A DNA stretch of 41,982 nt from a virus, in IMG/VR virus record IMGVR_UViG_3300031699_000003, positions 1-41,982 of that record. One strand, given 5' to 3'. Positions within the stretch are counted from its first letter, which is position 1, and each line of letters opens with the position of its first letter. The notes under the pieces were generated by a model. The model had not been told where the DNA came from. It did no database searches and saw only the letters and a program-made list of their open reading frames with translations. A program made the position numbers and the translations under genes. Of this stretch, positions 1 through 41,982 are shown in pieces.

Positions 1-107
1 AGCGAATGGTGGCTCCGAAGCGGAGGCCCAAATTTGCCCTTATTGCAGTGGCGATCCTGTAATTGAATATTACGATAATAAATGGAAATGCTTTTATTGC
101 AATGGTA
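1..107 (+). repeat. Terminal direct repeat of the contig (same as 41876-41982)
   Basis: Bases 1-107 equal 41876-41982. Because the repeat also occurs at 2749-2855 inside the sequence, it may reflect circular closure, or assembly breakage at the duplicated attC-like module. The gene reading frame is continuous across the junction (41733 to 130), which favours true circularity or permutation. Confidence 0.9.
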
Positions 108-130
108 CGGGCAAACTTCACCATTCGTAA
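2..130 (+). CDS. C-terminal part of zinc-ribbon cassette protein (begins at 41733)
   Basis: This reading frame enters from the contig end and stops at TAA 128-130. The visible 42 residues contain CPYC and CFYC about 20 residues apart, a zinc-ribbon arrangement, followed by NGTGKLHHS. Joined with 41733-41982 it makes a protein of about 90 residues. The same 42 residues occur in the gene at 2534, coded by an identical DNA repeat, so the ribbon behaves as a shared C-terminal module carried on the attC-like site. Function unknown; zinc binding is inferred from the cysteines only. Confidence 0.75.
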   Translation, partial: ANGGSEAEAQICPYCSGDPVIEYYDNKWKCFYCNGTGKLHHS

Positions 131-195
131 AACGTTGTCGGCAATTCGGCCACCAAAACCGGCCCATCCGTGGGCCGGAGAATTGAAGGAGAGAG

Positions 196-366
196 ATGAT
201 AAAAAAGATTTTGGCTTTTTTTAGATTGAGTAAAACAGTGGTGTGTGAAGTATCTGCAAGCATGGGTGATTATGATTATCATGATTATCCAGACTCAATC
301 GATGGAGAGCCTTGGCACATGGTACTTTTAACGTGCAAGAGGTGCGGAAAGAGGTTTTATATATGA
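196..366 (+). CDS. Small hypothetical cassette protein with C-terminal CxxC (56 aa)
   Basis: Starts at ATG 196 behind GAAGGAGAG, ends at TGA 364-366. It has a basic, hydrophobic N-terminus (MIKKILAFFRL), an acidic Tyr/Asp-rich centre and CKRCGKRF at the end, half of a zinc knuckle. It is the first gene of the cassette starting at 134 and overlaps the next start in an ATGA-like arrangement, which implies translational coupling. The leader of this cassette (140-180) contains a GC-rich hairpin, CCGGCCCATCCGTGGGCCGG. No family recognised. Confidence 0.7.
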   Translation: MIKKILAFFRLSKTVVCEVSASMGDYDYHDYPDSIDGEPWHMVLLTCKRCGKRFYI

Positions 367-641
367 AAAAAACACATTGTGATATCTGCGATGTTGTAAT
401 CAACGATAAAAAAACAATCATCATTGAGAGGGAAAATAAAAAATTCAGGTTAACGGCGCAATACCTTACCGGAAACGGTAGGTGGAACCACATGTGGAAG
501 AATGTTGATATTTGCGATGTCTGTCTAATTTCTTTACTGGATAGCTTTGTGGAAGATCAAGAAAGCGCCGTCCCTGGCGCGGTGGCCGAACAGCCTACAA
601 CATCGCCATTATGCCAGCCGGAAGACCGGCCAGCACAATAG
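363..641 (+). CDS. CxxC hypothetical cassette protein (92 aa)
   Basis: I chose ATG 363, which overlaps the upstream stop and gives MKKTHCDICDVVINDKK; an earlier in-frame ATG at 312 lies inside the upstream gene without a ribosome binding site. Two CxxC pairs, CDIC near residue 6 and CDVC near residue 55, suggest one zinc site. The last 20 or so residues are low-complexity (PTTSPLCQPEDRPAQ) and are read through attC-like site c, so they probably reflect the recombination site and not a selected domain. Second gene of a two-gene cassette; function unknown. Confidence 0.75.
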   Translation: MKKTHCDICDVVINDKKTIIIERENKKFRLTAQYLTGNGRWNHMWKNVDICDVCLISLLDSFVEDQESAVPGAVAEQPTTSPLCQPEDRPAQ

Positions 642-656
642 CGCGGACAGTTATTT
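595..656 (+). other. attC-like site c (62 bp)
   Basis: The left core CTACAAC (595-601) and right core GTTATTT (650-656) enclose a long stem. ATCGCCATTATGCCAGCCGG pairs with CCGGCCAGCACAATAGCG through a GAAGA-like loop, with several mismatched or bulged bases. The length is close to the short class of attC. The stop codon of the gene at 363 lies inside the site. Confidence 0.8.
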
Positions 657-697
657 GCAATTTGCCTTTAAAATAATAGCCGCGCAAGGGAGGATTT

Positions 698-865
698 ATG
701 TCAATTGTTTATGAAGTTAAATGTGCTGGATGCGGAAAAGGTTTGGATGTTGAAAAAGTTTTTTTAGATTCTGCAGATGATCTTTGCGTTGAAGTTCACC
801 CATGTGAATATTGCGTTGAAGTAGCGCGGCAAGAAGGTAAGGAATCGGCAAACAGCGAAGCGTAG
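698..865 (+). CDS. Small two-CxxC cassette protein (55 aa)
   Basis: Starts at ATG 698 after GGGAGG and ends at TAG 863-865. It has CAGC near residue 9 and CEYC near residue 36, the spacing of a small zinc ribbon, with an acidic linker between. It is the only gene in the cassette starting at 650. Its last codons (KESANSEA) fall in the 35-bp conserved stretch that precedes the left core of sites d and a. Function unknown. Confidence 0.7.
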   Translation: MSIVYEVKCAGCGKGLDVEKVFLDSADDLCVEVHPCEYCVEVARQEGKESANSEA

Positions 866-881
866 CAAGAGGGCACAGCAC

Positions 882-1025
882 AAATAACAAATAAAGGGTG
901 GAAATGTGGCAACGATACACCTCAGGGACTACCTTTAATGGGACAGGTGTCATTAAGCGCAACCCGGTGCTATATCCGGGATAGTTCCCGCGTTGCCCCA
1001 CTTCACCCTTTATCAAACGTTGTGT
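882..1025 (+). other. attC-like site d (144 bp, probably not coding)
   Basis: The left core AAATAAC (882-888) and right core GTTGTGT (1019-1025) flank nested arms: AATAAAGGGTG with CACCCTTTATC, and inside them GTGGCAACG with CGTTGCCCCAC. The left core matches its own cassette start at 650 (GTTATTTG, 8 of 8). A 26-codon reading frame from the ATG at 904 to 984 sits between the arms, but it has only a weak GGGTGG before it and no recognisable product, so it is not called as a gene. Confidence 0.8.
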
Positions 1026-1056
1026 GCAATGTCAATTTTTCTGAAAGGATTATTAT

Positions 1057-1317
1057 ATGGCCGCTAAACCGAAGTTGAAGCCGTGCCCGTTCTGCGGTGG
1101 TAAGGCTGGAATATTTGGAAACGAACGTGACCACTTTTACGTGGCGTGTACTAATAAAGTATGCTTTTGTGCTTTGGGCGAAATGTATCTGCCTGGTGAC
1201 GAGCCTGACCACATGTTCGGTGATGAACCGTCTGCCGCGTACAATTGGAACGAGCGGCCTGAAGCTGTGGAAGGAAAAATTGACACGGCACACAACACGC
1301 GCAAGCCAAAACGGTAG
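1057..1317 (+). CDS. Lar-type restriction-alleviation-like zinc protein (86 aa)
   Basis: The N-terminal motif LKPCPFCGGKA, a second cysteine pair around residues 32-38 and the closing AAYNWNERPE match the Lar family layout (CPFCGG near the start and A-x-x-x-W-N-x-R near the end). Family members related to Rac prophage Lar can lower type I restriction; many phage members are untested. Starts at ATG 1057 with GAAAGGA upstream. The tail NTRKPKR is read into attC-like site e. A cassette-borne anti-restriction gene would suit a phage early operon, but that role is inferred from the family. Confidence 0.75.
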   Translation: MAAKPKLKPCPFCGGKAGIFGNERDHFYVACTNKVCFCALGEMYLPGDEPDHMFGDEPSAAYNWNERPEAVEGKIDTAHNTRKPKR

Positions 1318-1350
1318 AACCCGCATCGGCTATGCGCGGGAACGTTGGTG
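1290..1350 (+). other. attC-like site e (61 bp)
   Basis: The left core ACACAAC (1290-1296) and right core GTTGGTG (1344-1350) surround a stem of CGCGCAAGCC with GGCTATGCGCG. The left core with its flank, GGCACACAAC, is the exact reverse complement of the first bases of its own cassette at 1019 (GTTGTGTGC, 9 of 9). The Lar-like gene ends inside the site. Confidence 0.85.
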
Positions 1351-1412
1351 TCAATAAAATTTTGTCGGAATGAATTAAATAATAGCGCGCATAAGCAAAG
1401 AGAAAGACAAAT

Positions 1413-2114
1413 ATGAAAATATCATGGTTTAGCGCAGGAGTTTCAAGCGCTGTGGCAACAAAAATGGCAAACCCTGACCGTATTATATATTTCGACATTG
1501 AAGACCAGCACCCAGATACATACCGTTTTTTAAAAGATTGTGAAAAATGGTTTGAAAAAAAAATTGAGATTTATAAGTCTCCATATCGAAGCGTTGATAC
1601 GGTTTGTCGTGCGGTTCGATATTTAAATGGTCCCGCTGGCGCGGCGTGTTCACTTCGGTTAAAAAAATGGATGCGAAAAGAATGGGAGCAAAAAAACCCT
1701 GGTTGTCACACTTACATTTGGGGGTTTGATGGAACAGAAAAAAACAGAATGGAGCGCATTAAAGAATCTATTACGATGCATAACCACTTATTTCCACTAC
1801 ATGACAGAACGAAAGGTGAGGGACATGGTATTTTACGTCACGCTGGTATTTTACGTCCTGCTATGTACCGTATCGGTTTTCGGAATAATAATTGCATTGG
1901 ATGCTTACGAGGGGGGATGGGTTATTGGAACAGGATTAGGAGCCATTTCCCTGCTGTGTTTGCTTTTCGTTCTCACCTTGAGAGAGACATTGGGGCGCAC
2001 ATTTTAAAAGAATGTTATTTGGATGAGCTTGATCCAAAACGTGGGCGATTTGAAGATGAAATTTTTCCAGATTGCGGTCTATTCTGTGAAATCGAAGAAG
2101 GCGCGCAAGAATGA
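1413..2114 (+). CDS. PAPS-reductase-like PP-loop protein (233 aa)
   Basis: Residues 7-12 (SAGVSS) form the PP-loop that binds the nucleotide in the adenine nucleotide alpha-hydrolase superfamily; YFDIED and HPDTYRF follow. Near the end, NNNCIGC (158-164), GGMGYWNRIR and LDELDPKRG match a phage-encoded phosphoadenosine phosphosulfate reductase-like family. Proteins of this superfamily activate sulfate or sulfur, and relatives (DndC) act in DNA sulfur modification, but no dnd partners are present, so the substrate is unknown. This is the largest cassette gene and is followed 17 bp later by attC-like site f. The ribosome binding site is weak (AGAGAAAG). Confidence 0.75.
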   Translation: MKISWFSAGVSSAVATKMANPDRIIYFDIEDQHPDTYRFLKDCEKWFEKKIEIYKSPYRSVDTVCRAVRYLNGPAGAACSLRLKKWMRKEWEQKNPGCHTYIWGFDGTEKNRMERIKESITMHNHLFPLHDRTKGEGHGILRHAGILRPAMYRIGFRNNNCIGCLRGGMGYWNRIRSHFPAVFAFRSHLERDIGAHILKECYLDELDPKRGRFEDEIFPDCGLFCEIEEGAQE

Positions 2115-2131
2115 AGGTAAAATTTTACAGC

Positions 2132-2184
2132 CACCAACAAATGTGTTATGCAATTAAAACTGCATAACACATCGAACGTTGGTG
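2132..2184 (+). other. attC-like site f (53 bp)
   Basis: This is the clearest short site. The left core CACCAAC (2132-2138), the perfect 11 bp stem TGTGTTATGCA / TGCATAACACA and the right core GTTGGTG (2178-2184) follow each other, with asymmetric spacers between cores and stem as in attC. It lies 17 bp after the stop of the PP-loop gene and its left core matches the cassette start at 1344. Confidence 0.88.
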
Positions 2185-2216
2185 TCAATGCTTTTTAACT
2201 AAAGGAGTTCGCGCAA

Positions 2217-2477
2217 ATGTCAATTCAAGTAACAATAAAAGACGGTCATTTTATTACTCTTGATGAATTGGTTTCTATTGTCCCGCTTTCGGTTGCAGCA
2301 AAAGAATTAAAAGAGTTGCGCTCACGAATTAAGGATTTACGCTCACAAGACATCGGAACAAAAGCACAGGCCACCAACAAACAAAGTGTGCCATTAGAAA
2401 ATGTAATATGTCCTGACTGTAAATGCGATCGGGTACAATATCGTTGTTCAAATTGTGGTTTTGAGTGGTGCGACTAA
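2217..2477 (+). CDS. Zinc-ribbon cassette protein (86 aa)
   Basis: Starts at ATG 2217 after AAAGGAGTTCGCGC. Residues 1-45 are a coiled-coil-prone segment (AAKELKELRSRIKDLRSQ). A linker ATNK is encoded by the left core of attC-like site g, and residues 63-85 form a four-cysteine ribbon (CPDC, CSNC) ending FEWCD. The architecture is the same as in the genes at 2534 and 41733: variable N-terminus, ATNK linker from the attC core, zinc ribbon from the attC loop. Possibly nucleic-acid or protein binding; function unknown. Confidence 0.75.
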   Translation: MSIQVTIKDGHFITLDELVSIVPLSVAAKELKELRSRIKDLRSQDIGTKAQATNKQSVPLENVICPDCKCDRVQYRCSNCGFEWCD

Positions 2478-2503
2478 CGGCACACGTTTGTCACACGTTG
2501 CCG
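2372..2503 (+). other. attC-like site g (132 bp, coding)
   Basis: The left core CACCAAC (2372-2378) and right core GTTGCCG (2497-2503) are joined by ACAAAGTGTGCC on the left and GGCACACGTTTGT on the right, which pair fully apart from one bulged G. The intervening loop encodes the C-terminal zinc ribbon of the overlapping gene. The left core matches the start of its cassette at 2178 (GTTGGTG). Confidence 0.8.
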
Positions 2504-2533
2504 GAAATACAGGCTTATGAAAGGAGTTTTGGC

Positions 2534-2926
2534 GTGACAATTAAATCTACAACAGATAATTATGTTATGTGCGAATTGAACGGTGCAGATGAGTGCGGTA
2601 TTTGGCAATGGATGAGTAAAAGATTTGAAGGATGTAAGGTTGAAATTGAATTTGATACTGTTTTTAAAGGGTATCAGCCTGCTCCGACAATTTGGATTAG
2701 AGGTACGCCAAAACAGGGAGATCGGAACGGTGGGCCAGCCACCAACAAAGCGAATGGTGGCTCCGAAGCGGAGGCCCAAATTTGCCCTTATTGCAGTGGC
2801 GATCCTGTAATTGAATATTACGATAATAAATGGAAATGCTTTTATTGCAATGGTACGGGCAAACTTCACCATTCGCAACACGGTTGGTGTCAATCTGTTT
2901 TAACTATGAAAGGCGGCGCAAAATGA
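2534..2926 (+). CDS. Zinc-ribbon cassette protein, GTG start (130 aa)
   Basis: I place the start at GTG 2534, seven bases after AAAGGAG; a GTG at 2465 would add 23 residues across the attC-like site with no ribosome binding site. Residues 1-58 are a unique domain containing ELNGADECGIWQW. The linker ATNKANGGSEAEAQ and the CPYC/CFYC ribbon are encoded by the 127-bp repeat shared with the window ends. A CAA replaces the stop found in the other copy, so 15 residues run on beyond the ribbon into the next cassette. This looks like a fusion product of cassette exchange. Confidence 0.75.
   Translation: MTIKSTTDNYVMCELNGADECGIWQWMSKRFEGCKVEIEFDTVFKGYQPAPTIWIRGTPKQGDRNGGPATNKANGGSEAEAQICPYCSGDPVIEYYDNKWKCFYCNGTGKLHHSQHGWCQSVLTMKGGAK
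2740..2889 (+). other. attC-like site h (150 bp, coding, duplicate of site b)
   Basis: The left core is CACCAAC (2740-2746), the arms are CGAATGGTG and CACCATTCG, and the right core is GTTGGTG (2883-2889). 127 bases are identical to site b, and similarity continues upstream with two mismatches (GGGCCAGCCACC here, GGGCCTTCCACC there). Its left core does not match the start of the cassette it now ends (GTTGCCGG at 2497) but does match the cassette that carries site b, so this site was probably acquired from a relative of that cassette. Confidence 0.8.
2749..2875 (+). repeat. Internal copy of the zinc-ribbon/attC repeat (127 bp identical to 1-127)
   Basis: Exact duplicate of positions 1-127, coding for the same zinc ribbon in the same relative frame. 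The copies diverge one base after the right stem arm: TAA stop in the first copy, CAA in this one, so the protein here extends 15 residues further. Confidence 0.95.
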
Positions 2927-3132
2927 AAGCAAACAAACAAACCCCTGGCGTTGGAAAATATCTTAAATACCGCGCCGCCAAGAATTCGGAACCGGCCATC
3001 ATCCCACAACAACCGCTTTGTGGTTCGGCAAAGCCTTCACCCAAATGCTACTCCATCGGCTGTCCGGCTATTTGGCATGATAAATGTACGTCAACAATGT
3101 ACGGGAAGTGCGGTGTTCGTGATAGTGAGTAG
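2923..3132 (+). CDS. Cys-rich cassette protein (69 aa)
   Basis: Starts at ATG 2923, overlapping the previous stop (ATGA), and ends at TAG 3130-3132. The N-terminus is basic (MKANKQTPGVGKYLKYRAA). Residues 32-65 hold five cysteines, including CYSIGC, CTSTMYGKC and a preceding LCG, all encoded in the loop of attC-like site i. It is likely to bind zinc or iron through these residues. Function unknown. Last gene of array 1. Confidence 0.65.
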   Translation: MKANKQTPGVGKYLKYRAAKNSEPAIIPQQPLCGSAKPSPKCYSIGCPAIWHDKCTSTMYGKCGVRDSE

Positions 3133-3159
3133 CACTTCACAAAGCGTCGGACGTTAAAA
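3004..3159 (+). other. attC-like site i (156 bp, coding)
   Basis: The left core CCACAAC (3004-3010) and right core GTTAAAA (3153-3159) flank CCGCTTTGTG / CACAAAGCG stem arms. The loop codes for the Cys-rich C-terminus of the gene at 2923, whose stop is just before the right arm. The left core, with flank TCCCACAAC, does not match the start of its own cassette (GTTGGTGTC at 2883) but is identical to the left core of site k. Confidence 0.75.
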
Positions 3160-3178
3160 AGGAAGGGCTGAATAACCC

Positions 3179-3526
3179 GTGCGAATCACAATAAGAAAAA
3201 CAACATATACCGAGCAGCTTAAAGATCCGAGATGGAAAAAAAAGCGGATAAAAATTCTGCACCGGGATGGATTTAAATGCGTCAAGTGCGGATCGAGAAT
3301 CAGAATACAGGTGCATCACTTAATTTACCGGAAAGGTCTTGCGCCGTGGGAATACCAGGACAACGAGCTGGAAACACAATGCTTCAAGTGTCACAGGAAA
3401 TTCCACGTCAAGGATATGCGGGGAAAAAGAAACACGAAAAAAAAGAAGTTATTCAAGGCCAGCAAAAAACGATTTTTGAATCTCAAAAAACGGGACAGCG
3501 GAAGGGTTCAAAACAATGACACCTGA
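3179..3526 (+). CDS. HNH endonuclease-type protein (115 aa)
   Basis: The core CVKCGS, then QVHHLIYRKG, then ELETQCFKCHRKFH (about residues 34-80) is a classic HNH fold with two zinc-binding CxxC pairs and a His-His metal centre. The C-terminus is Lys/Arg-rich and probably binds DNA. The start is GTG 3179 with GGAAGG 13 bases upstream. In podoviruses a free HNH protein can assist terminase, but here it is in the early cluster and far from terL, so a recombination or homing role is equally possible. First gene after array 1. Confidence 0.8.
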   Translation: MRITIRKTTYTEQLKDPRWKKKRIKILHRDGFKCVKCGSRIRIQVHHLIYRKGLAPWEYQDNELETQCFKCHRKFHVKDMRGKRNTKKKKLFKASKKRFLNLKKRDSGRVQNNDT

Positions 3527-3893
3527 ACAACTCGAAAAGAAACGGCTCATAAAAAGGCTTGATACTGTGTTTTCTCTCATCGTCCGTGAACGGGACAAAT
3601 ACACATGCCAGAAGTGTGGACGCAAACACGGCCACATGCAGACCGCTCATTTTTACAGCAGGAAAATAAAGGTGCTGCGTTGGGAAACATTAAACGCGGT
3701 ATGTCTCTGCGGAGGGTGTCACTTTTGGGCACACCAGAACCCGTCTGAATTCTGCGAATGGTTTGAAAAGCATGTCGGCGCGAGGAATTATCAAATATTA
3801 CAGACAAGGAGGTATAACCGATTTAAAACAAGTGTGCAGAACTTGAAAATTAAAATGATGGAGCTGAAGGGGATTAAAGGAGTGATGGAATGA
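3516..3893 (+). CDS. HNH/NinG-like recombination protein (125 aa)
   Basis: It contains CQKCGRKHGHMQTAHFYSR, then NAVCLCGGCHFWAHQNP: a zinc-bound HNH-type core like that of the lambda NinG family, which helps Red-type recombination or Holliday junction processing. It overlaps the upstream HNH gene by 11 bp. The early position and the RecE-like and RecT proteins elsewhere in the same early operon support a recombination role. The exact family assignment is by pattern only; a generic HNH nuclease is the alternative. Confidence 0.7.
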   Translation: MTPEQLEKKRLIKRLDTVFSLIVRERDKYTCQKCGRKHGHMQTAHFYSRKIKVLRWETLNAVCLCGGCHFWAHQNPSEFCEWFEKHVGARNYQILQTRRYNRFKTSVQNLKIKMMELKGIKGVME

Positions 3894-4219
3894 AGCACTT
3901 TAGAGGCGAGGATTTAGGATGTACTCGATGTGATTTTTACCAGTATGCCTTGAAGGATCATTTTTGTCAACGTGGAAAGCACATGGGTTATAAAAAATGT
4001 GGATGGTACTGGATAGAACAGAAGGAACCGGCCTGGAATGGAGTTGACACACTACGAAAAGCCATTTCAATATTAAAAGATGGTATTCGGTGGGACGACC
4101 ATGACGATCTGAGAGTTTGTCTTGCTATGCTGGAAAGAATAGAATTTGCAAATAAGGGAATTATAAAAAGACAAGCCGGGGTGGTAGCCGCGAACGGCAA
4201 CGGTGCGGAAGGTGAGTAG
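3890..4219 (+). CDS. Hypothetical early protein with N-terminal Cys cluster (109 aa)
   Basis: Starts at ATG 3890 in an ATGA overlap with the previous gene. Residues 10-38 contain CTRCDFY, HFCQRG and KKCGWYW, a Cys-rich knuckle. The middle (TLRKAISILKDGI, DDHDDLRVCLAMLERIEFANK) is helical and amphipathic. The last residues are low-complexity (ANGNGAEGE) and lie over the hairpin at 4171-4251. Function unknown. Confidence 0.65.
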   Translation: MKHFRGEDLGCTRCDFYQYALKDHFCQRGKHMGYKKCGWYWIEQKEPAWNGVDTLRKAISILKDGIRWDDHDDLRVCLAMLERIEFANKGIIKRQAGVVAANGNGAEGE

Positions 4220-4251
4220 TGCCGCCTTGAATACTGCCACCCCGGTTAAAA
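4171..4251 (+). other. Degenerate attC-like hairpin or other intergenic hairpin
   Basis: The arms CCGGGGTGGTAG (4176-4187) and CTGCCACCCCGG (4234-4245) pair at 11 of 12 positions and are followed by GTTAAAA, the same right-core sequence as at 3153. The left side reads ACAAG where AAC would be expected. It is either a decayed last site of array 1, with the HNH genes as a cassette, or an unrelated stem. It lacks the T-tract of a terminator. Confidence 0.35.
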
Positions 4252-4301
4252 CAAGTTAGAAAAAATACCCTATTATTTCTAACAAATAAAGGAGTGATGG
4301 G

Positions 4302-4484
4302 ATGCTCTACACGTTAAAAGAGTTGCAGGATTTTAAGTGTTCGGTGTATACAGAGATTAATGGTAAATGGGTTCCTGCAAGACCGGTCAATTGGAAGTAT
4401 CGATCAATTCCAGAAAAGATCAAGGAAGCGTTGGCGGTTTTTACTGGAAAGGCAGACGCTTTTGTCTGGCCTGAGGGCCAGTAA
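4302..4484 (+). CDS. Small hypothetical early protein (60 aa)
   Basis: ATG 4302 follows AAGGAGTGATGGG, a ribosome-binding arrangement repeated before the genes at 3890, 4499 and 4868. The sequence is rich in aromatic residues (WVPARPVNWKYRS) and has no recognised motif. It is compact and in operon order with its neighbours. Confidence 0.6.
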   Translation: MLYTLKELQDFKCSVYTEINGKWVPARPVNWKYRSIPEKIKEALAVFTGKADAFVWPEGQ

Positions 4485-4498
4485 CAAGGAGTGATGGG

Positions 4499-4864
4499 AT
4501 GAATGATCGTTTAGATAGAGCAATACAGAAAGTTCTTGAATGGTTTGCTACTTTCCCGCGTACTCTTAAAATACAGGATGAACAATGGAAGCCTATAGCC
4601 CAGGAATTGGCTGCGGCTGCCAGCAGTTCCCATGAACCGGCCAGGAAGGAAGGCTGGATCTCAGTTAAGGATCGGTTGCCAAGTAAAGATGGAACCTGGT
4701 TTTTATGCGCCCACAAATATGTAACGGAATGGGTATACACTCAGGTTCGTTATGGGTCTTATCATCCGAACGCAAAGGGTAAAGAGTGTTTTCGAGATAT
4801 ATCTGGACACAAAGTGAATGCGTTTTTGTATTGGCAACCACTATCAGAACCACCAAAGGAGTGA
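4499..4864 (+). CDS. DUF551-containing early protein (121 aa)
   Basis: The C-terminal half has the DUF551 hallmarks: GWISVKDRLPSKDG near residues 51-64 and FLYWQPLSEPPKE at the end. DUF551 is common in phage and prophage early regions and has no settled function. The N-terminal 45 residues are helical (DRLDRAIQKVLEWFATF). ATG 4499 follows AAGGAGTGATGGG with 15 bp to the upstream stop. Confidence 0.75.
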   Translation: MNDRLDRAIQKVLEWFATFPRTLKIQDEQWKPIAQELAAAASSSHEPARKEGWISVKDRLPSKDGTWFLCAHKYVTEWVYTQVRYGSYHPNAKGKECFRDISGHKVNAFLYWQPLSEPPKE

Positions 4865-4867
4865 GGA

Positions 4868-5116
4868 ATGGCTTATTTCAGTAACGGAACAGAAGGCGAA
4901 GTATTTGATAATCAATGTCTTAAATGTAAGTATGGAGAAAAGCCGTGTCCGATTGCAGGGGTTCAAATGGAATACAATTATGATGCCTGTAATAACGAGG
5001 TTGCCAGCAAAATACTAAACGATCTGGTAAAACAGGACGGAACGTGTGTCATGTTTAAAATGTTTGAGGATGATTTTTTCAATGATCCTAACCAGATAAA
5101 TTTATTTAAGCAGTAA
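4868..5116 (+). CDS. Hypothetical phage protein with CxxC motifs (82 aa)
   Basis: CLKCKYGEKPCPI near residues 17-29 and two later cysteines (YDACNNE, GTCVMF) suggest a metal site. The sequence ends with an acidic, Phe-rich segment (EDDFFNDPNQINLFKQ). It is the type of small phage protein often seen near replication genes. ATG 4868 has AAAGGAG upstream. No function can be assigned. Confidence 0.65.
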   Translation: MAYFSNGTEGEVFDNQCLKCKYGEKPCPIAGVQMEYNYDACNNEVASKILNDLVKQDGTCVMFKMFEDDFFNDPNQINLFKQ

Positions 5117-5133
5117 GGGAATAAGGAGGAAAC

Positions 5134-5601
5134 ATGAGTCAAAACGATCAAATTTTCGCATATCTCAAAAAGGGCAACACGTTGACCGCACTTGAAGCCT
5201 TGGATCTGTTCGGGTGCATGAACCTTAAAGGCCGAATAAACGAGCTGAAAAAAGACCACGATATTGATAAAAAAATGGTAAAAACGCGGTCTGGAAAGCG
5301 GGTTGCTCGGTATTTCTACAAAACGGCACCACAGCCAGAGGTTCAAAATCAAGCCAAACCGACGGAAACCGCCCCCTCGTCAGCGTTACACGGACAACCC
5401 TTAGCGGAGGGCATCGAGACACGGCCCCCGCTTAAAACGCCTGAAAATGGCTTGAGGGTTTGCAAACTGGAAGCCTGCAGACGGGAATTCCTGCCAAAAA
5501 CATATAATCAGCTTTTTTGCTGCAAACAACATAAAGATTATTTCTATAATAACACAAAAGCGGAGGCATACAAGGCTTTTCGTTTCAGGGGGCAAATATG
5601 A
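5134..5601 (+). CDS. HTH and zinc-knuckle protein (155 aa)
   Basis: Residues 10-50 (LTALEALDLFGCMNLKGRIN, then ELKKDHDIDKK) form a winged-helix-like helix-turn-helix of the type used in small phage DNA-binding proteins. Residues 65-100 are a Pro/Ala/Thr linker. The C-terminus has CKLEACRREF and LFCCKQHKD, a cysteine-based zinc finger. ATG 5134 follows AAGGAGG. A DNA-binding regulator or replication accessory protein is likely, but its target is unknown. Confidence 0.65.
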   Translation: MSQNDQIFAYLKKGNTLTALEALDLFGCMNLKGRINELKKDHDIDKKMVKTRSGKRVARYFYKTAPQPEVQNQAKPTETAPSSALHGQPLAEGIETRPPLKTPENGLRVCKLEACRREFLPKTYNQLFCCKQHKDYFYNNTKAEAYKAFRFRGQI

Positions 5602-5930
5602 TCATGGTCTATGTGGCAAGCCCATACACATTAGGAGATACTGGCGAGAACGTCAGGGCGCAGCTCGAAACGGGCGACAAGCTCATGGATATGGGATACT
5701 GCCCCATTCTCCCGCTGTTGACTCACTTTCAGCACATCCACAAACCAAGACCATATTGCGATTGGATGGCAATAGACGTGGAAAAGATAAGGCGGTGCGA
5801 TGTTCTCCTGCGGCTTCCGGGGCAGTCTAAGGGTGCGGATGATGAGGTCGAGTGTGCCACAAAACTAAAAATTCCGGTCGTCTATTCAATTACGGAATTA
5901 ACGAACACAACGAAAGGATGGAAGAAATGA
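5598..5930 (+). CDS. DUF4406-like nucleoside deoxyribosyltransferase-fold protein (110 aa)
   Basis: The N-terminal YVASPYT, the central CDWMAIDVEKIRRCDVLLRL and SKGADDEVECA near residue 78 match the DUF4406 or nucleoside 2-deoxyribosyltransferase-like layout. In that fold the N-terminal strand and the acidic E-x-x-x-A helix line the nucleotide pocket. Phage copies are thought to act on nucleotides or nucleotide sugars. It overlaps the upstream gene by 4 bp and the downstream nucleotide hydrolase by 4 bp, which supports a nucleotide-metabolism pair. Confidence 0.7.
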   Translation: MIMVYVASPYTLGDTGENVRAQLETGDKLMDMGYCPILPLLTHFQHIHKPRPYCDWMAIDVEKIRRCDVLLRLPGQSKGADDEVECATKLKIPVVYSITELTNTTKGWKK

Positions 5931-6451
5931 AATTTATGCCAAAAATAGGTGAGAAAGTTATCGTGAACCGCCAAAACTGCTGTTGGGCTGTAAACCAGGC
6001 CGGAGAGGTTGGGATTGTCGCCAGAATAGAAAATGATTCTTTCGGAGTGTTAATGAAAAGCGGGGATATTTATTTTCACAAAATGGGATGTCTTTCGTTG
6101 TTGGGCGCGCAAACACTTGGGATTGTTCAAGATCCGAAAGATAAAGAAGTAGACCCGAAACTGGGCCGCAAATTCGACCAGGAAAAACCGCGCTGGGACC
6201 TGCTGCCGTGGGAACAGGTCGAGGAAGTGGTCAAGGTGCTGACCCACGGAGCGAAAAAATATGACGACGACAACTGGCAGAAAGTGCCGGATTCCAAACG
6301 CAGATATTTTGCCGCACTCCATCGGCACCTGAACGCATGGCACAAAGGTGAAAAGCTGGACAAAGATTCAAACCTTCCGCATCTGGCAAGTGTTGTCTGT
6401 TGTGCGCTTTTCCTCATGTGGCACGACGAGGTGCAAAATGAAAAAATCTGA
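5927..6451 (+). CDS. MazZ/DUF5664-type dATP/dGTP pyrophosphohydrolase-like protein (174 aa)
   Basis: I chose ATG 5927 (nine bases after AAGG, ATGA overlap with the previous stop). Residues 80-170 contain GRKFDQEKPRWDLLPWEQ, LTHGAKKYDDDNW, RYFAALHRHLNAW and SNLPHLASVVCCALFL, the DUF5664 pattern. Known members (MazZ) hydrolyse dATP/dGTP, in some phages to favour 2-aminoadenine DNA. No purZ is visible here, so base replacement is not supported. Residues 1-65 form a separate small domain resembling an SH3-like barrel (KIGEKVIVNRQ, GEVGIVARIEND) fused to the enzyme. Confidence 0.7.
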   Translation: MKFMPKIGEKVIVNRQNCCWAVNQAGEVGIVARIENDSFGVLMKSGDIYFHKMGCLSLLGAQTLGIVQDPKDKEVDPKLGRKFDQEKPRWDLLPWEQVEEVVKVLTHGAKKYDDDNWQKVPDSKRRYFAALHRHLNAWHKGEKLDKDSNLPHLASVVCCALFLMWHDEVQNEKI

Positions 6452-6773
6452 CATGTTATTGATTGCCGGTTTCCTGTTTGTGATCGCCTCGGGGTTTATT
6501 TTTATCGACAAATACGACCGATGGGAAGCGGCACAACATGAACAGGTTTTTTACCCGGAACCCACGCCTCACATTCGCGGCATATTCGACACAACCGTTG
6601 ACACGACCGGATTCGGTGAAATGGCGAGAAGGGCCAACGAGATCGACCGCATTATTTTAGGCGGAAAAATGAGGGAGCGCGACCTGGAACTTGATAAGGA
6701 AAAACAACTCATTGAGCACCGGGTGAGAATGGAAGGTCAATACGGGGTATACCGGAGAAAGGATAAAGAATGA
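6438..6773 (+). CDS. Single-pass membrane hypothetical protein (111 aa)
   Basis: ATG 6438 overlaps the preceding gene by 14 bp. MKKSDMLLIAGFLFVIASGF is an N-terminal membrane segment. The rest is hydrophilic and helical (MRERDLELDKEKQLIEHRVR), probably coiled coil on one face of the inner membrane. It could be a small inner membrane accessory protein; no family recognised. Confidence 0.65.
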   Translation: MKKSDMLLIAGFLFVIASGFIFIDKYDRWEAAQHEQVFYPEPTPHIRGIFDTTVDTTGFGEMARRANEIDRIILGGKMRERDLELDKEKQLIEHRVRMEGQYGVYRRKDKE

Positions 6774-7030
6774 AGTGCAACAACGATAAAATAATTATGA
6801 GCCAGATTGAATTTTTCTTTATTGTTTTTATCGCCGTGACTCTCGGTATCATGTGCGGAAAAACCGTGTCAGATGTGAAGATGACCAGGAAATTCCCGGA
6901 GTTGATGCTTCCGACAAAATCCGAGGTGATCCTTGACGGGAAATTATCAGACAAGGAAATAAAGGAGGGACTGTATGAAAACGACTCAGCAGAGAAAGAC
7001 AGCGGGGTTTGCGATGTCGATTCTATTTGA
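6770..7030 (+). CDS. Small membrane protein (86 aa)
   Basis: Starts at ATG 6770 in an ATGA overlap with the previous gene; ATG 6797 is an alternative start. Residues 12-30 (IEFFFIVFIAVTLGIMCGK) are a membrane segment. The last 19 codons overlap the gene starting at 6975 in another frame, and the C-terminal sequence there looks unselected, so the functional part is probably the first 65 residues. Function unknown. Confidence 0.55.
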   Translation: MKCNNDKIIMSQIEFFFIVFIAVTLGIMCGKTVSDVKMTRKFPELMLPTKSEVILDGKLSDKEIKEGLYENDSAEKDSGVCDVDSI

Positions 7031-7136
7031 CCGATGGCTGAAAGACTTGACCGCCGCGCTGGAGGTTATGACAGCATCGGAAAAGGCAAAGCTGCGGCAA
7101 GTCGTGCTGAAGGGAACCAGACCGGGGAGGCGTTAA
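6975..7136 (+). CDS. Small basic protein (53 aa)
   Basis: ATG 6975 is preceded by AAAGGAGGG, the best ribosome binding site in this part, and the frame stops at TAA 7134-7136, one base into the next start (TAATG). The sequence is basic and helical (MSILFDRWLKDLTAALEVM, ASEKAKLRQVVLKG). It overlaps the 3' end of the 6770 gene by 56 bp. Function unknown. Confidence 0.6.
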   Translation: MKTTQQRKTAGFAMSILFDRWLKDLTAALEVMTASEKAKLRQVVLKGTRPGRR

Positions 7137-7372
7137 TGGACGCTAAAAAAGAATTTAAAAAATATTGGAACGATTTAAAATGTTCCGGGTTGGATGAAAC
7201 CACCATTTACGGGTTTGTGTTTAGGGCATGGCACGCAGGACACGAAACCGCCACAAAAGAAAATTCACAACATGGAAAATGTCAACATTGGGATGGCGAC
7301 AGAGATTGCTTTGTTGGTTTAGTGAGCCACCGATGCAAGCACCCTGACAGAATTAAGTGGTTAAATCAATAA
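7136..7372 (+). CDS. Hypothetical protein with Cys/His pairs, last early gene (78 aa)
   Basis: ATG 7136 overlaps the preceding stop by one base (TAATG) with GGGGAGG just upstream. It contains AWHAGHETA, then GKCQHWDGDRDCF and HRCKHPDRIKW: a Cys/His set that could hold one zinc. The stop at 7370-7372 overlaps the stop region of the convergent late gene by 7 bp, so the two clusters meet here with no terminator between them. Confidence 0.65.
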   Translation: MDAKKEFKKYWNDLKCSGLDETTIYGFVFRAWHAGHETATKENSQHGKCQHWDGDRDCFVGLVSHRCKHPDRIKWLNQ

Positions 7373-9024
7373 GCCTCACCGAGCCGCTTTTCCGGTTTGT
7401 CGAAAGGCTGATTCCGAAAAGACCGCTTTCTGAATTTCATCATGCGGAACACTTCTGAATCTGACGGGCAAAACCCGAGAGCGTCATAAACGGTCAGATC
7501 GCCAATCTCGCGAAAGGTAACTGTTGTTATAGTGTCTGTCCAGTTAATTGAATCGGCACGCACAGAGTCTCCTTGTGTTGCTTGTAGGCTGTCAGGGATT
7601 CCTACGCAAACAGAATCATAATAAATTGTGTCAGAGTAATTTGTATCGTAAGTCGCCACCCACAATTCATCAGCACCGATTGACGGCGGGGAAGCCATAG
7701 TGTTTCCGCGAATACCAAGGGTGTTTTCTGTAATTGATGCAGCCCCGCCAGCACCGTCAAGGCTTCCGTCTTTTAACTTTAAAAAGTACGGACTTGTTTT
7801 GTCCGTGCTTACAACCTCGTCACCAATGGTAATTTCAGTTACCGCATTATTGTCCGTTGCCGCTCCAACTGCTACGGCATCGGTAGCACAGTTATTTGAT
7901 ATTGAATTTGTATTATCTAAAAAGTTAGCATCGTTAGAAGAAAACAGGCAGTTATCAAATACCATTGCTACGTCGCCATTGTTTACAGCTAAACTACAAT
8001 TATGAAAATTACAGTTTTCAATTTCTGAACTACCACCAATAACACTCAGAAGCAATGCTCCGTCGCCGGTTCCAATAAAATCATAAAAAACAGAATTATA
8101 TGCTTCATACTTTGTAGACGCATCAGATAATTGCAACCCCACACCTTCAGTTTTCGAGTTACCATCAAAAAAACAGTCATTCACTATAGCACTTGCAGAT
8201 GACGTTTGATAAATAAGAACCATAGTATAATTTGAAGAAGGTGTGCCCGTTCTTTTGAATCTTAAATCTTGGACAACTATTTTTCCGGTGCCAGAATTAT
8301 TAAACCACAAGCAATAACCATTACCAATGTTTACACTAATTAAATAACCAGCCGTTACATCGCCATTATGCGGAGAGTCGGACCTAACAATTATATCATA
8401 GGTGCTATTGTTTTCAGTAATCCGCGCTGTTGCCACTTCTTCTATACTTGACACAACTGTGGTAGTGCATCCACCAGTAAACGTAGCGGCTACGTCATCC
8501 CAGGCCACTGCAAGAGTCGCATAAGAACCACCGCTTCCAACTGTCGAATCACCGATTGACCATGTGAATCTGTCTTCAATTATTGGATTACTGACTGCCG
8601 ATTTTAACTTTATCAAGTCAGTATATTTTTTTTCTTTTGGTAGGATGATTTCTGATTTTCCATCATGGAAGTTTTCGGCCCATTTATCATCTGCTAATGT
8701 ATCTTCCATCGCATTATAATCAACTCTATATTTATCTGTTGTGTCTTCAACAACGGATTTAATTGTTGCCAAGTCCTTCCTTGGAACGGGCATGTATTTA
8801 AAAGCATGGTTAACATTTCTTAAAATATATTCTCCATTCTGCCCCCAGGCGGCGGGATCAATATAGTCTATGATCTTGCCTTCTGTATTGATGGAAACAA
8901 AAATATACGAATCGTCCACCGGGGCCGCGCCAGCTTTAAAAAACAGCCCGGCCATGATCGCCGCCATGAATGCAAACAAAATTAAGTCGCTAACAAATCC
9001 AGAATGCCGCTTCCTTGAGTTCAT
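7366..9024 (-). CDS. Beta-solenoid fibre-like protein with signal-type N-terminus (552 aa)
   Basis: Residues 18-34 are a hydrophobic segment ending GAAPVDD, like a Sec signal peptide. The body has repeated short strands rich in N, S, T, D and G (DGNSKTEGVGLQLSDAS, SEIENCNFHNCSL, MVFDNCLFSSNDAN), typical of right-handed parallel beta-helix tail fibres and pectate-lyase-fold proteins. The C-terminus is basic (FRKRSFRNQPFDKPEKR). It is the last late gene, after the lysis-like group. Either a receptor-binding fibre or a secreted adhesin or lyase; I cannot tell which. Confidence 0.65.
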   Translation of the reverse strand: MNSRKRHSGFVSDLILFAFMAAIMAGLFFKAGAAPVDDSYIFVSINTEGKIIDYIDPAAWGQNGEYILRNVNHAFKYMPVPRKDLATIKSVVEDTTDKYRVDYNAMEDTLADDKWAENFHDGKSEIILPKEKKYTDLIKLKSAVSNPIIEDRFTWSIGDSTVGSGGSYATLAVAWDDVAATFTGGCTTTVVSSIEEVATARITENNSTYDIIVRSDSPHNGDVTAGYLISVNIGNGYCLWFNNSGTGKIVVQDLRFKRTGTPSSNYTMVLIYQTSSASAIVNDCFFDGNSKTEGVGLQLSDASTKYEAYNSVFYDFIGTGDGALLLSVIGGSSEIENCNFHNCSLAVNNGDVAMVFDNCLFSSNDANFLDNTNSISNNCATDAVAVGAATDNNAVTEITIGDEVVSTDKTSPYFLKLKDGSLDGAGGAASITENTLGIRGNTMASPPSIGADELWVATYDTNYSDTIYYDSVCVGIPDSLQATQGDSVRADSINWTDTITTVTFREIGDLTVYDALGFCPSDSEVFRMMKFRKRSFRNQPFDKPEKRLGEAY

Positions 9025-9101
9025 TGTGAATACCTGTTCCTTTTAATAGGCACAACATTAATAAAATGGCTGAAATTATTATCAGTTTTTTTATAAGATT
9101 T

Positions 9102-9353
9102 TTACCCTCTGGATTGACCATTGAGCTTCCCTTCTATCCGACCAATTGCACGCAGAATCTCTCCCTGCTGTTCGACAAATTTATCAAACTTCGCGTAGAC
9201 TTCGACTGATTTCTTATGGCATATTTCCCGGTGTGTCTCATGGTCGATTAGGTTAAGCATCTTGCCTTTTACCAGACCCCATGAAACCCCGCCTGCGATT
9301 GCTGCCGGGACCAAAGTGATCCCACCCCAGAAAGCCATTTCAATGCCGGTCAC
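9102..9353 (-). CDS. Small membrane protein with coiled coil (83 aa)
   Basis: Residues 5-28 (EMAFWGGITLVPAAIAGGVS) form one membrane segment. The rest is hydrophilic and helical (SVEVYAKFDKFVEQQGEI, RAIGRIEGKL), probably a coiled coil. It overlaps the upstream gene by 4 bp. Size, topology and position next to the peptidoglycan-active genes fit a lysis accessory, such as a holin partner, but no family match can be claimed. 9025-9101 holds no gene that I can support. Confidence 0.55.
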   Translation of the reverse strand: MTGIEMAFWGGITLVPAAIAGGVSWGLVKGKMLNLIDHETHREICHKKSVEVYAKFDKFVEQQGEILRAIGRIEGKLNGQSRG

Positions 9354-9601
9354 GGGATCACCCTGTCCTTTCCTTCGTCTTCCTCGATGGCATCAATTGA
9401 GTGGTTGTCGTCCACAAGTTCAAGAAACCTGTCTATGACTGCCGGGATTGGTTTGTAAAACGGGATTGATCCACCGTGGCGACGTTTAATCTTTCCAATG
9501 CGGGAACTGACCGTCTCATCCGGGTCTCCCCCGGTCAGCGCGTTTCCGAGCTGGTCAAGTCCGATCAAAACGTTAAGGATGTATTTTCCCAGTTTTTTCA
9601 T
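9350..9601 (-). CDS. Conserved small phage protein with GGDPDET motif (83 aa)
   Basis: The motif IGLDQLGNALTGGDPDETVS (residues 13-32), followed by RIGKIKRRHGG, recurs in small proteins of the lysis regions of many Gram-negative phages, as I recall. Their function is not established. The N-terminus is basic then hydrophobic, suggesting membrane association; the C-terminus is acidic (DAIEEDEGKD). It lies between the Pal-like protein and the small membrane protein. Confidence 0.65.
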   Translation of the reverse strand: MKKLGKYILNVLIGLDQLGNALTGGDPDETVSSRIGKIKRRHGGSIPFYKPIPAVIDRFLELVDDNHSIDAIEEDEGKDRVIP

Positions 9602-9608
9602 AATTCAC

Positions 9609-10112
9609 CTACTCCAGAATTGTGAAAGTGAATTCATCCCTCCGGTCATCAGCGAGCGTCGGCCCCTGCGGTTCCATCTCGCCCATTGACACAACAGAGA
9701 TCCGGTCTTCGTCGATTCCTCGGTTTGACAGATAGAGCTTTGCCGCGAGTCCACGGTGCTGACCCAGGGCCATGTTATACTCAAAACTTCCGATCCGGCA
9801 TGTGTGTCCCTCGATCAAAAGTTTGGAGTTCGGCTTGTCGATCATCTCTTTGTATATTTTATCCAGCTCGACCATGCTGCCCTCTCGGAGCGTCCACTTG
9901 TCAAAGTCGAAATAAATCTGGAACGGATACGAAACCTCGAACTCCTGTTTTTCCACTTCCTTTTCAACCTGTGGAGCCGGTACAACGGCTTCAGGCTCAG
10001 ACGATATAGCGTTTTCCAAAGTGTCTTCATATAATTTTTTTTTAGAGCAATCGGTTAAAATTCCAACGAGCAACACGCAAACAAAAACAATCGAATCACG
10101 TTTCCAGTTCAT
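9609..10112 (-). CDS. Pal/OmpA-type peptidoglycan-binding protein (167 aa)
   Basis: Residues 1-22 (MNWKRDSIVFVCVLLVGILT, then DCSKK) look like a signal peptide with an atypical lipobox (Asp before the Cys). Residues 60-165 are an OmpA C-terminal domain: YFDFDKWTLREGS, IEGHT, EYNMALGQHRGLAAKLYL, RISVVSMGE. In the family the motif GHTD provides the Asp that contacts peptidoglycan; here it reads GHTC, while the Arg (QHRG) is kept. Sitting among lysis-like genes, it might bridge or disturb the outer membrane-wall link, perhaps in place of a spanin. That role is inference. Confidence 0.75.
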   Translation of the reverse strand: MNWKRDSIVFVCVLLVGILTDCSKKKLYEDTLENAISSEPEAVVPAPQVEKEVEKQEFEVSYPFQIYFDFDKWTLREGSMVELDKIYKEMIDKPNSKLLIEGHTCRIGSFEYNMALGQHRGLAAKLYLSNRGIDEDRISVVSMGEMEPQGPTLADDRRDEFTFTILE

Positions 10113-10525
10113 ACGCTCTCCTTTTTTTGGTTATCTTTTAAAAGTCCTTTTTCAAAGTTTTCGATAAATGCGTGCGGGATTAAGAGTATCGGCTTGATAA
10201 ATGCCTCTAAAAAAAGCATATATAATTCTTTGGCCCACGTGGTCAAGGTAATTATGATTTTTTCCTCAAACGCATTGCCGGACTTCTTGCCAATATAAAT
10301 CAGTATCCTTCTGGAAAGCTGAGTCCCGATAAACGCTGCCGGGGAAGTCGCTTTTTTCACGATGAATTCTGAAGTGTCCTCGCACCAGAACCTTGCGGAT
10401 TCCATTAGGCTTGCAACCTTCTTTCGTGGGAGCCGTTTAGCCATGTAGGAAATCGCGACCATGATAACCGAGCCGACAATAAAATTTTGTGGATCTGTCA
10501 CGAATGATTTAATAGCGCTTATCAT
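10109..10525 (-). CDS. Membrane-associated hypothetical protein, holin candidate (138 aa)
   Basis: Residues 14-30 (NFIVGSVIMVAISYM) are a membrane segment, and residues 105-122 (ELYMLFLEAFIKPILLIPHA) form a second hydrophobic stretch. The centre is basic and helical. It overlaps the L,D-transpeptidase-like gene and the Pal-like gene by 4 bp each, so it is co-translated with them. One or two membrane segments beside a wall-active enzyme suit a holin, but sequence alone does not prove it. Confidence 0.5.
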   Translation of the reverse strand: MISAIKSFVTDPQNFIVGSVIMVAISYMAKRLPRKKVASLMESARFWCEDTSEFIVKKATSPAAFIGTQLSRRILIYIGKKSGNAFEEKIIITLTTWAKELYMLFLEAFIKPILLIPHAFIENFEKGLLKDNQKKESV

Positions 10526-10935
10526 ATTCCCGACCTCCTGACTTTAAAAGGAATAACCGCATCCGGGTTTATTTCAAACTGCCACATGCCGAAATAATAT
10601 AGGCCCATTGCGTTCGTGTTCTGCGTACCCACACAACCCATCGTACCGGGCTTGTTTCCGTCCGGGTGAATAAGCAACGAGCTGTCCCCGATCCTCCATT
10701 TCCACCCGTGACCGCCGAGGCCATGTATAAACATGGAGTTGTGTTCGCTTGGTGCCGGTTTGACCGGGGCCGAGATCATTTCATAATCCCCCGGCTCGAT
10801 TGCGTCCTTCAGCCTGTTGTCGTGTACGTTCCCGGATCTGGCAAGCCACGCGAAAAGCTGATCCTCACCTGAAAATAGAATCAGATCGCCAAACCCGAAA
10901 GACGTGTATTCGAAATATAGGCTGTATGGTTTCAT
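10522..10935 (-). CDS. L,D-transpeptidase/YkuD-like cysteine enzyme, possible endolysin (137 aa)
   Basis: The C-terminal half shows FIHGLGGHGW, then LLIHPDGNKPGTMGCVGTQN. The HP-D-G...G-T-x-G-C order is that of the YkuD-like or DUF2778-like cysteine peptidase/transpeptidase active site, which acts on peptidoglycan peptides. IEPGDYEMISAP upstream resembles the strand before that site. No other muramidase or amidase is seen in the window, so this is the best candidate lytic enzyme. It adjoins a holin-like membrane protein. The exact reaction is unknown. Confidence 0.65.
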   Translation of the reverse strand: MKPYSLYFEYTSFGFGDLILFSGEDQLFAWLARSGNVHDNRLKDAIEPGDYEMISAPVKPAPSEHNSMFIHGLGGHGWKWRIGDSSLLIHPDGNKPGTMGCVGTQNTNAMGLYYFGMWQFEINPDAVIPFKVRRSGI

Positions 10936-12383
10936 TATCTTTCCAGCTCGCTTCTCTTTTTCTGTGTCAGCCCGAGTCCAAGAGTACCGGCCCCAGCTTT
11001 GAGTCGTGCCGGGTTTGTCCTTGATATGCCCTTTCCAGCTTTTATTAATGCGCTGGCACCCCTTCCCTTTCCTGCTGCTTTACTGGCAAGAGCAAGACCG
11101 GCGGCTGCTATCGCCGTTGTGGGTTCTCCGGCTATTGCGGCCCCGCCACTACCAAGCAAAAGGCCCTTTTCTGTCAGTCGGAAGATGTCGCGGTTTTTTG
11201 TCCTTTTGGCTGCTTCCTCCGATGCCTGTCGAACCAGAATAAGATCGTGGATTTTTTGATTGTGTTGTCTGATTTCAGGAATAACCTTTTCCATCTCGTC
11301 GCGAATTTTTAGGTTCAAAAACTCTTTTACCCTGTCACGGACTGGATCTTCTGAAATTTGCAAAACACCCTTTTTAAATGCCTTCTTGCCGATCAGCTTT
11401 TTCGCTCGGTTCGCTTTTGTCATATCCACGACCCCGGCAAGTCCTCGCTTTTCGAGTGCTTCAAACATTTCGCTCGCTATTTTTGCCGCTCGCTCTCCCT
11501 CACCAAAGAACTCATCAAGCTGTTCAGCCTGGGCCTTTTCCATGAAATCCAGAATCACTTCTTCAACATCAACCGTCTTGCTTAATACGTCATCGGATGC
11601 TTTTGCGATAACATCATCTGCCGCCTGCTTCGCGAGGCTGATTTCTTTTGTGCTTTTCTTGGCTATATCATCGAAAGAGCCTTCAACGTTATACTTTGAG
11701 ATGTTATCGACAATACGCTTTGCCCCGGATTCAACTGTCCGGCCAGCACGCTTTGCGGTCACGTCTTTTATTTTCATGCCGGAACGCAATGAGCTTTTTC
11801 CTATGTCCTCAACCTTTCCACCGGCTTTTGATAACAGGCTTGAACGTTTCGCGGTTTCCTCGGCCACGTCTTTTAGAGCCTGTTTTCCTGGAGCGGTAAA
11901 GGCTTTTCTGGCGGCTCCGGCACCAATATAAGTCGATGGATCTGTCGCCACCTCGAGCCCGAATTTAACGTTCTCACGGAGCGGGCCTTCTGGAACTTTT
12001 TCTGATACTGCTTTACGAAATCCCGGCGCCCCCGCCTCAAATCCAGGTCTTTTCCCGGTAATTGCTTCGGCTCCAACATCAAGAACCTTCCCAACTTTCT
12101 TTGTGGTGGCATCGAAAGCACGGGCTGGAATGCTGAGGATATCGGCACCGGCCAGCAGGTTTTGCTTTAAAAGACCACTTCCAGACCGCTTTGCCTCGGT
12201 TGACATTGGGAAAACGGTTTCCTTTGCTTTCGACAAGATCCCGCCGCCCTGGTCTTCTGTCTCTGTTGGTTTTGATTTCAGCTTTGCAAACTCAGCGTCG
12301 ATCTGTTCTTCTGTCGGTTCTTCACCTCTGAACCTGAGTTTTCGCCCCGTGTCCGGGTCGGTAAATGTCCACACTTTTGGCAT
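10935..12383 (-). CDS. Ala/Lys-rich helical protein, candidate ejection (internal virion) protein (482 aa)
   Basis: The N-terminus (FTDPDTGRKLRFRGEEPTEE, then QIDAEF) is the short 'target plus EEPTEEQID' segment seen at the start of podovirus injection proteins and virion lysozymes. Long helices follow, rich in Ala, Lys and Glu (residues 80-420), with Gly/Ala-rich hydrophobic stretches (AGEPTTAIAAAGLALASKAA) that could enter a membrane. The gene is one of four consecutive proteins of similar composition placed after the tail genes, the usual place for ejection proteins. Confidence 0.6.
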   Translation of the reverse strand: MPKVWTFTDPDTGRKLRFRGEEPTEEQIDAEFAKLKSKPTETEDQGGGILSKAKETVFPMSTEAKRSGSGLLKQNLLAGADILSIPARAFDATTKKVGKVLDVGAEAITGKRPGFEAGAPGFRKAVSEKVPEGPLRENVKFGLEVATDPSTYIGAGAARKAFTAPGKQALKDVAEETAKRSSLLSKAGGKVEDIGKSSLRSGMKIKDVTAKRAGRTVESGAKRIVDNISKYNVEGSFDDIAKKSTKEISLAKQAADDVIAKASDDVLSKTVDVEEVILDFMEKAQAEQLDEFFGEGERAAKIASEMFEALEKRGLAGVVDMTKANRAKKLIGKKAFKKGVLQISEDPVRDRVKEFLNLKIRDEMEKVIPEIRQHNQKIHDLILVRQASEEAAKRTKNRDIFRLTEKGLLLGSGGAAIAGEPTTAIAAAGLALASKAAGKGRGASALIKAGKGISRTNPARLKAGAGTLGLGLTQKKRSELER

Positions 12384-13447
12384 TATTCGACCTCCTCAAC
12401 TGTCCCGGAATACTTCCCGACCTTACTCTCTTTTGCCAGCGGGGAAACCTCTTTTATGTCACCAAAAAGCTGTTCGACTTCTTCTTTCGGAAAACCAAAG
12501 TTTGGGCCAGAATATAATTCAACCTGACCATTACGAAATTCGCGAAAGGTCTCAAGCCTTTTACGGTAAATCTTTTCCGCGAAATCGGCCATTGATTTTC
12601 TGATAGACGGCGGAATTCTGCCTGTTGATTTGTCAACCAATGCCCTCCAGACTCCATTCTCGTCAACTCTACCAAGTGTCTTTCCTGCATTTGAGTAGGC
12701 ATCAGCTTCGCCCTGAAGGACAGCACCATCCTGAACCAGTTTTTCAACAGATTTTACGAGGAACTGGTCAGAGGCAATGTCGTCTTTATCTATCGCCTCG
12801 CGAGCAATTTGTAAAAACCTGTTTGCGTCTGCCATTGCCCGCACCTTCATATTGGTTTGAAAATGCTGTTTTGCTGCTTGCTTGATTCCAAGCAATCTTT
12901 CGTCGTGTAGCTGTTCATTTCGTGTTTCCCTTGCTTCAAGCGACCGAACCTTTAAATCATTATCAAACGACTTCTGCCGTGCATCCTCAGCATCTTCGAT
13001 CTGTTTTAAGAGCTTCTTTTCCCGTGCTGTATCCTGTGCGGTTGCGAGTTTTTCTTTTTGGATCTCTGCCCCTTCCTCCCTCTCCAGGTCGCTCAATGTG
13101 GACTCAACCGCTGGCTCATAAGGTGCAAATTCGCTCAGCCTCAATTCGCTCGCCTTTGCCCGCTTTTCCTCTGTGGTCGGAAGCATGTTGACATCGTTCA
13201 GGCTTTTGGTTCCTGCGAATGTTCCAAATTCCCCGAGCTTTGTACGGCCTTCAGCCGCTTGCTGCATCTGCCTTTCCTTTTCCTGCAACGCAATATCCCC
13301 TGCCGACGTTTCCTGCCGGAGCCGTCCGAGTCTCAATTTCCTCTCGGGTTCGTCGCGCAGCATCTTTGAATATCCGCTCAATGTCTCCCCGGTTCCGCTC
13401 AGAAAGCGACCGAGTGCCAGTTTTTTTGCTCCTGTGTCTCTCGGCAT
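12383..13447 (-). CDS. Coiled-coil protein, candidate ejection protein (354 aa)
   Basis: The protein is mostly charged helix (residues 20-240, for example EREEGAEIQKEKLATAQDTA, RSLEARETRNEQLHDERLLG). No enzyme motif is visible. Its start overlaps the stop of the upstream gene and its stop overlaps the downstream start by one base. Its place between other helical proteins after the tail genes suggests an internal virion or ejection protein. This is inferred from composition and order only. Confidence 0.55.
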   Translation of the reverse strand: MPRDTGAKKLALGRFLSGTGETLSGYSKMLRDEPERKLRLGRLRQETSAGDIALQEKERQMQQAAEGRTKLGEFGTFAGTKSLNDVNMLPTTEEKRAKASELRLSEFAPYEPAVESTLSDLEREEGAEIQKEKLATAQDTAREKKLLKQIEDAEDARQKSFDNDLKVRSLEARETRNEQLHDERLLGIKQAAKQHFQTNMKVRAMADANRFLQIAREAIDKDDIASDQFLVKSVEKLVQDGAVLQGEADAYSNAGKTLGRVDENGVWRALVDKSTGRIPPSIRKSMADFAEKIYRKRLETFREFRNGQVELYSGPNFGFPKEEVEQLFGDIKEVSPLAKESKVGKYSGTVEEVE

Positions 13448-13770
13448 TATACGCCTCCTTGAAATGAACGCGCCACGGCTTCAGCGAGGACTCTGCGCCT
13501 CATTTCTGCCCGTCGCTTCCGGTCTTCCTCGAGATTTTGCTGTCTTTCGGTGAGGGCAAATTCCTGCTCGTATCGAAGTTGTTCTTCCTCAGCGGCGGCG
13601 GCCTCACCCCTCATCTGTGCGAACTTGCCGCCAATATCAAGGACCGCGCCAGCCCCGGCGCCGATAGCGGTACCTACACCTGGAACCACGCTTCCGATGG
13701 TTGCACCAAGACCGGTAAAAGACCCCGCTGGCGGTCTCGAAAGTCTGTCTGTAAAAAGTTCTCCTGCCAT
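13447..13770 (-). CDS. Gly/Ala-rich hydrophobic plus coiled-coil protein, candidate ejection protein (107 aa)
   Basis: Residues 16-47 (GSFTGLGATIGSVVPGVGTA, then IGAGAGAVLDIGG) form a glycine-zipper-like hydrophobic segment able to insert in membranes. Residues 50-105 are a strongly charged helix (EEEQLRYEQEFALTERQQNL). This layout recurs in small podovirus ejection proteins and in pore-forming peptides. Preceded by AGGAGCG-type ribosome binding sequence. Confidence 0.6.
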   Translation of the reverse strand: MAGELFTDRLSRPPAGSFTGLGATIGSVVPGVGTAIGAGAGAVLDIGGKFAQMRGEAAAAEEEQLRYEQEFALTERQQNLEEDRKRRAEMRRRVLAEAVARSFQGGV

Positions 13771-13780
13771 GATCGCTCCT

Positions 13781-15715
13781 TTATGCCATAATATTGTTTT
13801 GTCTTAGCCAAGCATTAAATTCAGGACTGTTTGCGTATTTTACTTGTCTGTCAGCTCTATCATCTAATATTTTGTCGGCAAGAAACTTTTTACCGTCTGA
13901 TCCAACATATACAAGAACGTCGAGATGCATGTCCCCACCCTCAACATCATATGGCCTGGCTTCTTGTGGTATGGTTATCGTCTCACGGTTCACCTTATAT
14001 GTCCCCTGCGGAATCGGGATATTGTATTGAGAGTCAACCGATGCGGTTGGAGATGCAAAGCGTACTGTATCACCTTCCTGAATACTGCTGCTGAAGTCCC
14101 CGGAACTTTCCCCGAATTCCCGCGGGTATGCCTCGGAGCCGGGGGAGGTGTCCAGGTTAGCGACTTCATTCATTTTCTGTGCAATTTGGCCCGCATCCAT
14201 ACCGGCGTTCTGTGCTGCCTGAGCGATAAGATCACCGGCAATCTGTGCGCCTTCAGGGGTTGCGCTCATCACTTCCGCAAGGTCAAAATACCTTCTCCAT
14301 TCTGCATCGGTCGAATCCTGGCTGAGCTGAGCAAGTGCGATCTCCATTTTGTCGGCGGCTTCCTTTTCCATCAGATCAATCTCGCGTGACTGCAAACCGA
14401 TCTGCTGACCCTTCAGCGCAAGGTCTGACACATTGATTGCGTAGTCCTTCGCCACCTTGTCCCGCTCAATTGCAAGCTGTTCGACTGCGATTTTTTCGTC
14501 TCTTGTCATTTGCTCATAAGCAAGCCTGATCCGGTCGTCCTCGATCTCCCTGCCCTGTGCAAGCGCGGCAGCGGCCATCTTTTCCTCAGATGTCATCTGG
14601 TCATAAGCCAGCTTCGTTTCCGTTGAGAGCCTTTCGGCCATAAGCCCGAGTTCGTCAGCACTCAGATCCCTTTCGAGTTCTCGCTGGTATGCGCTTTCAC
14701 GTGCTTCAAAGGCAAACGTGTTCTGCTGCATGGCCTCGTCGTGCGTCCATCCCTCTTTGGTCAGAGCTTCGACCGAATCCTGCAATTCGCGCTTCCATTC
14801 AATATCCATTGACGCGAGCTTTTCATTCGATTCGATCTGAGTCTGTAGGTTCATGGTGTCGATTTCACCCTTCAGCCTGGTGATCTCTTTTTGGCCTTCG
14901 ATGTCGTTTGCCTGGACTGCGAGCTGTTGCGCCCGGTCGAGAGCCGCCTGTGCTCCGGCAAAATCCTGCGCGTCAAGCTGCAAGCCCTTCTGAATCTTGC
15001 CCTGGATCTGTGCGAGTACCTGCTGGCCCGCCTGGTCTTCCTTCAGGTAATCAAGTTGGAAAGCCTGGTCAATGGCGGTCATCTCTTTTGTGAATTCCTG
15101 CCCGGAAGTCTGCGCCCGTTCGCCTTCCCCGGCCTGGCGAGTGGCAATCAGACGATTAAATGCTTCCGTATCCAGGCCGCTTGCGGTCTTTGCCACGTCC
15201 TGCCCGAACCCGATAGCCTGCAGAAGTGCTTCCCTGTCGGCGCGGGCCTTTTCAAGTTCCAGACCCGATTCGAGTTCTGATCTCTGTTGTGCCCCCTGCA
15301 ACGCAAGGTTGAAAGCACCCTCCCGGACTGCCCCGGTATTCGCACGGTCAGCGTATTGCTGTTGGAATGTTTTAAAAGCGTCGGACTGAGTCCGGGCCAG
15401 TTTGTCAACTTGGCTCTGCACGTAGTTCGATGGGGTGATCTCAGGTTTTTGTAAAAGCTCCTGCGTGCGCTGCTGTAGTTGGGTTGTAATCGGGTTTGGT
15501 TGTACGGCTTTCTGAGTGGCGAGCTGCTGCGCTGTCCCGAGAACATCCTGAGTGCCCTGCTGGATCTGTTCAGGCGTGAAATTCGAGGTTTGGATTGGCT
15601 GTTGTGGCTGTTTAGCCGGTAACAACTGGCCGTCCGTGACATAGGGCAGGGCCTTGGTTGTGGTCATGCTCCCGGAAGTTCCCTTCAGCGGTTTTAATGA
15701 TGTAACTGTCGCCAT
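13781..15715 (-). CDS. Large Gln/Ala-rich coiled-coil protein, candidate ejection protein (644 aa)
   Basis: Residues 40-480 are nearly continuous helix with high Gln, Ala and Glu content (QQGTQDVLGTAQQLATQKAV, then repeated LAYEQMTRDEKIAVEQL-like units). The EQMT-x-x-EK unit occurs twice about 25 residues apart. The C-terminal 140 residues are more globular (YNIPIPQGTYKVNRETITIP, YVGSDGKKFLADKI). It is the largest of the ejection-like block. No catalytic motif seen. Confidence 0.6.
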   Translation of the reverse strand: MATVTSLKPLKGTSGSMTTTKALPYVTDGQLLPAKQPQQPIQTSNFTPEQIQQGTQDVLGTAQQLATQKAVQPNPITTQLQQRTQELLQKPEITPSNYVQSQVDKLARTQSDAFKTFQQQYADRANTGAVREGAFNLALQGAQQRSELESGLELEKARADREALLQAIGFGQDVAKTASGLDTEAFNRLIATRQAGEGERAQTSGQEFTKEMTAIDQAFQLDYLKEDQAGQQVLAQIQGKIQKGLQLDAQDFAGAQAALDRAQQLAVQANDIEGQKEITRLKGEIDTMNLQTQIESNEKLASMDIEWKRELQDSVEALTKEGWTHDEAMQQNTFAFEARESAYQRELERDLSADELGLMAERLSTETKLAYDQMTSEEKMAAAALAQGREIEDDRIRLAYEQMTRDEKIAVEQLAIERDKVAKDYAINVSDLALKGQQIGLQSREIDLMEKEAADKMEIALAQLSQDSTDAEWRRYFDLAEVMSATPEGAQIAGDLIAQAAQNAGMDAGQIAQKMNEVANLDTSPGSEAYPREFGESSGDFSSSIQEGDTVRFASPTASVDSQYNIPIPQGTYKVNRETITIPQEARPYDVEGGDMHLDVLVYVGSDGKKFLADKILDDRADRQVKYANSPEFNAWLRQNNIMA

Positions 15716-15742
15716 ATTTTTACCCTCTCGATTTATTTGAAA

Positions 15743-17425
15743 TTAAATATCTCCGTCTTCAATCCCTGCGTGTGTCTTGTTATAATAAAACGATCCATCG
15801 TTTATAATTATATTATCAATGATGGACGTGTCTGTTTCCAAATTTATAATCGCTGTGATTTTATCCCCGACCTCAAGCTCGTTACTCGAAGCGTCGAAAT
15901 CAATCGGGAAGTCTGCGTGGAAAAGCGTGTACTGAGCGCAAGCCCCAATCGTTGTATGCACCTCTACCGTTTGAGATTTGTTTACAGATTCACCCGCACC
16001 CTTATAATATAACACGATTTTAATGCTGACGGAATCAGAAGCATTCCCGCCTGAATTGTCTACATTGCACTCAAAAGACAGTTCAATATTGGCATCGCTT
16101 GCCCCGTCCCAATCTGAGTGTACTTCTGTTTTCCCGTAAAGGATCTCACCGGCGTTGTCCAGTTTATAACCGCCGAGTGTATTTCCGTCTGGAGCTGTCC
16201 ATGTCGCCCCGGACAGTCCGGGGTTGAAAGCGTTTATATCGAAATGATAGTACCGCCGATATGATGATGTGGATGCCCTGAACTTGCTGTCAGTTACTAC
16301 ATTTCCACCAGAAAACACATGGGTCCTGCCGGTTGCGAGCAGCTTATCACAATCATAATTCAGATCAGACCCGTCATCGTAAATCCTGGAGTCATAACTT
16401 CCACCAAACTGTATCTCCTGGTTGTCGCCTACAAGTGCAAAATGACCACCAGGCTGCATTTCAAACTCTTTAACGCCGTTCAAGGCGAAGCCGATATAAT
16501 TGCTGGCAATACTATACATTCCGTCTGTGTTGTTATTAAGCCACGAAAAAGAAGGAGCATTGACAGTACCCTCTCTGATTCGGATTTGGTAATCTGATCC
16601 GTCTCGATAAAACTGTGCCATTCCTACACTTCGTATAACACACGAAATGTTGCCAGCAGTCGCACCACCGATACCAGCAGTCTGGAATCCATTATCAAAC
16701 TCGCCATCTATTTTAAGCCCTATCGCTGGATATTCTGACGAACCTACGGTATTAACTTGAATTCTTTTATTGAACTGCGTGTACCTGTCGGCAAATGAGC
16801 CATTATGCAATGTAATATGGTTTTCACCGTCACAAACCAGCCCCCAATCATCAGCATTAATAAAACAAATACCTGAGTTCGTCTCGCTTGTAAATGCAAG
16901 ACTCGGAGCACCAACCGCGCCATTACCAATTAGAATATTTGATGCAGACAATATCTGACCATAGGAATCCCAAGTCAAATTAGCGTCGCCGGTCAGCGTA
17001 TCGGCGGTTGCTCCATATCCGATATAAGTTGCTGGCAAATATGTCGAATCGCCCGTGAGTGAAACTGGAAAATTTTCTTTGTACCACCCTGTACTATGCG
17101 GAAGTAGACTAACGGACTCATGTTGATTACTCAGCGTCACCGAGTCGCTGCTGTCAATCTTAAACCTGTTAAAATCGGAACACCGCAAAGAAACCGCGTT
17201 GGAAGTGCTGTCCGTTTTCTTCAGGTGGATCGACACATTCTTTGCCGAGTTCGGGGGAGGGATTATCACGGTGAAAGCCCCGCTCGTTGCATTGCAAAGA
17301 GCCACAAGCACATCACCGTCGCTGTATTTACCGGCCAGATTGCCGTCCTGCGGTGTCAGCGACACCTCACGAATCCCGCCAAATGCGGCAGCAACAACAA
17401 CAAGGATGAGAAAAAGTTTTTTCAT
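15743..17425 (-). CDS. Secreted-type fibre or tail-spike-like protein (560 aa)
   Basis: I start at ATG 17425 (MKKLFLILVVVAAAFGG), just after the upstream stop; a longer frame to 17554 runs inside the upstream gene. The N-terminus is a clear Sec signal peptide. The body is beta-rich with many N, G, S and D residues: DSTYLPATYIGYGATADTLT, then TNSGICFINADDWGLVCDG, then DGSDLNYDCDKLL, typical of fibre or appendage proteins. The C-terminal 140 residues may be a separate beta-sandwich. It pairs with the next gene, also signal-bearing. Confidence 0.65.
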   Translation of the reverse strand: MKKLFLILVVVAAAFGGIREVSLTPQDGNLAGKYSDGDVLVALCNATSGAFTVIIPPPNSAKNVSIHLKKTDSTSNAVSLRCSDFNRFKIDSSDSVTLSNQHESVSLLPHSTGWYKENFPVSLTGDSTYLPATYIGYGATADTLTGDANLTWDSYGQILSASNILIGNGAVGAPSLAFTSETNSGICFINADDWGLVCDGENHITLHNGSFADRYTQFNKRIQVNTVGSSEYPAIGLKIDGEFDNGFQTAGIGGATAGNISCVIRSVGMAQFYRDGSDYQIRIREGTVNAPSFSWLNNNTDGMYSIASNYIGFALNGVKEFEMQPGGHFALVGDNQEIQFGGSYDSRIYDDGSDLNYDCDKLLATGRTHVFSGGNVVTDSKFRASTSSYRRYYHFDINAFNPGLSGATWTAPDGNTLGGYKLDNAGEILYGKTEVHSDWDGASDANIELSFECNVDNSGGNASDSVSIKIVLYYKGAGESVNKSQTVEVHTTIGACAQYTLFHADFPIDFDASSNELEVGDKITAIINLETDTSIIDNIIINDGSFYYNKTHAGIEDGDI

Positions 17426-17426
17426 A

Positions 17427-18620
17427 TCAATTGTCCGAATGGGAAATTTCTTCCCATAGGCCGCCTTGATAAATAAACATAATATAGTCGTTATCTTCGA
17501 GCGCACGGGTAGAACCTGAAACCCTGAATCCGTTTGGAACCCCCTGCTCGACAATTACAATACTGTCCCCTGCCGTCCCGACCAGAATAAGCATGTCTCC
17601 TGTTGAATATGCGGGATCTCCAGCCTTTGCCATCCGCAAAGTGTCAACCTTGCCGGTCTCGGAAACTATACGAGAAAATGTCTCCGTTATGGTCGCGGTA
17701 TCCGTGGAAAGCGTGACCTGTCCAGCCTGTCCAAATCCGAGCAAACGGTTGGCGAGAATCTTCCCGGTAAGAACCGTCAGGTCATCAGTCAGAGAAAGCG
17801 AATCAAAAATTACGTCGCTTGTCGTGAGGACATCTTGATCCATGTCGTAAAGATCATTATCACCCTGGCCCGTGTTCACCGTGGCGAAATCAACGGCATC
17901 GGTCGTTTGAACGTTCTGATCCATATCATACAATTCATTGTCGCCCTGGCCGGTGTTCAATTTTGCGGCTACAATATTTCCTGTGGCGACCACGGCCCCA
18001 CCCGCTTTAACTGAGTCCGTTATCTCTGCGTCTTCCCCTGCAATAATATCTCCCCCAGTTCTCATGCCCGTAGTCCCGATGCAAGAATCCCCCGTCACGT
18101 CGTTTGTGGCGGTCACGTCCTCATCTGCCAGAACGTCGTTTCCCGATCTGATCCCTGTTGACCCGATCAAACTGTCAGAAATAACGTCGTTGGCAACCGT
18201 CAAATCATTTGACACCCGCGCCCCGGTTGAAGCCACCAGGCTGTCAGCGGTCACATCCTGCGTGACCTTCACGTGGCCGGTAATTTTTGCCGAGTCATTC
18301 ACAACGATGAAATCGGTTTCAACCGTGTCGATATGTGGACGGCCCAGAATAGTGTCTACATCCGGGTTGGATCGGATTGTATCAATTTGAATATATTGAA
18401 CCGTGCTGTCAGTCGTTGACGAGTTCGGGCTGTACCTCACGACTGCCGTATTCACCGTGTCGATCACTTTATCAAGCGTGTTGTCCAGGGTGTCAAAATT
18501 CGCATTGACCTCCGAGGCCACCGCAGCGGTTGAATCCACAAAAGTGAATGGTACGCTCGTCTTTGTCAGATTGTATCCAACACCAAAAGCGAGAAGAACA
18601 ACAAGAAAAGCCTTTTTCAT
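17427..18620 (-). CDS. Repeat-containing fibre-like protein with signal peptide (397 aa)
   Basis: MKKAFLVVLLAFGVGYNLTK is a signal peptide, followed by VASEVNANFDTL, a motif found at the start of bacterial and phage trimeric fibre-like proteins. Residues 110-215 hold imperfect repeats (DSLVASTGARVSNDLTVAND, DSLIGSTGIRSGNDVLAD, DSCIGTTGMRTGGDIIAGED). Residues 215-265 hold two copies of LNTGQGDNELYDMDQ-type units. Such repeats usually fold as beta-helix or beta-prism fibres. The C-terminus (PNGFRVSGSTRALEDNDYIM) resembles a collar domain. Confidence 0.65.
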   Translation of the reverse strand: MKKAFLVVLLAFGVGYNLTKTSVPFTFVDSTAAVASEVNANFDTLDNTLDKVIDTVNTAVVRYSPNSSTTDSTVQYIQIDTIRSNPDVDTILGRPHIDTVETDFIVVNDSAKITGHVKVTQDVTADSLVASTGARVSNDLTVANDVISDSLIGSTGIRSGNDVLADEDVTATNDVTGDSCIGTTGMRTGGDIIAGEDAEITDSVKAGGAVVATGNIVAAKLNTGQGDNELYDMDQNVQTTDAVDFATVNTGQGDNDLYDMDQDVLTTSDVIFDSLSLTDDLTVLTGKILANRLLGFGQAGQVTLSTDTATITETFSRIVSETGKVDTLRMAKAGDPAYSTGDMLILVGTAGDSIVIVEQGVPNGFRVSGSTRALEDNDYIMFIYQGGLWEEISHSDN

Positions 18621-20539
18621 ATTCCACGTCCTGTTTCGTTGGTGGTTAAAACATCTATCCGCAATAATTGCATGTTAATATCATTTGCTGTTTGGGAGAA
18701 TTTTATATTCCACGTATACCCAAAAACCCCCATCTTCCCCTTAAACTGGTATTGAACAAACCCCTCAACCGACCAATTATCAACGCCCCATTGCATAACA
18801 CCCCATAAGGACTGCCCGGCTGACACCTGGTCTGATTCCTGCTCGACCGTGTTCGTGCCACCGTCTTGAATGGAAAGCAGCATGGTCGTGACATCCTTGG
18901 TTTTATACATGGCCCGGATGTCTTCGATGATCTGCTTGGTGAACATGTTTTCGATGAACGTTTTTGAGGTCACATAACTGGTCATGTCTTCGGCGGTGTC
19001 AATGTATGTCCCCGCGTCCCCGTAAATCCCTACCTGCGTTGTGGCCGTGTTGAGTTCTTTGTAGACCGTGGAGCTGCCGTCAAACGATTGCCCCATAAAA
19101 AGCGTGTTGTCGTCGTCAATCGCCACATTATTAAACCCGCGCCCGACGATCTCCCAGGGTGTCTTATTTCGGTCGATGTCGATAAAATACGTCCGGCTCA
19201 GATTAAGTGCATAAGTCCGATTATTACAAACCTCATTAATCGCCGTGTTCTGAAGGCTGAGCAAATATTCGACCCTGTTTTCGCGGCGGTGGACAATCCC
19301 GCAGGGATGGAAATTCGTGTCAGTCTGAGACCAGACCATATCAAGAACTGGTCTGATGTTGTATCCATAATCCCACGGCTCGAACTTCAGGGTTTCGCTG
19401 CTGAATACCCGGAGCCGTTCTTTCGTGAGTCCGATCTTGTTTCCGTTCCAATCGGCCACCGTCCGAATAAACCGGAAACTGTCTTTTTCTTCGAAATGTT
19501 CGTACTTTGCCGAAACATCAGCGTTCGGCTGGATAATGACCCCATTGTTTTTCGTATTGACGCAGAGGTGAGGGCCGGTGCCAAAAAGGGAGCGGATCGG
19601 AAACGGGTAAGTTATGTAGTTGTTCGCGCTCCATATCTCAAGATCGTAGGCCGTGGCCCCCTTCAGGGAATAATAAACCTTGTTCTGGTAAACACCCCAC
19701 AAGCGATTATCAAACTCAAACATGAATGTGAAGGACTTAGGGAGGTCGTTTGCCGATGCGTATGTCCCATATGTGGTTGTGCTGCTCTCAGGCGTATTTG
19801 ATGTGATCTCCCAGGTTGTCGTTGTGTTGTTGCCGGTCGAGTCGTGAAGATAATAAGTAGACCCCCCGGCCCCGGTCATCCAGATTACCTTATTCCCGAC
19901 CTGTGCGTCAGAGCTGTTGGCAAAATCTGCAATCGTTATTTTCCCGCTGCCGCCGCCCCCGGAAATGGTAACATCTGCAATTTCCTGCCCCTTTGAATAA
20001 AGAACATCAACGCCGCCGACCCGCCTGGCATAAGATGCGTATAGTTTATAGGTTCCATCCGCGAGACTCCCGCCTGAAGTGGCCCCGGTTGCCGTCACGC
20101 CGGTTGGGGCCGCAATTCCTACCCGATAAGCAGTCTCGGCCTCGATCTTGACAACATCCGTGCCGTTCGCAAAAAAGAAAGTCCCGTGCGCCGTGCTTCC
20201 ATAGACTTCCCCGTCCCCGGAAAGCGTGTACAACTCGGTGAGTGCCCCGGTCGATTTGTTTATTGAATAAGCCTTTTCACCGAAAAAAATATAAAGATAT
20301 TGCGTGCCGTCAATCTCTGTACTTGTGTACATGCCCCGCAGATAATCGGTGATCGCAGCTTTGGACGTGAGGTTCACGGCCCCAGGCCACCGCTTGAATC
20401 CGTTTGCAAGCAAAATGGCGTTCAGGGAGTCGGCGAGTTCCTTGTCGCTCAAAGACATGGCGGGGTCGTTCAGGTTCACCCCACCTGTGAAATCGGCGAA
20501 AGGAATAACGTCTGGCTTTTTACCGGCTTTTAGGCTCAT
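18617..20539 (-). CDS. Tail tube/nozzle protein B-like, podovirus tail tubular or stabilisation protein (640 aa)
   Basis: The opening FADFTGGVNLNDPAMSLSDK, followed by ANGFKRWPGAVNLT and RGMYTSTEIDGTQYLYIFFG, is the typical start of phage beta-propeller tail nozzle proteins ('GG-N-D-x-x-x-L-x-x-x-E ... N-x-x-x-x-x-G-x-x-R-R-x-G'). Many strands of about 20-40 residues follow. It overlaps the upstream adaptor gene by 4 bp, the tubular A then B order of podoviruses. It probably forms the distal end of the short tail. Confidence 0.7.
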   Translation of the reverse strand: MSLKAGKKPDVIPFADFTGGVNLNDPAMSLSDKELADSLNAILLANGFKRWPGAVNLTSKAAITDYLRGMYTSTEIDGTQYLYIFFGEKAYSINKSTGALTELYTLSGDGEVYGSTAHGTFFFANGTDVVKIEAETAYRVGIAAPTGVTATGATSGGSLADGTYKLYASYARRVGGVDVLYSKGQEIADVTISGGGGSGKITIADFANSSDAQVGNKVIWMTGAGGSTYYLHDSTGNNTTTTWEITSNTPESSTTTYGTYASANDLPKSFTFMFEFDNRLWGVYQNKVYYSLKGATAYDLEIWSANNYITYPFPIRSLFGTGPHLCVNTKNNGVIIQPNADVSAKYEHFEEKDSFRFIRTVADWNGNKIGLTKERLRVFSSETLKFEPWDYGYNIRPVLDMVWSQTDTNFHPCGIVHRRENRVEYLLSLQNTAINEVCNNRTYALNLSRTYFIDIDRNKTPWEIVGRGFNNVAIDDDNTLFMGQSFDGSSTVYKELNTATTQVGIYGDAGTYIDTAEDMTSYVTSKTFIENMFTKQIIEDIRAMYKTKDVTTMLLSIQDGGTNTVEQESDQVSAGQSLWGVMQWGVDNWSVEGFVQYQFKGKMGVFGYTWNIKFSQTANDINMQLLRIDVLTTNETGRGI

Positions 20540-21237
20540 ACAATAAACGAGTTCGGTTGTACGCTGAACGGTCTGGAGGACTCACCACTCAAAGAATAAT
20601 TCTCCGTGTAGATTTCATTGCCCAGTCGGTCGTTCAGCCTTGGTGAAGGATCGTAATTAACCCATTGTGTCGTATTCGAAAAATCCTGGAAAACTTCATT
20701 GAACGACGTTGAGAGCGCAGAGAATTCTTTCATGTTCCCTTTTTCAAGAGCGTTTATTCTCTGCGCTTCCAATAGGACGAGGTTCGCGGGGAAATAACTG
20801 TATTCAGTCCCTTCCCCGGTGAAGTTTGAAAGGACTTTCTGATATCGCATATATGCTGACGATTGCTGAGCGTAATGAAAGGTAATTGATCGGGAATATC
20901 CTGCTGCTTTGGTGAACCCTGCATCCAGGCGATAACCTTTCTCGTAATTGTCGGCCTCGTAAAACCAATATGTAGCCACCCCCTGCCCTGCGAGGTCGGC
21001 CCACATATCGACGATGCGCCCAAAGTCGGCGGGGAAAGTATAACTCGCATTTGTCAAACTCAGCGACACCCGGACGATCAGATTCGACCATGCTTTTTTG
21101 GCCCACAAGTTTTTCTGTGCGCGATTGGCAAGGTCGAGAGGAAGATCCGACACGTTTTTCGACGCGTCGGTATTTGTCAGCCAATCCTGAAGCTGTGGTT
21201 TAATGTTGGTCGTATAGGTGTCGCCAAAGTATGACAT
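20536..21237 (-). CDS. Head-tail adaptor / tail tubular protein A-like (233 aa)
   Basis: Size, order (after capsid genes, before the nozzle-like protein) and the helical N-terminal half with LANRAQKNLWAKKAWSNLIV, then SYTFPADFGRIVDMW and FHYAQQSSAYM, match the podovirus adaptor family (T7 gp11 or P22 gp4 type), which forms the ring below the portal. The C-terminus (RLNDRLGNEIYTENYSLSGE) is extended. Assigned by pattern and gene order; no signature motif is absolute. Confidence 0.65.
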   Translation of the reverse strand: MSYFGDTYTTNIKPQLQDWLTNTDASKNVSDLPLDLANRAQKNLWAKKAWSNLIVRVSLSLTNASYTFPADFGRIVDMWADLAGQGVATYWFYEADNYEKGYRLDAGFTKAAGYSRSITFHYAQQSSAYMRYQKVLSNFTGEGTEYSYFPANLVLLEAQRINALEKGNMKEFSALSTSFNEVFQDFSNTTQWVNYDPSPRLNDRLGNEIYTENYSLSGESSRPFSVQPNSFIV

Positions 21238-21240
21238 GTA

Positions 21241-21777
21241 TTATTTTCCTTCCGCTTCGGCTATCTGTTTTTCCAGCTCGGCGATCTTTGCGTCCTTCGC
21301 CTTTGCCGTTTTCTCGGCCTCGATCCGACGCTGCTTTTCAACCCACTTGTCGTAATTGCTCTTTTGTTCGTGGGTGTCCTCGTCAAAAACTGCGATGTCA
21401 GACTGCTTTGAGAGCTTGCGCAATGCCTCACCGCGTGCCAGTTCCTGCGCGTCGTCTGTGTTCGGGTTGAAGGTAGCAACCGAAAGAAACCCTTTGCTCA
21501 TTTTCGGTTGGACTGTTTTGAACCGCTCCATTTTCATAATGGGGACCGGCTCGCCCGCGCTGTTGTATACAAGGTTCCCGGTCGTGTGGTTCGTTCTGTA
21601 AACACGCTTTCCATCCGGGCCGATGACCGGGTAACAGAAGTTGTACACCGCATATTTGGCATAAAACTTCTCAACTGGCAGAGTTTTTGGAGCTTCCACC
21701 ACTTCCACGACAGGCTCTTGTGTTTGCACCTGCTCGGTGACTTCAGCCGCTTCCGTCTTCTTTTTTCTCGGAGGCAT
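21241..21777 (-). CDS. Hypothetical virion-region protein with C-terminal coiled coil (178 aa)
   Basis: ATG 21777 has AAAGGAGATT upstream, so the longer frame to 21834 is not used. The N-terminus is Lys/Glu/Val-rich and disordered. Residues 40-120 form a globular part (KFYAKYAVYNFCYPVIGPDG, then KRVYRTNHTTGN). Residues 140-178 are a charged coiled coil (KWVEKQRRIEAEKTAKAKDA). It lies between the signal-bearing small protein and the adaptor; possibly a head completion or decoration protein. Confidence 0.6.
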   Translation of the reverse strand: MPPRKKKTEAAEVTEQVQTQEPVVEVVEAPKTLPVEKFYAKYAVYNFCYPVIGPDGKRVYRTNHTTGNLVYNSAGEPVPIMKMERFKTVQPKMSKGFLSVATFNPNTDDAQELARGEALRKLSKQSDIAVFDEDTHEQKSNYDKWVEKQRRIEAEKTAKAKDAKIAELEKQIAEAEGK

Positions 21778-21805
21778 TGCCAATCTCCTTTGGATAAGGT
21801 TTTTA

Positions 21806-21831
21806 TGGCGGGAGCCAATCGACCCCCGCCA
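21806..21831 (-). terminator. Hairpin after the signal-bearing gene
   Basis: On the minus strand a perfect 7-bp stem TGGCGGG / CCCGCCA encloses a 12-nt loop. It lies between the stop at 21840 and the next ribosome binding site. There is no T-tract, so a weak terminator, pause or RNA-processing site is more likely than a strong terminator. Confidence 0.45.
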
Positions 21832-21839
21832 CATTAAAG

Positions 21840-22301
21840 TCAGTTCAGTTCCCGTTTCCAGATTTCGATACGCTCAATCGTGGTCAGCAAAGACTCAATC
21901 CACCCGATTGCCCGGATCGTGTACTTGTAACCAAGTGAAGTACGACCAATCGGCATAAGGGAGATTCGGTCTGTCTGCCCGGACATGAGAGTATCAAAGC
22001 TCGTCACGTCGAAAAGGGTGTCACCGCAACAGCCATAACTCAGGGCCTCAAACCGAATTGTGTCTGCCGACTCAATTGAGAAAGAGGTCATCATGGCGTA
22101 TTCGTAACCCGGTTCAAAACGACGCTTGGTCAGGTTCGAGAGAACTGTTGTGTCTGCACCGCTCACTGTGTCGGCAGCATCCGCGTTCCATGCAGTATCA
22201 ATCACCCAGGGGCCAAGCTGCCCGTAGGATGTTGGTGCGCTGATGGTTGCGGCGCTGATGGACATAGCCACGGCCAGAACTGCGAAAAGAATCTTGTTCA
22301 T
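21840..22301 (-). CDS. Small protein with signal peptide next to the capsid gene (153 aa)
   Basis: MNKILFAVLAVAMSISAATI is a Sec signal peptide with a likely cut after SAA. The mature part is beta-rich and has one CC pair (YGCCGDTLFDV). The length, the repeated D-T endings (ADTVSGADTTVL, GDTLFDVTSFDTLM) and the signal peptide resemble the protein at 27427. Placed between the capsid gene and the head-tail genes, where a decoration protein usually is, but the signal peptide argues for export. A hairpin at 21806-21831 follows it. Confidence 0.55.
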   Translation of the reverse strand: MNKILFAVLAVAMSISAATISAPTSYGQLGPWVIDTAWNADAADTVSGADTTVLSNLTKRRFEPGYEYAMMTSFSIESADTIRFEALSYGCCGDTLFDVTSFDTLMSGQTDRISLMPIGRTSLGYKYTIRAIGWIESLLTTIERIEIWKRELN

Positions 22302-22340
22302 CAGACTTTCCTTTTTAGGAGTTTACGCTTCAGTTAAGGT

Positions 22341-22370
22341 GAGGGGCGGGCCGTCAAGCTCCGACCCCTC
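22341..22370 (-). terminator. GC-rich hairpin after the major capsid gene
   Basis: On the minus strand GAGGGGTCGG pairs with CCGCCCCTC (nine pairs, one bulged T) around an 11-nt loop, just downstream of the capsid stop. A hairpin after the capsid gene often limits or protects the 3' end of the abundant capsid message. There is no T-run, so full termination is doubtful. Confidence 0.5.
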
Positions 22371-22380
22371 ATTGATAGAC

Positions 22381-23604
22381 TTAGTACATGTTCGAGGCAA
22401 GCGTGATGCTCTTTCCCGCGTCCTTGGTCTCAATGCCAAAGTACGCGTAGACTTCATCCTGCTTCCCGTGGGTCGCGTTGGTCTGGATGCCATTGTTCGG
22501 TCCCATGTCGTGACCTTCCAGGTGAACGTATCCGATGTTGGCCGGGTTAAAGACCAGGAGCTTGTTTTTCATTCCGGCAACATTGAACATGTTGTGTTTC
22601 ACAAGCTGGATCGTCGGGCCAGCGGTGATGAGCTTGGTTGCTTTGATGCCGAAAACCTTCAGCTCGCCGCTCTCATCCACCGAATATTTCCCGTCCATCT
22701 CGTCAACCAGGCGACCAAACAGTTCGTTGCTGCACAGAGCAACGTACATGTCGTTGTCGTTGGTTGTCTCACCCATTGCATCTGGCAGATTCTTGCGAAT
22801 CCAGGACAGGTTCCCTGCGCCGTCGGCACTCACGCTGTTCGCGGCCAACTTCAGAAGGCCCCGAGTCGTGGGGAATTCGCCGGTGTATCCGGTCTGTTCG
22901 CCCGTAGAGGTGTTCTTTGTTGCCACGTCGGTCGAATAGTCGCCCATGATGAAAGTACGCTCCATGTCGGCCAGGGCTTCCCAGAGCATGTACATTTTTT
23001 CACGGGTGAAACGATTGCCACCGGCAAGCTGCTTGATTGCTTCCAGAACCCAGGAGATCGACACCGACCAGCGCGAAAACTGGAGGATGTTAAAATTCTG
23101 GTCATCGCTGCCGTTCACAACCATCGAGGATGTGGAACCCTCTGGCATTGCAGGGGCACCAACGATGAGTTCGTCATCCGCTGCCGCTTCAAAGGTCGTC
23201 CCGCCGATTGTCACGCCCTTGATCACGTTCGAAGAAACGCTCTCAACCCGGCAACGGGTGTCCGTGCGGGGATTGTACAGGGTCATGTAGGGCATGAGGC
23301 CATTGTCATCATCCAGGGTAACACCGGAAGACTCAACCTCGGTGCCGCTGGCAACGGTGACTTTGTACGGACGATAGGACCTGGTGAACATTTCGTACCG
23401 CACGTTTTTGACGGAACGCTTGCCGATCAAACCTTTGGAGGTTTTGCGCTTTCCATCCTGGAACATGCTATTTTCGATCATTGCGGTGAGGACGGAATTT
23501 CCGATACCGAGATATCGAATCTCGTCCCCTACTTCGCGCTGTGCCAGCATATCGGTCGCTGGAGCTTCATGCGACATCATTGTCGAAGAAATTGTATTTC
23601 CCAT
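22381..23604 (-). CDS. Major capsid protein, HK97-fold candidate (407 aa)
   Basis: It directly follows a scaffold-like gene and has the size and features of the DUF5309/SU10-type major capsid proteins: QFSRWSVSISWVLEAIKQLA around residues 180-200, ALADMERTFIMGDYST around 215, DNDMYVALCSNELFGRLVD around 285, and a C-terminal beta region (VFNPANIGYVHLEGHDMGPN). These correspond to the spine helix and P-domain order. The codon use is cleaner than in the early small genes. No protease gene is seen, and the N-terminus has no obvious delta domain. Confidence 0.75.
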   Translation of the reverse strand: MGNTISSTMMSHEAPATDMLAQREVGDEIRYLGIGNSVLTAMIENSMFQDGKRKTSKGLIGKRSVKNVRYEMFTRSYRPYKVTVASGTEVESSGVTLDDDNGLMPYMTLYNPRTDTRCRVESVSSNVIKGVTIGGTTFEAAADDELIVGAPAMPEGSTSSMVVNGSDDQNFNILQFSRWSVSISWVLEAIKQLAGGNRFTREKMYMLWEALADMERTFIMGDYSTDVATKNTSTGEQTGYTGEFPTTRGLLKLAANSVSADGAGNLSWIRKNLPDAMGETTNDNDMYVALCSNELFGRLVDEMDGKYSVDESGELKVFGIKATKLITAGPTIQLVKHNMFNVAGMKNKLLVFNPANIGYVHLEGHDMGPNNGIQTNATHGKQDEVYAYFGIETKDAGKSITLASNMY

Positions 23605-23618
23605 TTTCGATTATCCTT

Positions 23619-24707
23619 TCAATTTACTTGATCGTAACCCAGGAATTCAGACATGCGCTTGCTCATGCCTCCCGCCGGTTGGCTCGATTTCATGCCGCTT
23701 GGTTTCGTCCCCTTCGACTCGCCAGCAGTCTCTTTTAGGGTCGTCCCGATAGCTTTTGCATGTTCAACAACGTCCGGCAGTCGTTCGAGTAGCCACATGG
23801 CCCGGCCATATTCTGCAACCATGCTCATATTAGAGCGGTTGGCCTGGAAGCCCCTGAACCACTTATTTATCGTGGCCTTCTGGTCTTCCGGTTTCAAAGA
23901 ATCGTAGCCAGGGTTTTCCTTTCTGAACAGCATGTCCAGCATTTTGCCGCCATACTTTTTATCCAGCAGGAACTTGTTGAGAACGTCGACACCCTTTACG
24001 CCGGGGATGGTATCATTGAGATGCGAGCCGAGTACAGCGGTATTCTTGTCGATTGCTGCGTCGATGTCTTTTTCCCGCCGCTTCTCAATGTCGGAGCGGT
24101 ATTCGTTTCTCAACGACTCCCGTTCTTTCGCAAGCTCAAGTTTACTGTCCCGTTTCGATACGAATTCACCGAGCGTGTTAGCTAATCTCTGTATCGTCTG
24201 TTCAGGTGTGATCCCCGCCTCTCGTTCTTCCTTTAAAATGGAAGGCAAGTTGGAAACAATTTCGTCCACCGCTTTGATGTACTCAGTCTCCGGGGATACA
24301 ACGTCCTCTTTTTGCTCAACGCTCTGTACGTCAGGTTTCGGGGCTTCCGCGAATTGGAGAAAAGACTTCCCTGTATTCAGGAACAGGTCTTGCACCTTTT
24401 CACTCGAAATATTCCCGTCCTCGTCGTTCAGCGCGCTGCGCGATGCGGTTAGAAACTCGTCGGGCTTTTCGTCGGGTTTATCCTTGTCCGACCCCTCTGC
24501 GGGTTTCTCGGGTGTCTCAGACTTTTCAGTATTTTCTTCCGCTGGTTTTTCCTTCTGCGGATCGAGAATCCCTTCAAGCCTCGCATTCAAGGCACCTTCT
24601 GATATATCCGATGGATCTGTCTGTTCCACTCCGTCCGTGTTTTCAGGTTCGGAGGTCTCAGGCATGGCCACATTCATCTCGTTTAAAACGTCAGTTACTT
24701 CAGGCAT
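23619..24707 (-). CDS. Scaffold-like protein (362 aa)
   Basis: It is very acidic and Pro/Glu/Ser-rich in the first 110 residues (KPAEENTEKSETPEKPAEGS), with charged helices after that (ILKEEREAGITPEQTIQRLA, KLELAKERESLRNEYRSDIE). The last 30 residues are basic (KGTKPSGMKSSQPAGGMSKR), like the capsid-binding end of scaffolds. It lies immediately upstream of the capsid gene in transcription order. A role in procapsid assembly is inferred from composition and position. Confidence 0.65.
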   Translation of the reverse strand: MPEVTDVLNEMNVAMPETSEPENTDGVEQTDPSDISEGALNARLEGILDPQKEKPAEENTEKSETPEKPAEGSDKDKPDEKPDEFLTASRSALNDEDGNISSEKVQDLFLNTGKSFLQFAEAPKPDVQSVEQKEDVVSPETEYIKAVDEIVSNLPSILKEEREAGITPEQTIQRLANTLGEFVSKRDSKLELAKERESLRNEYRSDIEKRREKDIDAAIDKNTAVLGSHLNDTIPGVKGVDVLNKFLLDKKYGGKMLDMLFRKENPGYDSLKPEDQKATINKWFRGFQANRSNMSMVAEYGRAMWLLERLPDVVEHAKAIGTTLKETAGESKGTKPSGMKSSQPAGGMSKRMSEFLGYDQVN

Positions 24708-24740
24708 TGTTCACCCCTTTGGTTAAGGTATGACTGGTTT

Positions 24741-24986
24741 TTATTTGAAAAGTCCGGCCATTGTCTTGTCACGGCCTTTCTTTGTTGCCTCTTTGGGTTC
24801 CTCATCTTTTTCGGATTTCTCCGGTTTTTCGCTTTTCATTTTACCGATCTTTGCCAGCACGCTCTCGATGGAATCCGCGCTGTAAGACTTCGACTGGTAG
24901 CCGCCTTTTTTGTCCTGCCAATCGACGGATGCCTGGAATGTGCCGTCATCGTTTTCGGTGATGTGGATTGATTTTTTGCTTGACAT
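24741..24986 (-). CDS. Small basic/acidic hypothetical protein (81 aa)
   Basis: ATG 24986 follows AGGAG; a longer frame to 25013 exists but has a worse start. The first half is beta-rich (SIHITENDDGTFQASVDWQD), and the second half is highly charged (EKPEKSEKDEEPKEATKKGR). Placed between portal-proximal genes and the scaffold candidate. Function unknown. Confidence 0.55.
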   Translation of the reverse strand: MSSKKSIHITENDDGTFQASVDWQDKKGGYQSKSYSADSIESVLAKIGKMKSEKPEKSEKDEEPKEATKKGRDKTMAGLFK

Positions 24987-25006
24987 TGAAACTCCTGTTG
25001 GTTGGT

Positions 25007-25243
25007 TCACCAAAATTTCTCCGATTTGTTAAATGTGCAATTCTGCCCCTGCTCTGGTTCGATACACCGCAAACAGATCCCGTCTTGAAATACAAACTCG
25101 GCAACCGCTCGCCGCTCCGGGTGATAGTACAGGGTGCCAAACCATTTATGTTTCTCTGCCTGTCTGATGAAGCTGAGCAATTCAGCGTTTGCGAATTTCT
25201 TCGCGTATTTCATCACCAGTTCATTCGTTCTCGTCTCGCTCAT
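25007..25243 (-). CDS. Hypothetical protein (78 aa)
   Basis: It overlaps the upstream gene by 23 bp. Contains GICLRCIEPEQGQNC, one CxxC-like pair, and a helical N-terminus (VMKYAKKFANAELLSFIRQA). Head-gene region; no family recognised. Confidence 0.55.
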   Translation of the reverse strand: MSETRTNELVMKYAKKFANAELLSFIRQAEKHKWFGTLYYHPERRAVAEFVFQDGICLRCIEPEQGQNCTFNKSEKFW

Positions 25244-25619
25244 GGTTTATCCTTTCGAGCATTTCTTCGTAGTTTTCTTCAAACTGTTCCAGGTCGAGGA
25301 ACAGGCTGTCTATCATCGTGATCTGCGCCATGCCGCGCAAAACCTTCTCATTGTCGTTCACCGCCATCGCCGATTTCATCAGTTCCAGGCATTGTTCCCG
25401 GTGCTGAGCAAGCCACGCCTTGACGTACTTATTCTTAAACAGCGGCTGAATCCCGTAAAGAAACGAATTTGCCGTCGTGTCGGCCCGCTCAATGAAAACA
25501 TATTCCCGGCGCGCTCGTGTTTTCATCGTTTCCAGAATTTCGCGAGCCTCGGCGAGTATTGCTTTTTTCTCTGTTTCTACAGTCGCGCCAAGCAACCAGC
25601 GCAAAAACCTTTTGATCAT
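25221..25619 (-). CDS. Hypothetical helical protein after portal (132 aa)
   Basis: The N-terminus MIKRFLRWLLGATVETEKKA is amphipathic. The rest is helical with charged coils (DLEQFEENYEEMLERINHER). The start overlaps the portal stop by 4 bp, so it is translationally coupled to portal. It may be a small head-assembly protein; no motif. Confidence 0.55.
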   Translation of the reverse strand: MIKRFLRWLLGATVETEKKAILAEAREILETMKTRARREYVFIERADTTANSFLYGIQPLFKNKYVKAWLAQHREQCLELMKSAMAVNDNEKVLRGMAQITMIDSLFLDLEQFEENYEEMLERINHERDENE

Positions 25620-27430
25620 GCGGCCTCACTCATTTCCTGCCCGGCCCCTGCCAACTCCTGCCCCGGTTGGGTCTGTGTCGGCACGAATCCAGGCTGTTGA
25701 ACCATTGCCTCCTGGTCGCTCAGAACTTCCCCGACCTGTGCGAATTTACCCATCTTCAAGGTGTGTTTGATCAGCGGCTCGAAATTCGGCTGTATCGGCA
25801 ATCCGCTGTTGACCAGGTTGAGCAACCACGTTACAATATTCTGATATCTCATAATCTCAGACGAATTGCTCCGCTGAAGGGCGGTTTCCATGTAGACCAA
25901 CCAGTTGCCGGTGATGTTCACTTTCTCGACCATGCGCTGATCTTGCGTGTTCGTCGGTCTGATCATTATAGGCCCGAAGTTGCCGAGGTGCTGCGCAAGG
26001 ATGATCGTCTGCTTTTCCCCGACCTTCGCCAGACAGTAGGAATACTGTTCGAGGATGTCCATGTCCATGTTGTTGCCGACGTTCGCCATAATGTCAGCAG
26101 CATAAGCCGTTTTATTCGAGGCCCCACCGGATGCGGGCGGGCGGTTGAGATCCGGGGTCGTTGATACCCGCTGGTTATTCTCCATGATCCGCCGATAGGC
26201 CTCGTTGATCGAGGTGGCCGCGCTGTCCTGCGGCTGGAACTGGAAAAGGACATTGTTCAGGTTTACGTCCCTCGCCACATCAACCGGGATCTTGGAGTTC
26301 GATGCCGCCGCCTGGAATAGATTCGGATTGATCGCGTTTTTGTTGTAAAACACATACCGTTTCATCTGCTCAATCGCATTCTCCAGGCTCATGCCAAGCA
26401 GGAGATTCATGGAATTTTCGTTCTGGATCGAGGCTTCAGCCGGTGTGTTTCCCCACCAGTATTCATAACGGGGTTCACAGGTCAGAACCGTGTACTGGTT
26501 CAGGTTCATGTCGTAGGGGTTGGACTGAAACCGGATAATCTTATCCCCGATCATCCACACCGTGTAATATGTTTCGTCGTCCTCGTTGCCGTCGATGTGG
26601 ATCTGGAACTGGCCCCGCATGATGTCATTTACCGTGATCTGGTCGAAGTCGTGAACCGTGCTGCGCCCCTGCGGGTCTGTGTAATTCCTATCCTTGAAAA
26701 TGGTCTTTGCCTTCACGTCCTTGATGACCTGCTCAATGTTCTCTTTGATGAAGTTGTCGGGGTTGCTCTGATAGTTCGCAACCAACCAGCTCAGCCGCCG
26801 CCTCTCGATGTGACCACGGAACCCGGATTCATTGTTGTCAACAACGCGAGGGTCTTGAAAGTAGTTTCTGATGTCGAGCGGATAACAAACAGCGTTCTTT
26901 GTGTTTTTGACTATCCCGAATACTCGCTGTGCTCCGAAAACAGGGTCGGCAACCGTGCGCCAGCCTTTTTCCTGGTCTTCCAGGTATTCGGTATATATCA
27001 CGCTCGACCCCCACTTCGACACCATGTCAATCGAGGGCCGCAAGGTGTTTGCCCGGAATCGGGTCTGCTCGTTGTTTGATTCGAGTAGATCCTGCATGTT
27101 GATCGCGTTTTCTTTCGGGGTGTTCCCGATTGCCCGAAGACTAAAGATTGGATCTGATCTGAAGTTCGAGGTAAATATTGAGCGACGAATCAACATCTGT
27201 TCTTTGACAAGCGGATAAGCCAACTGTCCGAGAAACTGTGTACGGCTCTCGTTCTTGCGCTGATGTCTGCGAGTCCCGGCCAGCTCCATGTCCCAGGAAC
27301 TATCAAGCCGGTTGCACCGAGCCACAAGTTTCTTATAGCAGTCAGACTTGAAATAGAACTCAGGCCGCATTTTAACGTATGCGGTGATTTCTTTTTCGAG
27401 CTTGGCAAAGTCTTTGACTAAATCCCTCAT
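25616..27430 (-). CDS. Portal protein (604 aa)
   Basis: Size, order (after terL, before scaffold and capsid) and sequence features fit a podovirus portal: SKWGSSVIYTEYLEDQEKGW, then YEYWWGNTPAEASIQNENSM, then the long helix region NLLLGMSLENAIEQMKRYVF and the NRPPASGGASNKTAYAADIM crown segment. The C-terminus is Gln/Pro-rich. ATG 27430 overlaps the upstream stop (ATGA); a longer frame extends to 27532 inside that gene and is rejected. The portal forms the dodecameric DNA channel. Confidence 0.8.
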   Translation of the reverse strand: MRDLVKDFAKLEKEITAYVKMRPEFYFKSDCYKKLVARCNRLDSSWDMELAGTRRHQRKNESRTQFLGQLAYPLVKEQMLIRRSIFTSNFRSDPIFSLRAIGNTPKENAINMQDLLESNNEQTRFRANTLRPSIDMVSKWGSSVIYTEYLEDQEKGWRTVADPVFGAQRVFGIVKNTKNAVCYPLDIRNYFQDPRVVDNNESGFRGHIERRRLSWLVANYQSNPDNFIKENIEQVIKDVKAKTIFKDRNYTDPQGRSTVHDFDQITVNDIMRGQFQIHIDGNEDDETYYTVWMIGDKIIRFQSNPYDMNLNQYTVLTCEPRYEYWWGNTPAEASIQNENSMNLLLGMSLENAIEQMKRYVFYNKNAINPNLFQAAASNSKIPVDVARDVNLNNVLFQFQPQDSAATSINEAYRRIMENNQRVSTTPDLNRPPASGGASNKTAYAADIMANVGNNMDMDILEQYSYCLAKVGEKQTIILAQHLGNFGPIMIRPTNTQDQRMVEKVNITGNWLVYMETALQRSNSSEIMRYQNIVTWLLNLVNSGLPIQPNFEPLIKHTLKMGKFAQVGEVLSDQEAMVQQPGFVPTQTQPGQELAGAGQEMSEAA

Positions 27431-27981
27431 GGATTTTGAACCCTTCGTGGAAATGCCATCCTGGTGAGAATGTAGCTGCCGAGCTTGTTCCCGGTAAGCC
27501 CCTGCACCCATCCCCTGAACCACACATCCCACTCAGGAGATACGTTTGCGGTCTGCGTCACAAAGCCGGAAACGTTCGTTGTGTCCATCTGTTTGAATAC
27601 GTTGGAGAAAGAGCCGGTCGCGCTGATTACCAGCATGGTGTCGTTAAACGCCCCGTTTTGCACGTCCATCGTGTCAACGACAAGCATTTCCTCGTTGATC
27701 ATGGTGTCCCTGGTGTTCGAGGAATTGAGAACCGGGTGTCCGGTCTGCACTCCCCAATGAAAGAGGATAGAATCGGATGCGAAACCGTCCGAGCTGGTGT
27801 CGTCGGCGAAAACGTCAACCCGGAGATTCAGGTATGAACTCAGTCGAAACCAGGGAGTGAAAAGAAGTGAATCGGCGTTGAAGGAATGAATGTTTGCGGT
27901 GTCGCCGTAACCCGTGTAGTTTTCCACATTAAGCGCAAAACAGGAAGCGGCCAGCATCAGGACCAGAATCAATTTCTTCAT
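27427..27981 (-). CDS. Secreted-type protein between terL and portal (184 aa)
   Basis: MKKLILVLMLAASCFALNVE is a Sec signal peptide. LAASC could also serve as a lipobox. The mature protein is beta-rich with D-T and D-S repeats (DSLLFTPWFRLSSYLNLRVD, DTMINEEMLVVDTMDVQNGA). It is unusual for this position in a head cluster. Start overlaps the small upstream ORF stop (ATGA). Function unknown; it resembles the 21840 protein in style and size. Confidence 0.6.
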   Translation of the reverse strand: MKKLILVLMLAASCFALNVENYTGYGDTANIHSFNADSLLFTPWFRLSSYLNLRVDVFADDTSSDGFASDSILFHWGVQTGHPVLNSSNTRDTMINEEMLVVDTMDVQNGAFNDTMLVISATGSFSNVFKQMDTTNVSGFVTQTANVSPEWDVWFRGWVQGLTGNKLGSYILTRMAFPRRVQNP

Positions 27982-28112
27982 TTAGGAACCCCTTTTGATA
28001 ATTGTTTCAACGTGTTTTTTGCGAGCCTTTTTCTCTTGCCCTTGTTTTTCACGCCGTATTCAATTCGCAGTTGGCGTTGTAATTCTTGTATTAATAGTTT
28101 TTGAGCCTGCAT
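27978..28112 (-). CDS. Small basic protein overlapping terL end (44 aa)
   Basis: ATG 28112 follows GAAGGAG at good spacing and the frame stops at TGA 27978-27980, overlapping the next start by 4 bp. It begins MQAQKLLIQELQRQLR and ends with KNTLKQLSKGVPK, with many Lys, Arg and Gln residues, so DNA or RNA binding is possible. The first 53 bp overlap the end of terL. The couplings on both sides support a real gene. Confidence 0.6.
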   Translation of the reverse strand: MQAQKLLIQELQRQLRIEYGVKNKGKRKRLAKNTLKQLSKGVPK

Positions 28113-29580
28113 GAATAGCAGCTCCTTCGCCTAAGTAAACAGCAGCCATGTCTTTTATGGGATCGTATTCAGGTGGGAGAGGTTTTTCCTGGTCCTCTTT
28201 ATTAATGTATTTTCTTTGTTGCTCTAACGCAAGTGTTATTTTCATCGCGTCCGAAAAGTCTTTCCTTTTTTCATCCTCTCGGTCCTTGCCGTCCTTGTCA
28301 AAACGATGGAATCTCAGGGTGTCGATTATGTTCTCACAATGCGGCATGACATACATTCTCGGCTCGTTCATCCGGTGCATCGGGGTTAAAATGTCCCAGG
28401 AAAGAAGTTCTCTGATTCGGTCGCGCTGTACGTCGATCATGTGCTCGGGCGGGGTCTCGAATATCAATCCACCGTTGCGCTCGTCGGCCATTTCCTCGAT
28501 TATCCCCCTGGTGTTGGTCGTCGTGCTCCCTGCCCCGGAACCTTTGGCAAAGCGGGTGTCAATCCCTCGGGCCATGACTTTTATGCCGTGATATGTCCTG
28601 TCTGTTGTGTTGTCCATCAACCGGTAAGCCTTGGCCCGTTCCCGCAGCGTGAGCGTGCATTTCTTTTCTTTTCGGATCTCGTGATAGAACTTGCCGCCCA
28701 TCATCCCACGGGTCGGGAACTCGTTGTACCAGTAATAATCAAACGAGCCGTCACCACGGGGCACCTTGCCGAGCCACACACAGGCCGGATAATAGGTTGT
28801 GTGCGGGTCTTGCCCCATGAAGAAATTACCTATCGGCTCGATCCTGGACATGCTGACCTCTCTCAAATGGTGTTCCATGTTGAAAGATGGATAGACCAGC
28901 CCGCCGATGTTCCGGGGATTACCGAGCCAGATATGGGAATATTCCTCTGGGTTCTCCAGCATACATTTCTGAGCCTCGGACTTCATATCTTTCGGGCACC
29001 AATAGTTGTCTGTGTAATTGATAAGCGTGTTGATTGCGTCAGGTGGAGGGTTGACGATGAACCGGCGGTAAATGAAATCATCCTCAAACTGCGGGTTGAA
29101 CTCGATCCAGAATTCAGGGTCTTTCTTCATCCGAGGTGTGCGCCGGATCGTCGGGTTCAGAACCTTCCAGCTTTCTTCCTGCAGGTCGTGCCCCTCAAAT
29201 ATCCAGCAGATATCCGTTCCTTCAAGGCCCTTGACTTCGGTATAGTTGTTGTGAAGGTGCTGGTAAATATATTTGCTGCCGGTGTACCTGTTTGTGATCG
29301 AGGCATCCGTGATGTCAAAGGCTTCGCCAAGATTGTGGTATGCGATACGCTCACAGATTATCTTGTGGACGCTGCCCTTAATCGTGGATCGGTATTCCCG
29401 GCAGACCGCAATGTCCGTGCGCTCCTGGCAAGCCCTGGCGATTGACATATCCCCGAAACCATAGGATTTACTCCCACCTCGACCACCGCGAGCCACCCGA
29501 TACCGAGCGACAAGCTCATTCATGGCCTCGTCGTAAAACAAGGCAAGCATTTTGCGGTTGAGCTGGATATTTAAGTCCAT
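28060..29580 (-). CDS. terL: Terminase large subunit (506 aa)
   Basis: The Walker A-type motif GGRGGSKS sits at residues 32-39. Walker B-like ICWIFEGHDLQEE follows near residue 125, and a WIEFNPQ coupling motif near residue 160. The C-terminal half carries acidic residues suited to the RNase H-like nuclease, for example MGQDPHTTYYPACVWLG and later DARLA-like runs. This is the DNA packaging motor that cuts and translocates genome DNA. Its small subunit lies 1.8 kb upstream, separated by the O-antigen-ligase-like gene and three small genes. Confidence 0.85.
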   Translation of the reverse strand: MDLNIQLNRKMLALFYDEAMNELVARYRVARGGRGGSKSYGFGDMSIARACQERTDIAVCREYRSTIKGSVHKIICERIAYHNLGEAFDITDASITNRYTGSKYIYQHLHNNYTEVKGLEGTDICWIFEGHDLQEESWKVLNPTIRRTPRMKKDPEFWIEFNPQFEDDFIYRRFIVNPPPDAINTLINYTDNYWCPKDMKSEAQKCMLENPEEYSHIWLGNPRNIGGLVYPSFNMEHHLREVSMSRIEPIGNFFMGQDPHTTYYPACVWLGKVPRGDGSFDYYWYNEFPTRGMMGGKFYHEIRKEKKCTLTLRERAKAYRLMDNTTDRTYHGIKVMARGIDTRFAKGSGAGSTTTNTRGIIEEMADERNGGLIFETPPEHMIDVQRDRIRELLSWDILTPMHRMNEPRMYVMPHCENIIDTLRFHRFDKDGKDREDEKRKDFSDAMKITLALEQQRKYINKEDQEKPLPPEYDPIKDMAAVYLGEGAAIHAGSKTINTRITTPTAN

Positions 29581-29582
29581 GA

Positions 29583-29828
29583 TTATACTATTTTTTTAAA
29601 ATTTTCATGAAGTTCAGCAAGACCTTTTAATTTCAATTTATCAAGGTTGTCCATTTTTAAATCCCAATCCCCGCACCAATCAACGTCCTGGGTTATCGGG
29701 AATATTGCATAATTTCGGTCGTCCACTTTGATTGGAGAACGGCGGCGGCAATACCCTTCATGCTCATAGTCTTTTCTTGCGACCGTCCACCAACGGCAAA
29801 CCTGGCAGGTTTTATTTGGGGTTTCCAT
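29583..29828 (-). CDS. Small Cys-rich protein before terL (81 aa)
   Basis: I start at ATG 29828 (AAGGAAG upstream), not at the earlier ATG 29873. The cysteine order CQVCRWW, EGYCRRR, DWCGDW is common to small phage proteins that probably bind one metal. The C-terminus is helical (LDKLKLKGLAELHENFKK). It lies 3 bp from terL. Function unknown. Confidence 0.6.
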   Translation of the reverse strand: METPNKTCQVCRWWTVARKDYEHEGYCRRRSPIKVDDRNYAIFPITQDVDWCGDWDLKMDNLDKLKLKGLAELHENFKKIV

Positions 29829-29842
29829 TGTTTTGTCTTCCT

Positions 29843-30028
29843 TTACGTGTTTTGAAATAATCCAACAATACATATCGAAAGAAAGACCGTCATTAAGTAT
29901 GCGAATAGTGCGGTTATCGCTTCTCCACCTCTTTCAAACTGCCATCCACTAAGATAGAAACCAACCATGTAAATTAAGTTTCCAATACACAATCCATAAA
30001 ACAGCGCCGACTTTACCTCTTTGCTCAT
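29843..30028 (-). CDS. Two-span membrane protein (61 aa)
   Basis: Two membrane segments (LFYGLCIGNLIYMVGFYLSG near 9-28, ALFAYLMTVFLSICIVGLF near 40-58) joined by a short charged loop. ATG 30028 has AAGGAGAGG upstream. Size and topology fit a class II holin, but it is far from the peptidoglycan-active genes, so another inner-membrane role is possible. Confidence 0.5.
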   Translation of the reverse strand: MSKEVKSALFYGLCIGNLIYMVGFYLSGWQFERGGEAITALFAYLMTVFLSICIVGLFQNT

Positions 30029-30054
30029 TCGCCTCTCCTTGTTGGAGTAAAAGA

Positions 30055-30252
30055 TTAAACCCTCGTCAAATATCGAACCGGCTTTACCTGCCCGGCCCTC
30101 AGCATTGACTCACAAATTCGCTCAGCATACGGTGAAGGTTTGACTGTTGTAAGGTCTGGACATCGAGTATTTAATGCAAACCCACACCAAGGACAATATT
30201 TTATCCCGAGACCAACACAATGAATAGCTACCGCGCAATTTTTACAAGGCAT
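30055..30252 (-). CDS. Small zinc-ribbon protein (65 aa)
   Basis: MPCKNCAVAIHCVGLGIKYC, followed by PWCG, gives two CxxC pairs about 14 residues apart, a zinc ribbon. The C-terminus is basic (MLRAGQVKPVRYLTRV). The start is 25 bp inside the 3' end of the upstream O-antigen-ligase-like gene. Function unknown. Confidence 0.6.
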   Translation of the reverse strand: MPCKNCAVAIHCVGLGIKYCPWCGFALNTRCPDLTTVKPSPYAERICESMLRAGQVKPVRYLTRV

Positions 30253-31355
30253 TGATTCCTCCTAACCTGCCCGGCCAACCCGATGGCCGTGGCAATATAG
30301 AAAGTGTGCTCCGGTGTCCTCATGCCAAACACGAATGAGGTGATTATCGTTGCGGCAAAGGCGACACCGAGATAAAACGATTTACGGAAACAGGCGACCG
30401 TTGCGGCAGTCATCAGGAACACAAAGAAGGCAGTTCCGATGATCCCGTTTTCTGCGAGTGATTGACCGAATTCGTTATGTGGATGATAATATCTTGTTTT
30501 TGCCTTATCTGCATAATAACCCCACGTCCCAGGCCCGGCACCGAAATAAGGATTTTTCATAAACATTTCCCGCGAAACTTCAGGAAAACCACATTGATTG
30601 CGACCCCATATTGAAATTTGACCAAATGGGTTATAATCATCAAGGGATTTGTTTAGCGGCATGAACATTGCACCAATCCCGGCAAAGATCAAAAAACACC
30701 CGACCACAAGCAACCGCCTTTTTCCCTTGATCCCGCGTGAGAAGTAACAACCGCAAGCGACATACTCAAGAAAGGCCACCGCACAACCGGCCCGAGAAGA
30801 TGCGCCAACAATAGCTACAGCAGAAAGCAGTATAGCCGCAATCGCTCGTTTCCGCCACCGTTTAAACTGAAGCACATAAAAAGGAAACGGGATCAGAAAC
30901 AGAATGATATATGCGAACTTATTGCTCGCCCCGATTGTTCCGACGAAAACAGATTCATTATGCTTTGACCATGTGCCGAGATCGAAAAAAGCAAGGCCGC
31001 ACTCGATGATCAATACCACGGTCGCAATCTTGGCAACGGTCTCCAGCTTAACGTCGGACTGCCATAACCACATGATTATTCCCGTAGCCATAGCAAGCCT
31101 GGCAAGCTCCAGGTGTCCCAACATCCAGCCGCCGGTCGCAAAATAGGATCTGGTCGCCTGGTAACAAAGATAGACAATCGGGAGAAAATGGAAGTTATGC
31201 CAGACCCGCGCCCCGGTCTTGCTGATCCAGCAATAAGACCCGAGAAGCACAAGGGCCACGGTCATGGCCGATTCGCTGCCGATGCGAAGGTAAACACCGA
31301 GAACGACCGGAAGGAAGACGAAAGCAGAAAAGACGAAATAAAAAGGTTGGCTCAT
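30228..31355 (-). CDS. O-antigen ligase/Wzy-type multispan membrane protein (375 aa)
   Basis: About ten membrane spans are visible. The last third has NPYFGAGPGTWGYYADKAKT, then HPHNEFGQSLAENGIIGTAF, the signature of the Wzy/WaaL (O-antigen ligase/polymerase) family, where a periplasmic loop holds the catalytic His and Arg/Tyr. Such proteins act on lipid-linked glycans at the periplasmic face. In a phage it may change the host surface to block superinfection. It overlaps terS by 4 bp and sits between terS and terL, an unusual place. The substrate is unknown. Confidence 0.75.
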   Translation of the reverse strand: MSQPFYFVFSAFVFLPVVLGVYLRIGSESAMTVALVLLGSYCWISKTGARVWHNFHFLPIVYLCYQATRSYFATGGWMLGHLELARLAMATGIIMWLWQSDVKLETVAKIATVVLIIECGLAFFDLGTWSKHNESVFVGTIGASNKFAYIILFLIPFPFYVLQFKRWRKRAIAAILLSAVAIVGASSRAGCAVAFLEYVACGCYFSRGIKGKRRLLVVGCFLIFAGIGAMFMPLNKSLDDYNPFGQISIWGRNQCGFPEVSREMFMKNPYFGAGPGTWGYYADKAKTRYYHPHNEFGQSLAENGIIGTAFFVFLMTAATVACFRKSFYLGVAFAATIITSFVFGMRTPEHTFYIATAIGLAGQVRRNQCLVKIAR

Positions 31356-31849
31356 TCTTTTTTCGGATCAACGACGGTGATTTTTATGGTTTCAACTTTG
31401 TGCGTGTGATCAACTTCCTGTTTGTCCTTCCAAACCTCTTCCTCTCCAGTATCGGGATCGAGAGCACCGCGATTTTTCAACCAGATAAAAGCTGCTGCGG
31501 TGTCGGGCGGATAGTGCTTGATGATTTCGGTCTTTGTAATTAATCCGTTGTGGTTTGAAATGTGAAGGTCTGGGTGTTCGTAACCTATTGCCCTTTCCCA
31601 CAATGCACGACGGACAGCACCGTTTGCGTCGGTCTTTGCTTCCTTTATGGTGCGCAGAAACTCAGGGTATTCAAGCTTCCAATTGTCAATCGTATGTGGA
31701 GCAATACCGAGAGCAACGGACAATTGAAGGTTTGTGCAGCCGACTTCGCACAGTTTTTTAACCAAGGGAAGAATAGAAGGATCGTACTTTGACGGTCTCC
31801 CCTCGTTGACCCTGCCGCGCTTTGAAATCTTGTCGGGTTTCTTGCTCAT
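31352..31849 (-). CDS. terS: Terminase small subunit (165 aa)
   Basis: A helix-turn-helix at residues 30-65 (CEVGCTNLQLSVALGIAPHT, IDNWKLEYPEF) is followed by the typical ALWERAIGYEHPD segment and YPPDTAAAFIWLKNRGALDP near residues 115-135, as in many small terminases. It recognises the packaging site. The C-terminus is acidic and Lys-rich. Confidence 0.75.
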   Translation of the reverse strand: MSKKPDKISKRGRVNEGRPSKYDPSILPLVKKLCEVGCTNLQLSVALGIAPHTIDNWKLEYPEFLRTIKEAKTDANGAVRRALWERAIGYEHPDLHISNHNGLITKTEIIKHYPPDTAAAFIWLKNRGALDPDTGEEEVWKDKQEVDHTHKVETIKITVVDPKKE

Positions 31850-31852
31850 AAC

Positions 31853-32149
31853 TTAAACGTGTTGCTTTGTTGAAATTTTGACAATTTTTGTTTGCGTGTA
31901 ATCCTCTATGACCCTTTTGAGATCAATGTATGAAACGTTGATAATCATTCCGGCATTCTCATTTCCAGAAATCCGAATACAGGAACAATTGGGATATTCT
32001 TTTTCGGTTTCGTTAAAAGCCTTGATGCTATTTATCTTAATTGTGACCGGTCCCCAATCGTCTGCGGCGCTCTCGATACCAGCGTCAATAAGTGCTTTTG
32101 AATTTGGGTCTGTAAAGCATGCCATGCACTCTAAATACATTTCTTTCAT
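31853..32149 (-). CDS. Hypothetical late-cluster protein (98 aa)
   Basis: Mixed alpha-beta sequence with several cysteines (MYLECMACF, YPNCSCIRISG) and a basic C-terminus (KIVKISTKQHV). Located between terS and the lipoprotein-like gene. No family recognised. Confidence 0.55.
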   Translation of the reverse strand: MKEMYLECMACFTDPNSKALIDAGIESAADDWGPVTIKINSIKAFNETEKEYPNCSCIRISGNENAGMIINVSYIDLKRVIEDYTQTKIVKISTKQHV

Positions 32150-32153
32150 CAGT

Positions 32154-32489
32154 TCACCTCTTGTTGTTTTGTTTCCTCACCTTTTCCTCAACACAGTTTG
32201 CGAGTGAATCAACAACGGCCACATCCTTCTCACCTTCTCGGAGCCATTGCTTTTCTTCAGGGGTTAAGCTGCTTCCTGGTGCTGTAGGGATGGTGTCGAG
32301 GCGGAACGGTTTTTCGTAAAACTCTTTGACTATTACCGAATCTGGTATGTCGTAGTTATAAACCCTGATTCTTTCTGGAACCTCAACCTTCAGCGTGACC
32401 GTGCAGGACAAAAGATAAATCGCAGCAAACCAAATGAAAACAGAAATAATGTCCTTGATGATGATTTTAATTGTGCGGCGGATGCTCAT
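32154..32489 (-). CDS. Lipoprotein or membrane protein with Pro/charged tail (111 aa)
   Basis: Residues 13-29 (IISVFIWFAAIYLLSC) end in a lipobox-like LLSC, so this may be a lipoprotein or a type II membrane protein. The rest is charged with a Pro-rich centre (DTIPTAPGSSLTPEEKQWLR) and a basic end. Size and layout resemble small phage spanin-type lipoproteins, but there is no partner evidence. A DSVIVKEFYEK stretch lies before the Pro-rich region. Confidence 0.5.
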   Translation of the reverse strand: MSIRRTIKIIIKDIISVFIWFAAIYLLSCTVTLKVEVPERIRVYNYDIPDSVIVKEFYEKPFRLDTIPTAPGSSLTPEEKQWLREGEKDVAVVDSLANCVEEKVRKQNNKR

Positions 32490-32507
32490 GCTTTCTAATG
32501 TAGATTT

Positions 32508-32675
32508 TTAAGCGGCACGGGTCAACAGAATTTTGTTTTCGAATTCCTTTGACTCATGCTGGTCGCGTTCCGGATCGTTAGAAGTGTCAGGGCGCGAACG
32601 CTTAATCACTCGTCGCATCTCCGGGTTTACATCAAGCTCTAAAAGTTTATGGAGTTGTGCCTGTAAAGTATCCAT
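32508..32675 (-). CDS. First late-cluster gene, 55 aa, probably leaderless
   Basis: Reads MDTLQAQLHKLLELDVNPEM, then RRVIKRSRPDTSND and ends ILLTRAA at TAA 32508-32510. It has no ribosome binding site. A strong sigma-70-type promoter lies just upstream (TTGACA, 17 bp, TATATT), and its expected transcription start is at or within two bases of the ATG at 32675. Leaderless translation is the simplest reading. Charged helical; function unknown, perhaps a small regulator. Confidence 0.6.
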   Translation of the reverse strand: MDTLQAQLHKLLELDVNPEMRRVIKRSRPDTSNDPERDQHESKEFENKILLTRAA

Positions 32676-32681
32676 GTTTTT

Positions 32682-32710
32682 AATATATACTAAAGTGTGA
32701 AAAATGTCAA
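32682..32710 (-). promoter_or_regulatory. Sigma-70-type promoter for the leftward late cluster
   Basis: On the minus strand TTGACA (32710-32705), a 17-bp spacer, then TATATT (32687-32682). The -35 is consensus and the -10 has 5 of 6 bases. The expected start is about 32675. All leftward genes down to 7366 are in one direction with small gaps, so this may serve much of the late cluster. Confidence 0.75.
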
Positions 32711-32738
32711 CTTTTGTGGAATATATCTACAGTTTTAG

Positions 32739-32771
32739 CATTGTGACATAGATAAAAATAACATTATGACA
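32739..32771. promoter_or_regulatory. Direct repeat CATTRTGACA x2, putative operator
   Basis: CATTGTGACA at 32739-32748 and CATTATGACA at 32762-32771 are 23 bp apart, about two helical turns, between the two divergent promoters. A related inverted TGTCA occurs in the late promoter -35 area (32705-32709). The spacing suggests a protein binds both on one face. Confidence 0.5.
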
Positions 32772-32782
32772 TGCTTTTTTTC

Positions 32783-32811
32783 TTGCAATGAATAGCGTAT
32801 GCGCTTATCTT
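32783..32811 (+). promoter_or_regulatory. Putative early rightward promoter
   Basis: TTGCAA (32783-32788), 17 bp, then TATCTT (32806-32811). The spacer contains AGCGTATGCGCT, a short inverted repeat that could be an operator. The first early gene starts 25 bp downstream behind AAAGGAGG. Confidence 0.55.
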
Positions 32812-32835
32812 ATATGTAACAACAAAGGAGGTTAA

Positions 32836-32985
32836 ATGCAAAAAGCGATAACAGAATTTGAGTGCTCTCGGTGTGGTCACAGATGGTTCCCGCGTTCCCA
32901 GGTTAGGCCGGTCACGTGTCCTAAGTGCCGATCACCGTACTGGGATAAACCCAAAAAGGACACAGGGGAAAAGGGGTCAAAATGA
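32836..32985 (+). CDS. First early gene, small zinc-ribbon protein (49 aa)
   Basis: ATG 32836 follows AAAGGAGG. Contains FECSRCGHRWFPR, then RPVTCPKCRSPYWDKP: a compact zinc ribbon with a conserved WDKP end, found in many bacterial and phage small proteins. It ends in TGA overlapping the next start by 4 bp. As the first early product it may be a regulator or a host-interaction protein, but the function is unknown. Confidence 0.75.
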   Translation: MQKAITEFECSRCGHRWFPRSQVRPVTCPKCRSPYWDKPKKDTGEKGSK

Positions 32986-33239
32986 TTGAAGATGGAATAT
33001 ACTTTGCCGACAAATCCCTCTCAACCGGGGAGGATGAAATCAAGGTGACTTACGAGATCGACGTGTACAGGACAGCCCCGGACGAACAGGAGTTTGATCT
33101 TCTTGGATGTTACCTGCTGGGAACAAAAATTGATATTTACAAGGATTGCGAATTCGGTTCCTGCATCCATGACAACATGATCGACGACGTTAAGGAAATT
33201 TTAAACAACCCTAAAAAGTTTGATATTAGGTCGAACTAA
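32982..33239 (+). CDS. Small acidic early protein (85 aa)
   Basis: ATG 32982 overlaps the previous stop (ATGA). It is acidic and beta-rich (YFADKSLSTGEDEIKVTYEI, ELL-like DLLGCYLLGTKI). Two cysteines sit near DCEFGSC. No recognised family; typical of early anti-host or unknown phage proteins. Confidence 0.55.
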   Translation: MIEDGIYFADKSLSTGEDEIKVTYEIDVYRTAPDEQEFDLLGCYLLGTKIDIYKDCEFGSCIHDNMIDDVKEILNNPKKFDIRSN

Positions 33240-33267
33240 AGAAAGAGAAAGGGAAAAAGGTGCAGGG

Positions 33268-33522
33268 ATGAAAAAGCGTTGTAATAATTGCAAACATGAA
33301 ATGGTCATAATTGGAGATGCCCCATGCCGGGAATGCGATACCAATTTCGACAAATGGGAGCCGAGTAACCAGATGGCAGACATCATGGAGTTGGTTGATG
33401 AGGCCATAAAGGGGGAGGAATATGTTCTCTCAAGGAATGTGGAGTATGATTTTTACGACCGTTATGTAACAAGATCCTTTGCCAGACTCATGTGGCTGTA
33501 TGGGATGAAGGAGGGGCTATGA
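33268..33522 (+). CDS. CxxC early protein with CRECD motif, paralogue 1 (84 aa)
   Basis: Starts at ATG 33268 after GGTGCAGGG. RCNNCKHEMV then APCRECDTNFDKWEPS forms a zinc knuckle shared with the next gene (KNCKYADV, PPCRECDIDHSLWEPK). The C-terminus is helical. The shared N-terminus suggests duplication or domain exchange. Confidence 0.6.
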   Translation: MKKRCNNCKHEMVIIGDAPCRECDTNFDKWEPSNQMADIMELVDEAIKGEEYVLSRNVEYDFYDRYVTRSFARLMWLYGMKEGL

Positions 33523-34028
33523 TAAAACTCTGTAAAAATTGCAAATATGCGGATGTCGATAGATATGCCCCGCCATGCCGTGAGTGTGACATTGATCACA
33601 GTTTATGGGAACCGAAAGAGGAACCTGTGGAAGAACGGAAGTGGACAGAGAAGGAGATTCGGGAAGCTGTTGACACAGTATCAACCAAGCTAAACGCACG
33701 TACAGATTCGGCTTATGAAACCCTTTCAATGGCTGTTATAAGCGTTCTGAAGAAACACAACCAAGACCCGATGGACAATCCGGTGTTTAAGAAGATAATG
33801 GCCAAGACACCGATGAACTTAAAGCACTATGGGGAAGAATACGTTTCTGTCAAAGACCTTGCCAAAGCTTGCCAAGGTGAGCGGCTCATGCCGGAAGAAT
33901 TGAGTAAGGAGGACATGGAATATCTAAAGTCTATTGACCGTAATGATATAAGAACAGCTTATTTGACAGATGACGAAATCAACACTGTCAACGCCTGGCT
34001 CAAAGCCAAGCATGAGGGAAAAGCATGA
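33519..34028 (+). CDS. CxxC early protein with CRECD motif, paralogue 2 (169 aa)
   Basis: Starts at ATG 33519 (GGAGGGG upstream), overlapping the previous gene by 4 bp. Residues 1-32 repeat the zinc knuckle of the previous gene (LCKNCKYADV and PPCRECD). Residues 40-165 are helical and charged (WTEKEIREAVDTVSTKLNAR). The extra domain may add a binding function. Unknown role. Confidence 0.65.
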   Translation: MIKLCKNCKYADVDRYAPPCRECDIDHSLWEPKEEPVEERKWTEKEIREAVDTVSTKLNARTDSAYETLSMAVISVLKKHNQDPMDNPVFKKIMAKTPMNLKHYGEEYVSVKDLAKACQGERLMPEELSKEDMEYLKSIDRNDIRTAYLTDDEINTVNAWLKAKHEGKA

Positions 34029-34222
34029 CCGACCATTGCCCTCTCAGCATGAAAATCCGCTTGATTCAGAAGGCAATCGACCGGGGTAATATTCACAGCC
34101 CGAGGTCTGGATCTGCCTTGTTCCTGGATGACGGGTGCTTCATGTGGTACGAGAAAACCGGCTGGACGTTCTGGTATAACGATAAAGAAGGCTCAGACCA
34201 TTGCATAAAGGAGAAAGAATGA
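34025..34222 (+). CDS. Small hypothetical early protein (65 aa)
   Basis: ATG 34025 overlaps the previous stop (ATGA). Mixed hydrophobic and charged sequence with FMWYEKTGWTFWYNDKEG, an aromatic run. No family. Confidence 0.55.
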   Translation: MTDHCPLSMKIRLIQKAIDRGNIHSPRSGSALFLDDGCFMWYEKTGWTFWYNDKEGSDHCIKEKE

Positions 34223-34401
34223 ACCTTGTCGGAAAGACTGCCGTGGCCCGTGGTGCGGGGCAAATCAAATACCGTATTACCAAGGTCACTAAGGTTAATA
34301 TCTACATGATGTGCAAGGAGAACAGGGGCCGCAAAAAGATAACCGGCTCGGTAGTGATCCCGAGATCAAAATTTTCAACCTTAATCGAAAGCGTGGTTTA
34401 G
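34219..34401 (+). CDS. Small hypothetical early protein (60 aa)
   Basis: ATG 34219 follows AAAGGAG and overlaps the previous stop (ATGA). It has a basic, beta-rich sequence (IKYRITKVTKVNIYMMCKEN, then RKKITGSVVIPRSKF), probably nucleic-acid binding. An earlier in-frame codon at 34201 is less likely. Confidence 0.55.
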   Translation: MNLVGKTAVARGAGQIKYRITKVTKVNIYMMCKENRGRKKITGSVVIPRSKFSTLIESVV

Positions 34402-34402
34402 C

Positions 34403-35281
34403 ATGAAAGACCTGAAACCAGGAATTTATACAGATATTCCGTTCGACGAATACCTGGATCTGCCTTGCTTCTCAAAGTCTTTTGTCGATCCGATCCTGAA
34501 AAGCCCGAAACACCTAAAGCATTATTTTTCGGAAAAACAAAAGTCTTCCCCGATCATGGCATTCGGCTCCCTTGTCGATGCCCTGTTGCTTGACCAGAAA
34601 GAAGTTGAACGGCGGTTTTTCAAAATCCCCGATACCTACATCAACGGAAAAGGCGAGGAAAAACCCTGGAACATGAATTCCAAATCGTGCAAACAGGCCA
34701 TTGCGGATGCGGTGGAAGCAGGGAAAGACTGCCTGAAACAAGCTGACTACGACCGGGCAGAGCTGGTCGTCAAAGCGATCATGGAACACCCCACAGCATC
34801 AAAGTGGCTCGGCGGCAAACACCAGGTTACAATAATCTGGAAAGACCCTGCAACCGGCGTGATGTGCAAAGGCCGACCGGATATTCTGATCGAGGGCGAG
34901 CGAGTGGTGGATCTGAAATGCACGGACGACCCAACACCGGGGAAATTCTCTCGGGTCGCCACGAACCTGAAGTATTATGTCCAGGCTTCAATGTACCTCG
35001 ACGGTCTGCATTGCGCTGAAACCGGCACCTATCAGACCGAGTGGAAAATTCCGTTTTCGTTCATCGCGGCTGAAGTCACCGAGCCGTTCGATGTGGTCCC
35101 GTATAACATGGAAGTCGAGAGCCTTGAAGCCGGGCGGGTGATCTTCCAGAAAGCCATCGAGCTTTATGCAGATTGTCAGTCAACAGGCCAATGGCCTGGA
35201 TATTCAAACTATGCCGAATCCCTGGAGATTCAGCAATGGGCACTCCATAAAATTTTATATGAGGGGGACAATAATGTCTAA
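34403..35281 (+). CDS. RecE-like PD-(D/E)xK exonuclease (292 aa)
   Basis: Residues 157-160 GRPD, 170-172 DLK and 194-198 QASMY give the D...D-x-K...Q-x-x-x-Y pattern of the RecE/exodeoxyribonuclease VIII-type PDDEXK family. MAFGSLVDALLL near residue 53 and HHL-like YFSEKQKSSP precede it. It chews 5' ends to make 3' single strands for annealing. It overlaps recT by 8 bp, the standard exonuclease-annealase pair. Confidence 0.75.
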   Translation: MKDLKPGIYTDIPFDEYLDLPCFSKSFVDPILKSPKHLKHYFSEKQKSSPIMAFGSLVDALLLDQKEVERRFFKIPDTYINGKGEEKPWNMNSKSCKQAIADAVEAGKDCLKQADYDRAELVVKAIMEHPTASKWLGGKHQVTIIWKDPATGVMCKGRPDILIEGERVVDLKCTDDPTPGKFSRVATNLKYYVQASMYLDGLHCAETGTYQTEWKIPFSFIAAEVTEPFDVVPYNMEVESLEAGRVIFQKAIELYADCQSTGQWPGYSNYAESLEIQQWALHKILYEGDNNV

Positions 35282-36086
35282 AAGTCTCATTCCAGTAATA
35301 GAAACGAACGCCAAACTTGAAAAGATAGCCGGGACCACAAACATGACAGCCGAGCAGGTGGCAATCGTGAAAAGCACGGTCGCAAAGAACACAACCGACC
35401 TGGAGCTGGCTTATTTTCTCAACGTGTGCCGGGTGACTGAGCTTGATCCTTTCATGAAAGAAATATGGTGTTATAAGGATAAAAAGGGAAACATGATCGT
35501 CTTTGCCGGTCGTGATGGGTTTCTTAAAAAAGCACAGAAAAACCCTGCCTTCAGTGGTATCCGGTCAAGCGAAATCAGGGAACGCGACGAGTATTCAATT
35601 GACATTCCAAACGGTAAGATCGAACACAAAATCACAGCGTTTGGTGATGAACGTGGAAAAATCATTGGTGCTTATGCGATCGTGTTTCGCAAAGAAGGAG
35701 AGCCAACGATTGAGCTTGTCGAGTTCGACACATACAATAAAAAGTACAACGCATGGGCGACACACCCCGCAGACATGATTAAAAAGGTAGCTGAGGCCCA
35801 CGCTCTTAAAAAGGCAATGGGGATCAGCAACCTTCAACTTGAAGACGATTACCGGATTCGCAGCGGGGTCGCACTTCCAGGTGGGAAAATTAAGTTCGAC
35901 CTGATAGACGAGATCGCCGATCTTCGCAAGGATGTTCAGCAGGGTTTGAATAATGAGGATTGGATTGAACAAGTCTGCATGTTGGAGTTCGGCCACGGGA
36001 AACCGAGAACCAAGGGGGAGGAAGCCCACATCAAAGAAGTTATTTCCAGCGAAAAATATAATCTTGAAACCGGGGAGTTAAAATAA
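35274..36086 (+). CDS. recT: RecT-family single-strand annealing protein (270 aa)
   Basis: Starts at ATG 35274 (GGGGG upstream); an earlier ATG at 35166 is inside the exonuclease gene. Contains DPFMKEIWCYKDKKGNMIVF, then AGRDGFLKKAQKNPAF and YNAWATHPADMIKKVAEAHA, LKKAMGISNLQLEDDY, all typical of RecT. It anneals complementary single strands during recombination or replication. Its stop is 23 bp before the start of cassette array 2. Confidence 0.8.
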   Translation: MSKSLIPVIETNAKLEKIAGTTNMTAEQVAIVKSTVAKNTTDLELAYFLNVCRVTELDPFMKEIWCYKDKKGNMIVFAGRDGFLKKAQKNPAFSGIRSSEIRERDEYSIDIPNGKIEHKITAFGDERGKIIGAYAIVFRKEGEPTIELVEFDTYNKKYNAWATHPADMIKKVAEAHALKKAMGISNLQLEDDYRIRSGVALPGGKIKFDLIDEIADLRKDVQQGLNNEDWIEQVCMLEFGHGKPRTKGEEAHIKEVISSEKYNLETGELK

Positions 36087-36131
36087 AAACAAGGGCATCT
36101 TTTGGACAGTTGTGGGAAAGGAGCCTATAAA

Positions 36132-36419
36132 ATGAAAATCGCGGCCTATGAAAAGTATCCGGTTCGAGAATGTCGTTCAATGCACTCATGTGCTGAGTGT
36201 GGTAAAGATATTAAACTTGGTGATTTTTACAGGGATGGAGGCTACGGTCGTCGGGTGCATGAAATTTGCTTTCAGGCCGCGAAGATGGAAAAGGAATATA
36301 AGGAATCGGCTCCCATCCCACAACAAACGAATGGTGAAACCTGTACATGTCATTTGATGGGCGGCGGTAAAATGTGTAAGCATTGCCTTAATAAAATAAT
36401 TGGTGGTACTTTTATATAG
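36132..36419 (+). CDS. Cassette protein with two zinc-type Cys sets (95 aa)
   Basis: ATG 36132 follows AAAGGAGCC. RECRSMHSCAECGKDIKLGD near residues 12-33 is a zinc knuckle also seen in other phage proteins. The C-terminus ETCTCHLMGGGKMCKHCLNK is encoded within attC-like site k. First cassette of array 2. Confidence 0.65.
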   Translation: MKIAAYEKYPVRECRSMHSCAECGKDIKLGDFYRDGGYGRRVHEICFQAAKMEKEYKESAPIPQQTNGETCTCHLMGGGKMCKHCLNKIIGGTFI

Positions 36420-36445
36420 GCATCACCATTCGTCGCACGTTGTAT
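36318..36445 (+). other. attC-like site k (128 bp, coding)
   Basis: The left core CCACAAC (36318-36324) and right core GTTGTAT (36439-36445) flank arms CGAATGGTGA and TCACCATTCG, which are also the arms of sites b and h. The loop encodes a Cys-rich C-terminus. The left core with flank, TCCCACAAC, is the exact reverse complement of its cassette start GTTGTGGGA at 36109. Confidence 0.85.
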
Positions 36446-36489
36446 GCAAAAATCGCTTACCATAATAGCCGGGAGCTAAGGAGGTACAA

Positions 36490-36693
36490 ATGGATAAACA
36501 GGTAGTTTCAATTAATGGCGGTCATGCGGTAAAAGATGGAGATTCATTGCATCTTTATCGGGATGTCGGAGATAGGTTTTCACGGTATCACGGTTTTCAT
36601 ATTTTTCGCGCCGATTTAATTAAAATATTACCTTTGTTTGACATTAAAATTTTGGTTGAAAATGAAAAGCATAACGACGATTTACCTTTCTAA
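36490..36693 (+). CDS. Small cassette protein (67 aa)
   Basis: ATG 36490 follows AAGGAGGT. Sequence SINGGHAVKDGDSLHLYRDV then GFHIFRADLIKILPLFDI, beta then helix. No Cys pairs. The gap to the next site (36694-36752) carries a 35-bp motif shared with sites a and d but no gene. Confidence 0.6.
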   Translation: MDKQVVSINGGHAVKDGDSLHLYRDVGDRFSRYHGFHIFRADLIKILPLFDIKILVENEKHNDDLPF

Positions 36694-36752
36694 TCCGCTC
36701 CCGGCAGAGATCGGAACGCGATTTCAGAGAAGCGTAGCAGGGAGTAAGGCAC

Positions 36753-36810
36753 ATACAACAAGCCGAAGTGATGCCATTAAAACAGGCACACATTCGGCAG
36801 CACGTTCTGT
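36753..36810 (+). other. attC-like site l (58 bp)
   Basis: The left core ATACAAC (36753-36759) and right core GTTCTGT (36804-36810) flank arms GCCGAAGTGATGCC and GGCACACATTCGGC, with two mismatches. The left core matches its cassette start GTTGTATG at 36439. About 60 bp separates it from the stop of the upstream gene. Confidence 0.82.
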
Positions 36811-36840
36811 GCAAGCCGGGCTAATTAAAGGAGCGCGCCA

Positions 36841-37152
36841 ATGAATTTTATTAATCGTAAAAAGGTAAAAACAAGGAAGCCACATTATTGTACTGGCTGT
36901 ATGGATATTATTCCATCGGGGTCAATGGTAATTCGAGACACTCTTGTCGATGGTGAAATATATTCCGTTTATTTTTGTGATATTTGTGAAAAGGTTTTGG
37001 AAGAATATGGAAATGATATTGAGGAATTTTCAGAAGGTGATTTACGTGAAACAACTGTTTATGAATATTGGTATAAAAAGAGGCGCGCTGAGAAATCGGA
37101 ACGCCCGGCCAACACAGAACAGCGTCATGGTGCAATTAAAAAAGCACCATAA
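36841..37152 (+). CDS. Zinc-knuckle cassette protein (103 aa)
   Basis: ATG 36841 follows AAAGGAGCGCGCC. HYCTGCMDIIPSGSMVIR, then VYFCDICEKVLEEYG gives two CxxC pairs 40 residues apart, as in a family of phage proteins that begin with a chelating pair. The tail (ANTEQRHGAIKKAP) runs through site m. Function unknown. Confidence 0.65.
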   Translation: MNFINRKKVKTRKPHYCTGCMDIIPSGSMVIRDTLVDGEIYSVYFCDICEKVLEEYGNDIEEFSEGDLRETTVYEYWYKKRRAEKSERPANTEQRHGAIKKAP

Positions 37153-37167
37153 CGCAACACATTAACC
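37114..37167 (+). other. attC-like site m (54 bp, A in place of core G)
   Basis: The left core ACAGAAC (37114-37120) and right core ATTAACC (37161-37167) flank GCGTCATGGTGC / GCACCATAACGC. The left core matches the cassette start GTTCTGTG at 36804 over 8 bases. The A at 37161 replaces the G next to the expected crossover, so this site may no longer be a good substrate. Confidence 0.78.
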
Positions 37168-37197
37168 AAAATACCGGCTTATGAAAGGAGTTCGCTT

Positions 37198-37446
37198 GTG
37201 GATGATTTGAAATTAGAAGCATGTAAAACGTGCGGTGGAATTCCAGCAGTTGTAACTTATAACTCTGGTCAAAAATTAATCAGGTGTAAGTGCGGAATGC
37301 AGACAAGTACCAAGTTAACAGTTCGTGCTGCTGCCGATATTTGGAATGGTTATCATGAGCCTTCGTTAAAGGAAGTAATGGTCGATCTTTTATCTGAAAT
37401 ACGCTCACTAAATCAGCGGAACGCCGGTCCTTCGGTTAACAAATAA
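37198..37446 (+). CDS. Lar-like zinc protein, GTG start (82 aa)
   Basis: GTG 37198 follows AAAGGAGTTCGC. ACKTCGGIPAVV, then IRCKCG near residue 28 and VRAAADIWNGYH near residue 45 give the CPxCGG ... C-x-C ... A-x-x-x-W-N pattern of the Lar-like family. A likely role is countering type I restriction, as in the cassette at 1057. Two independent Lar-like cassettes in one genome are notable. Its tail is encoded in site n. Confidence 0.6.
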   Translation: MDDLKLEACKTCGGIPAVVTYNSGQKLIRCKCGMQTSTKLTVRAAADIWNGYHEPSLKEVMVDLLSEIRSLNQRNAGPSVNK

Positions 37447-37563
37447 ATGGTTCAATTGTCGGCCCTGGATAATCGCGGTGATGGCCACGTCAAGGTCCAA
37501 CGGTGGAGGTCCGGTTCGACTCCGGTAGGGGCCGCCAACTGCACCATTTATCACACGTTGTGG
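37434..37563 (+). other. attC-like site n (130 bp) enclosing a tRNA-like sequence
   Basis: The left core GGTTAAC (37434-37440) and right core GTTGTGG (37557-37563) flank ATAAATGGT / ACCATTTAT arms. The left core corresponds to its cassette start ATTAACC at 37161 (TTAACC matches). The terminal loop holds a 77-nt tRNA-like sequence in place of a zinc-ribbon coding loop. Confidence 0.8.
37461..37537 (+). tRNA. tRNA-like sequence inside attC-like site n, possibly degenerate
   Basis: The 3' half is convincing. A GGTTCGACTCC T-arm with four stem pairs is followed by an acceptor strand AGGGGCC, a discriminator G and an encoded CCA. The 5' end GGCCCTG pairs with the acceptor strand at six of seven positions, including one wobble. 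A 4-bp stem GGCC/GGTC with loop ACGTCAA would give anticodon GTC (Asp), but the base before the anticodon is C rather than the usual T. The D-arm is short and poorly formed and the variable region is long, so this may be a decayed or non-canonical tRNA. Folding with tRNAscan-SE or Infernal would decide. Confidence 0.4.
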
Positions 37564-37596
37564 CACATGCCGCCTAATATGAAAGGAGTTAGCGCT

Positions 37597-37923
37597 ATGG
37601 AAAATACACAACTTATGGCTGAATATAAAAAGCACATGATGATATGTAAGAGACCTGTATTGCCAACGTCTGAATTTACATATCATACCACACATTATGT
37701 TCTTTGGTTAGAAAAGGAAGTGGAAAAGGCTCGCGCAAACTCCAAACATAAGAACGGCGGCACGGAAGCGGCAAGTGGGGCAGAGCAGCCACAACAACCG
37801 CAGGGCGAAATTTTTGAATCTCTTGACAGGCTAGAATATTGTTCTCCAAAATCAGAGCCGTGGATTGCTGAAAATGCAAAATTTTTACGAAGCGAGATTA
37901 AAAAACTATCGCCCGTGCGGTAA
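37597..37923 (+). CDS. Cassette protein with acidic/Glu-Pro tail (108 aa)
   Basis: I choose ATG 37597 behind AAAGGAG; the longer frame from 37447 would read through the tRNA-like sequence. Residues 1-45 are helical (MENTQLMAEYKKHMMICKRP, LWLEKEVEKARANSKH). A Gly/Gln/Pro-rich linker (GAEQPQQPQGE) follows, and residues 75-108 are a separate helical unit encoded by site o. Function unknown. Confidence 0.6.
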   Translation: MENTQLMAEYKKHMMICKRPVLPTSEFTYHTTHYVLWLEKEVEKARANSKHKNGGTEAASGAEQPQQPQGEIFESLDRLEYCSPKSEPWIAENAKFLRSEIKKLSPVR

Positions 37924-37932
37924 ACGTTGTCC
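37789..37932 (+). other. attC-like site o (144 bp), last site of array 2
   Basis: The left core CCACAAC (37789-37795) and right core GTTGTCC (37926-37932) flank arms ACCGCAGGGCGA and TCGCCCGTGCGGT. The left core with flank GCCACAAC is the exact reverse complement of the cassette start GTTGTGGC at 37557. The loop encodes the C-terminal 40 or so residues of the gene at 37597. Confidence 0.85.
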
Positions 37933-37959
37933 ACCATAAAACAAAAAAAGGGAAACCAA

Positions 37960-38412
37960 ATGAATGAAAAATTGAGTGAATCTATTGGTAGACTGCAAAA
38001 AATGATTGACGAGATGGAAAAATGGGATGATGAGGTCTGCGACTTTGAAAATTATATTCAAAAAGAATGTGATAATTTAGACGCAAGATTAATGGTGGCC
38101 CCTGACGGAATAACGGTTTTTGTGTGTCCAACACAATTAAAAGAATTAAATCCTTTATTTTCTTTTATTCGTGAAATCGGCTACCGCCTTGAGAAAAAAC
38201 CAACCGATCTTGGAGAGTCACGCGTGAGGATATGGAATTTTATTTTTGATAACCTTGCCCCTGTTTCAGTCTTCGCCCACTTATCCCAAAATGCAGGTAA
38301 AAGCGGCGAGGCTTGCCGGTTCGTGCAAATTGGCGTTGAGGAAAAACCCGTATACAAGGTAATATGTGGCAGTTTTAAAGATGAAGTAGAGGGGGATTTG
38401 TCCAATGCCTAA
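37960..38412 (+). CDS. Hypothetical early protein (150 aa)
   Basis: Starts at ATG 37960 (GGGAAACC upstream), just after the last core of array 2. A helical N-terminus (LSESIGRLQKMIDEMEKWDD) precedes a mixed alpha-beta domain with APDGITVFVCPTQLKELNPL. It overlaps the following gene by 8 bp. No family recognised; it may be the last cassette gene, since it starts in the standard distance from the core, but it is not followed by an attC-like site. Confidence 0.55.
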   Translation: MNEKLSESIGRLQKMIDEMEKWDDEVCDFENYIQKECDNLDARLMVAPDGITVFVCPTQLKELNPLFSFIREIGYRLEKKPTDLGESRVRIWNFIFDNLAPVSVFAHLSQNAGKSGEACRFVQIGVEEKPVYKVICGSFKDEVEGDLSNA

Positions 38413-38614
38413 AACATCATTCAGTAACGAAATTGAAATGACCATTGAACTCATAGATAATACTATGGATGACTATGAAAAGGAACATATTGGATGGTTT
38501 TCAGTTTTCTCCGATTTCGTGCCAGAAGAAACCACAATCCGCTTTGCAAAATATATGGCCCTGTCCCAAATTCGAGACGCAATGGTGCAACTTTTAAGAG
38601 AGGAACCAAAATGA
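38405..38614 (+). CDS. Small hypothetical early protein (69 aa)
   Basis: ATG 38405, ATGA-like overlaps at both ends. Helical, acidic (IELIDNTMDDYEKEHIGWFS), with an aromatic centre. No motif. Confidence 0.55.
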   Translation: MPKTSFSNEIEMTIELIDNTMDDYEKEHIGWFSVFSDFVPEETTIRFAKYMALSQIRDAMVQLLREEPK

Positions 38615-38979
38615 CAAAAGGAGAAATAAAAAAACTTGAGCGGGATATTGAGCTTCTGGCAGCATCAATACTGCATTGGGAGGACAATAAAGACCGCTTG
38701 AGAAATGTTGACCGTGACAGGGAAATTGAGATCGGCGCTGATGCGTGCGCTCTTTGCGAGGAATATCTGCTTGGTCAATTATCCTGTTATAAGTGTCCAA
38801 TCCGAAAAGAAACAAAAGCTACGGGCTGCAAAAACACACCATACCAATCAATCGTGTATTCACTCGAAAAAGATTCGTGCTATCCGATCAACTTCGCTCT
38901 CACCGACAAACTAATCGATCAGGAAATAAAGTTTCTGACTGATCTCCGCAACAAACTAAGGAATAGGCTGAAATCGTGA
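38611..38979 (+). CDS. CxxC hypothetical protein with helical ends (122 aa)
   Basis: ATG 38611 is inside the previous stop (ATGA); the longer frame from 38494 is rejected. The N-terminal coiled coil (IKKLERDIELLAASILHWED) and C-terminal helix (IDQEIKFLTDLRNKLRNRLK) surround a Cys-rich centre (CALCEEYLLGQLSCYKCPIR, then TGCKNTPYQ). It resembles small phage proteins with a zinc-linked core; function unknown. Confidence 0.6.
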   Translation: MTKGEIKKLERDIELLAASILHWEDNKDRLRNVDRDREIEIGADACALCEEYLLGQLSCYKCPIRKETKATGCKNTPYQSIVYSLEKDSCYPINFALTDKLIDQEIKFLTDLRNKLRNRLKS

Positions 38980-39125
38980 AACCCTGCCCGCAGATTAAAA
39001 AGTGTTTGGAAATTTCTGCATCATACCCGGAAGGAAGGGAAAAGCGGAAAATTTTGGAACACCTGAAATCGTGCAACCTGGAGCGGTACAGAAGGTGCAT
39101 GGCAAAGTCAAAAAAAAACATTTGA
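38976..39125 (+). CDS. Small Cys-rich protein, GTG start (49 aa)
   Basis: GTG 38976 overlaps the previous stop (GTGA). Four cysteines (PCPQIKKCLE, LKSCNLERYRRC) form a probable zinc knuckle, followed by a basic end. TGA at 39123-39125. Too short for routine calls but supported by coupling and composition. Confidence 0.5.
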   Translation: MKPCPQIKKCLEISASYPEGREKRKILEHLKSCNLERYRRCMAKSKKNI

Positions 39126-39140
39126 CACGGAAGGAGAATA

Positions 39141-39203
39141 ATGTATTTTATGTGGTATGAAAATCCAGGCTATGAAATCCAGGCTATTCCTAGAAGTAAA
39201 TAA
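39141..39203 (+). CDS. Very small ORF (20 aa) with internal tandem repeat
   Basis: ATG 39141 has GGAAGGAG upstream. The DNA repeats GAAATCCAGGCTAT-type units twice. The peptide MYFMWYENPGYEIQAIPRSK may be expressed, but it could also be a leader or a chance frame. Confidence 0.3.
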   Translation: MYFMWYENPGYEIQAIPRSK

Positions 39204-39220
39204 AGTTTTGTAAAAAGCCA

Positions 39221-39294
39221 GATCGTGCCCTGTGTTCGATCCATAGCCCTGTTCAACCCCATTTTCCATTAGCCTGGTATGGGGTTACAGGGCT
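39221..39294 (+). other. Two nested hairpins upstream of the replication gene
   Basis: GATCG (39221-39225) pairs with CGATC (39237-39241). Immediately after, AGCCCTGTTCAACCCCAT pairs with ATGGGGTTACAGGGCT (15 pairs with a short internal loop) around a 16-nt loop. It lies in the 112-bp gap before the initiator-like gene. It could be an origin-type structure, a terminator or an RNA structure; there is a TTTT after the second stem. Confidence 0.5.
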
Positions 39295-39315
39295 GGCATT
39301 TTAAATAGGTAAAAA

Positions 39316-39972
39316 ATGCCCGTCAAAACATGGTTTCAACATGATATGAATTGTCGGAAAAAAGACGGATTATCTGAATTAATAGCCCATGGGGGAATGG
39401 AAGATTACGGCCGGTTTTGGGTCCTTCAAGAGCTTTATATGGAAAGTACAATCCATAAAGATGAACCGGTTAACAAATTCATGACTACAGAGCATATTTT
39501 ATGCCGGGAACTTCACCTTAAACCGAAAACATTGCGGGTTTATCTTGAGTTGATTTCCAAAACGTGTTCGGTTCATTCCGAGTTCATTTCTACTTCATTC
39601 GGAAAACAAACCCATAATAAAGTAATAATCACCCTGCCTAACATATTGATTTATATGGGAAAGCGTTTCCGAAAAAACGGACATTCAGAGATAAAAGTAA
39701 AAGGAAAAGGAAATAAAAAGGGAAAAGGAAAAGGAGAAAGCAAACCGGCCCCTAAATTTATTCCCCCGACCTTAGAAGAATTCAAGGCCTATTGTAAGGA
39801 AAAGGGATACTCTGGAATAGCGGAAAAGGCTTTTGAATATTACGATACAGCAGATTGGAAGGACAGCAAAGGAAATCAGGTCAAGAACTGGAAACAGAAA
39901 TTAATATCCGTATGGTTTAAGGAGGATAACCGGGAGGGACAATTTCAGCCTTCACTCCCGTTTTTGGATTAA
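39316..39972 (+). CDS. Replication initiator/helicase-loader-like protein (218 aa)
   Basis: The N-terminal 115 residues (WFQHDMNCRKKDGLSELIAH, then GRFWVLQELYMES) look like the winged-helix N-terminus of phage replisome organisers (DUF4373/DnaD-like). A Lys/Gly linker (KGKGNKKGKGKGESK) follows. The C-terminus PPTLEEFKAYCKEKGYSG, then FEYYDTADWKDSKGNQVKNW matches the tail motif common in phage replication proteins. It precedes the helicase gene by 1 bp. Confidence 0.7.
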   Translation: MPVKTWFQHDMNCRKKDGLSELIAHGGMEDYGRFWVLQELYMESTIHKDEPVNKFMTTEHILCRELHLKPKTLRVYLELISKTCSVHSEFISTSFGKQTHNKVIITLPNILIYMGKRFRKNGHSEIKVKGKGNKKGKGKGESKPAPKFIPPTLEEFKAYCKEKGYSGIAEKAFEYYDTADWKDSKGNQVKNWKQKLISVWFKEDNREGQFQPSLPFLD

Positions 39973-39973
39973 T

Positions 39974-41218
39974 ATGGAATTACCGATTACATATCACAAC
40001 AAAGAAGCAGAGCAGACCGTCATCGCGACCCTATTGGCAGATGAGGAAGGTCAACATATTTGGATGCCTGAACTTGGGGAGAGGTTTTTCTTCGATGGAT
40101 TTGCTAGGAAAGTCTTTTTATCCATGGCTACGATCTATGAGAAAAAGAAATCGGTTTCAATTCCAGACCTGTCCACATATTTGAATCATGATGAGACCGT
40201 TGATTTGATTGGAATGGTTGAAAAAACCTCTTATTCAAAAATCGGCCGGTTGTTTGAAACCCTGGATCGATGCATGCGGGTACGGGAAAGCGCAAAGATC
40301 ATCCATAAACATTTCTCAAATCCGAACGAACTGGATATTCAGGAGGTATCGGAAAAACTTTTATCTCTGGGAATAGGGGATAATCAATTCGAAGAATATT
40401 CCATGCGGGATTTGGCCGATCGGAAGCATAAAGATTGGGAGAAAAACGAAAACCCTCGTCGCACTTTTCATCTTGGTATACCGCTCGTTGACGATTATGT
40501 CCGATTGAAGGAAGGGAATACGGTCGTTATTGTGGCCCCTCCGAAGGTCGGCAAGACCTGGATGGAATGTGCGATCGCATCCTTTTTATCGAGTGGTGAT
40601 AAGGTTTATTATGTATCGGCTGAGATGCACCCGGAGGATTTATATACCAGGATTGCCAGTAATATATCCCAAAAAGACCTCTCCGATCTTGATTACATGC
40701 AGAAACCTCCTCTCAGTTTATACAATCACTACAGCATGAATATTCATGAAATAGTGAATCGACAACTCAGAATTTTAAATGCGAGAGGGATCAATGCCGG
40801 TCAGTTGAAAGCGAGGATACAGTCTGCAGTGAACCGGGGATACAGAATCGTGATTATCGATTATCTTCAACGAATCGGTGGTGTGTCGAAAGATGATTAT
40901 CGGATGGGTATGGCTACTCTCAGCCGGGAGCTTGCCAATCTTTTCGCTCGACATAATATCCTGGGGATCGTGGCTACTCAGGCGAATGAGCCTGGAGATA
41001 ATAAAATGACACGGGCATCTGATGTAAAAGAAACGAAGGCCCCGAAGGAAGATGCGGATGTTCTTTTGACCCTGACGAATACAACCTTTTTCAAGGGAGA
41101 GGGATTTTATTCGAAGGGAGACCCGTACAAACTAGCGATTGAGATTATTCAACGGAATGGATATTGTGGAACAGTTCGCCTGGAATTTGATCCGAAGACA
41201 GGAACCTATACCGGATAA
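39974..41218 (+). CDS. DnaB-like replicative helicase (414 aa)
   Basis: The N-terminal domain (EAEQTVIATLLADEEGQHIW) is DnaB-like. Walker A is APPKVGKT at residues 188-195 and Walker B is RIVIIDYLQ at 291-299. VSAEMHPEDLYTRI and ATQANEP complete the RecA-fold pattern. It unwinds the replication fork. It is followed by a 46-aa gene and then cassette array 1. Confidence 0.8.
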   Translation: MELPITYHNKEAEQTVIATLLADEEGQHIWMPELGERFFFDGFARKVFLSMATIYEKKKSVSIPDLSTYLNHDETVDLIGMVEKTSYSKIGRLFETLDRCMRVRESAKIIHKHFSNPNELDIQEVSEKLLSLGIGDNQFEEYSMRDLADRKHKDWEKNENPRRTFHLGIPLVDDYVRLKEGNTVVIVAPPKVGKTWMECAIASFLSSGDKVYYVSAEMHPEDLYTRIASNISQKDLSDLDYMQKPPLSLYNHYSMNIHEIVNRQLRILNARGINAGQLKARIQSAVNRGYRIVIIDYLQRIGGVSKDDYRMGMATLSRELANLFARHNILGIVATQANEPGDNKMTRASDVKETKAPKEDADVLLTLTNTTFFKGEGFYSKGDPYKLAIEIIQRNGYCGTVRLEFDPKTGTYTG

Positions 41219-41227
41219 GGAGTGATT

Positions 41228-41368
41228 ATGACCCGGCTTGAATTGGTCCGAAGAACGAAGGAAATTCTCTGGCAGTTTGCAAGAGGGATCATCACTGTAT
41301 ATGAAAAGCGCAGGCAGTTGAAGTTATTAATCGGGGAATGGAATGGGCAAACCCAGTTGAAAATTTAG
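41228..41368 (+). CDS. Small basic protein after the helicase (46 aa)
   Basis: ATG 41228 follows AAGGAGTG. Helical and basic (ELVRRTKEILWQFARGIITV, then YEKRRQLKLLIGEWNG). TAG at 41366-41368, 30 bp before the first cassette core. Function unknown. Confidence 0.55.
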   Translation: MTRLELVRRTKEILWQFARGIITVYEKRRQLKLLIGEWNGQTQLKI

Positions 41369-41436
41369 ACAGAATGTAAAAGGTGCATAATACGTCTAGT
41401 TATTTTCAATGTGAATTATCTATAGGAGACGGCACT

Positions 41437-41703
41437 ATGGGATATGAGGGATATGCGGATGAAAGGGTTAGATGTGATGTGTGTGGAAAATTTATCGCAT
41501 CATCTGAATATAAGCAAGGACTTGCTTGGGACGATATGCACTTTCCCAATAAAAGTTACCATCTCAAATGCAAGCCCGTGCCGTTAAGAAATAGGAACAT
41601 TCACACAGCGAAGCGTAGCAAGGGGCATAGCACAAATAACAACCGTATGAGTGCCATGCGAAGCGCACAGCATCATACTTTCCCGTTGGTGTCGCTTCGC
41701 TAA
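41437..41703 (+). CDS. Zinc-knuckle cassette protein read through its attC-like site (88 aa)
   Basis: I start at ATG 41437 (AGGAGACGGC upstream) rather than 41383, which lies before the cassette boundary. RCDVCGKFIASSEYKQG, then SYHLKCK gives a CxxC pair with a partner Cys. The last 40 residues (TAKRSKGHSTNNNRMSAMRS) are read through site a and its flank and are probably not selected. First cassette of array 1. Confidence 0.65.
   Translation: MGYEGYADERVRCDVCGKFIASSEYKQGLAWDDMHFPNKSYHLKCKPVPLRNRNIHTAKRSKGHSTNNNRMSAMRSAQHHTFPLVSLR
41634..41691 (+). other. attC-like site a (58 bp)
   Basis: The left core AAATAAC (41634-41640) and right core GTTGGTG (41685-41691) flank an imperfect stem. The left arm CCGTATGAGTGCCATGCG pairs with the right arm CGCACAGCATCATAC with unpaired bases, as in folded attC. 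The left core is the reverse complement of the start of its own cassette at 41399 (GTTATTT, 7 of 7). The 35 bp upstream of the left core is nearly identical to that upstream of site d. Confidence 0.8.
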
Positions 41704-41732
41704 AGCCCACCTATTTATAAAAGGAGCGCAGA

Positions 41733-41982
41733 ATGAAATTTATAAAAGTAAAGCCTTGGCGGTCTGGTCTTGACGGTGAAATGGTGAGGGTGGAAGTGGA
41801 TTTAACGCAAAGCGAATTTTTGGAGTTAAATATTGCACTCAAAGAATTGCGGAACGGTGGGCCTTCCACCAACAAAGCGAATGGTGGCTCCGAAGCGGAG
41901 GCCCAAATTTGCCCTTATTGCAGTGGCGATCCTGTAATTGAATATTACGATAATAAATGGAAATGCTTTTATTGCAATGGTA
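41733..41982 (+). CDS. Zinc-ribbon cassette protein, 5' part (continues at 2-130)
   Basis: ATG 41733 follows AAAGGAGCGC. The first 45 residues (KVKPWRSGLDGEMVRVEVDL, then TQSEFLELNIALKELRNGG) resemble an alpha-beta domain. After a STNKANGGSEAEAQ linker comes the CPYC...CFYC ribbon. The frame continues across the contig junction to TAA at 128-130, about 91 residues in all. The 3' half is encoded by attC-like site b. Confidence 0.7.
   Translation, partial: MKFIKVKPWRSGLDGEMVRVEVDLTQSEFLELNIALKELRNGGPSTNKANGGSEAEAQICPYCSGDPVIEYYDNKWKCFYCNG
41867..41982 (+). other. attC-like site b, left part (completed at 1-140)
   Basis: The left core CACCAAC (41867-41873) begins a long site whose right core GTTGTCG lies at 134-140 after the contig junction, giving about 149 bp in circular reading. 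Stem arms are CGAATGGTG and CACCATTCG. The stretch between the arms codes for a zinc ribbon in the overlapping gene. The left core matches the start of its own cassette at 41685 (GTTGGTG, 7 of 7). From AGCGAATGG onward the site is identical to site h for 127 bases. Confidence 0.75.

Follow-up and report, generated by a model that had tools for sequence, protein, structure and literature searches.

Probable integron-type gene cassette arrays with divergent hairpin sites in a tailed phage whose record contains no integrase gene

The beginning of this viral genome raises the question of how a series of short genes, separated by hairpins that resemble the attC sites of integrons, came to reside in a phage without a recognisable recombinase of its own. 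The window analysed is the complete IMG/VR virus record of 41,982 bases, which has a 107-base terminal repeat (41876-41982 duplicates 1-107). The record represents a tailed phage, because it codes for a terminase, portal-like and head-like proteins, a DnaB-like helicase, exonuclease VIII and a RecT-like annealing protein. The matches of the terminase to known phages are distant and cover less than half of the protein, and no close relative of the phage was found in viral contigs.

Two cassette arrays are present, nine cassettes in array 1 and five in array 2 (14 in total), which lie on the + strand and make up about 13% of the phage genome. Each unit has the structure TTNNNN-gene-R''-L''-loop-L'-G, and the G^TT points lie directly after the last base of every cassette. 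The sequence-only reading had described nine hairpin sites in array 1 and genes that all point one way; the coordinates, the site lengths of 53-153 bp and a stem search against shuffled sequence bear out the former, and every assigned array gene indeed reads +. An integron cassette carries the remainder of its own R' at its start and R'' at its end, and these two have to pair only in the circular form. The fraction of seven positions at which R'' is complementary to the cassette's own R' is given below for each unit.

Array 1 starts at 41400, crosses the contig end and finishes at 3153, with its first G^TT boundary after 41399. Cassette 1 (41400..41685, 286 bp) contains a gene for a CxxC protein (41437-41703) and R'' AAATAAC at 41634, the reverse complement of its own R' GTTATTT (7/7) when R'' is freely chosen; choice by the stem alone takes the AAC three bases further on and gives 5/7. 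Cassette 2 begins at 41686 and, if the contig is circular, continues from 41982 into 1-134. Its gene begins at 41733 and extends across the hairpin (R'' CACCAAC at 41867; 7/7), and the last part of the cassette (1..134) comprises the hairpin loop, which codes for the terminal CxxC..CxxC tail, the L' arm and the G^TT after 134. Cassette 3 (135..650, 516 bp) has ORFs at 196-366 and 363-641 and an attC of 62 bp (R'' CTACAAC at 595; 6/7), and it is followed by cassette 4 (651..1019, 369 bp; gene 698-865) with an attC of 144 bp (R'' AAATAAC at 882; 7/7) and by cassette 5 (1020..1344, 325 bp; Lar-type gene 1057-1317) with an attC of 61 bp (R'' ACACAAC at 1290; 7/7). The PAPS-reductase-like gene of cassette 6 (1345..2178, 834 bp) is located at 1413-2114, and the attC of 53 bp (R'' CACCAAC at 2132; 7/7) has an uninterrupted stem of 12-13 bp. 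In cassette 7 (2179..2497, 319 bp; gene 2217-2477) a cysteine-rich C-terminus is coded inside the hairpin (attC of 132 bp, R'' CACCAAC at 2372; 7/7). The gene of cassette 8 (2498..2883, 386 bp; R'' at 2740; 5/7) starts at about 2534 and runs past the G^TT to 2926. Cassette 9 (2884..3153, 270 bp; gene 2923-3132) has an attC of 153 bp (R'' CAACAAC at 3007; 6/7), and its final G^TT (GTTAAAA) joins phage sequence.

Array 2 (36110-37926; first G^TT after 36109) is of the same kind, and the tests were run on both arrays together. All five of its cassettes match at 7/7: cassette 1 (36110..36439, 330 bp; gene 36132-36419; attC 128 bp, R'' CCACAAC at 36318), cassette 2 (36440..36804, 365 bp; gene 36490-36693; attC 58 bp, R'' ATACAAC at 36753), cassette 3 (36805..37161, 357 bp; gene 36841-37152; attC 54 bp, R'' ACAGAAC at 37114), cassette 4 (37162..37557, 396 bp; gene 37198-37446; attC 130 bp, R'' GGTTAAC at 37434) and cassette 5 (37558..37926, 369 bp; gene 37597-37923; attC 144 bp, R'' CCACAAC at 37789). 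The cleavage G at the end of cassette 3 is replaced by A (ATTAACC, 37161), and the final G^TT of cassette 5 (GTTGTCC) joins phage sequence. The reconstructed empty sites are CGTCTAG^TTAAAAAGG for array 1 and TTGGACAG^TTGTCCACC for array 2, the latter being the palindrome GGACA-GT-TGTCC. Both arrays consist of at least two attC-type inverted-repeat sites with cassette-sized gene spacing and without an intI nearby, as is expected of an integrase-less array.

To compare the two ends of each cassette, R'' was picked by the quality of the hairpin stem alone, blind to the cassette start. The resulting 7-mer was the exact reverse complement of the first seven bases (GTTNNNN) of the same cassette in 10 of the 14 cases, and in 11 if R'' was chosen by fit. 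Permutation of the owners gave an expectation of 1.86 exact matches, and at least 10 were reached in none of 200,000 trials, a result that is conditional on boundaries placed by eye. Between R'' and the start of the next cassette, 24 of 56 positions matched (25.3 expected), which is the chance level. The match with the own R' was also seen in the positive controls, the TJE1 phage and Shewanella and Vibrio arrays. This complementarity is the trace left by circular cassettes recombined at G^TT, and it would not be predicted for hairpins without cassette recombination; the integron cassette structure proposed from the sequence is thus supported.

It should be considered whether the hairpins simply terminate transcription or serve RNA processing between small phage genes, with coincidental GTT/AAC ends. 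They do stand between co-directional genes, and attC-like hairpins can be weak terminators (PMC9892861). However, neither the match with the own R' (0/200,000 permutations), nor genes that run through hairpins, nor the constant G^TT geometry is predicted by such a function, and no Rfam family match was obtained within the arrays. This explanation is extremely improbable and was dismissed on the strength of the permutation test.

The stem search also sets the hairpins apart from background: at a strict threshold of 9 it returned eight sites on the + strand, seven of them at predicted places, versus 0-1 sites per strand in first-order Markov shuffles. As the comparison of R' and R'' is blind to orientation, it cannot tell which end is cut. 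In 11 of 14 boundaries C precedes GTT, and 10 of the 14 R'' boxes continue with AACAA, as in reference sites; main ORFs stop before G^TT in 12 of 14 cassettes (the exceptions being cassettes 1 and 8 of array 1), and the bottom strand folds more stably in 10 sites, the top strand in three, with one tie. Because of these ends, the positions of the ORF ends and the bottom-strand folding, the right-hand G^TT is favoured as the cut. A reversed orientation, with the cut at the left box (R''), was prompted by the four sites that carry their bulge on the opposite arm, but it is disfavoured because ORFs cross the left box in 11 of 14 cassettes, 12 of 14 stop before the right one, and the C-GTT/AAC-AA ends are canonical.

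Cassette 8 of array 1 breaks the rule, as its R'' CACCAAC faces an own start of GTTGCCG, which counts against the cassette explanation. Its hairpin is a block of 137 bases that is identical in cassettes 2 and 8 (41866-127 and 2739-2875) and includes the coded CxxC..CxxC tail; the gene starts ahead of the block differ. The shared hairpin might have arisen by homologous exchange. An assembly chimera is also possible because the 107-base terminal repeat falls within this block, and the wrap of array 1 rests on a repeat that is also present at 2739-2875.

The recognisable cargo is of phage type. Cassette 5 of array 1 encodes a Lar-type restriction alleviation protein (PF14354, 41.5 bits, cut-off 28.6; phrog_599), and cassette 4 of array 2 a weak Lar homologue (PF14354, 19.2 bits, below the cut-off of 28.6; phrog_599, E 5.3e-5). 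The protein of cassette 6 of array 1 is a PAPS-reductase-like phage protein (phrog_424, E 1.4e-34; PF01507, 23.8 bits, cut-off 22.5), and that of cassette 3 of array 2 matches phrog_16244 (E 3e-12). Several other cassettes code for small cysteine-rich proteins, some with a CxxC segment inside the hairpin loop. PAPS-reductase relatives of cassette 6 are present in 14 viral contigs and two phage records, in no case with such sites at their flanks, and two phage proteins related to that of array 2 cassette 3 are likewise encoded outside cassettes. A tRNA in the loop of array 2 cassette 4 was considered and rejected (ARAGORN negative; Rfam tRNA-Sec 15.2 bits, far below the cut-off).

The sites differ clearly from canonical attCs. 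The sequence-only reading had noted right cores deviating from GTTRRRY, and this holds throughout: no R' fits GTTRRRY (0/14), although GTT itself is kept with the exception of one ATT, so that the GTTRRRY/RYYYAAC core pair is absent from the window sites. When the sites were folded with shortened loops and DNA parameters, an extrahelical base on the R''-L'' arm, the canonical feature as defined in PMC2727003, was found in 3/14 window sites versus 33/35 references (19 from Vibrio, Shewanella and TJE1 and 16 class 1-type sites; Fisher p about 8e-7). Only cassette 1 of array 1 has an R''-L'' arm bulge 6 bp above the spacer. Four sites (array 1 cassettes 5 and 7, array 2 cassettes 2 and 5) have a one-base bulge at this height on the L'-R' arm instead, and the spacer comprises 3-6 bases on the L'-R' arm versus 0-3 on the R''-L'' arm. 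The first extrahelical base has been called absolutely conserved by Bouvier et al. 2009 (PMC2727003), and attC x attC recombination by VchIntIA and IntI1 fails without extrahelical bases (PMC2727003). That the window sites mostly lack the bases needed by these enzymes counts against cassette recombination.

In accordance with this divergence, covariance models built from Vibrio/Shewanella/TJE1 sites (R1) and from class 1-type sites (R3), which served as stand-ins for the official attC_4.cm, detected 0/14 window sites even with filters off. The same models find TJE1 sites outside training, and R1 also untrained Shewanella sites. The check by attC models that had been proposed along with the initial description thus gave no match, but this does not refute the cassette structure; it is taken as divergence and not absence, because the R'/R'' comparison was positive and TJE1 sites were detected.

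These features invite the thought of a cassette system dedicated to phages, in which the enzyme would be a divergent integrase or belong to a different recombinase family. Its gene would lie on another phage or on a helper element, or be lacking in this record, and the enzyme would act on hairpins without canonical extrahelical bases. The cores outside GTTRRRY, the rarity of the R''-L'' bulge, the bulge on the opposite arm, the asymmetric spacer and the phage-type cargo all speak for it; but neither such a recombinase nor another phage with sites of this type came to light in the searches, and the end motifs (C-GTT, AAC-AA) are still integron-like. Such a system is possible, yet doubtful.

No gene for a tyrosine or serine recombinase was found in the record (the Phage_integrase, PF00589, and Resolvase domains are absent), in agreement with the original statement that an integrase is missing. 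No attI was recognised either, so that neither of the two parts that define a complete integron, intI and attI, was detected. Related elements were sought in viral contigs with three attC-flavoured patterns and a pattern for the cassette heads that several units share, in genome contigs with one attC-flavoured pattern, and with a query of concatenated cassette proteins; the patterns gave no match and the protein query no relative. No relatives with gained or lost whole cassettes were found either, a point against the explanation by cassette recombination, under which mobility in this lineage would be presumed. A scan for IntI motifs matched almost exclusively class 1 integrases, and a model derived from the window (R2) gave one weak match when run over 13 integron genomes and a further set of 398 genomes that belong to one phylum. 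R2 scores few candidates per genome in the large genome search, and it is a poor genome probe because it misses long-loop sites. This narrow search thus revealed no host integron with sites of this type, which counts against the cassette-recombination explanation.

Nevertheless, the two arrays are probably integron-type gene cassette arrays (phage CALINs) that were assembled by IntI-type insertion in trans in a tailed phage whose record lacks an integrase gene. In a circular cassette, the first six bases would complete a 7-bp R stem with the cassette's own R''. Most likely, such circles would have entered the early region of the phage one by one at G^TT points, with transfer towards the phage, through the action of an IntI-type tyrosine recombinase from the integron of the infected cell or from another element, a source that is favoured because the Phage_integrase and Resolvase domains are absent. 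Mobilisation by a host IntI in trans, as suggested by the sequence-only reading, would be one form of this. The substrate would be the folded bottom strand, exposed by phage replication, and cassettes that aid infection, for example anti-restriction genes, might be retained by the phage. This enzyme could be either an integron integrase of the ordinary type or one that has diverged and become adapted to these hairpins.

Alternatively, a single capture event of illegitimate or homologous recombination could have brought blocks from a cassette array of the host chromosome into the phage, where they would now be inert genes. The boundary without G (ATTAACC at 37161), the swapped hairpin of cassette 8 and the lack of extrahelical bases that the tested integrases need for excision would be in line with this history, and illegitimate capture has been proposed for some phage CALINs by Qi et al. 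(PMC9892861). However, 11 of 14 cassettes still have an R'' and R' that pair without mismatch over 7 bp (with free choice of R''), the recognisable cargo is of phage type, and two separate arrays would require two captures. Apart from recombination, no known process preserves such pairs. A single past capture is thus rather unlikely.

Assembly by IntI-type insertion would mean that integron-type cassettes, with anti-restriction homologues among their cargo, constitute a considerable part of a phage genome, and that sites break a rule described as absolutely conserved. If such sites recombine, the choice of strand in integrons must depend on a further determinant, and searches as currently done miss part of the phage and environmental cassettes. 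Phages may trade genes via an unrecognised branch of the integron system. It can tentatively be conjectured, at a probability well below even, that phage genes circulate as integron-type cassettes within a phage-side economy, using an undescribed attC lineage with absent or mirrored extrahelical strand-choice bases and a divergent integrase, and invisible to current attC models. The R'/R'' comparison is model-free and can be applied to whole virome collections.

Phage-borne CALINs without an integrase have already been published, for example in Tetrasphaera phage TJE1 (Qi et al. 2023, PMC9892861), and in that study attC sites of three virulent phages were assayed with IntI1, which recombined five of the six (PMC9892861). 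The arrays described here share with them attC-type hairpin cassettes, one gene direction, no intI beside them and cargo of a counter-defence type, methyltransferases there and Lar homologues here. In contrast, the TJE1 CALIN has three attCs, versus 14 cassettes in two arrays, and its sites were found by both canonical-type models and contain the R''-L'' extrahelical bases, neither of which is true for most sites here. The sedentary chromosomal arrays of Vibrio and Shewanella are alike in their G^TT boundaries, an own R' that is the reverse complement of R'', and bottom-strand hairpins, but here there is no intI or recognisable attI, R' is not GTTRRRY, the spacer is 3-6 versus 0-3 bases (there about 2 versus 2), and the extrahelical bases are mostly missing or on the opposite arm. 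Class 1 integron cassettes have the same R''-L''-L'-R' layout and C-GTT, yet the R''-L'' bulge is present in 16/16 class 1-type sites, and none of the window sites is detected by the model trained on these. New in comparison with the published phage CALINs are thus the two arrays with their 14 cassettes, site structures that depart from canonical attCs in two tested features, and the phage anti-restriction homologues. On these grounds, the locus works like an integron cassette array but is not a canonical member of this group.

The hairpins of cassettes 2 and 8 of array 1, the nine-cassette array that runs across the contig end, are copies of an exact 137-base repeat (41866-41982/1-127 and 2739-2875). 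Because these 137 bases take in the contig's terminal repeat of 107 bases, the circular closure of the contig is not independent evidence; the other joining at the 137-base repeat would yield a 2,748-base cassette circle and a 39-kb circle.

Cassettes 1 and 4 of array 1 and cassette 2 of array 2, the five-cassette array, have a common tail, GAAGCGTAGCA...GGCA.A (41591-41640, 843-888 and 36731-36759, respectively), which runs up to R'', the left box of the hairpin, and beyond which their hairpins are unrelated. Many cassettes carry the motif (T)CGGAAC 10-50 bases ahead of R'', with copies in the array tails, for example, at 2725-2732, 37090-37097 and 41842-41848. The copies fall in differing reading frames, and within the arrays CGGAAC occurs seven times on the plus strand and never on the minus strand, the recurrence suggesting a conserved DNA extension of the cassette sites.

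A phage-encoded O-antigen ligase-like membrane protein (30228-31355, minus strand; Wzy_C, 37.4 bits) hints at a Gram-negative host and at surface modification.

The empty site of array 2, deduced by joining 36098-36110 to 37927-37938, reads GGACAGTTGTCC; this nearly palindromic sequence may have drawn in the first cassette. In cassette 4 of this array, the hairpin loop (37460-37534) resembles the T-arm and acceptor end of a tRNA, GGTTCGACTCC...GGGGCCGCCA; none of the tRNA callers accepts this loop as a tRNA, and it might be a tRNA-derived remnant.

Follow-up and report, generated by a model that had tools for sequence, protein, structure and literature searches.

Fourteen Small Gene Cassettes in Two Arrays of a Phage Genome: Evidence for Integron Cassettes without an Integrase Gene

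The Phage Contig and Its Two Arrays

The window, i.e., the whole stretch of DNA that was analyzed (41,982 nucleotides), is a virus record, IMGVR_UViG_3300031699_000003, in which the first 107 bases are the same as the last 107 (41876–41982 is identical to 1–107). Judged by this 107-bp terminal overlap, the contig is probably circular, with a length of 41,875 bp. The phage genes in the window are those for the terminase subunits, the major head protein, RecT, exonuclease VIII, and a DnaB-type helicase. In the early region, where the phage early genes are co-directional, there are 14 small cassettes in two arrays: array A, with five cassettes (36109–37926), directly after recT (35166–36086); and array B, with nine, which begins at 41399 behind the helicase gene, crosses the origin, and ends at 3153. 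All units follow one plan, i.e., GTT, a leader with a ribosome-binding site, one or more small ORFs, and a hairpin (the attC) between AAC and GTT. The features are listed below, all on the plus strand; where two sequences are separated by a slash, the first is the cassette start and the second is its own left core.

36109–37926, array A (A1–A5), between recT (35166–36086) and the ORF at 37927
36109–36438, A1: GTTGTGGGA / TCCCACAAC; ORF 36132–36419, 31 codons into the attC
36439–36803, A2: GTTGTATG / CATACAAC; ORF 36490–36693
36804–37160, A3: GTTCTGTG / CACAGAAC; ORF 36841–37152, two CxxC
37161–37556, A4: (A)TTAACC / GGTTAAC; ORF 37198–37446
37557–37925, A5: GTTGTGGC / GCCACAAC; ORF 37597–37923, 42 codons into the attC
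41399–41982, left part of array B (B1 and most of B2), in which 41876–41982 is the terminal overlap
1–3153, right part of array B (end of B2, then B3–B9)
41399–41684, B1, first of array B: start GTTATTTT; ORF 41437–41703; left core AAATAAC, AAC at 41638
41685–41982 and on to 133, B2: ORF 41733 to 130, its C-terminal two-CxxC part within the attC
134–649, B3: ORFs 196–366 and 363–641; left core CCTACAAC, own match 3/4; attC to the GTT at 650
650–1018, B4: start GTTATTTG; ORF 698–865 (55 aa, two CxxC); left core CAAATAAC, AAC at 886; attC to the GTT at 1019
1019–1343, B5: start GTTGTGTGC; ORF 1057–1317 (Lar); left core GCACACAAC, AAC at 1294
1344–2177, B6: PAPS-reductase-like ORF 1413–2114 (phrog_424); attC a near-perfect hairpin, arms 2141–2155 and 2158–2172
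2178–2496, B7: ORF 2217–2477, 32 codons beyond the left core, its two-CxxC end within the attC
2497–2882, B8: mosaic, with a leader like that of A4 and a tail and coding attC like those of B2; own-core match 2/4
2883–3152, B9, last of array B: ORF 2923–3132, 40 codons beyond the left core; own-core match 2/4

The flank after B9 is TTAAAAAGG. Array A opens at a junction without a hairpin (ggacaG^TTGTGGG), and its last R′ is GTTGTCC. When the flanks of array A are joined (36100–36112 + 37924–37935), the result, tggacaG^TTgtcca, is an inverted repeat (arms of 6 bp) and possibly the original insertion site of the array; joining the flanks of array B gave no such inverted repeat.

The overlap sequence sits within an attC that is also present at 2749–2855. 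As this attC occurs twice, the joins B2–B3 and B8–B9 could in principle be B2–B9 and B8–B3; the circle was possibly closed on the repeat, and B3–B8 could form a circle of their own. The apparent closure is thus not independent proof against an assembly artefact that fused a bacterial integron to a phage. Such an artefact is nevertheless very improbable: the two arrays occupy separate positions among the co-directional early genes, the contig encloses array A completely, and the cargo is from phage families. Searches of IMG/VR by DnaB and by large terminase found no relatives of the phage, hence no related phage with a differing array, in which movement would be seen directly. Array B had no DNA similarity to sequenced phages, and patterns composed of tail and leader had no matches in IMG/VR.

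Cassette Starts Match Their Own Cores

An integron cassette is the stretch from the TT of one boundary up to the G of the next, and in the circle the start of the cassette meets its own R″ core. Each cassette thereby regains its own R″/R′ pair, and the starts are therefore expected to match their own cores. Consistent with this, the attC of a cassette has been defined as its circular form (PMC2674596), and self-pairing of 9–11 nt has been noted for most cassettes (PMC2727003).

The first-pass annotation had claimed that this relation holds in the phage, with twelve of fourteen pairs agreeing over the variable bases or all but one. Each of the 14 units was scored by comparing the four bases after GTT with the reverse complement of its own left core, and the pairing was confirmed, with a mean of 3.64/4. 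All starts and left cores that had been named were found at, or a few bases from, the places given for them, and the count was exact: 11 units match at 4/4 and B3 at 3/4, while B8 and B9 match at 2/4. In the 11 perfect units the match extends for 4–6 bases beyond GTT. The accompanying estimate of a 1-in-256 chance match per pair proved too optimistic, as 10% of the non-own pairs are perfect, due to the recurrence of GTTGGTG. Nevertheless, when cassette order was permuted, none of 200,000 permutations reached the observed mean, nor did any of 500,000 after removal of the GTTGGTG group. Own pairs scored 3.64, against 1.64 for non-own pairs and 1.75 for neighbors on either side; the core of one cassette with the start of the following one, i.e., the single hairpin as found in the array, also scored 1.75, no better than non-own pairs. 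In the remainder of the phage (3.2–36 kb), there was no such unit at a stem score of at least 9.

The exceptions are instructive. Cassette A4 opens with ATT rather than GTT, yet pairs with its own core (TTAACC), the deviating base being the one that belongs to the upstream cassette. The attC of B8 is a near-exact copy of that of B2, and the core of B9 equals that of A1, which likely explains the mismatches of these two cassettes. As B2 starts with GTTGGTG, the mismatch of B8 is what would be left by swapping in the attC of another cassette.

Own-core matching is best read as the relation expected of units that passed via a circle, in which G plus the cassette's own TTxxxx closes on R″. The signature itself is textbook integron biology and already known. 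It records past movement and says nothing on present activity. Furthermore, it is strand-symmetric: it shows that the R boxes around one ORF belong together, not which of the two hairpins travels with that ORF.

Structure and Polarity of the attC Sites

All 14 sites have R″ (...AAC) and R′ (GTT...) cores around an imperfect palindrome with L″ and L′ arms, and their geometry is uniform (14/14), with an R″–L″ spacer of 1–4 nt and an L′–R′ spacer of 4–6 nt. R′ is GTT in 13 sites and ATT in one. The bottom strands fold into hairpins in which the R boxes pair, with a central spacer and a tip that varies; with the cassette's own start in place of that of its array neighbor, the bottom strand was more stable in 12/14 attCs, by a mean difference of 2.1 kcal/mol. 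Together, this folding and the own-core matching support the proposal that these are integron cassettes with a circular intermediate.

In known attCs, the choice of strand is set by an extrahelical base (G) on the L″ arm. Such a base is clear on the canonical arm in only 2/14 sites (B1, B4), so recombination may be weak; three sites (A5, B5, and B7) have an extra base on the opposite arm, A2 has one on each arm, and 8/14 have none. Asymmetry of the central spacer is present in all 14. With a position matrix derived from integrase-linked attCs, the left halves of the sites scored above background (p = 8e-6) and the right halves did not. A search with an attC pattern picked up only one record (L207), which was set aside because the match is a coding repeat that lacks the structure of a cassette. 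At its variable tip (37467–37541), the attC of A4 resembles the 3′ half of a tRNA (GGTTCGACTCC...GCCA), for which neither ARAGORN nor Rfam gave a match.

The symmetry of the signature leaves room for the opposite polarity, in which the mobile unit would be the upstream hairpin plus the following ORF and recombination would take place at the left core (AA^C), and the extra bases of A5, B5, B7, and two attCs of another viral array (L004, see below) are on the arm that this predicts. It is nonetheless an improbable arrangement. Firstly, in A1, A5, B2, B7, B8, and B9 the ORF continues in frame beyond its own left core, into the downstream attC, by 31–59 codons (the final codons of B8 falling within the next cassette). 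Secondly, the identity between B2 and B8 includes the upstream tail, extends over the attC, and breaks off within the L′–R′ spacer. Thirdly, the first junction of both arrays is a hairpin-free G^TT, and both arrays end with an attC. Array-start junctions, in-frame ORFs, and the shared module of tail plus attC all point to normal attC polarity.

Every hairpin lies between genes of one orientation, as would be expected of transcription terminators or RNA elements, and the matched ends could then be long-range RNA pairing without recombination. This is very unlikely, given that the matches end 4–6 bases past a fixed GTT/AAC, that the spacing from hairpin to GTT is fixed, that no T run follows the hairpins (read by eye), that six ORFs extend more than 30 codons into the hairpin, that Rfam gave no match, and that the same signature is found beside integron integrases (see below).

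Cargo and Reassortment of Cassette Parts

The ORF of B5 belongs to the Lar restriction-alleviation family (PF14354, 41.5 bits; cut-off 28.6), that of A4 is weakly Lar-like (19.2 bits, under the cut-off), and CxxC motifs are present in 11/14 cassettes. The cargo (Lar, PAPS reductase, and many small CxxC proteins) looks selected for infection. Several kilobases of the phage are given over to small exchangeable genes, including at least one from a family that counters host restriction, and the Lar cassette implies that counter-defence genes may travel as cassettes.

The tail and attC of B2 and B8 have 137 bases in common and differ at two places in the tail and at two in the L′–R′ spacer, such that one 137-bp coding attC core is common to two different ORFs. 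The leader of B8 matches that of A4 just behind the variable core. Across the cassettes, 24/91 leader pairs and 8/91 tail pairs were above the 99% null. These comparisons indicate that leader, ORF, and tail plus attC reassort among cassettes, and RecT-mediated annealing at the short homologies of leaders and tails is a plausible cause. A coding attC that is in frame in two proteins, together with reassorting leaders and tails, bears on the long-standing question of the origin of cassettes.

Classification and Proposed Mechanism

A complete integron has intI with an adjacent attI, and the record holds no such combination: there was no PF00589 (tyrosine recombinase) match in six frames of the record, and the attI pattern of viral integrons (see below) had no match in the window. 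A CALIN has at least two clustered attC-like sites and no integrase gene nearby, and the phage has 14 sites in two clusters. The boundaries, the own-core matching, the attC folding, the absence of an integrase gene, and the cargo families are direct observations, and the reading built on them, held with a probability of about 0.87, is that these are two integron cassette arrays without an integrase, i.e., a phage CALIN, on which an integrase would act in trans and whose circles would arise by attC × attC recombination. Phage CALINs have already been published (PMC9892861), and the present phage is a rich further example rather than a new type of system. The greatest surprises are that two proteins share a coding attC, that leaders and tails reassort, and that complete integrons occur on viral contigs (see below).

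The proposed sequence of events is as follows. The host, or a second phage or prophage sharing the cell, would provide an integron integrase in trans, and this enzyme would recombine attC with attC at G^TT and so release a cassette as a circle. Circles would then insert at G^TT, the first of them at non-attI sites in gaps between phage genes and later ones beside earlier cassettes. The cassettes would be expressed by read-through of phage transcription, and may still be active. RecT, encoded beside array A, could swap ORFs or attC modules via short homologies, which would have produced the mosaic B8. That phage-borne attCs can serve as substrates is known from virulent phages, whose attCs were recombined by IntI1 in E. 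coli (PMC9892861).

A rather less probable history, though one to be taken seriously, is that the arrays are relics of a single homologous or illegitimate capture from a host chromosomal integron, diversified now by RecT only, without site-specific recombination. The absence of an integrase gene, the position of recT directly before array A, the excess of similar leaders and tails, the mosaic B8, the loss of the own-core match in two cassettes, and the canonical extrahelical base being mostly missing would all suit such relics. On the other hand, 12/14 own-core pairs differ at one base at most, as would fit cassettes recently descended from functional ones; the cargo (Lar, PAPS reductase) is phage-like; and two separate arrays need two captures or a later split. 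Cassette arrays served by an integrase in trans are the preferred reading.

Comparison with Known Phage and Bacterial Integrons

The CALINs of virulent phages (Tetrasphaera phage TJE1, Pseudoalteromonas phage PH101, and Polaribacter phage P12002L; Qi et al. 2023, PMC9892861) likewise consist of attC-bounded cassettes with no integrase gene, and those of TJE1 and PH101 are co-directional, as here. With respect to restriction, their cargo includes methyltransferases, whereas here it is Lar. In contrast to those CALINs, the present phage has two arrays and 14 cassettes, with small CxxC proteins, Lar, and PAPS reductase, and its attCs are long and coding, mostly without an extrahelical base on the L″ arm. 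Recombination of the virulent-phage attCs has been shown in an attC × attI assay (PMC9892861). Cassettes of bacterial sedentary chromosomal and mobile integrons have the same G^TT boundaries, complementarity of their own R″ and R′, and usually one ORF plus an attC, but the phage differs from bacterial integrons in having no intI and no recognizable attI, and in the carrier being a phage. Complete integrons of temperate phages (Vibrio Va_90-11-286_p16 and Va_PF430-3_p42, Shewanella M16-3, and Escherichia P1; PMC9892861) are also arrays on phage DNA, but they carry an integrase, which the present phage does not; the array of Va_90-11-286_p16 was described as a subset of the chromosomal integron of its host (PMC9892861).

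Relatives of the PAPS-Reductase Cassette and Integrons on Viral Contigs

Relatives of the B6 protein are encoded at 80 viral loci. In 71 of these, with flanks of 220 bp, matched cores with a run of at least 7 surround the PAPS-reductase gene at 6/71 loci, versus 0.1 expected from cross-locus pairs; two of the six (L042 and L067) have identical cores and may be one case. At L004, in a record that is viral by IMG/VR's call only, the B6 relative is 60% identical and lies in an array of four or more such units, whose attCs have the geometry seen in the phage. Another locus, L002, is a contig of a Desulfobacterales MAG. A search for an integrase in L004, L075, L002, and the other PAPS-reductase records found only L011 over the cut-off.

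L011 is a 5.6-kb viral contig in which a B6 relative lies between matched cores. Its integron integrase (2205–3182) is over the NCBIfam cut-off and has RusA-like, replication-initiation, and DnaC-like genes as neighbors. Fifteen further contigs (L112–L126) were retrieved with an alignment that included cellular integrases of the taxonomic class to which the L002 MAG belongs, and together with L011 they form one integrase clade (SH-aLRT 100), 15/15 tested being over the cut-off. Just before the integrase gene there is an attI-like site of ~40 nt, conserved in the 15 aligned; its pattern occurs in 17 stretches of the viral collection, 8 of them in contigs of the clade. As for phage hallmarks, a large terminase is encoded in 7/16 integrase records, and L124 has a terminase and a portal. 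The cassettes of the clade contigs include DNA methyltransferase genes. Following the PAPS-reductase cassette thus led, as a separate lead, to complete integrons (attI, IntI, and array) on viral contigs. The genes common to the window and the integrase-bearing contigs are only the PAPS reductase and weak matches.

In arrays beside the integrase genes of viral contigs there were 93 own-core matches, versus 4 in shuffled sequence. One cassette of L125 occurs twice together with its attC (7758–8470 and 9207–9915), with matching cores bounding both sides, and this duplicate reveals what moves as one unit on a viral contig with an integrase. Reversed cassettes were considered for arrays of the L124 type and dropped: the L125 duplicate and the hairpin-free junction at intI correspond to the usual polarity, with ORFs in both directions.

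Tentatively, and with the odds somewhat against it, phages might keep a cassette economy of their own, in which a lineage with complete integrons and integrase-less phages share a pool of infection-related genes. If so, this pool would comprise DNA methyltransferases, Lar, PAPS reductase, and small CxxC proteins; the phage integrase (the clade of L011 and L112–L126, with its conserved attI) would act in trans on CALIN phages; and the reassortment of leaders, tails, and coding attCs would mean that new cassettes form within phage genomes.

Among sequenced phages, the L124 integrase matched the four temperate phages with published integrons and Virus Rctr41k (L208, KX853513.1), as well as others with weaker, partial similarity. 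Rctr41k carries, at 4680–10095, a gene annotated as xerD whose product is similar to integron integrases (39.7% to the L124 enzyme), and behind it six cassettes in a chain, none of them annotated, which include methyltransferase genes (shuffled mean, 0.3 matches). This is apparently a complete integron in a GenBank phage, and a search of a literature collection found no paper that names Rctr41k. The own-core test, which exposed these cassettes as well as the arrays beside integrases on many viral contigs, is thus a cheap finder of cassette arrays. Among the other integrase-bearing contigs, which are putatively viral (L127–L190), there are four (L157, L172, L174, and L175) in which the array follows the integrase gene and points the same way, whereas the usual layout is divergent.

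Follow-up and report, generated by a model that had tools for sequence, protein, structure and literature searches.

Two probable hybrid cassettes, with proposed joins at short shared ends, in a phage-borne cassette array without an integrase

Introduction

Clusters of cassettes that lack an integrase (CALINs) have been described in phage genomes, where they mostly keep a single orientation (Qi et al. 2023, PMC9892861), and in class 1 integrons fused cassettes are known that result from the loss of an attC site (PMC4670013). The locus described here has features of both. Like the phage CALINs (PMC9892861), it is a cluster of attC-ended cassettes without an integrase in a phage, but it differs from them in having 14 cassettes in two blocks, attC loops that code for the C-terminal parts of proteins, ends that are shared between cassettes, and two putative hybrids; this is a comparison of organisation, with no sequence relation to the published set demonstrated. 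Like the fused class 1 cassettes (PMC4670013), two of its members appear to have a front and a back of different parentage. Whereas the class 1 fusions keep two complete genes, here a single open reading frame (ORF) joins a front to a tail, and the join lies at an element common to many cassettes. The attC architecture, the matching of cassette starts to their own cores and the variability of those cores are all found in four chromosomal integrons with which the locus was compared (L066, L087, L089 and L091). The kind is known from bacterial integrons; what is unusual in this phage is the in-frame swap of a tail together with the shared ends.

The start of a cassette (its first seven to eight bases) normally pairs with the left core of its own attC site. 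A first-pass annotation of this DNA had pointed to two neighbouring cassettes, here called P and R, that break this own-core rule, and we examine below how they may have come about.

Results

The window, by which we mean the whole stretch of DNA analysed, is a virus contig of 41,982 bp. Its ends overlap exactly over 107 bp and, given this terminal overlap, the genome is probably a closed circle of 41,875 bp. Phage genes encode a Terminase_3 large subunit, an SU10-type capsid protein, RecT, a PDDEXK protein and a DnaB-like helicase; the gene for the RecT-family annealing protein (35259..36086, + strand) lies immediately upstream of the first cassette block. The phage also codes for an OmpA-domain protein (9609-10112) and an O-antigen ligase-like (Wzy_C) membrane protein (30228-31355). 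Compared with 50,697 phages, the terminase stayed below 40% identity among the matches listed, and terminase and capsid queries returned no close relatives from viral contigs.

Fourteen attC-ended cassettes, all on the + strand, are set in two blocks between the phage genes. Block 1 (36109..37925) consists of A (36109), B (36439), C (36804), D (37161) and E (37557), all of which obey the own-core rule. Block 2 runs from 41399 across the contig ends to 3152 in the order X, Q, I1-I5, P, R. It opens with X (41399..41684, start GTTATTTT) and Q (41685..41982 and, if the genome is circular, onward to 1-133), which starts with GTTGGTGTC and has its left core, CACCAAC, at 41867; the right part of the Q attC (site b, 1..133) reaches the next start core, GTTGTCGG, at 134. 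There follow I1 (134..649, start GTTGTCGG, with one mismatch in its left core), I2 (650..1018, start GTTATTTG), I3 (1019..1343, start GTTGTGTG), which carries a Lar-type restriction alleviation protein (PF14354), I4 (1344..2177, start GTTGGTGT) with a PAPS-reductase-like phage gene, and I5 (2178..2496, again starting GTTGGTGT), which has a zinc-ribbon-like tail in its attC loop. The two cassettes of particular concern, P (2497..2882) and R (2883..3152), come last.

Each cassette carries one site with the anatomy of an attC, in which paired outer cores (...AAC / GTT...) flank a long imperfect hairpin, and all 14 sites point in the same orientation. Run blind, an independent hairpin detector called 12 sites within the cassettes (9.2 kb), against 1 elsewhere on that strand (32.7 kb) and 2-4 over the full length of the opposite one. 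The cores depart from the strict GTTRRRY form, being mostly GTTGNNN or GTTANNN; a search for the strict form overlooked the sites because the cores are relaxed, and GTTRRRY was not taken as defining. The chromosomal integrons compared also deviate from it (GTTATAG and GTTATTT, for example), and the idea that a deviant core betrays a new recombinase was rejected, since similar cores occur in ordinary integrons. A complete integron has an IntI gene and an attI site, and no match to the PF00589 tyrosine recombinase family was found anywhere in the record. The array is a CALIN carried by a phage.

Several further features of the array can be recorded here. Long attC loops code for Cys-rich C-terminal parts of ORFs, several with CxxC pairs (36318-36445, 2372-2503, 41867-140, 2740-2889 and 3004-3159), and the attC left core is itself translated as a linker in these ORFs (PQQ, ATNK or STNK). 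The tails are called zinc-ribbon-like from their paired Cys motifs, Pfam giving no match above its cut-offs. The attC loop of D (37460-37534) resembles the 3' half of a tRNA, with the T-arm GGTTCGACTCC; its match to tRNA-Sec is weak (15 bits, E 1.6) and ARAGORN called no tRNA. D (37161-37556) also holds a Lar-like protein, weaker than that of I3, and the Lar-type proteins of I3 and D suggest a counter-defence cargo. The PAPS-reductase-like gene of I4 (1413-2114) sits within a cassette here; no attC arrays were detected in 14 viral contigs with homologues of this gene, and none was seen in the three that were read. When the flanks of block 1 (36109 / 37926) are joined, they form TGGACA-GT-TGTCCA, an empty site whose 6-bp arms are perfect. 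Roughly 1% of randomly chosen places are as good, and this palindrome is a possible insertion target for block 1.

The match between each start and its left core was scored at the four informative positions (4-7). Eleven of the 14 cassettes match at all four and I1 (134) at three, whilst P and R match at two, which is the commonest value for unrelated ends. When left cores were shuffled among the cassettes, perfect matches averaged 2.1 and never exceeded 9 in 100,000 shuffles. Clean runs of adjacent cassettes in chromosomal integrons (~15 pairs) match at 6/6 or 5/6 positions and contain no failure like those of P and R; this baseline is small, as most of the integron-bearing genomes fetched had few or no cassettes, and doubtful-looking runs, for example ones with calls on both strands, were left out by judgement. 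The failure of the own-core rule at P and R exceeds chance, though it amounts in each to two of the seven core bases, GTTG being common to nearly all cores.

In P, the left core (CACCAAC, 2740-2746) does not match the start GTTGCCGG, as the first-pass annotation had reported; the two disagree at two of the four informative positions. It opens attC site h (2740..2889), which spans the end of P and the start core of R and has an additional G ahead of GTTGGTG. The back of P is shared with Q as a module (2723..2882), in which 14 identical bases from CGGAACGGTGGGCC are followed by two differences (2737-2738) and then by 137 identical bases, after which come two substitutions and the extra G ahead of the right core of h. 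The module had been put at 127 bp, and its actual length is ~160 bp; sites b and h, which had been described as exact duplicates, share the 137-bp and 14-bp identical stretches but are not identical from end to end. The cassette of site b, Q, does have a GTTGGTG-type start (GTTGGTGTC), as had been said, and obeys the own-core rule. Since Q obeys the rule with this module and P does not, the module is of Q type.

The frame of the module is open in both cassettes (RNGGP(A/S)TNKANGGSEAEAQICPYC...KCFYCNGTGKLHHS), and the N-terminal parts of the two proteins have no similarity. The P ORF (2534..2926, 130 aa, + strand) thus consists of an unrelated N-terminal part, the linker RNGGPATNK and a zinc-ribbon-like tail coded inside the attC loop. 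P has CAA in place of the TAA stop, and its ORF runs beyond the attC to a TGA that overlaps the ATG of R (2923-2926). At its other end, the P leader AAATACAGGCTTATGAAAGGAGTT (2505-2528) equals the leader of D (37169-37192) at 23 of 24 positions, with different cores adjacent. Judged by these resemblances, P is a mosaic at both ends, with a leader like that of D and a back like that of Q. The reading of P as a hybrid, in which an unrelated N-terminal part would have been joined in frame to the 3' module of Q and the own-core rule gives the polarity of the donor, is well supported.

R, the shortest cassette (270 bp), has ~27 codons ahead of its attC (3004..3159), whose loop codes for the Cys-rich C-terminal part of the R ORF (2923-3132). 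Its start, GTTGGTGTC, resembles those of the cassettes at 2178 and 1344, and its first 40 nt resemble those of I5, the GTTGGTG cassette at 2178. Its left core, TCCCACAAC at 3002-3010, had been described as failing to match its own start and matching that of the cassette at 36109 instead. Both points stand, but 36109 is not the sole fit: the core agrees with the start of A, GTTGTGGGA, over 9 bases and with that of E (37557), GTTGTGGC, over 7 bases. The end of R, TTCGGAACCGGCCATCATCCCACAACAACCG, resembles the end of A. It is reasonably supported, from these likenesses, that R is a hybrid whose 5' end is as at 2178 and whose 3' core is as at 36109/37557. We rejected a hairpin-templated repair of h that would have rewritten the start of R, as this start continues like I4/I5 past the core.

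The ends at which such joins could occur recur across the array. Six cassettes whose genes are unrelated (C, D, Q, I5, P and R) have the hexamer CGGAAC 17-18 nt ahead of the left core, against about 0.011 placements expected at that distance. The hexamer occurs in all three codon phases, which argues that it is conserved as DNA and not as protein. A second end element, GAAGCGTAGCA, lies 24 nt ahead of the core in B, X and I2, and a common 5' leader after the start core is also found in cassettes with unrelated genes. The homology between P and Q starts precisely at CGGAAC. As its left limit is a common short end, that end is the better candidate for the seam than the long module. By eye, and among few cassettes, no repeated leader or end element was seen beside the cores of the four chromosomal integrons.

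Searches for parents and relatives returned little. No cassette combining the start GTTGCCGG with the left core CCGGCAAC, the expected parent, was found in the viral, genome-contig or phage collections searched. Exact-pattern scans of viral contigs for the module, the seam and the P/D leader gave no matches, and the C/I5 leader pattern gave six, in other contexts and with the expected sites missing. Searches with the Q and P proteins found nothing in viral contigs or in the phage collection, and one short, chance-like match in genome contigs. Of the putative parents only Q, for the back of P, is present.

Discussion

We read the misfits, the common module, its polarity and the shared ends as the marks of two hybrid cassettes that recombined at short shared ends, and give this reading a probability of about two in three. 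P and R each combine features of different cassettes at front and back, P having the leader of D and the back of Q, and R the front of I5 and a core of the A/E kind. The front of one cassette would have been joined by recombination to the back of another, that is, to its end element and attC, and the joins would lie within short common stretches of DNA, namely the 5' leader after the start core and the CGGAAC element 17-18 bases ahead of the attC left core. P would have taken its back from a Q-type cassette, so that a new N-terminal part became fused in frame to the Q linker and zinc-ribbon-like tail. The shared ends are inferred to be the crossover points of both cassettes.

An integrase cuts at G/TT and would hold a start and its left core together, so that integrase action alone does not explain these joins. 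The most economical explanation is annealing or homology-based recombination at the short shared ends, for which the phage's own RecT is a candidate catalyst; template switching or a host pathway would produce an identical pattern. The cassettes themselves may first have been brought in by a host integrase acting in trans. Against the hybrid reading weigh the failure to find the parental cassette in any collection searched, the shortness of the shared ends, which at 6-14 bp are little for homologous recombination, the single genome, the difference of only two bases between the cores, and the uncertainty of the assembly within the repeated module. The homologous exchange across the duplicated module that had been suggested earlier would account for P; it does not for R, since the window contains the 3' module of R only once.

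The main rival is a deletion that fused former neighbours, with loss of the first attC and the second start, in two separate events that gave P and R. In class 1 integrons, fused cassettes have been documented that arose when the first attC was lost (PMC4670013), and the shortness of R is what such a loss might leave. P is of normal length, however, neither cassette has by eye a remnant of a lost inner core, and an intact copy of Q survives elsewhere, which would demand a duplication of the module as well. We consider deletion unlikely. The first-pass annotation had offered a hybrid or a deletion; the hybrid part is supported, whilst deletion and exchange are inseparable from one genome.

Drift is a good deal less probable. 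P and R would then be ordinary cassettes with point mutations in the start or the left core, as the small number of differing bases and the one such change already present in I1 might suggest. Two neighbours with two changes each are unlikely, however, when drift in the other twelve is by our own estimate one change in ~72 positions; moreover, both the start and the left core of R agree with other families of cassettes over 8-12 bases, and the module of P is a recent copy of that of Q. An assembly artefact is the least probable explanation: the 107-bp terminal overlap sits inside the repeated module, where the joins to its right could have been exchanged, but the copies differ at 2737-2738, 2876, 2879 and 2882-2883, the left flank of P joins its own variant, and R is misfitted without any repeat. 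Site b is split over the contig ends and exists only when the overlap is closed, and, given the position of that overlap, the way the right halves are paired (P to R, Q to I1) is less certain than are the joins on the left; the misfits of P and R are independent of the closure.

The hybrids would also fit a broader and rather doubtful idea, in which the phage maintains cassette shells with a fixed 5' leader and 3' end, and moves gene bodies and the tails encoded in attC from one shell to another, perhaps by means of RecT. The origin of integron cassettes is, to our knowledge, unsettled. An array with visibly recombined fronts, backs and cores, whose polarity the own-core rule supplies, is a place to test cassette formation and domain shuffling outside the integrase, and it adds a further case of phages carrying and reshaping cassettes. 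If true, shell swapping would be an integrase-free route to new cassettes and protein fusions, made on the phage.

Follow-up and report, generated by a model that had tools for sequence, protein, structure and literature searches.

A segment resembling the 3′ end of a tRNA in the hairpin of an attC-like site of an integrase-less phage cassette array

What does a sequence that looks like a tRNA, complete with an encoded CCA, do in the loop of a recombination site? The question is raised by positions 37461-37537 of the virus record IMGVR_UViG_3300031699_000003 (IMG/VR), which was analysed as a whole (the window is the entire record of 41,982 bases). For this element, the original prediction had offered a tRNA supplied by the cassette (GTC, Asp), an RNA fold or RNase processing point, or a decayed tRNA gene caught by recombination. 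The record encodes TerL, an SU10-like capsid protein and adaptor, exonuclease VIII, RecT and a DnaB-type helicase. A search of the record for tyrosine recombinases (PF00589) gave no matches, and serine recombinases were covered solely via Pfam scans of selected ORFs. The array region had no nucleotide match by blastn against a phage collection, and nothing useful was obtained when relatives of RecT and TerL were sought among viral contigs. The parts of the locus are listed below.

37198-37446, + strand: cassette ORF for a Lar-like zinc-ribbon protein (82 aa), its stop codon lying within the left attC arm of the 37438 site
37438-37562, + strand: attC-like recombination site, with an AAC box at 37438-37440 and a GTT box at 37557-37559, whose stem re-forms on the bottom strand
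37443-37465, + strand: left attC arm, located by an inverted-arm search
37461-37510, + strand: 5′ acceptor strand GGCCC(TG) and the rest of the loop, including the D and anticodon arms of the original prediction, with no detectable tRNA character
37511-37537, + strand: tRNA 3′-end-like segment of 27 nt, composed of a T stem-loop (TTCGACT), the 3′ acceptor strand AGGGGCC, the discriminator G and CCA
37529-37551, + strand: right attC arm, formed on its inner side by the 3′ acceptor strand and CCA of the tRNA-like segment

The tRNA-like piece does sit in the loop of an attC-like site, as had been proposed, between inverted arms of 23 nt that are 87% complementary (37443-37465 and 37529-37551), and it is flanked by AAC (37438) and GTT (37557) as in the sister sites. 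The whole is an imperfect inverted repeat bounded by AAC and GTT, in one orientation and between small ORFs, and the outer part of the right arm resembles the family arm AACNTCACCATTTATC. The boxes read GGTTAAC and GTTGTGG instead of the strict R boxes RYYYAAC and GTTRRRY; since pairing is confined to the AAC/GTT core, the label "attC-like" is used throughout. For an attC site to work, its bottom strand has to fold back on itself as a hairpin; folded as DNA, the bottom strand of the 37438 site had a z of -3.4, with 1 of 200 shuffles as good. After the single TAA of the Lar-like ORF, the same frame stays open across the loop. A coding role of this loop was rejected as unsupported, given that the loop-frame peptide had only weak partial matches in phages by tblastn (5 records, E 0.1 or worse) and that a longer ORF through the loop retrieved nothing convincing from Pfam or PHROGs.

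A strict scan for attC-like sites (AACA followed by a stem and a suitably spaced GTT box) located nine distinct sites on the + strand of the window, at 886, 1294, 2136, 2376, 3008, 36322, 36757, 37438, and 37793, and none on its - strand or in six dinucleotide shuffles of the window. Site 2744 was added by a second version of the scan, which sites 1294 and 3008, found by the first version, fail; sites near 600-660 and at 41629 were spotted by eye only. The invariant columns of an 11-site alignment fall in the AAC and GTT cores, and seven of eight bottom strands folded as DNA were much more stable than their shuffles (z -3.3 to -5.5), the eighth, that of site 2376, being no stabler than shuffles (z -0.1). 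With at least two attC-like sites and no integrase nearby, this is an integrase-less phage array of attC-like cassette sites (CALIN). A right-arm pattern matched 16 virus stretches, and the same site family as in the window was recognised in four of these records (L017, L019, L023, L025), with 13 sites within the fetched parts. Together with nine candidates from the window, these make up the 22 scanned attC-like candidates, a number that includes candidate 39605, which is inside a gene far from the array and probably false. A viral attC pattern search returned a single match, attributable to chance, the attC pattern in genome contigs gave seven singletons with no attC stem by eye, and searches with exact tRNA-like and arm patterns were unproductive. 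Separately, a 107-nt repeat common to the contig ends (1-107 and 41876-41982) is located within an attC-like site and has a third copy at 2749-2875 (127 nt identical to the record start); inferring circularity from it could be wrong, or the array could run across the junction.

The loops of the sister sites are of several kinds, as the following examples illustrate.

886-1024, + strand: sister attC-like site; its outer arms are similar, and its loop of 76 nt is structured, non-coding and not tRNA-like
2744-2888, + strand: sister attC-like site with a zinc-ribbon-coding loop, the loop sequence being repeated at both contig ends
36322-36444, + strand: sister attC-like site whose loop encodes a Cys-pair C-terminus
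37793-37931, + strand: sister attC-like site with a coding loop without a ribbon

The statement that the loops of the other long sites code for zinc ribbons holds for 36322, 2376, and 2744, all with Cys-pair segments, and fails for 37793 and 886. Identical attC-like sequence with a zinc-ribbon loop (ICPYCSGDPVIEYYDNKWKCFYCNG) occurs at 2744-2888 and 41733-41982 behind two different ORFs, so that the recombination site itself apparently adds an interchangeable zinc-ribbon tail to the C-terminus. Sites of this kind with long loops were also noticed in further virus records (L028 12988-13103, L036 1308-1439, and L032 16925-17092), and the loop at L028 12988-13103, at least, reads as a Cys-pair C-terminus; these loops suggest that coding may be a wider feature of this attC family.

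Is the element a tRNA? Its coordinates (37461-37537) were confirmed, together with the acceptor stem GGCCCTG/AGGGGCC (6 of 7 positions paired, including a T.G wobble) and the T arm TCCGG-TTCGACT-CCGGT (4 of 5 pairs), which is followed by the discriminator G and CCA. The poor D arm and the C at position 33 are likewise correct for the alignment in which they were described; position 8 is a G, and the acceptor stem terminates in G.A. Default ARAGORN called no tRNAs in the window, Rfam at the gathering cut-off found nothing there, and RF00005 had no hit at E ≤ 10. A tRNA-Sec identity (RF01852, a family with a long variable arm) was considered and rejected: a search of 401 bases gave 15.2 bits (E 2.8) where the gathering score is 47, the alignment was weak and skipped most of the middle, and the whole-window search did not list it. 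When relaxed to 85%, ARAGORN made four calls in the window, the element among them. At 90%, a rival call at 9688-9777 passed and the element failed unless an intron was allowed. With the loop shuffled and the arms kept, 14 of 3000 sequences were called at the same ARAGORN setting, and the whole cloverleaf is marginal against chance.

The encoded CCA, the T loop and the relaxed ARAGORN call would agree with a functional phage tRNA (Asp GTC or Trp CCA) as the content of the cassette. Against it stand the silence of every model at normal cut-offs (default ARAGORN, Rfam), 5′ two thirds that are not tRNA-like, D and anticodon arms included, the C at position 33 in place of U33 and the G at position 8, and an anticodon that shifts with the alignment, from GTC (Asp) in the original prediction to CCA (Trp) in the ARAGORN call. 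We therefore gave up the idea that the cassette supplies a tRNA, and regard it as very improbable.

The 3′ end gave another result. Against a panel of 32 phage tRNAs drawn from two virus loci only, the 3′ 28 nt reached an alignment score of 35, which none of 300 shuffles equalled and which compares with a median of 36.5 and a minimum of 23 for the same part of the real tRNAs scored by leave-one-out, while the 5′ 49 nt scored 26 (real-tRNA minimum 28) and were matched by 115 of 300 shuffles. The 3′ 27 nt are as tRNA-like as real phage tRNAs, and this quality is absent 5′ of the segment; since the 5′ part shows nothing, the homology begins around position 50 of a tRNA, which is what a fragment would show. 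A 3′-half motif (T stem of at least 4, GTTCRANYC, acceptor of at least 6, and NCCA) occurs once in the window on both strands taken together and in none of 60 window shuffles. A scan for it covered 430,784 bases of loci, without L001, L017, L019, L023, and L025, which duplicate other sequence. The 48 places found are 44 ARAGORN tRNAs, three uncalled places, all at the locus that holds a 31-tRNA cluster, and the 37438 site, the 44 called matches not being a rate because many of the scanned loci were chosen for holding tRNAs. Among the 22 attC-like candidates, the 37438 site was the only one with a tRNA or half-tRNA signal. Two features had to be discounted or weighed separately. Pairing of the acceptor strands amounts to the inner attC stem and is hence no independent evidence for a tRNA. 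As for the CCA, its final A is matched by an A in six of seven comparable right arms (886, 2744, and five from other records) and CA is present in two of the seven (by eye), so the CC is mostly not arm consensus.

Searches for a donor gave near matches and no exact one. Sixteen of 398 Pseudomonadota genomes contained the 27-mer within three mismatches, at 17 places in total (reversed pattern: 0); of 12 such loci examined, 11 proved to be the 3′ terminus of a tRNA called by ARAGORN. No exact donor tRNA was present among these 398 genomes, the best candidate having three mismatches, and at this stringency the 27-mer was absent from 395 Bacteroidota and 7 other genomes. A 25-base form with one free base had no match in viral contigs, and a looser viral pattern matched two stretches, a tRNA-Leu in the 31-tRNA cluster and an uncalled stretch just upstream of a tRNA-Gly. 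In the virus record L011, a stretch at 4080-4143 is tRNA 3′-half-like, has no ARAGORN call and lies directly upstream of a tRNA-Gly gene. A blastn search with 91 nt gave short pieces only (E 0.8 or worse in phages, 0.2 or worse in plasmids), and many of the phage pieces listed fall in annotated tRNA genes. No homologue of the 37438-site loop was found and no array held a second copy; the element was absent from all 13 attC-like sites that were scanned in the other virus records. No cloverleaf score above background and no conserved copies, the outcome named beforehand as speaking against the element, is largely what was found for the whole cloverleaf, and is not what was found for the 3′ half.

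The main alternative is chance, i.e., an ordinary long, GC-rich, folded attC loop in which a T-arm-like hairpin happens to lie beside the stem. Several observations point this way: the whole cloverleaf is at background, the attC stem itself supplies the acceptor pairing, there are no conserved copies, and a similar hairpin that is not a tRNA exists at sister site 886. That loop, without an Rfam match, forms a CCCGG/CCGGG hairpin, a structure different from that of the 37438 loop, and has strong predicted DNA structure (z -5.5); such CCGG-type hairpins are a warning that hairpins are common in loops of this type. Moreover, an open-ended first reading inflates the odds of a notable find (look-elsewhere effect), which is a counterpoint to any reading based on capture. 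What chance accommodates poorly is the occurrence of the motif in only 7 of 200,000 loop shuffles that kept the stem and CCA, the position of the 37438 site as the sole motif place outside tRNA genes and the tRNA cluster in the 430,784 bases, and a 3′ part that scores like real tRNAs. We consider chance a possible but rather unlikely explanation.

Predicted RNA folds bear on a further possibility, a functional mimic, in which an acceptor/T-arm minihelix in the transcript would be recognised by RNase P, RNase Z, EF-Tu or the CCA enzyme and would process or protect the mRNA. The most tRNA-like part is exactly such a minihelix with its CCA, and in the attC context, the first five acceptor pairs have probabilities of 0.97-1.0, against 0.06-0.09 for the T stem. 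The T stem pairs, on the other hand, have probabilities of 0.05-0.09 in the predicted ensemble, the minimum-energy fold puts another hairpin at the T-arm region, and only one nucleotide of CCA is left unpaired, the other two belonging to a longer stem. With the T arm in less than 10% of the predicted ensemble, we do not favour an RNA fold or RNase processing point. Also counting against a mimic, which we hold to be improbable, are the T stem of 4/5 pairs, the G.A at the acceptor end and the lack of conserved copies in related arrays.

Of the three original options, the decayed tRNA gene caught by recombination fits best, once it is narrowed from a gene to a tRNA 3′-end fragment. We lean, with moderate confidence, towards a fragment of this kind captured in an attC-like hairpin, with a role in recombination and no tRNA function. 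From the alignments, scans and folds we infer the tRNA ancestry, the capture route and the recombination role without tRNA function as follows. Illegitimate or site-specific recombination would have joined the terminal part of a tRNA, from roughly position 50 through CCA, to an attC right arm. The left arm would have become, or stayed, complementary to the acceptor strand, as the attC bottom strand must fold into a hairpin, and the acceptor strand would now double as the inner attC stem. The site would serve cassette recombination by a host integron integrase acting in trans on the folded bottom strand, and the tRNA part would be a relic without tRNA function. A related alternative places the origin in a phage attP core: a temperate ancestor integrated at a tRNA 3′ end, and the identity segment was left behind. 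It shares with capture a homology confined to the tRNA 3′ end, and is disfavoured by the lack of a PF00589 tyrosine recombinase in the record and of an exact tRNA, by the position of the segment exactly inside the attC hairpin, and by the complementary 5′ strand, which an attP does not need; we give it marginally less credence than the mimic.

If the inner stem is indeed a tRNA 3′ end, the 37438 site would be a concrete case of a foreign hairpin joining a cassette; even as a mere relic, it would mean that structured sequence of foreign origin is tolerated in long attC loops. The capture idea is directly testable through a search for the tRNA donor. We know of no settled answer to the origin of attC sites. 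It is conceivable, although we think it doubtful, that capture of tRNA 3′ ends could create or extend attC sites, the acceptor strand and T arm providing a ready snap-back stem, and the product being a hybrid of an RNA minihelix and a DNA recombination hairpin.

Phage CALINs, attC clusters lacking an integrase, are already known (Qi et al. 2023, PMC9892861), and five of six phage attC sites tested recombined with IntI1 (PMC9892861). As far as these arrays are described there, the window shares with them small cassettes, palindromic attC-like sites, a single orientation and the absence of an integrase. It differs in its R boxes, which are GTTG-type (GTTGTG, GTTGGTG) and not strict GTTRRRY, in that several of its loops are coding, and in that one carries what resembles a tRNA 3′ end; by word search, "tRNA" does not appear in the main text of that article (PMC9892861). 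The terms "attC", "tRNA-like" and "integron" were not found together in the open-licence PMC literature.

Compared with phage tRNA genes (e.g., the 31-tRNA cluster, L010), the element has the same 3′ 27-28 nt of T arm, 3′ acceptor strand and CCA, but it is without a proper D or anticodon arm, is uncalled at normal settings and lies in an attC hairpin. Many attachment sites of tyrosine-recombinase phages and islands that target tRNA genes have homology limited to the tRNA 3′ end. The homology of the element stops at the tRNA 3′ end as in those sites; unlike them, it has no integrase found with it here and is flanked by attC arms.
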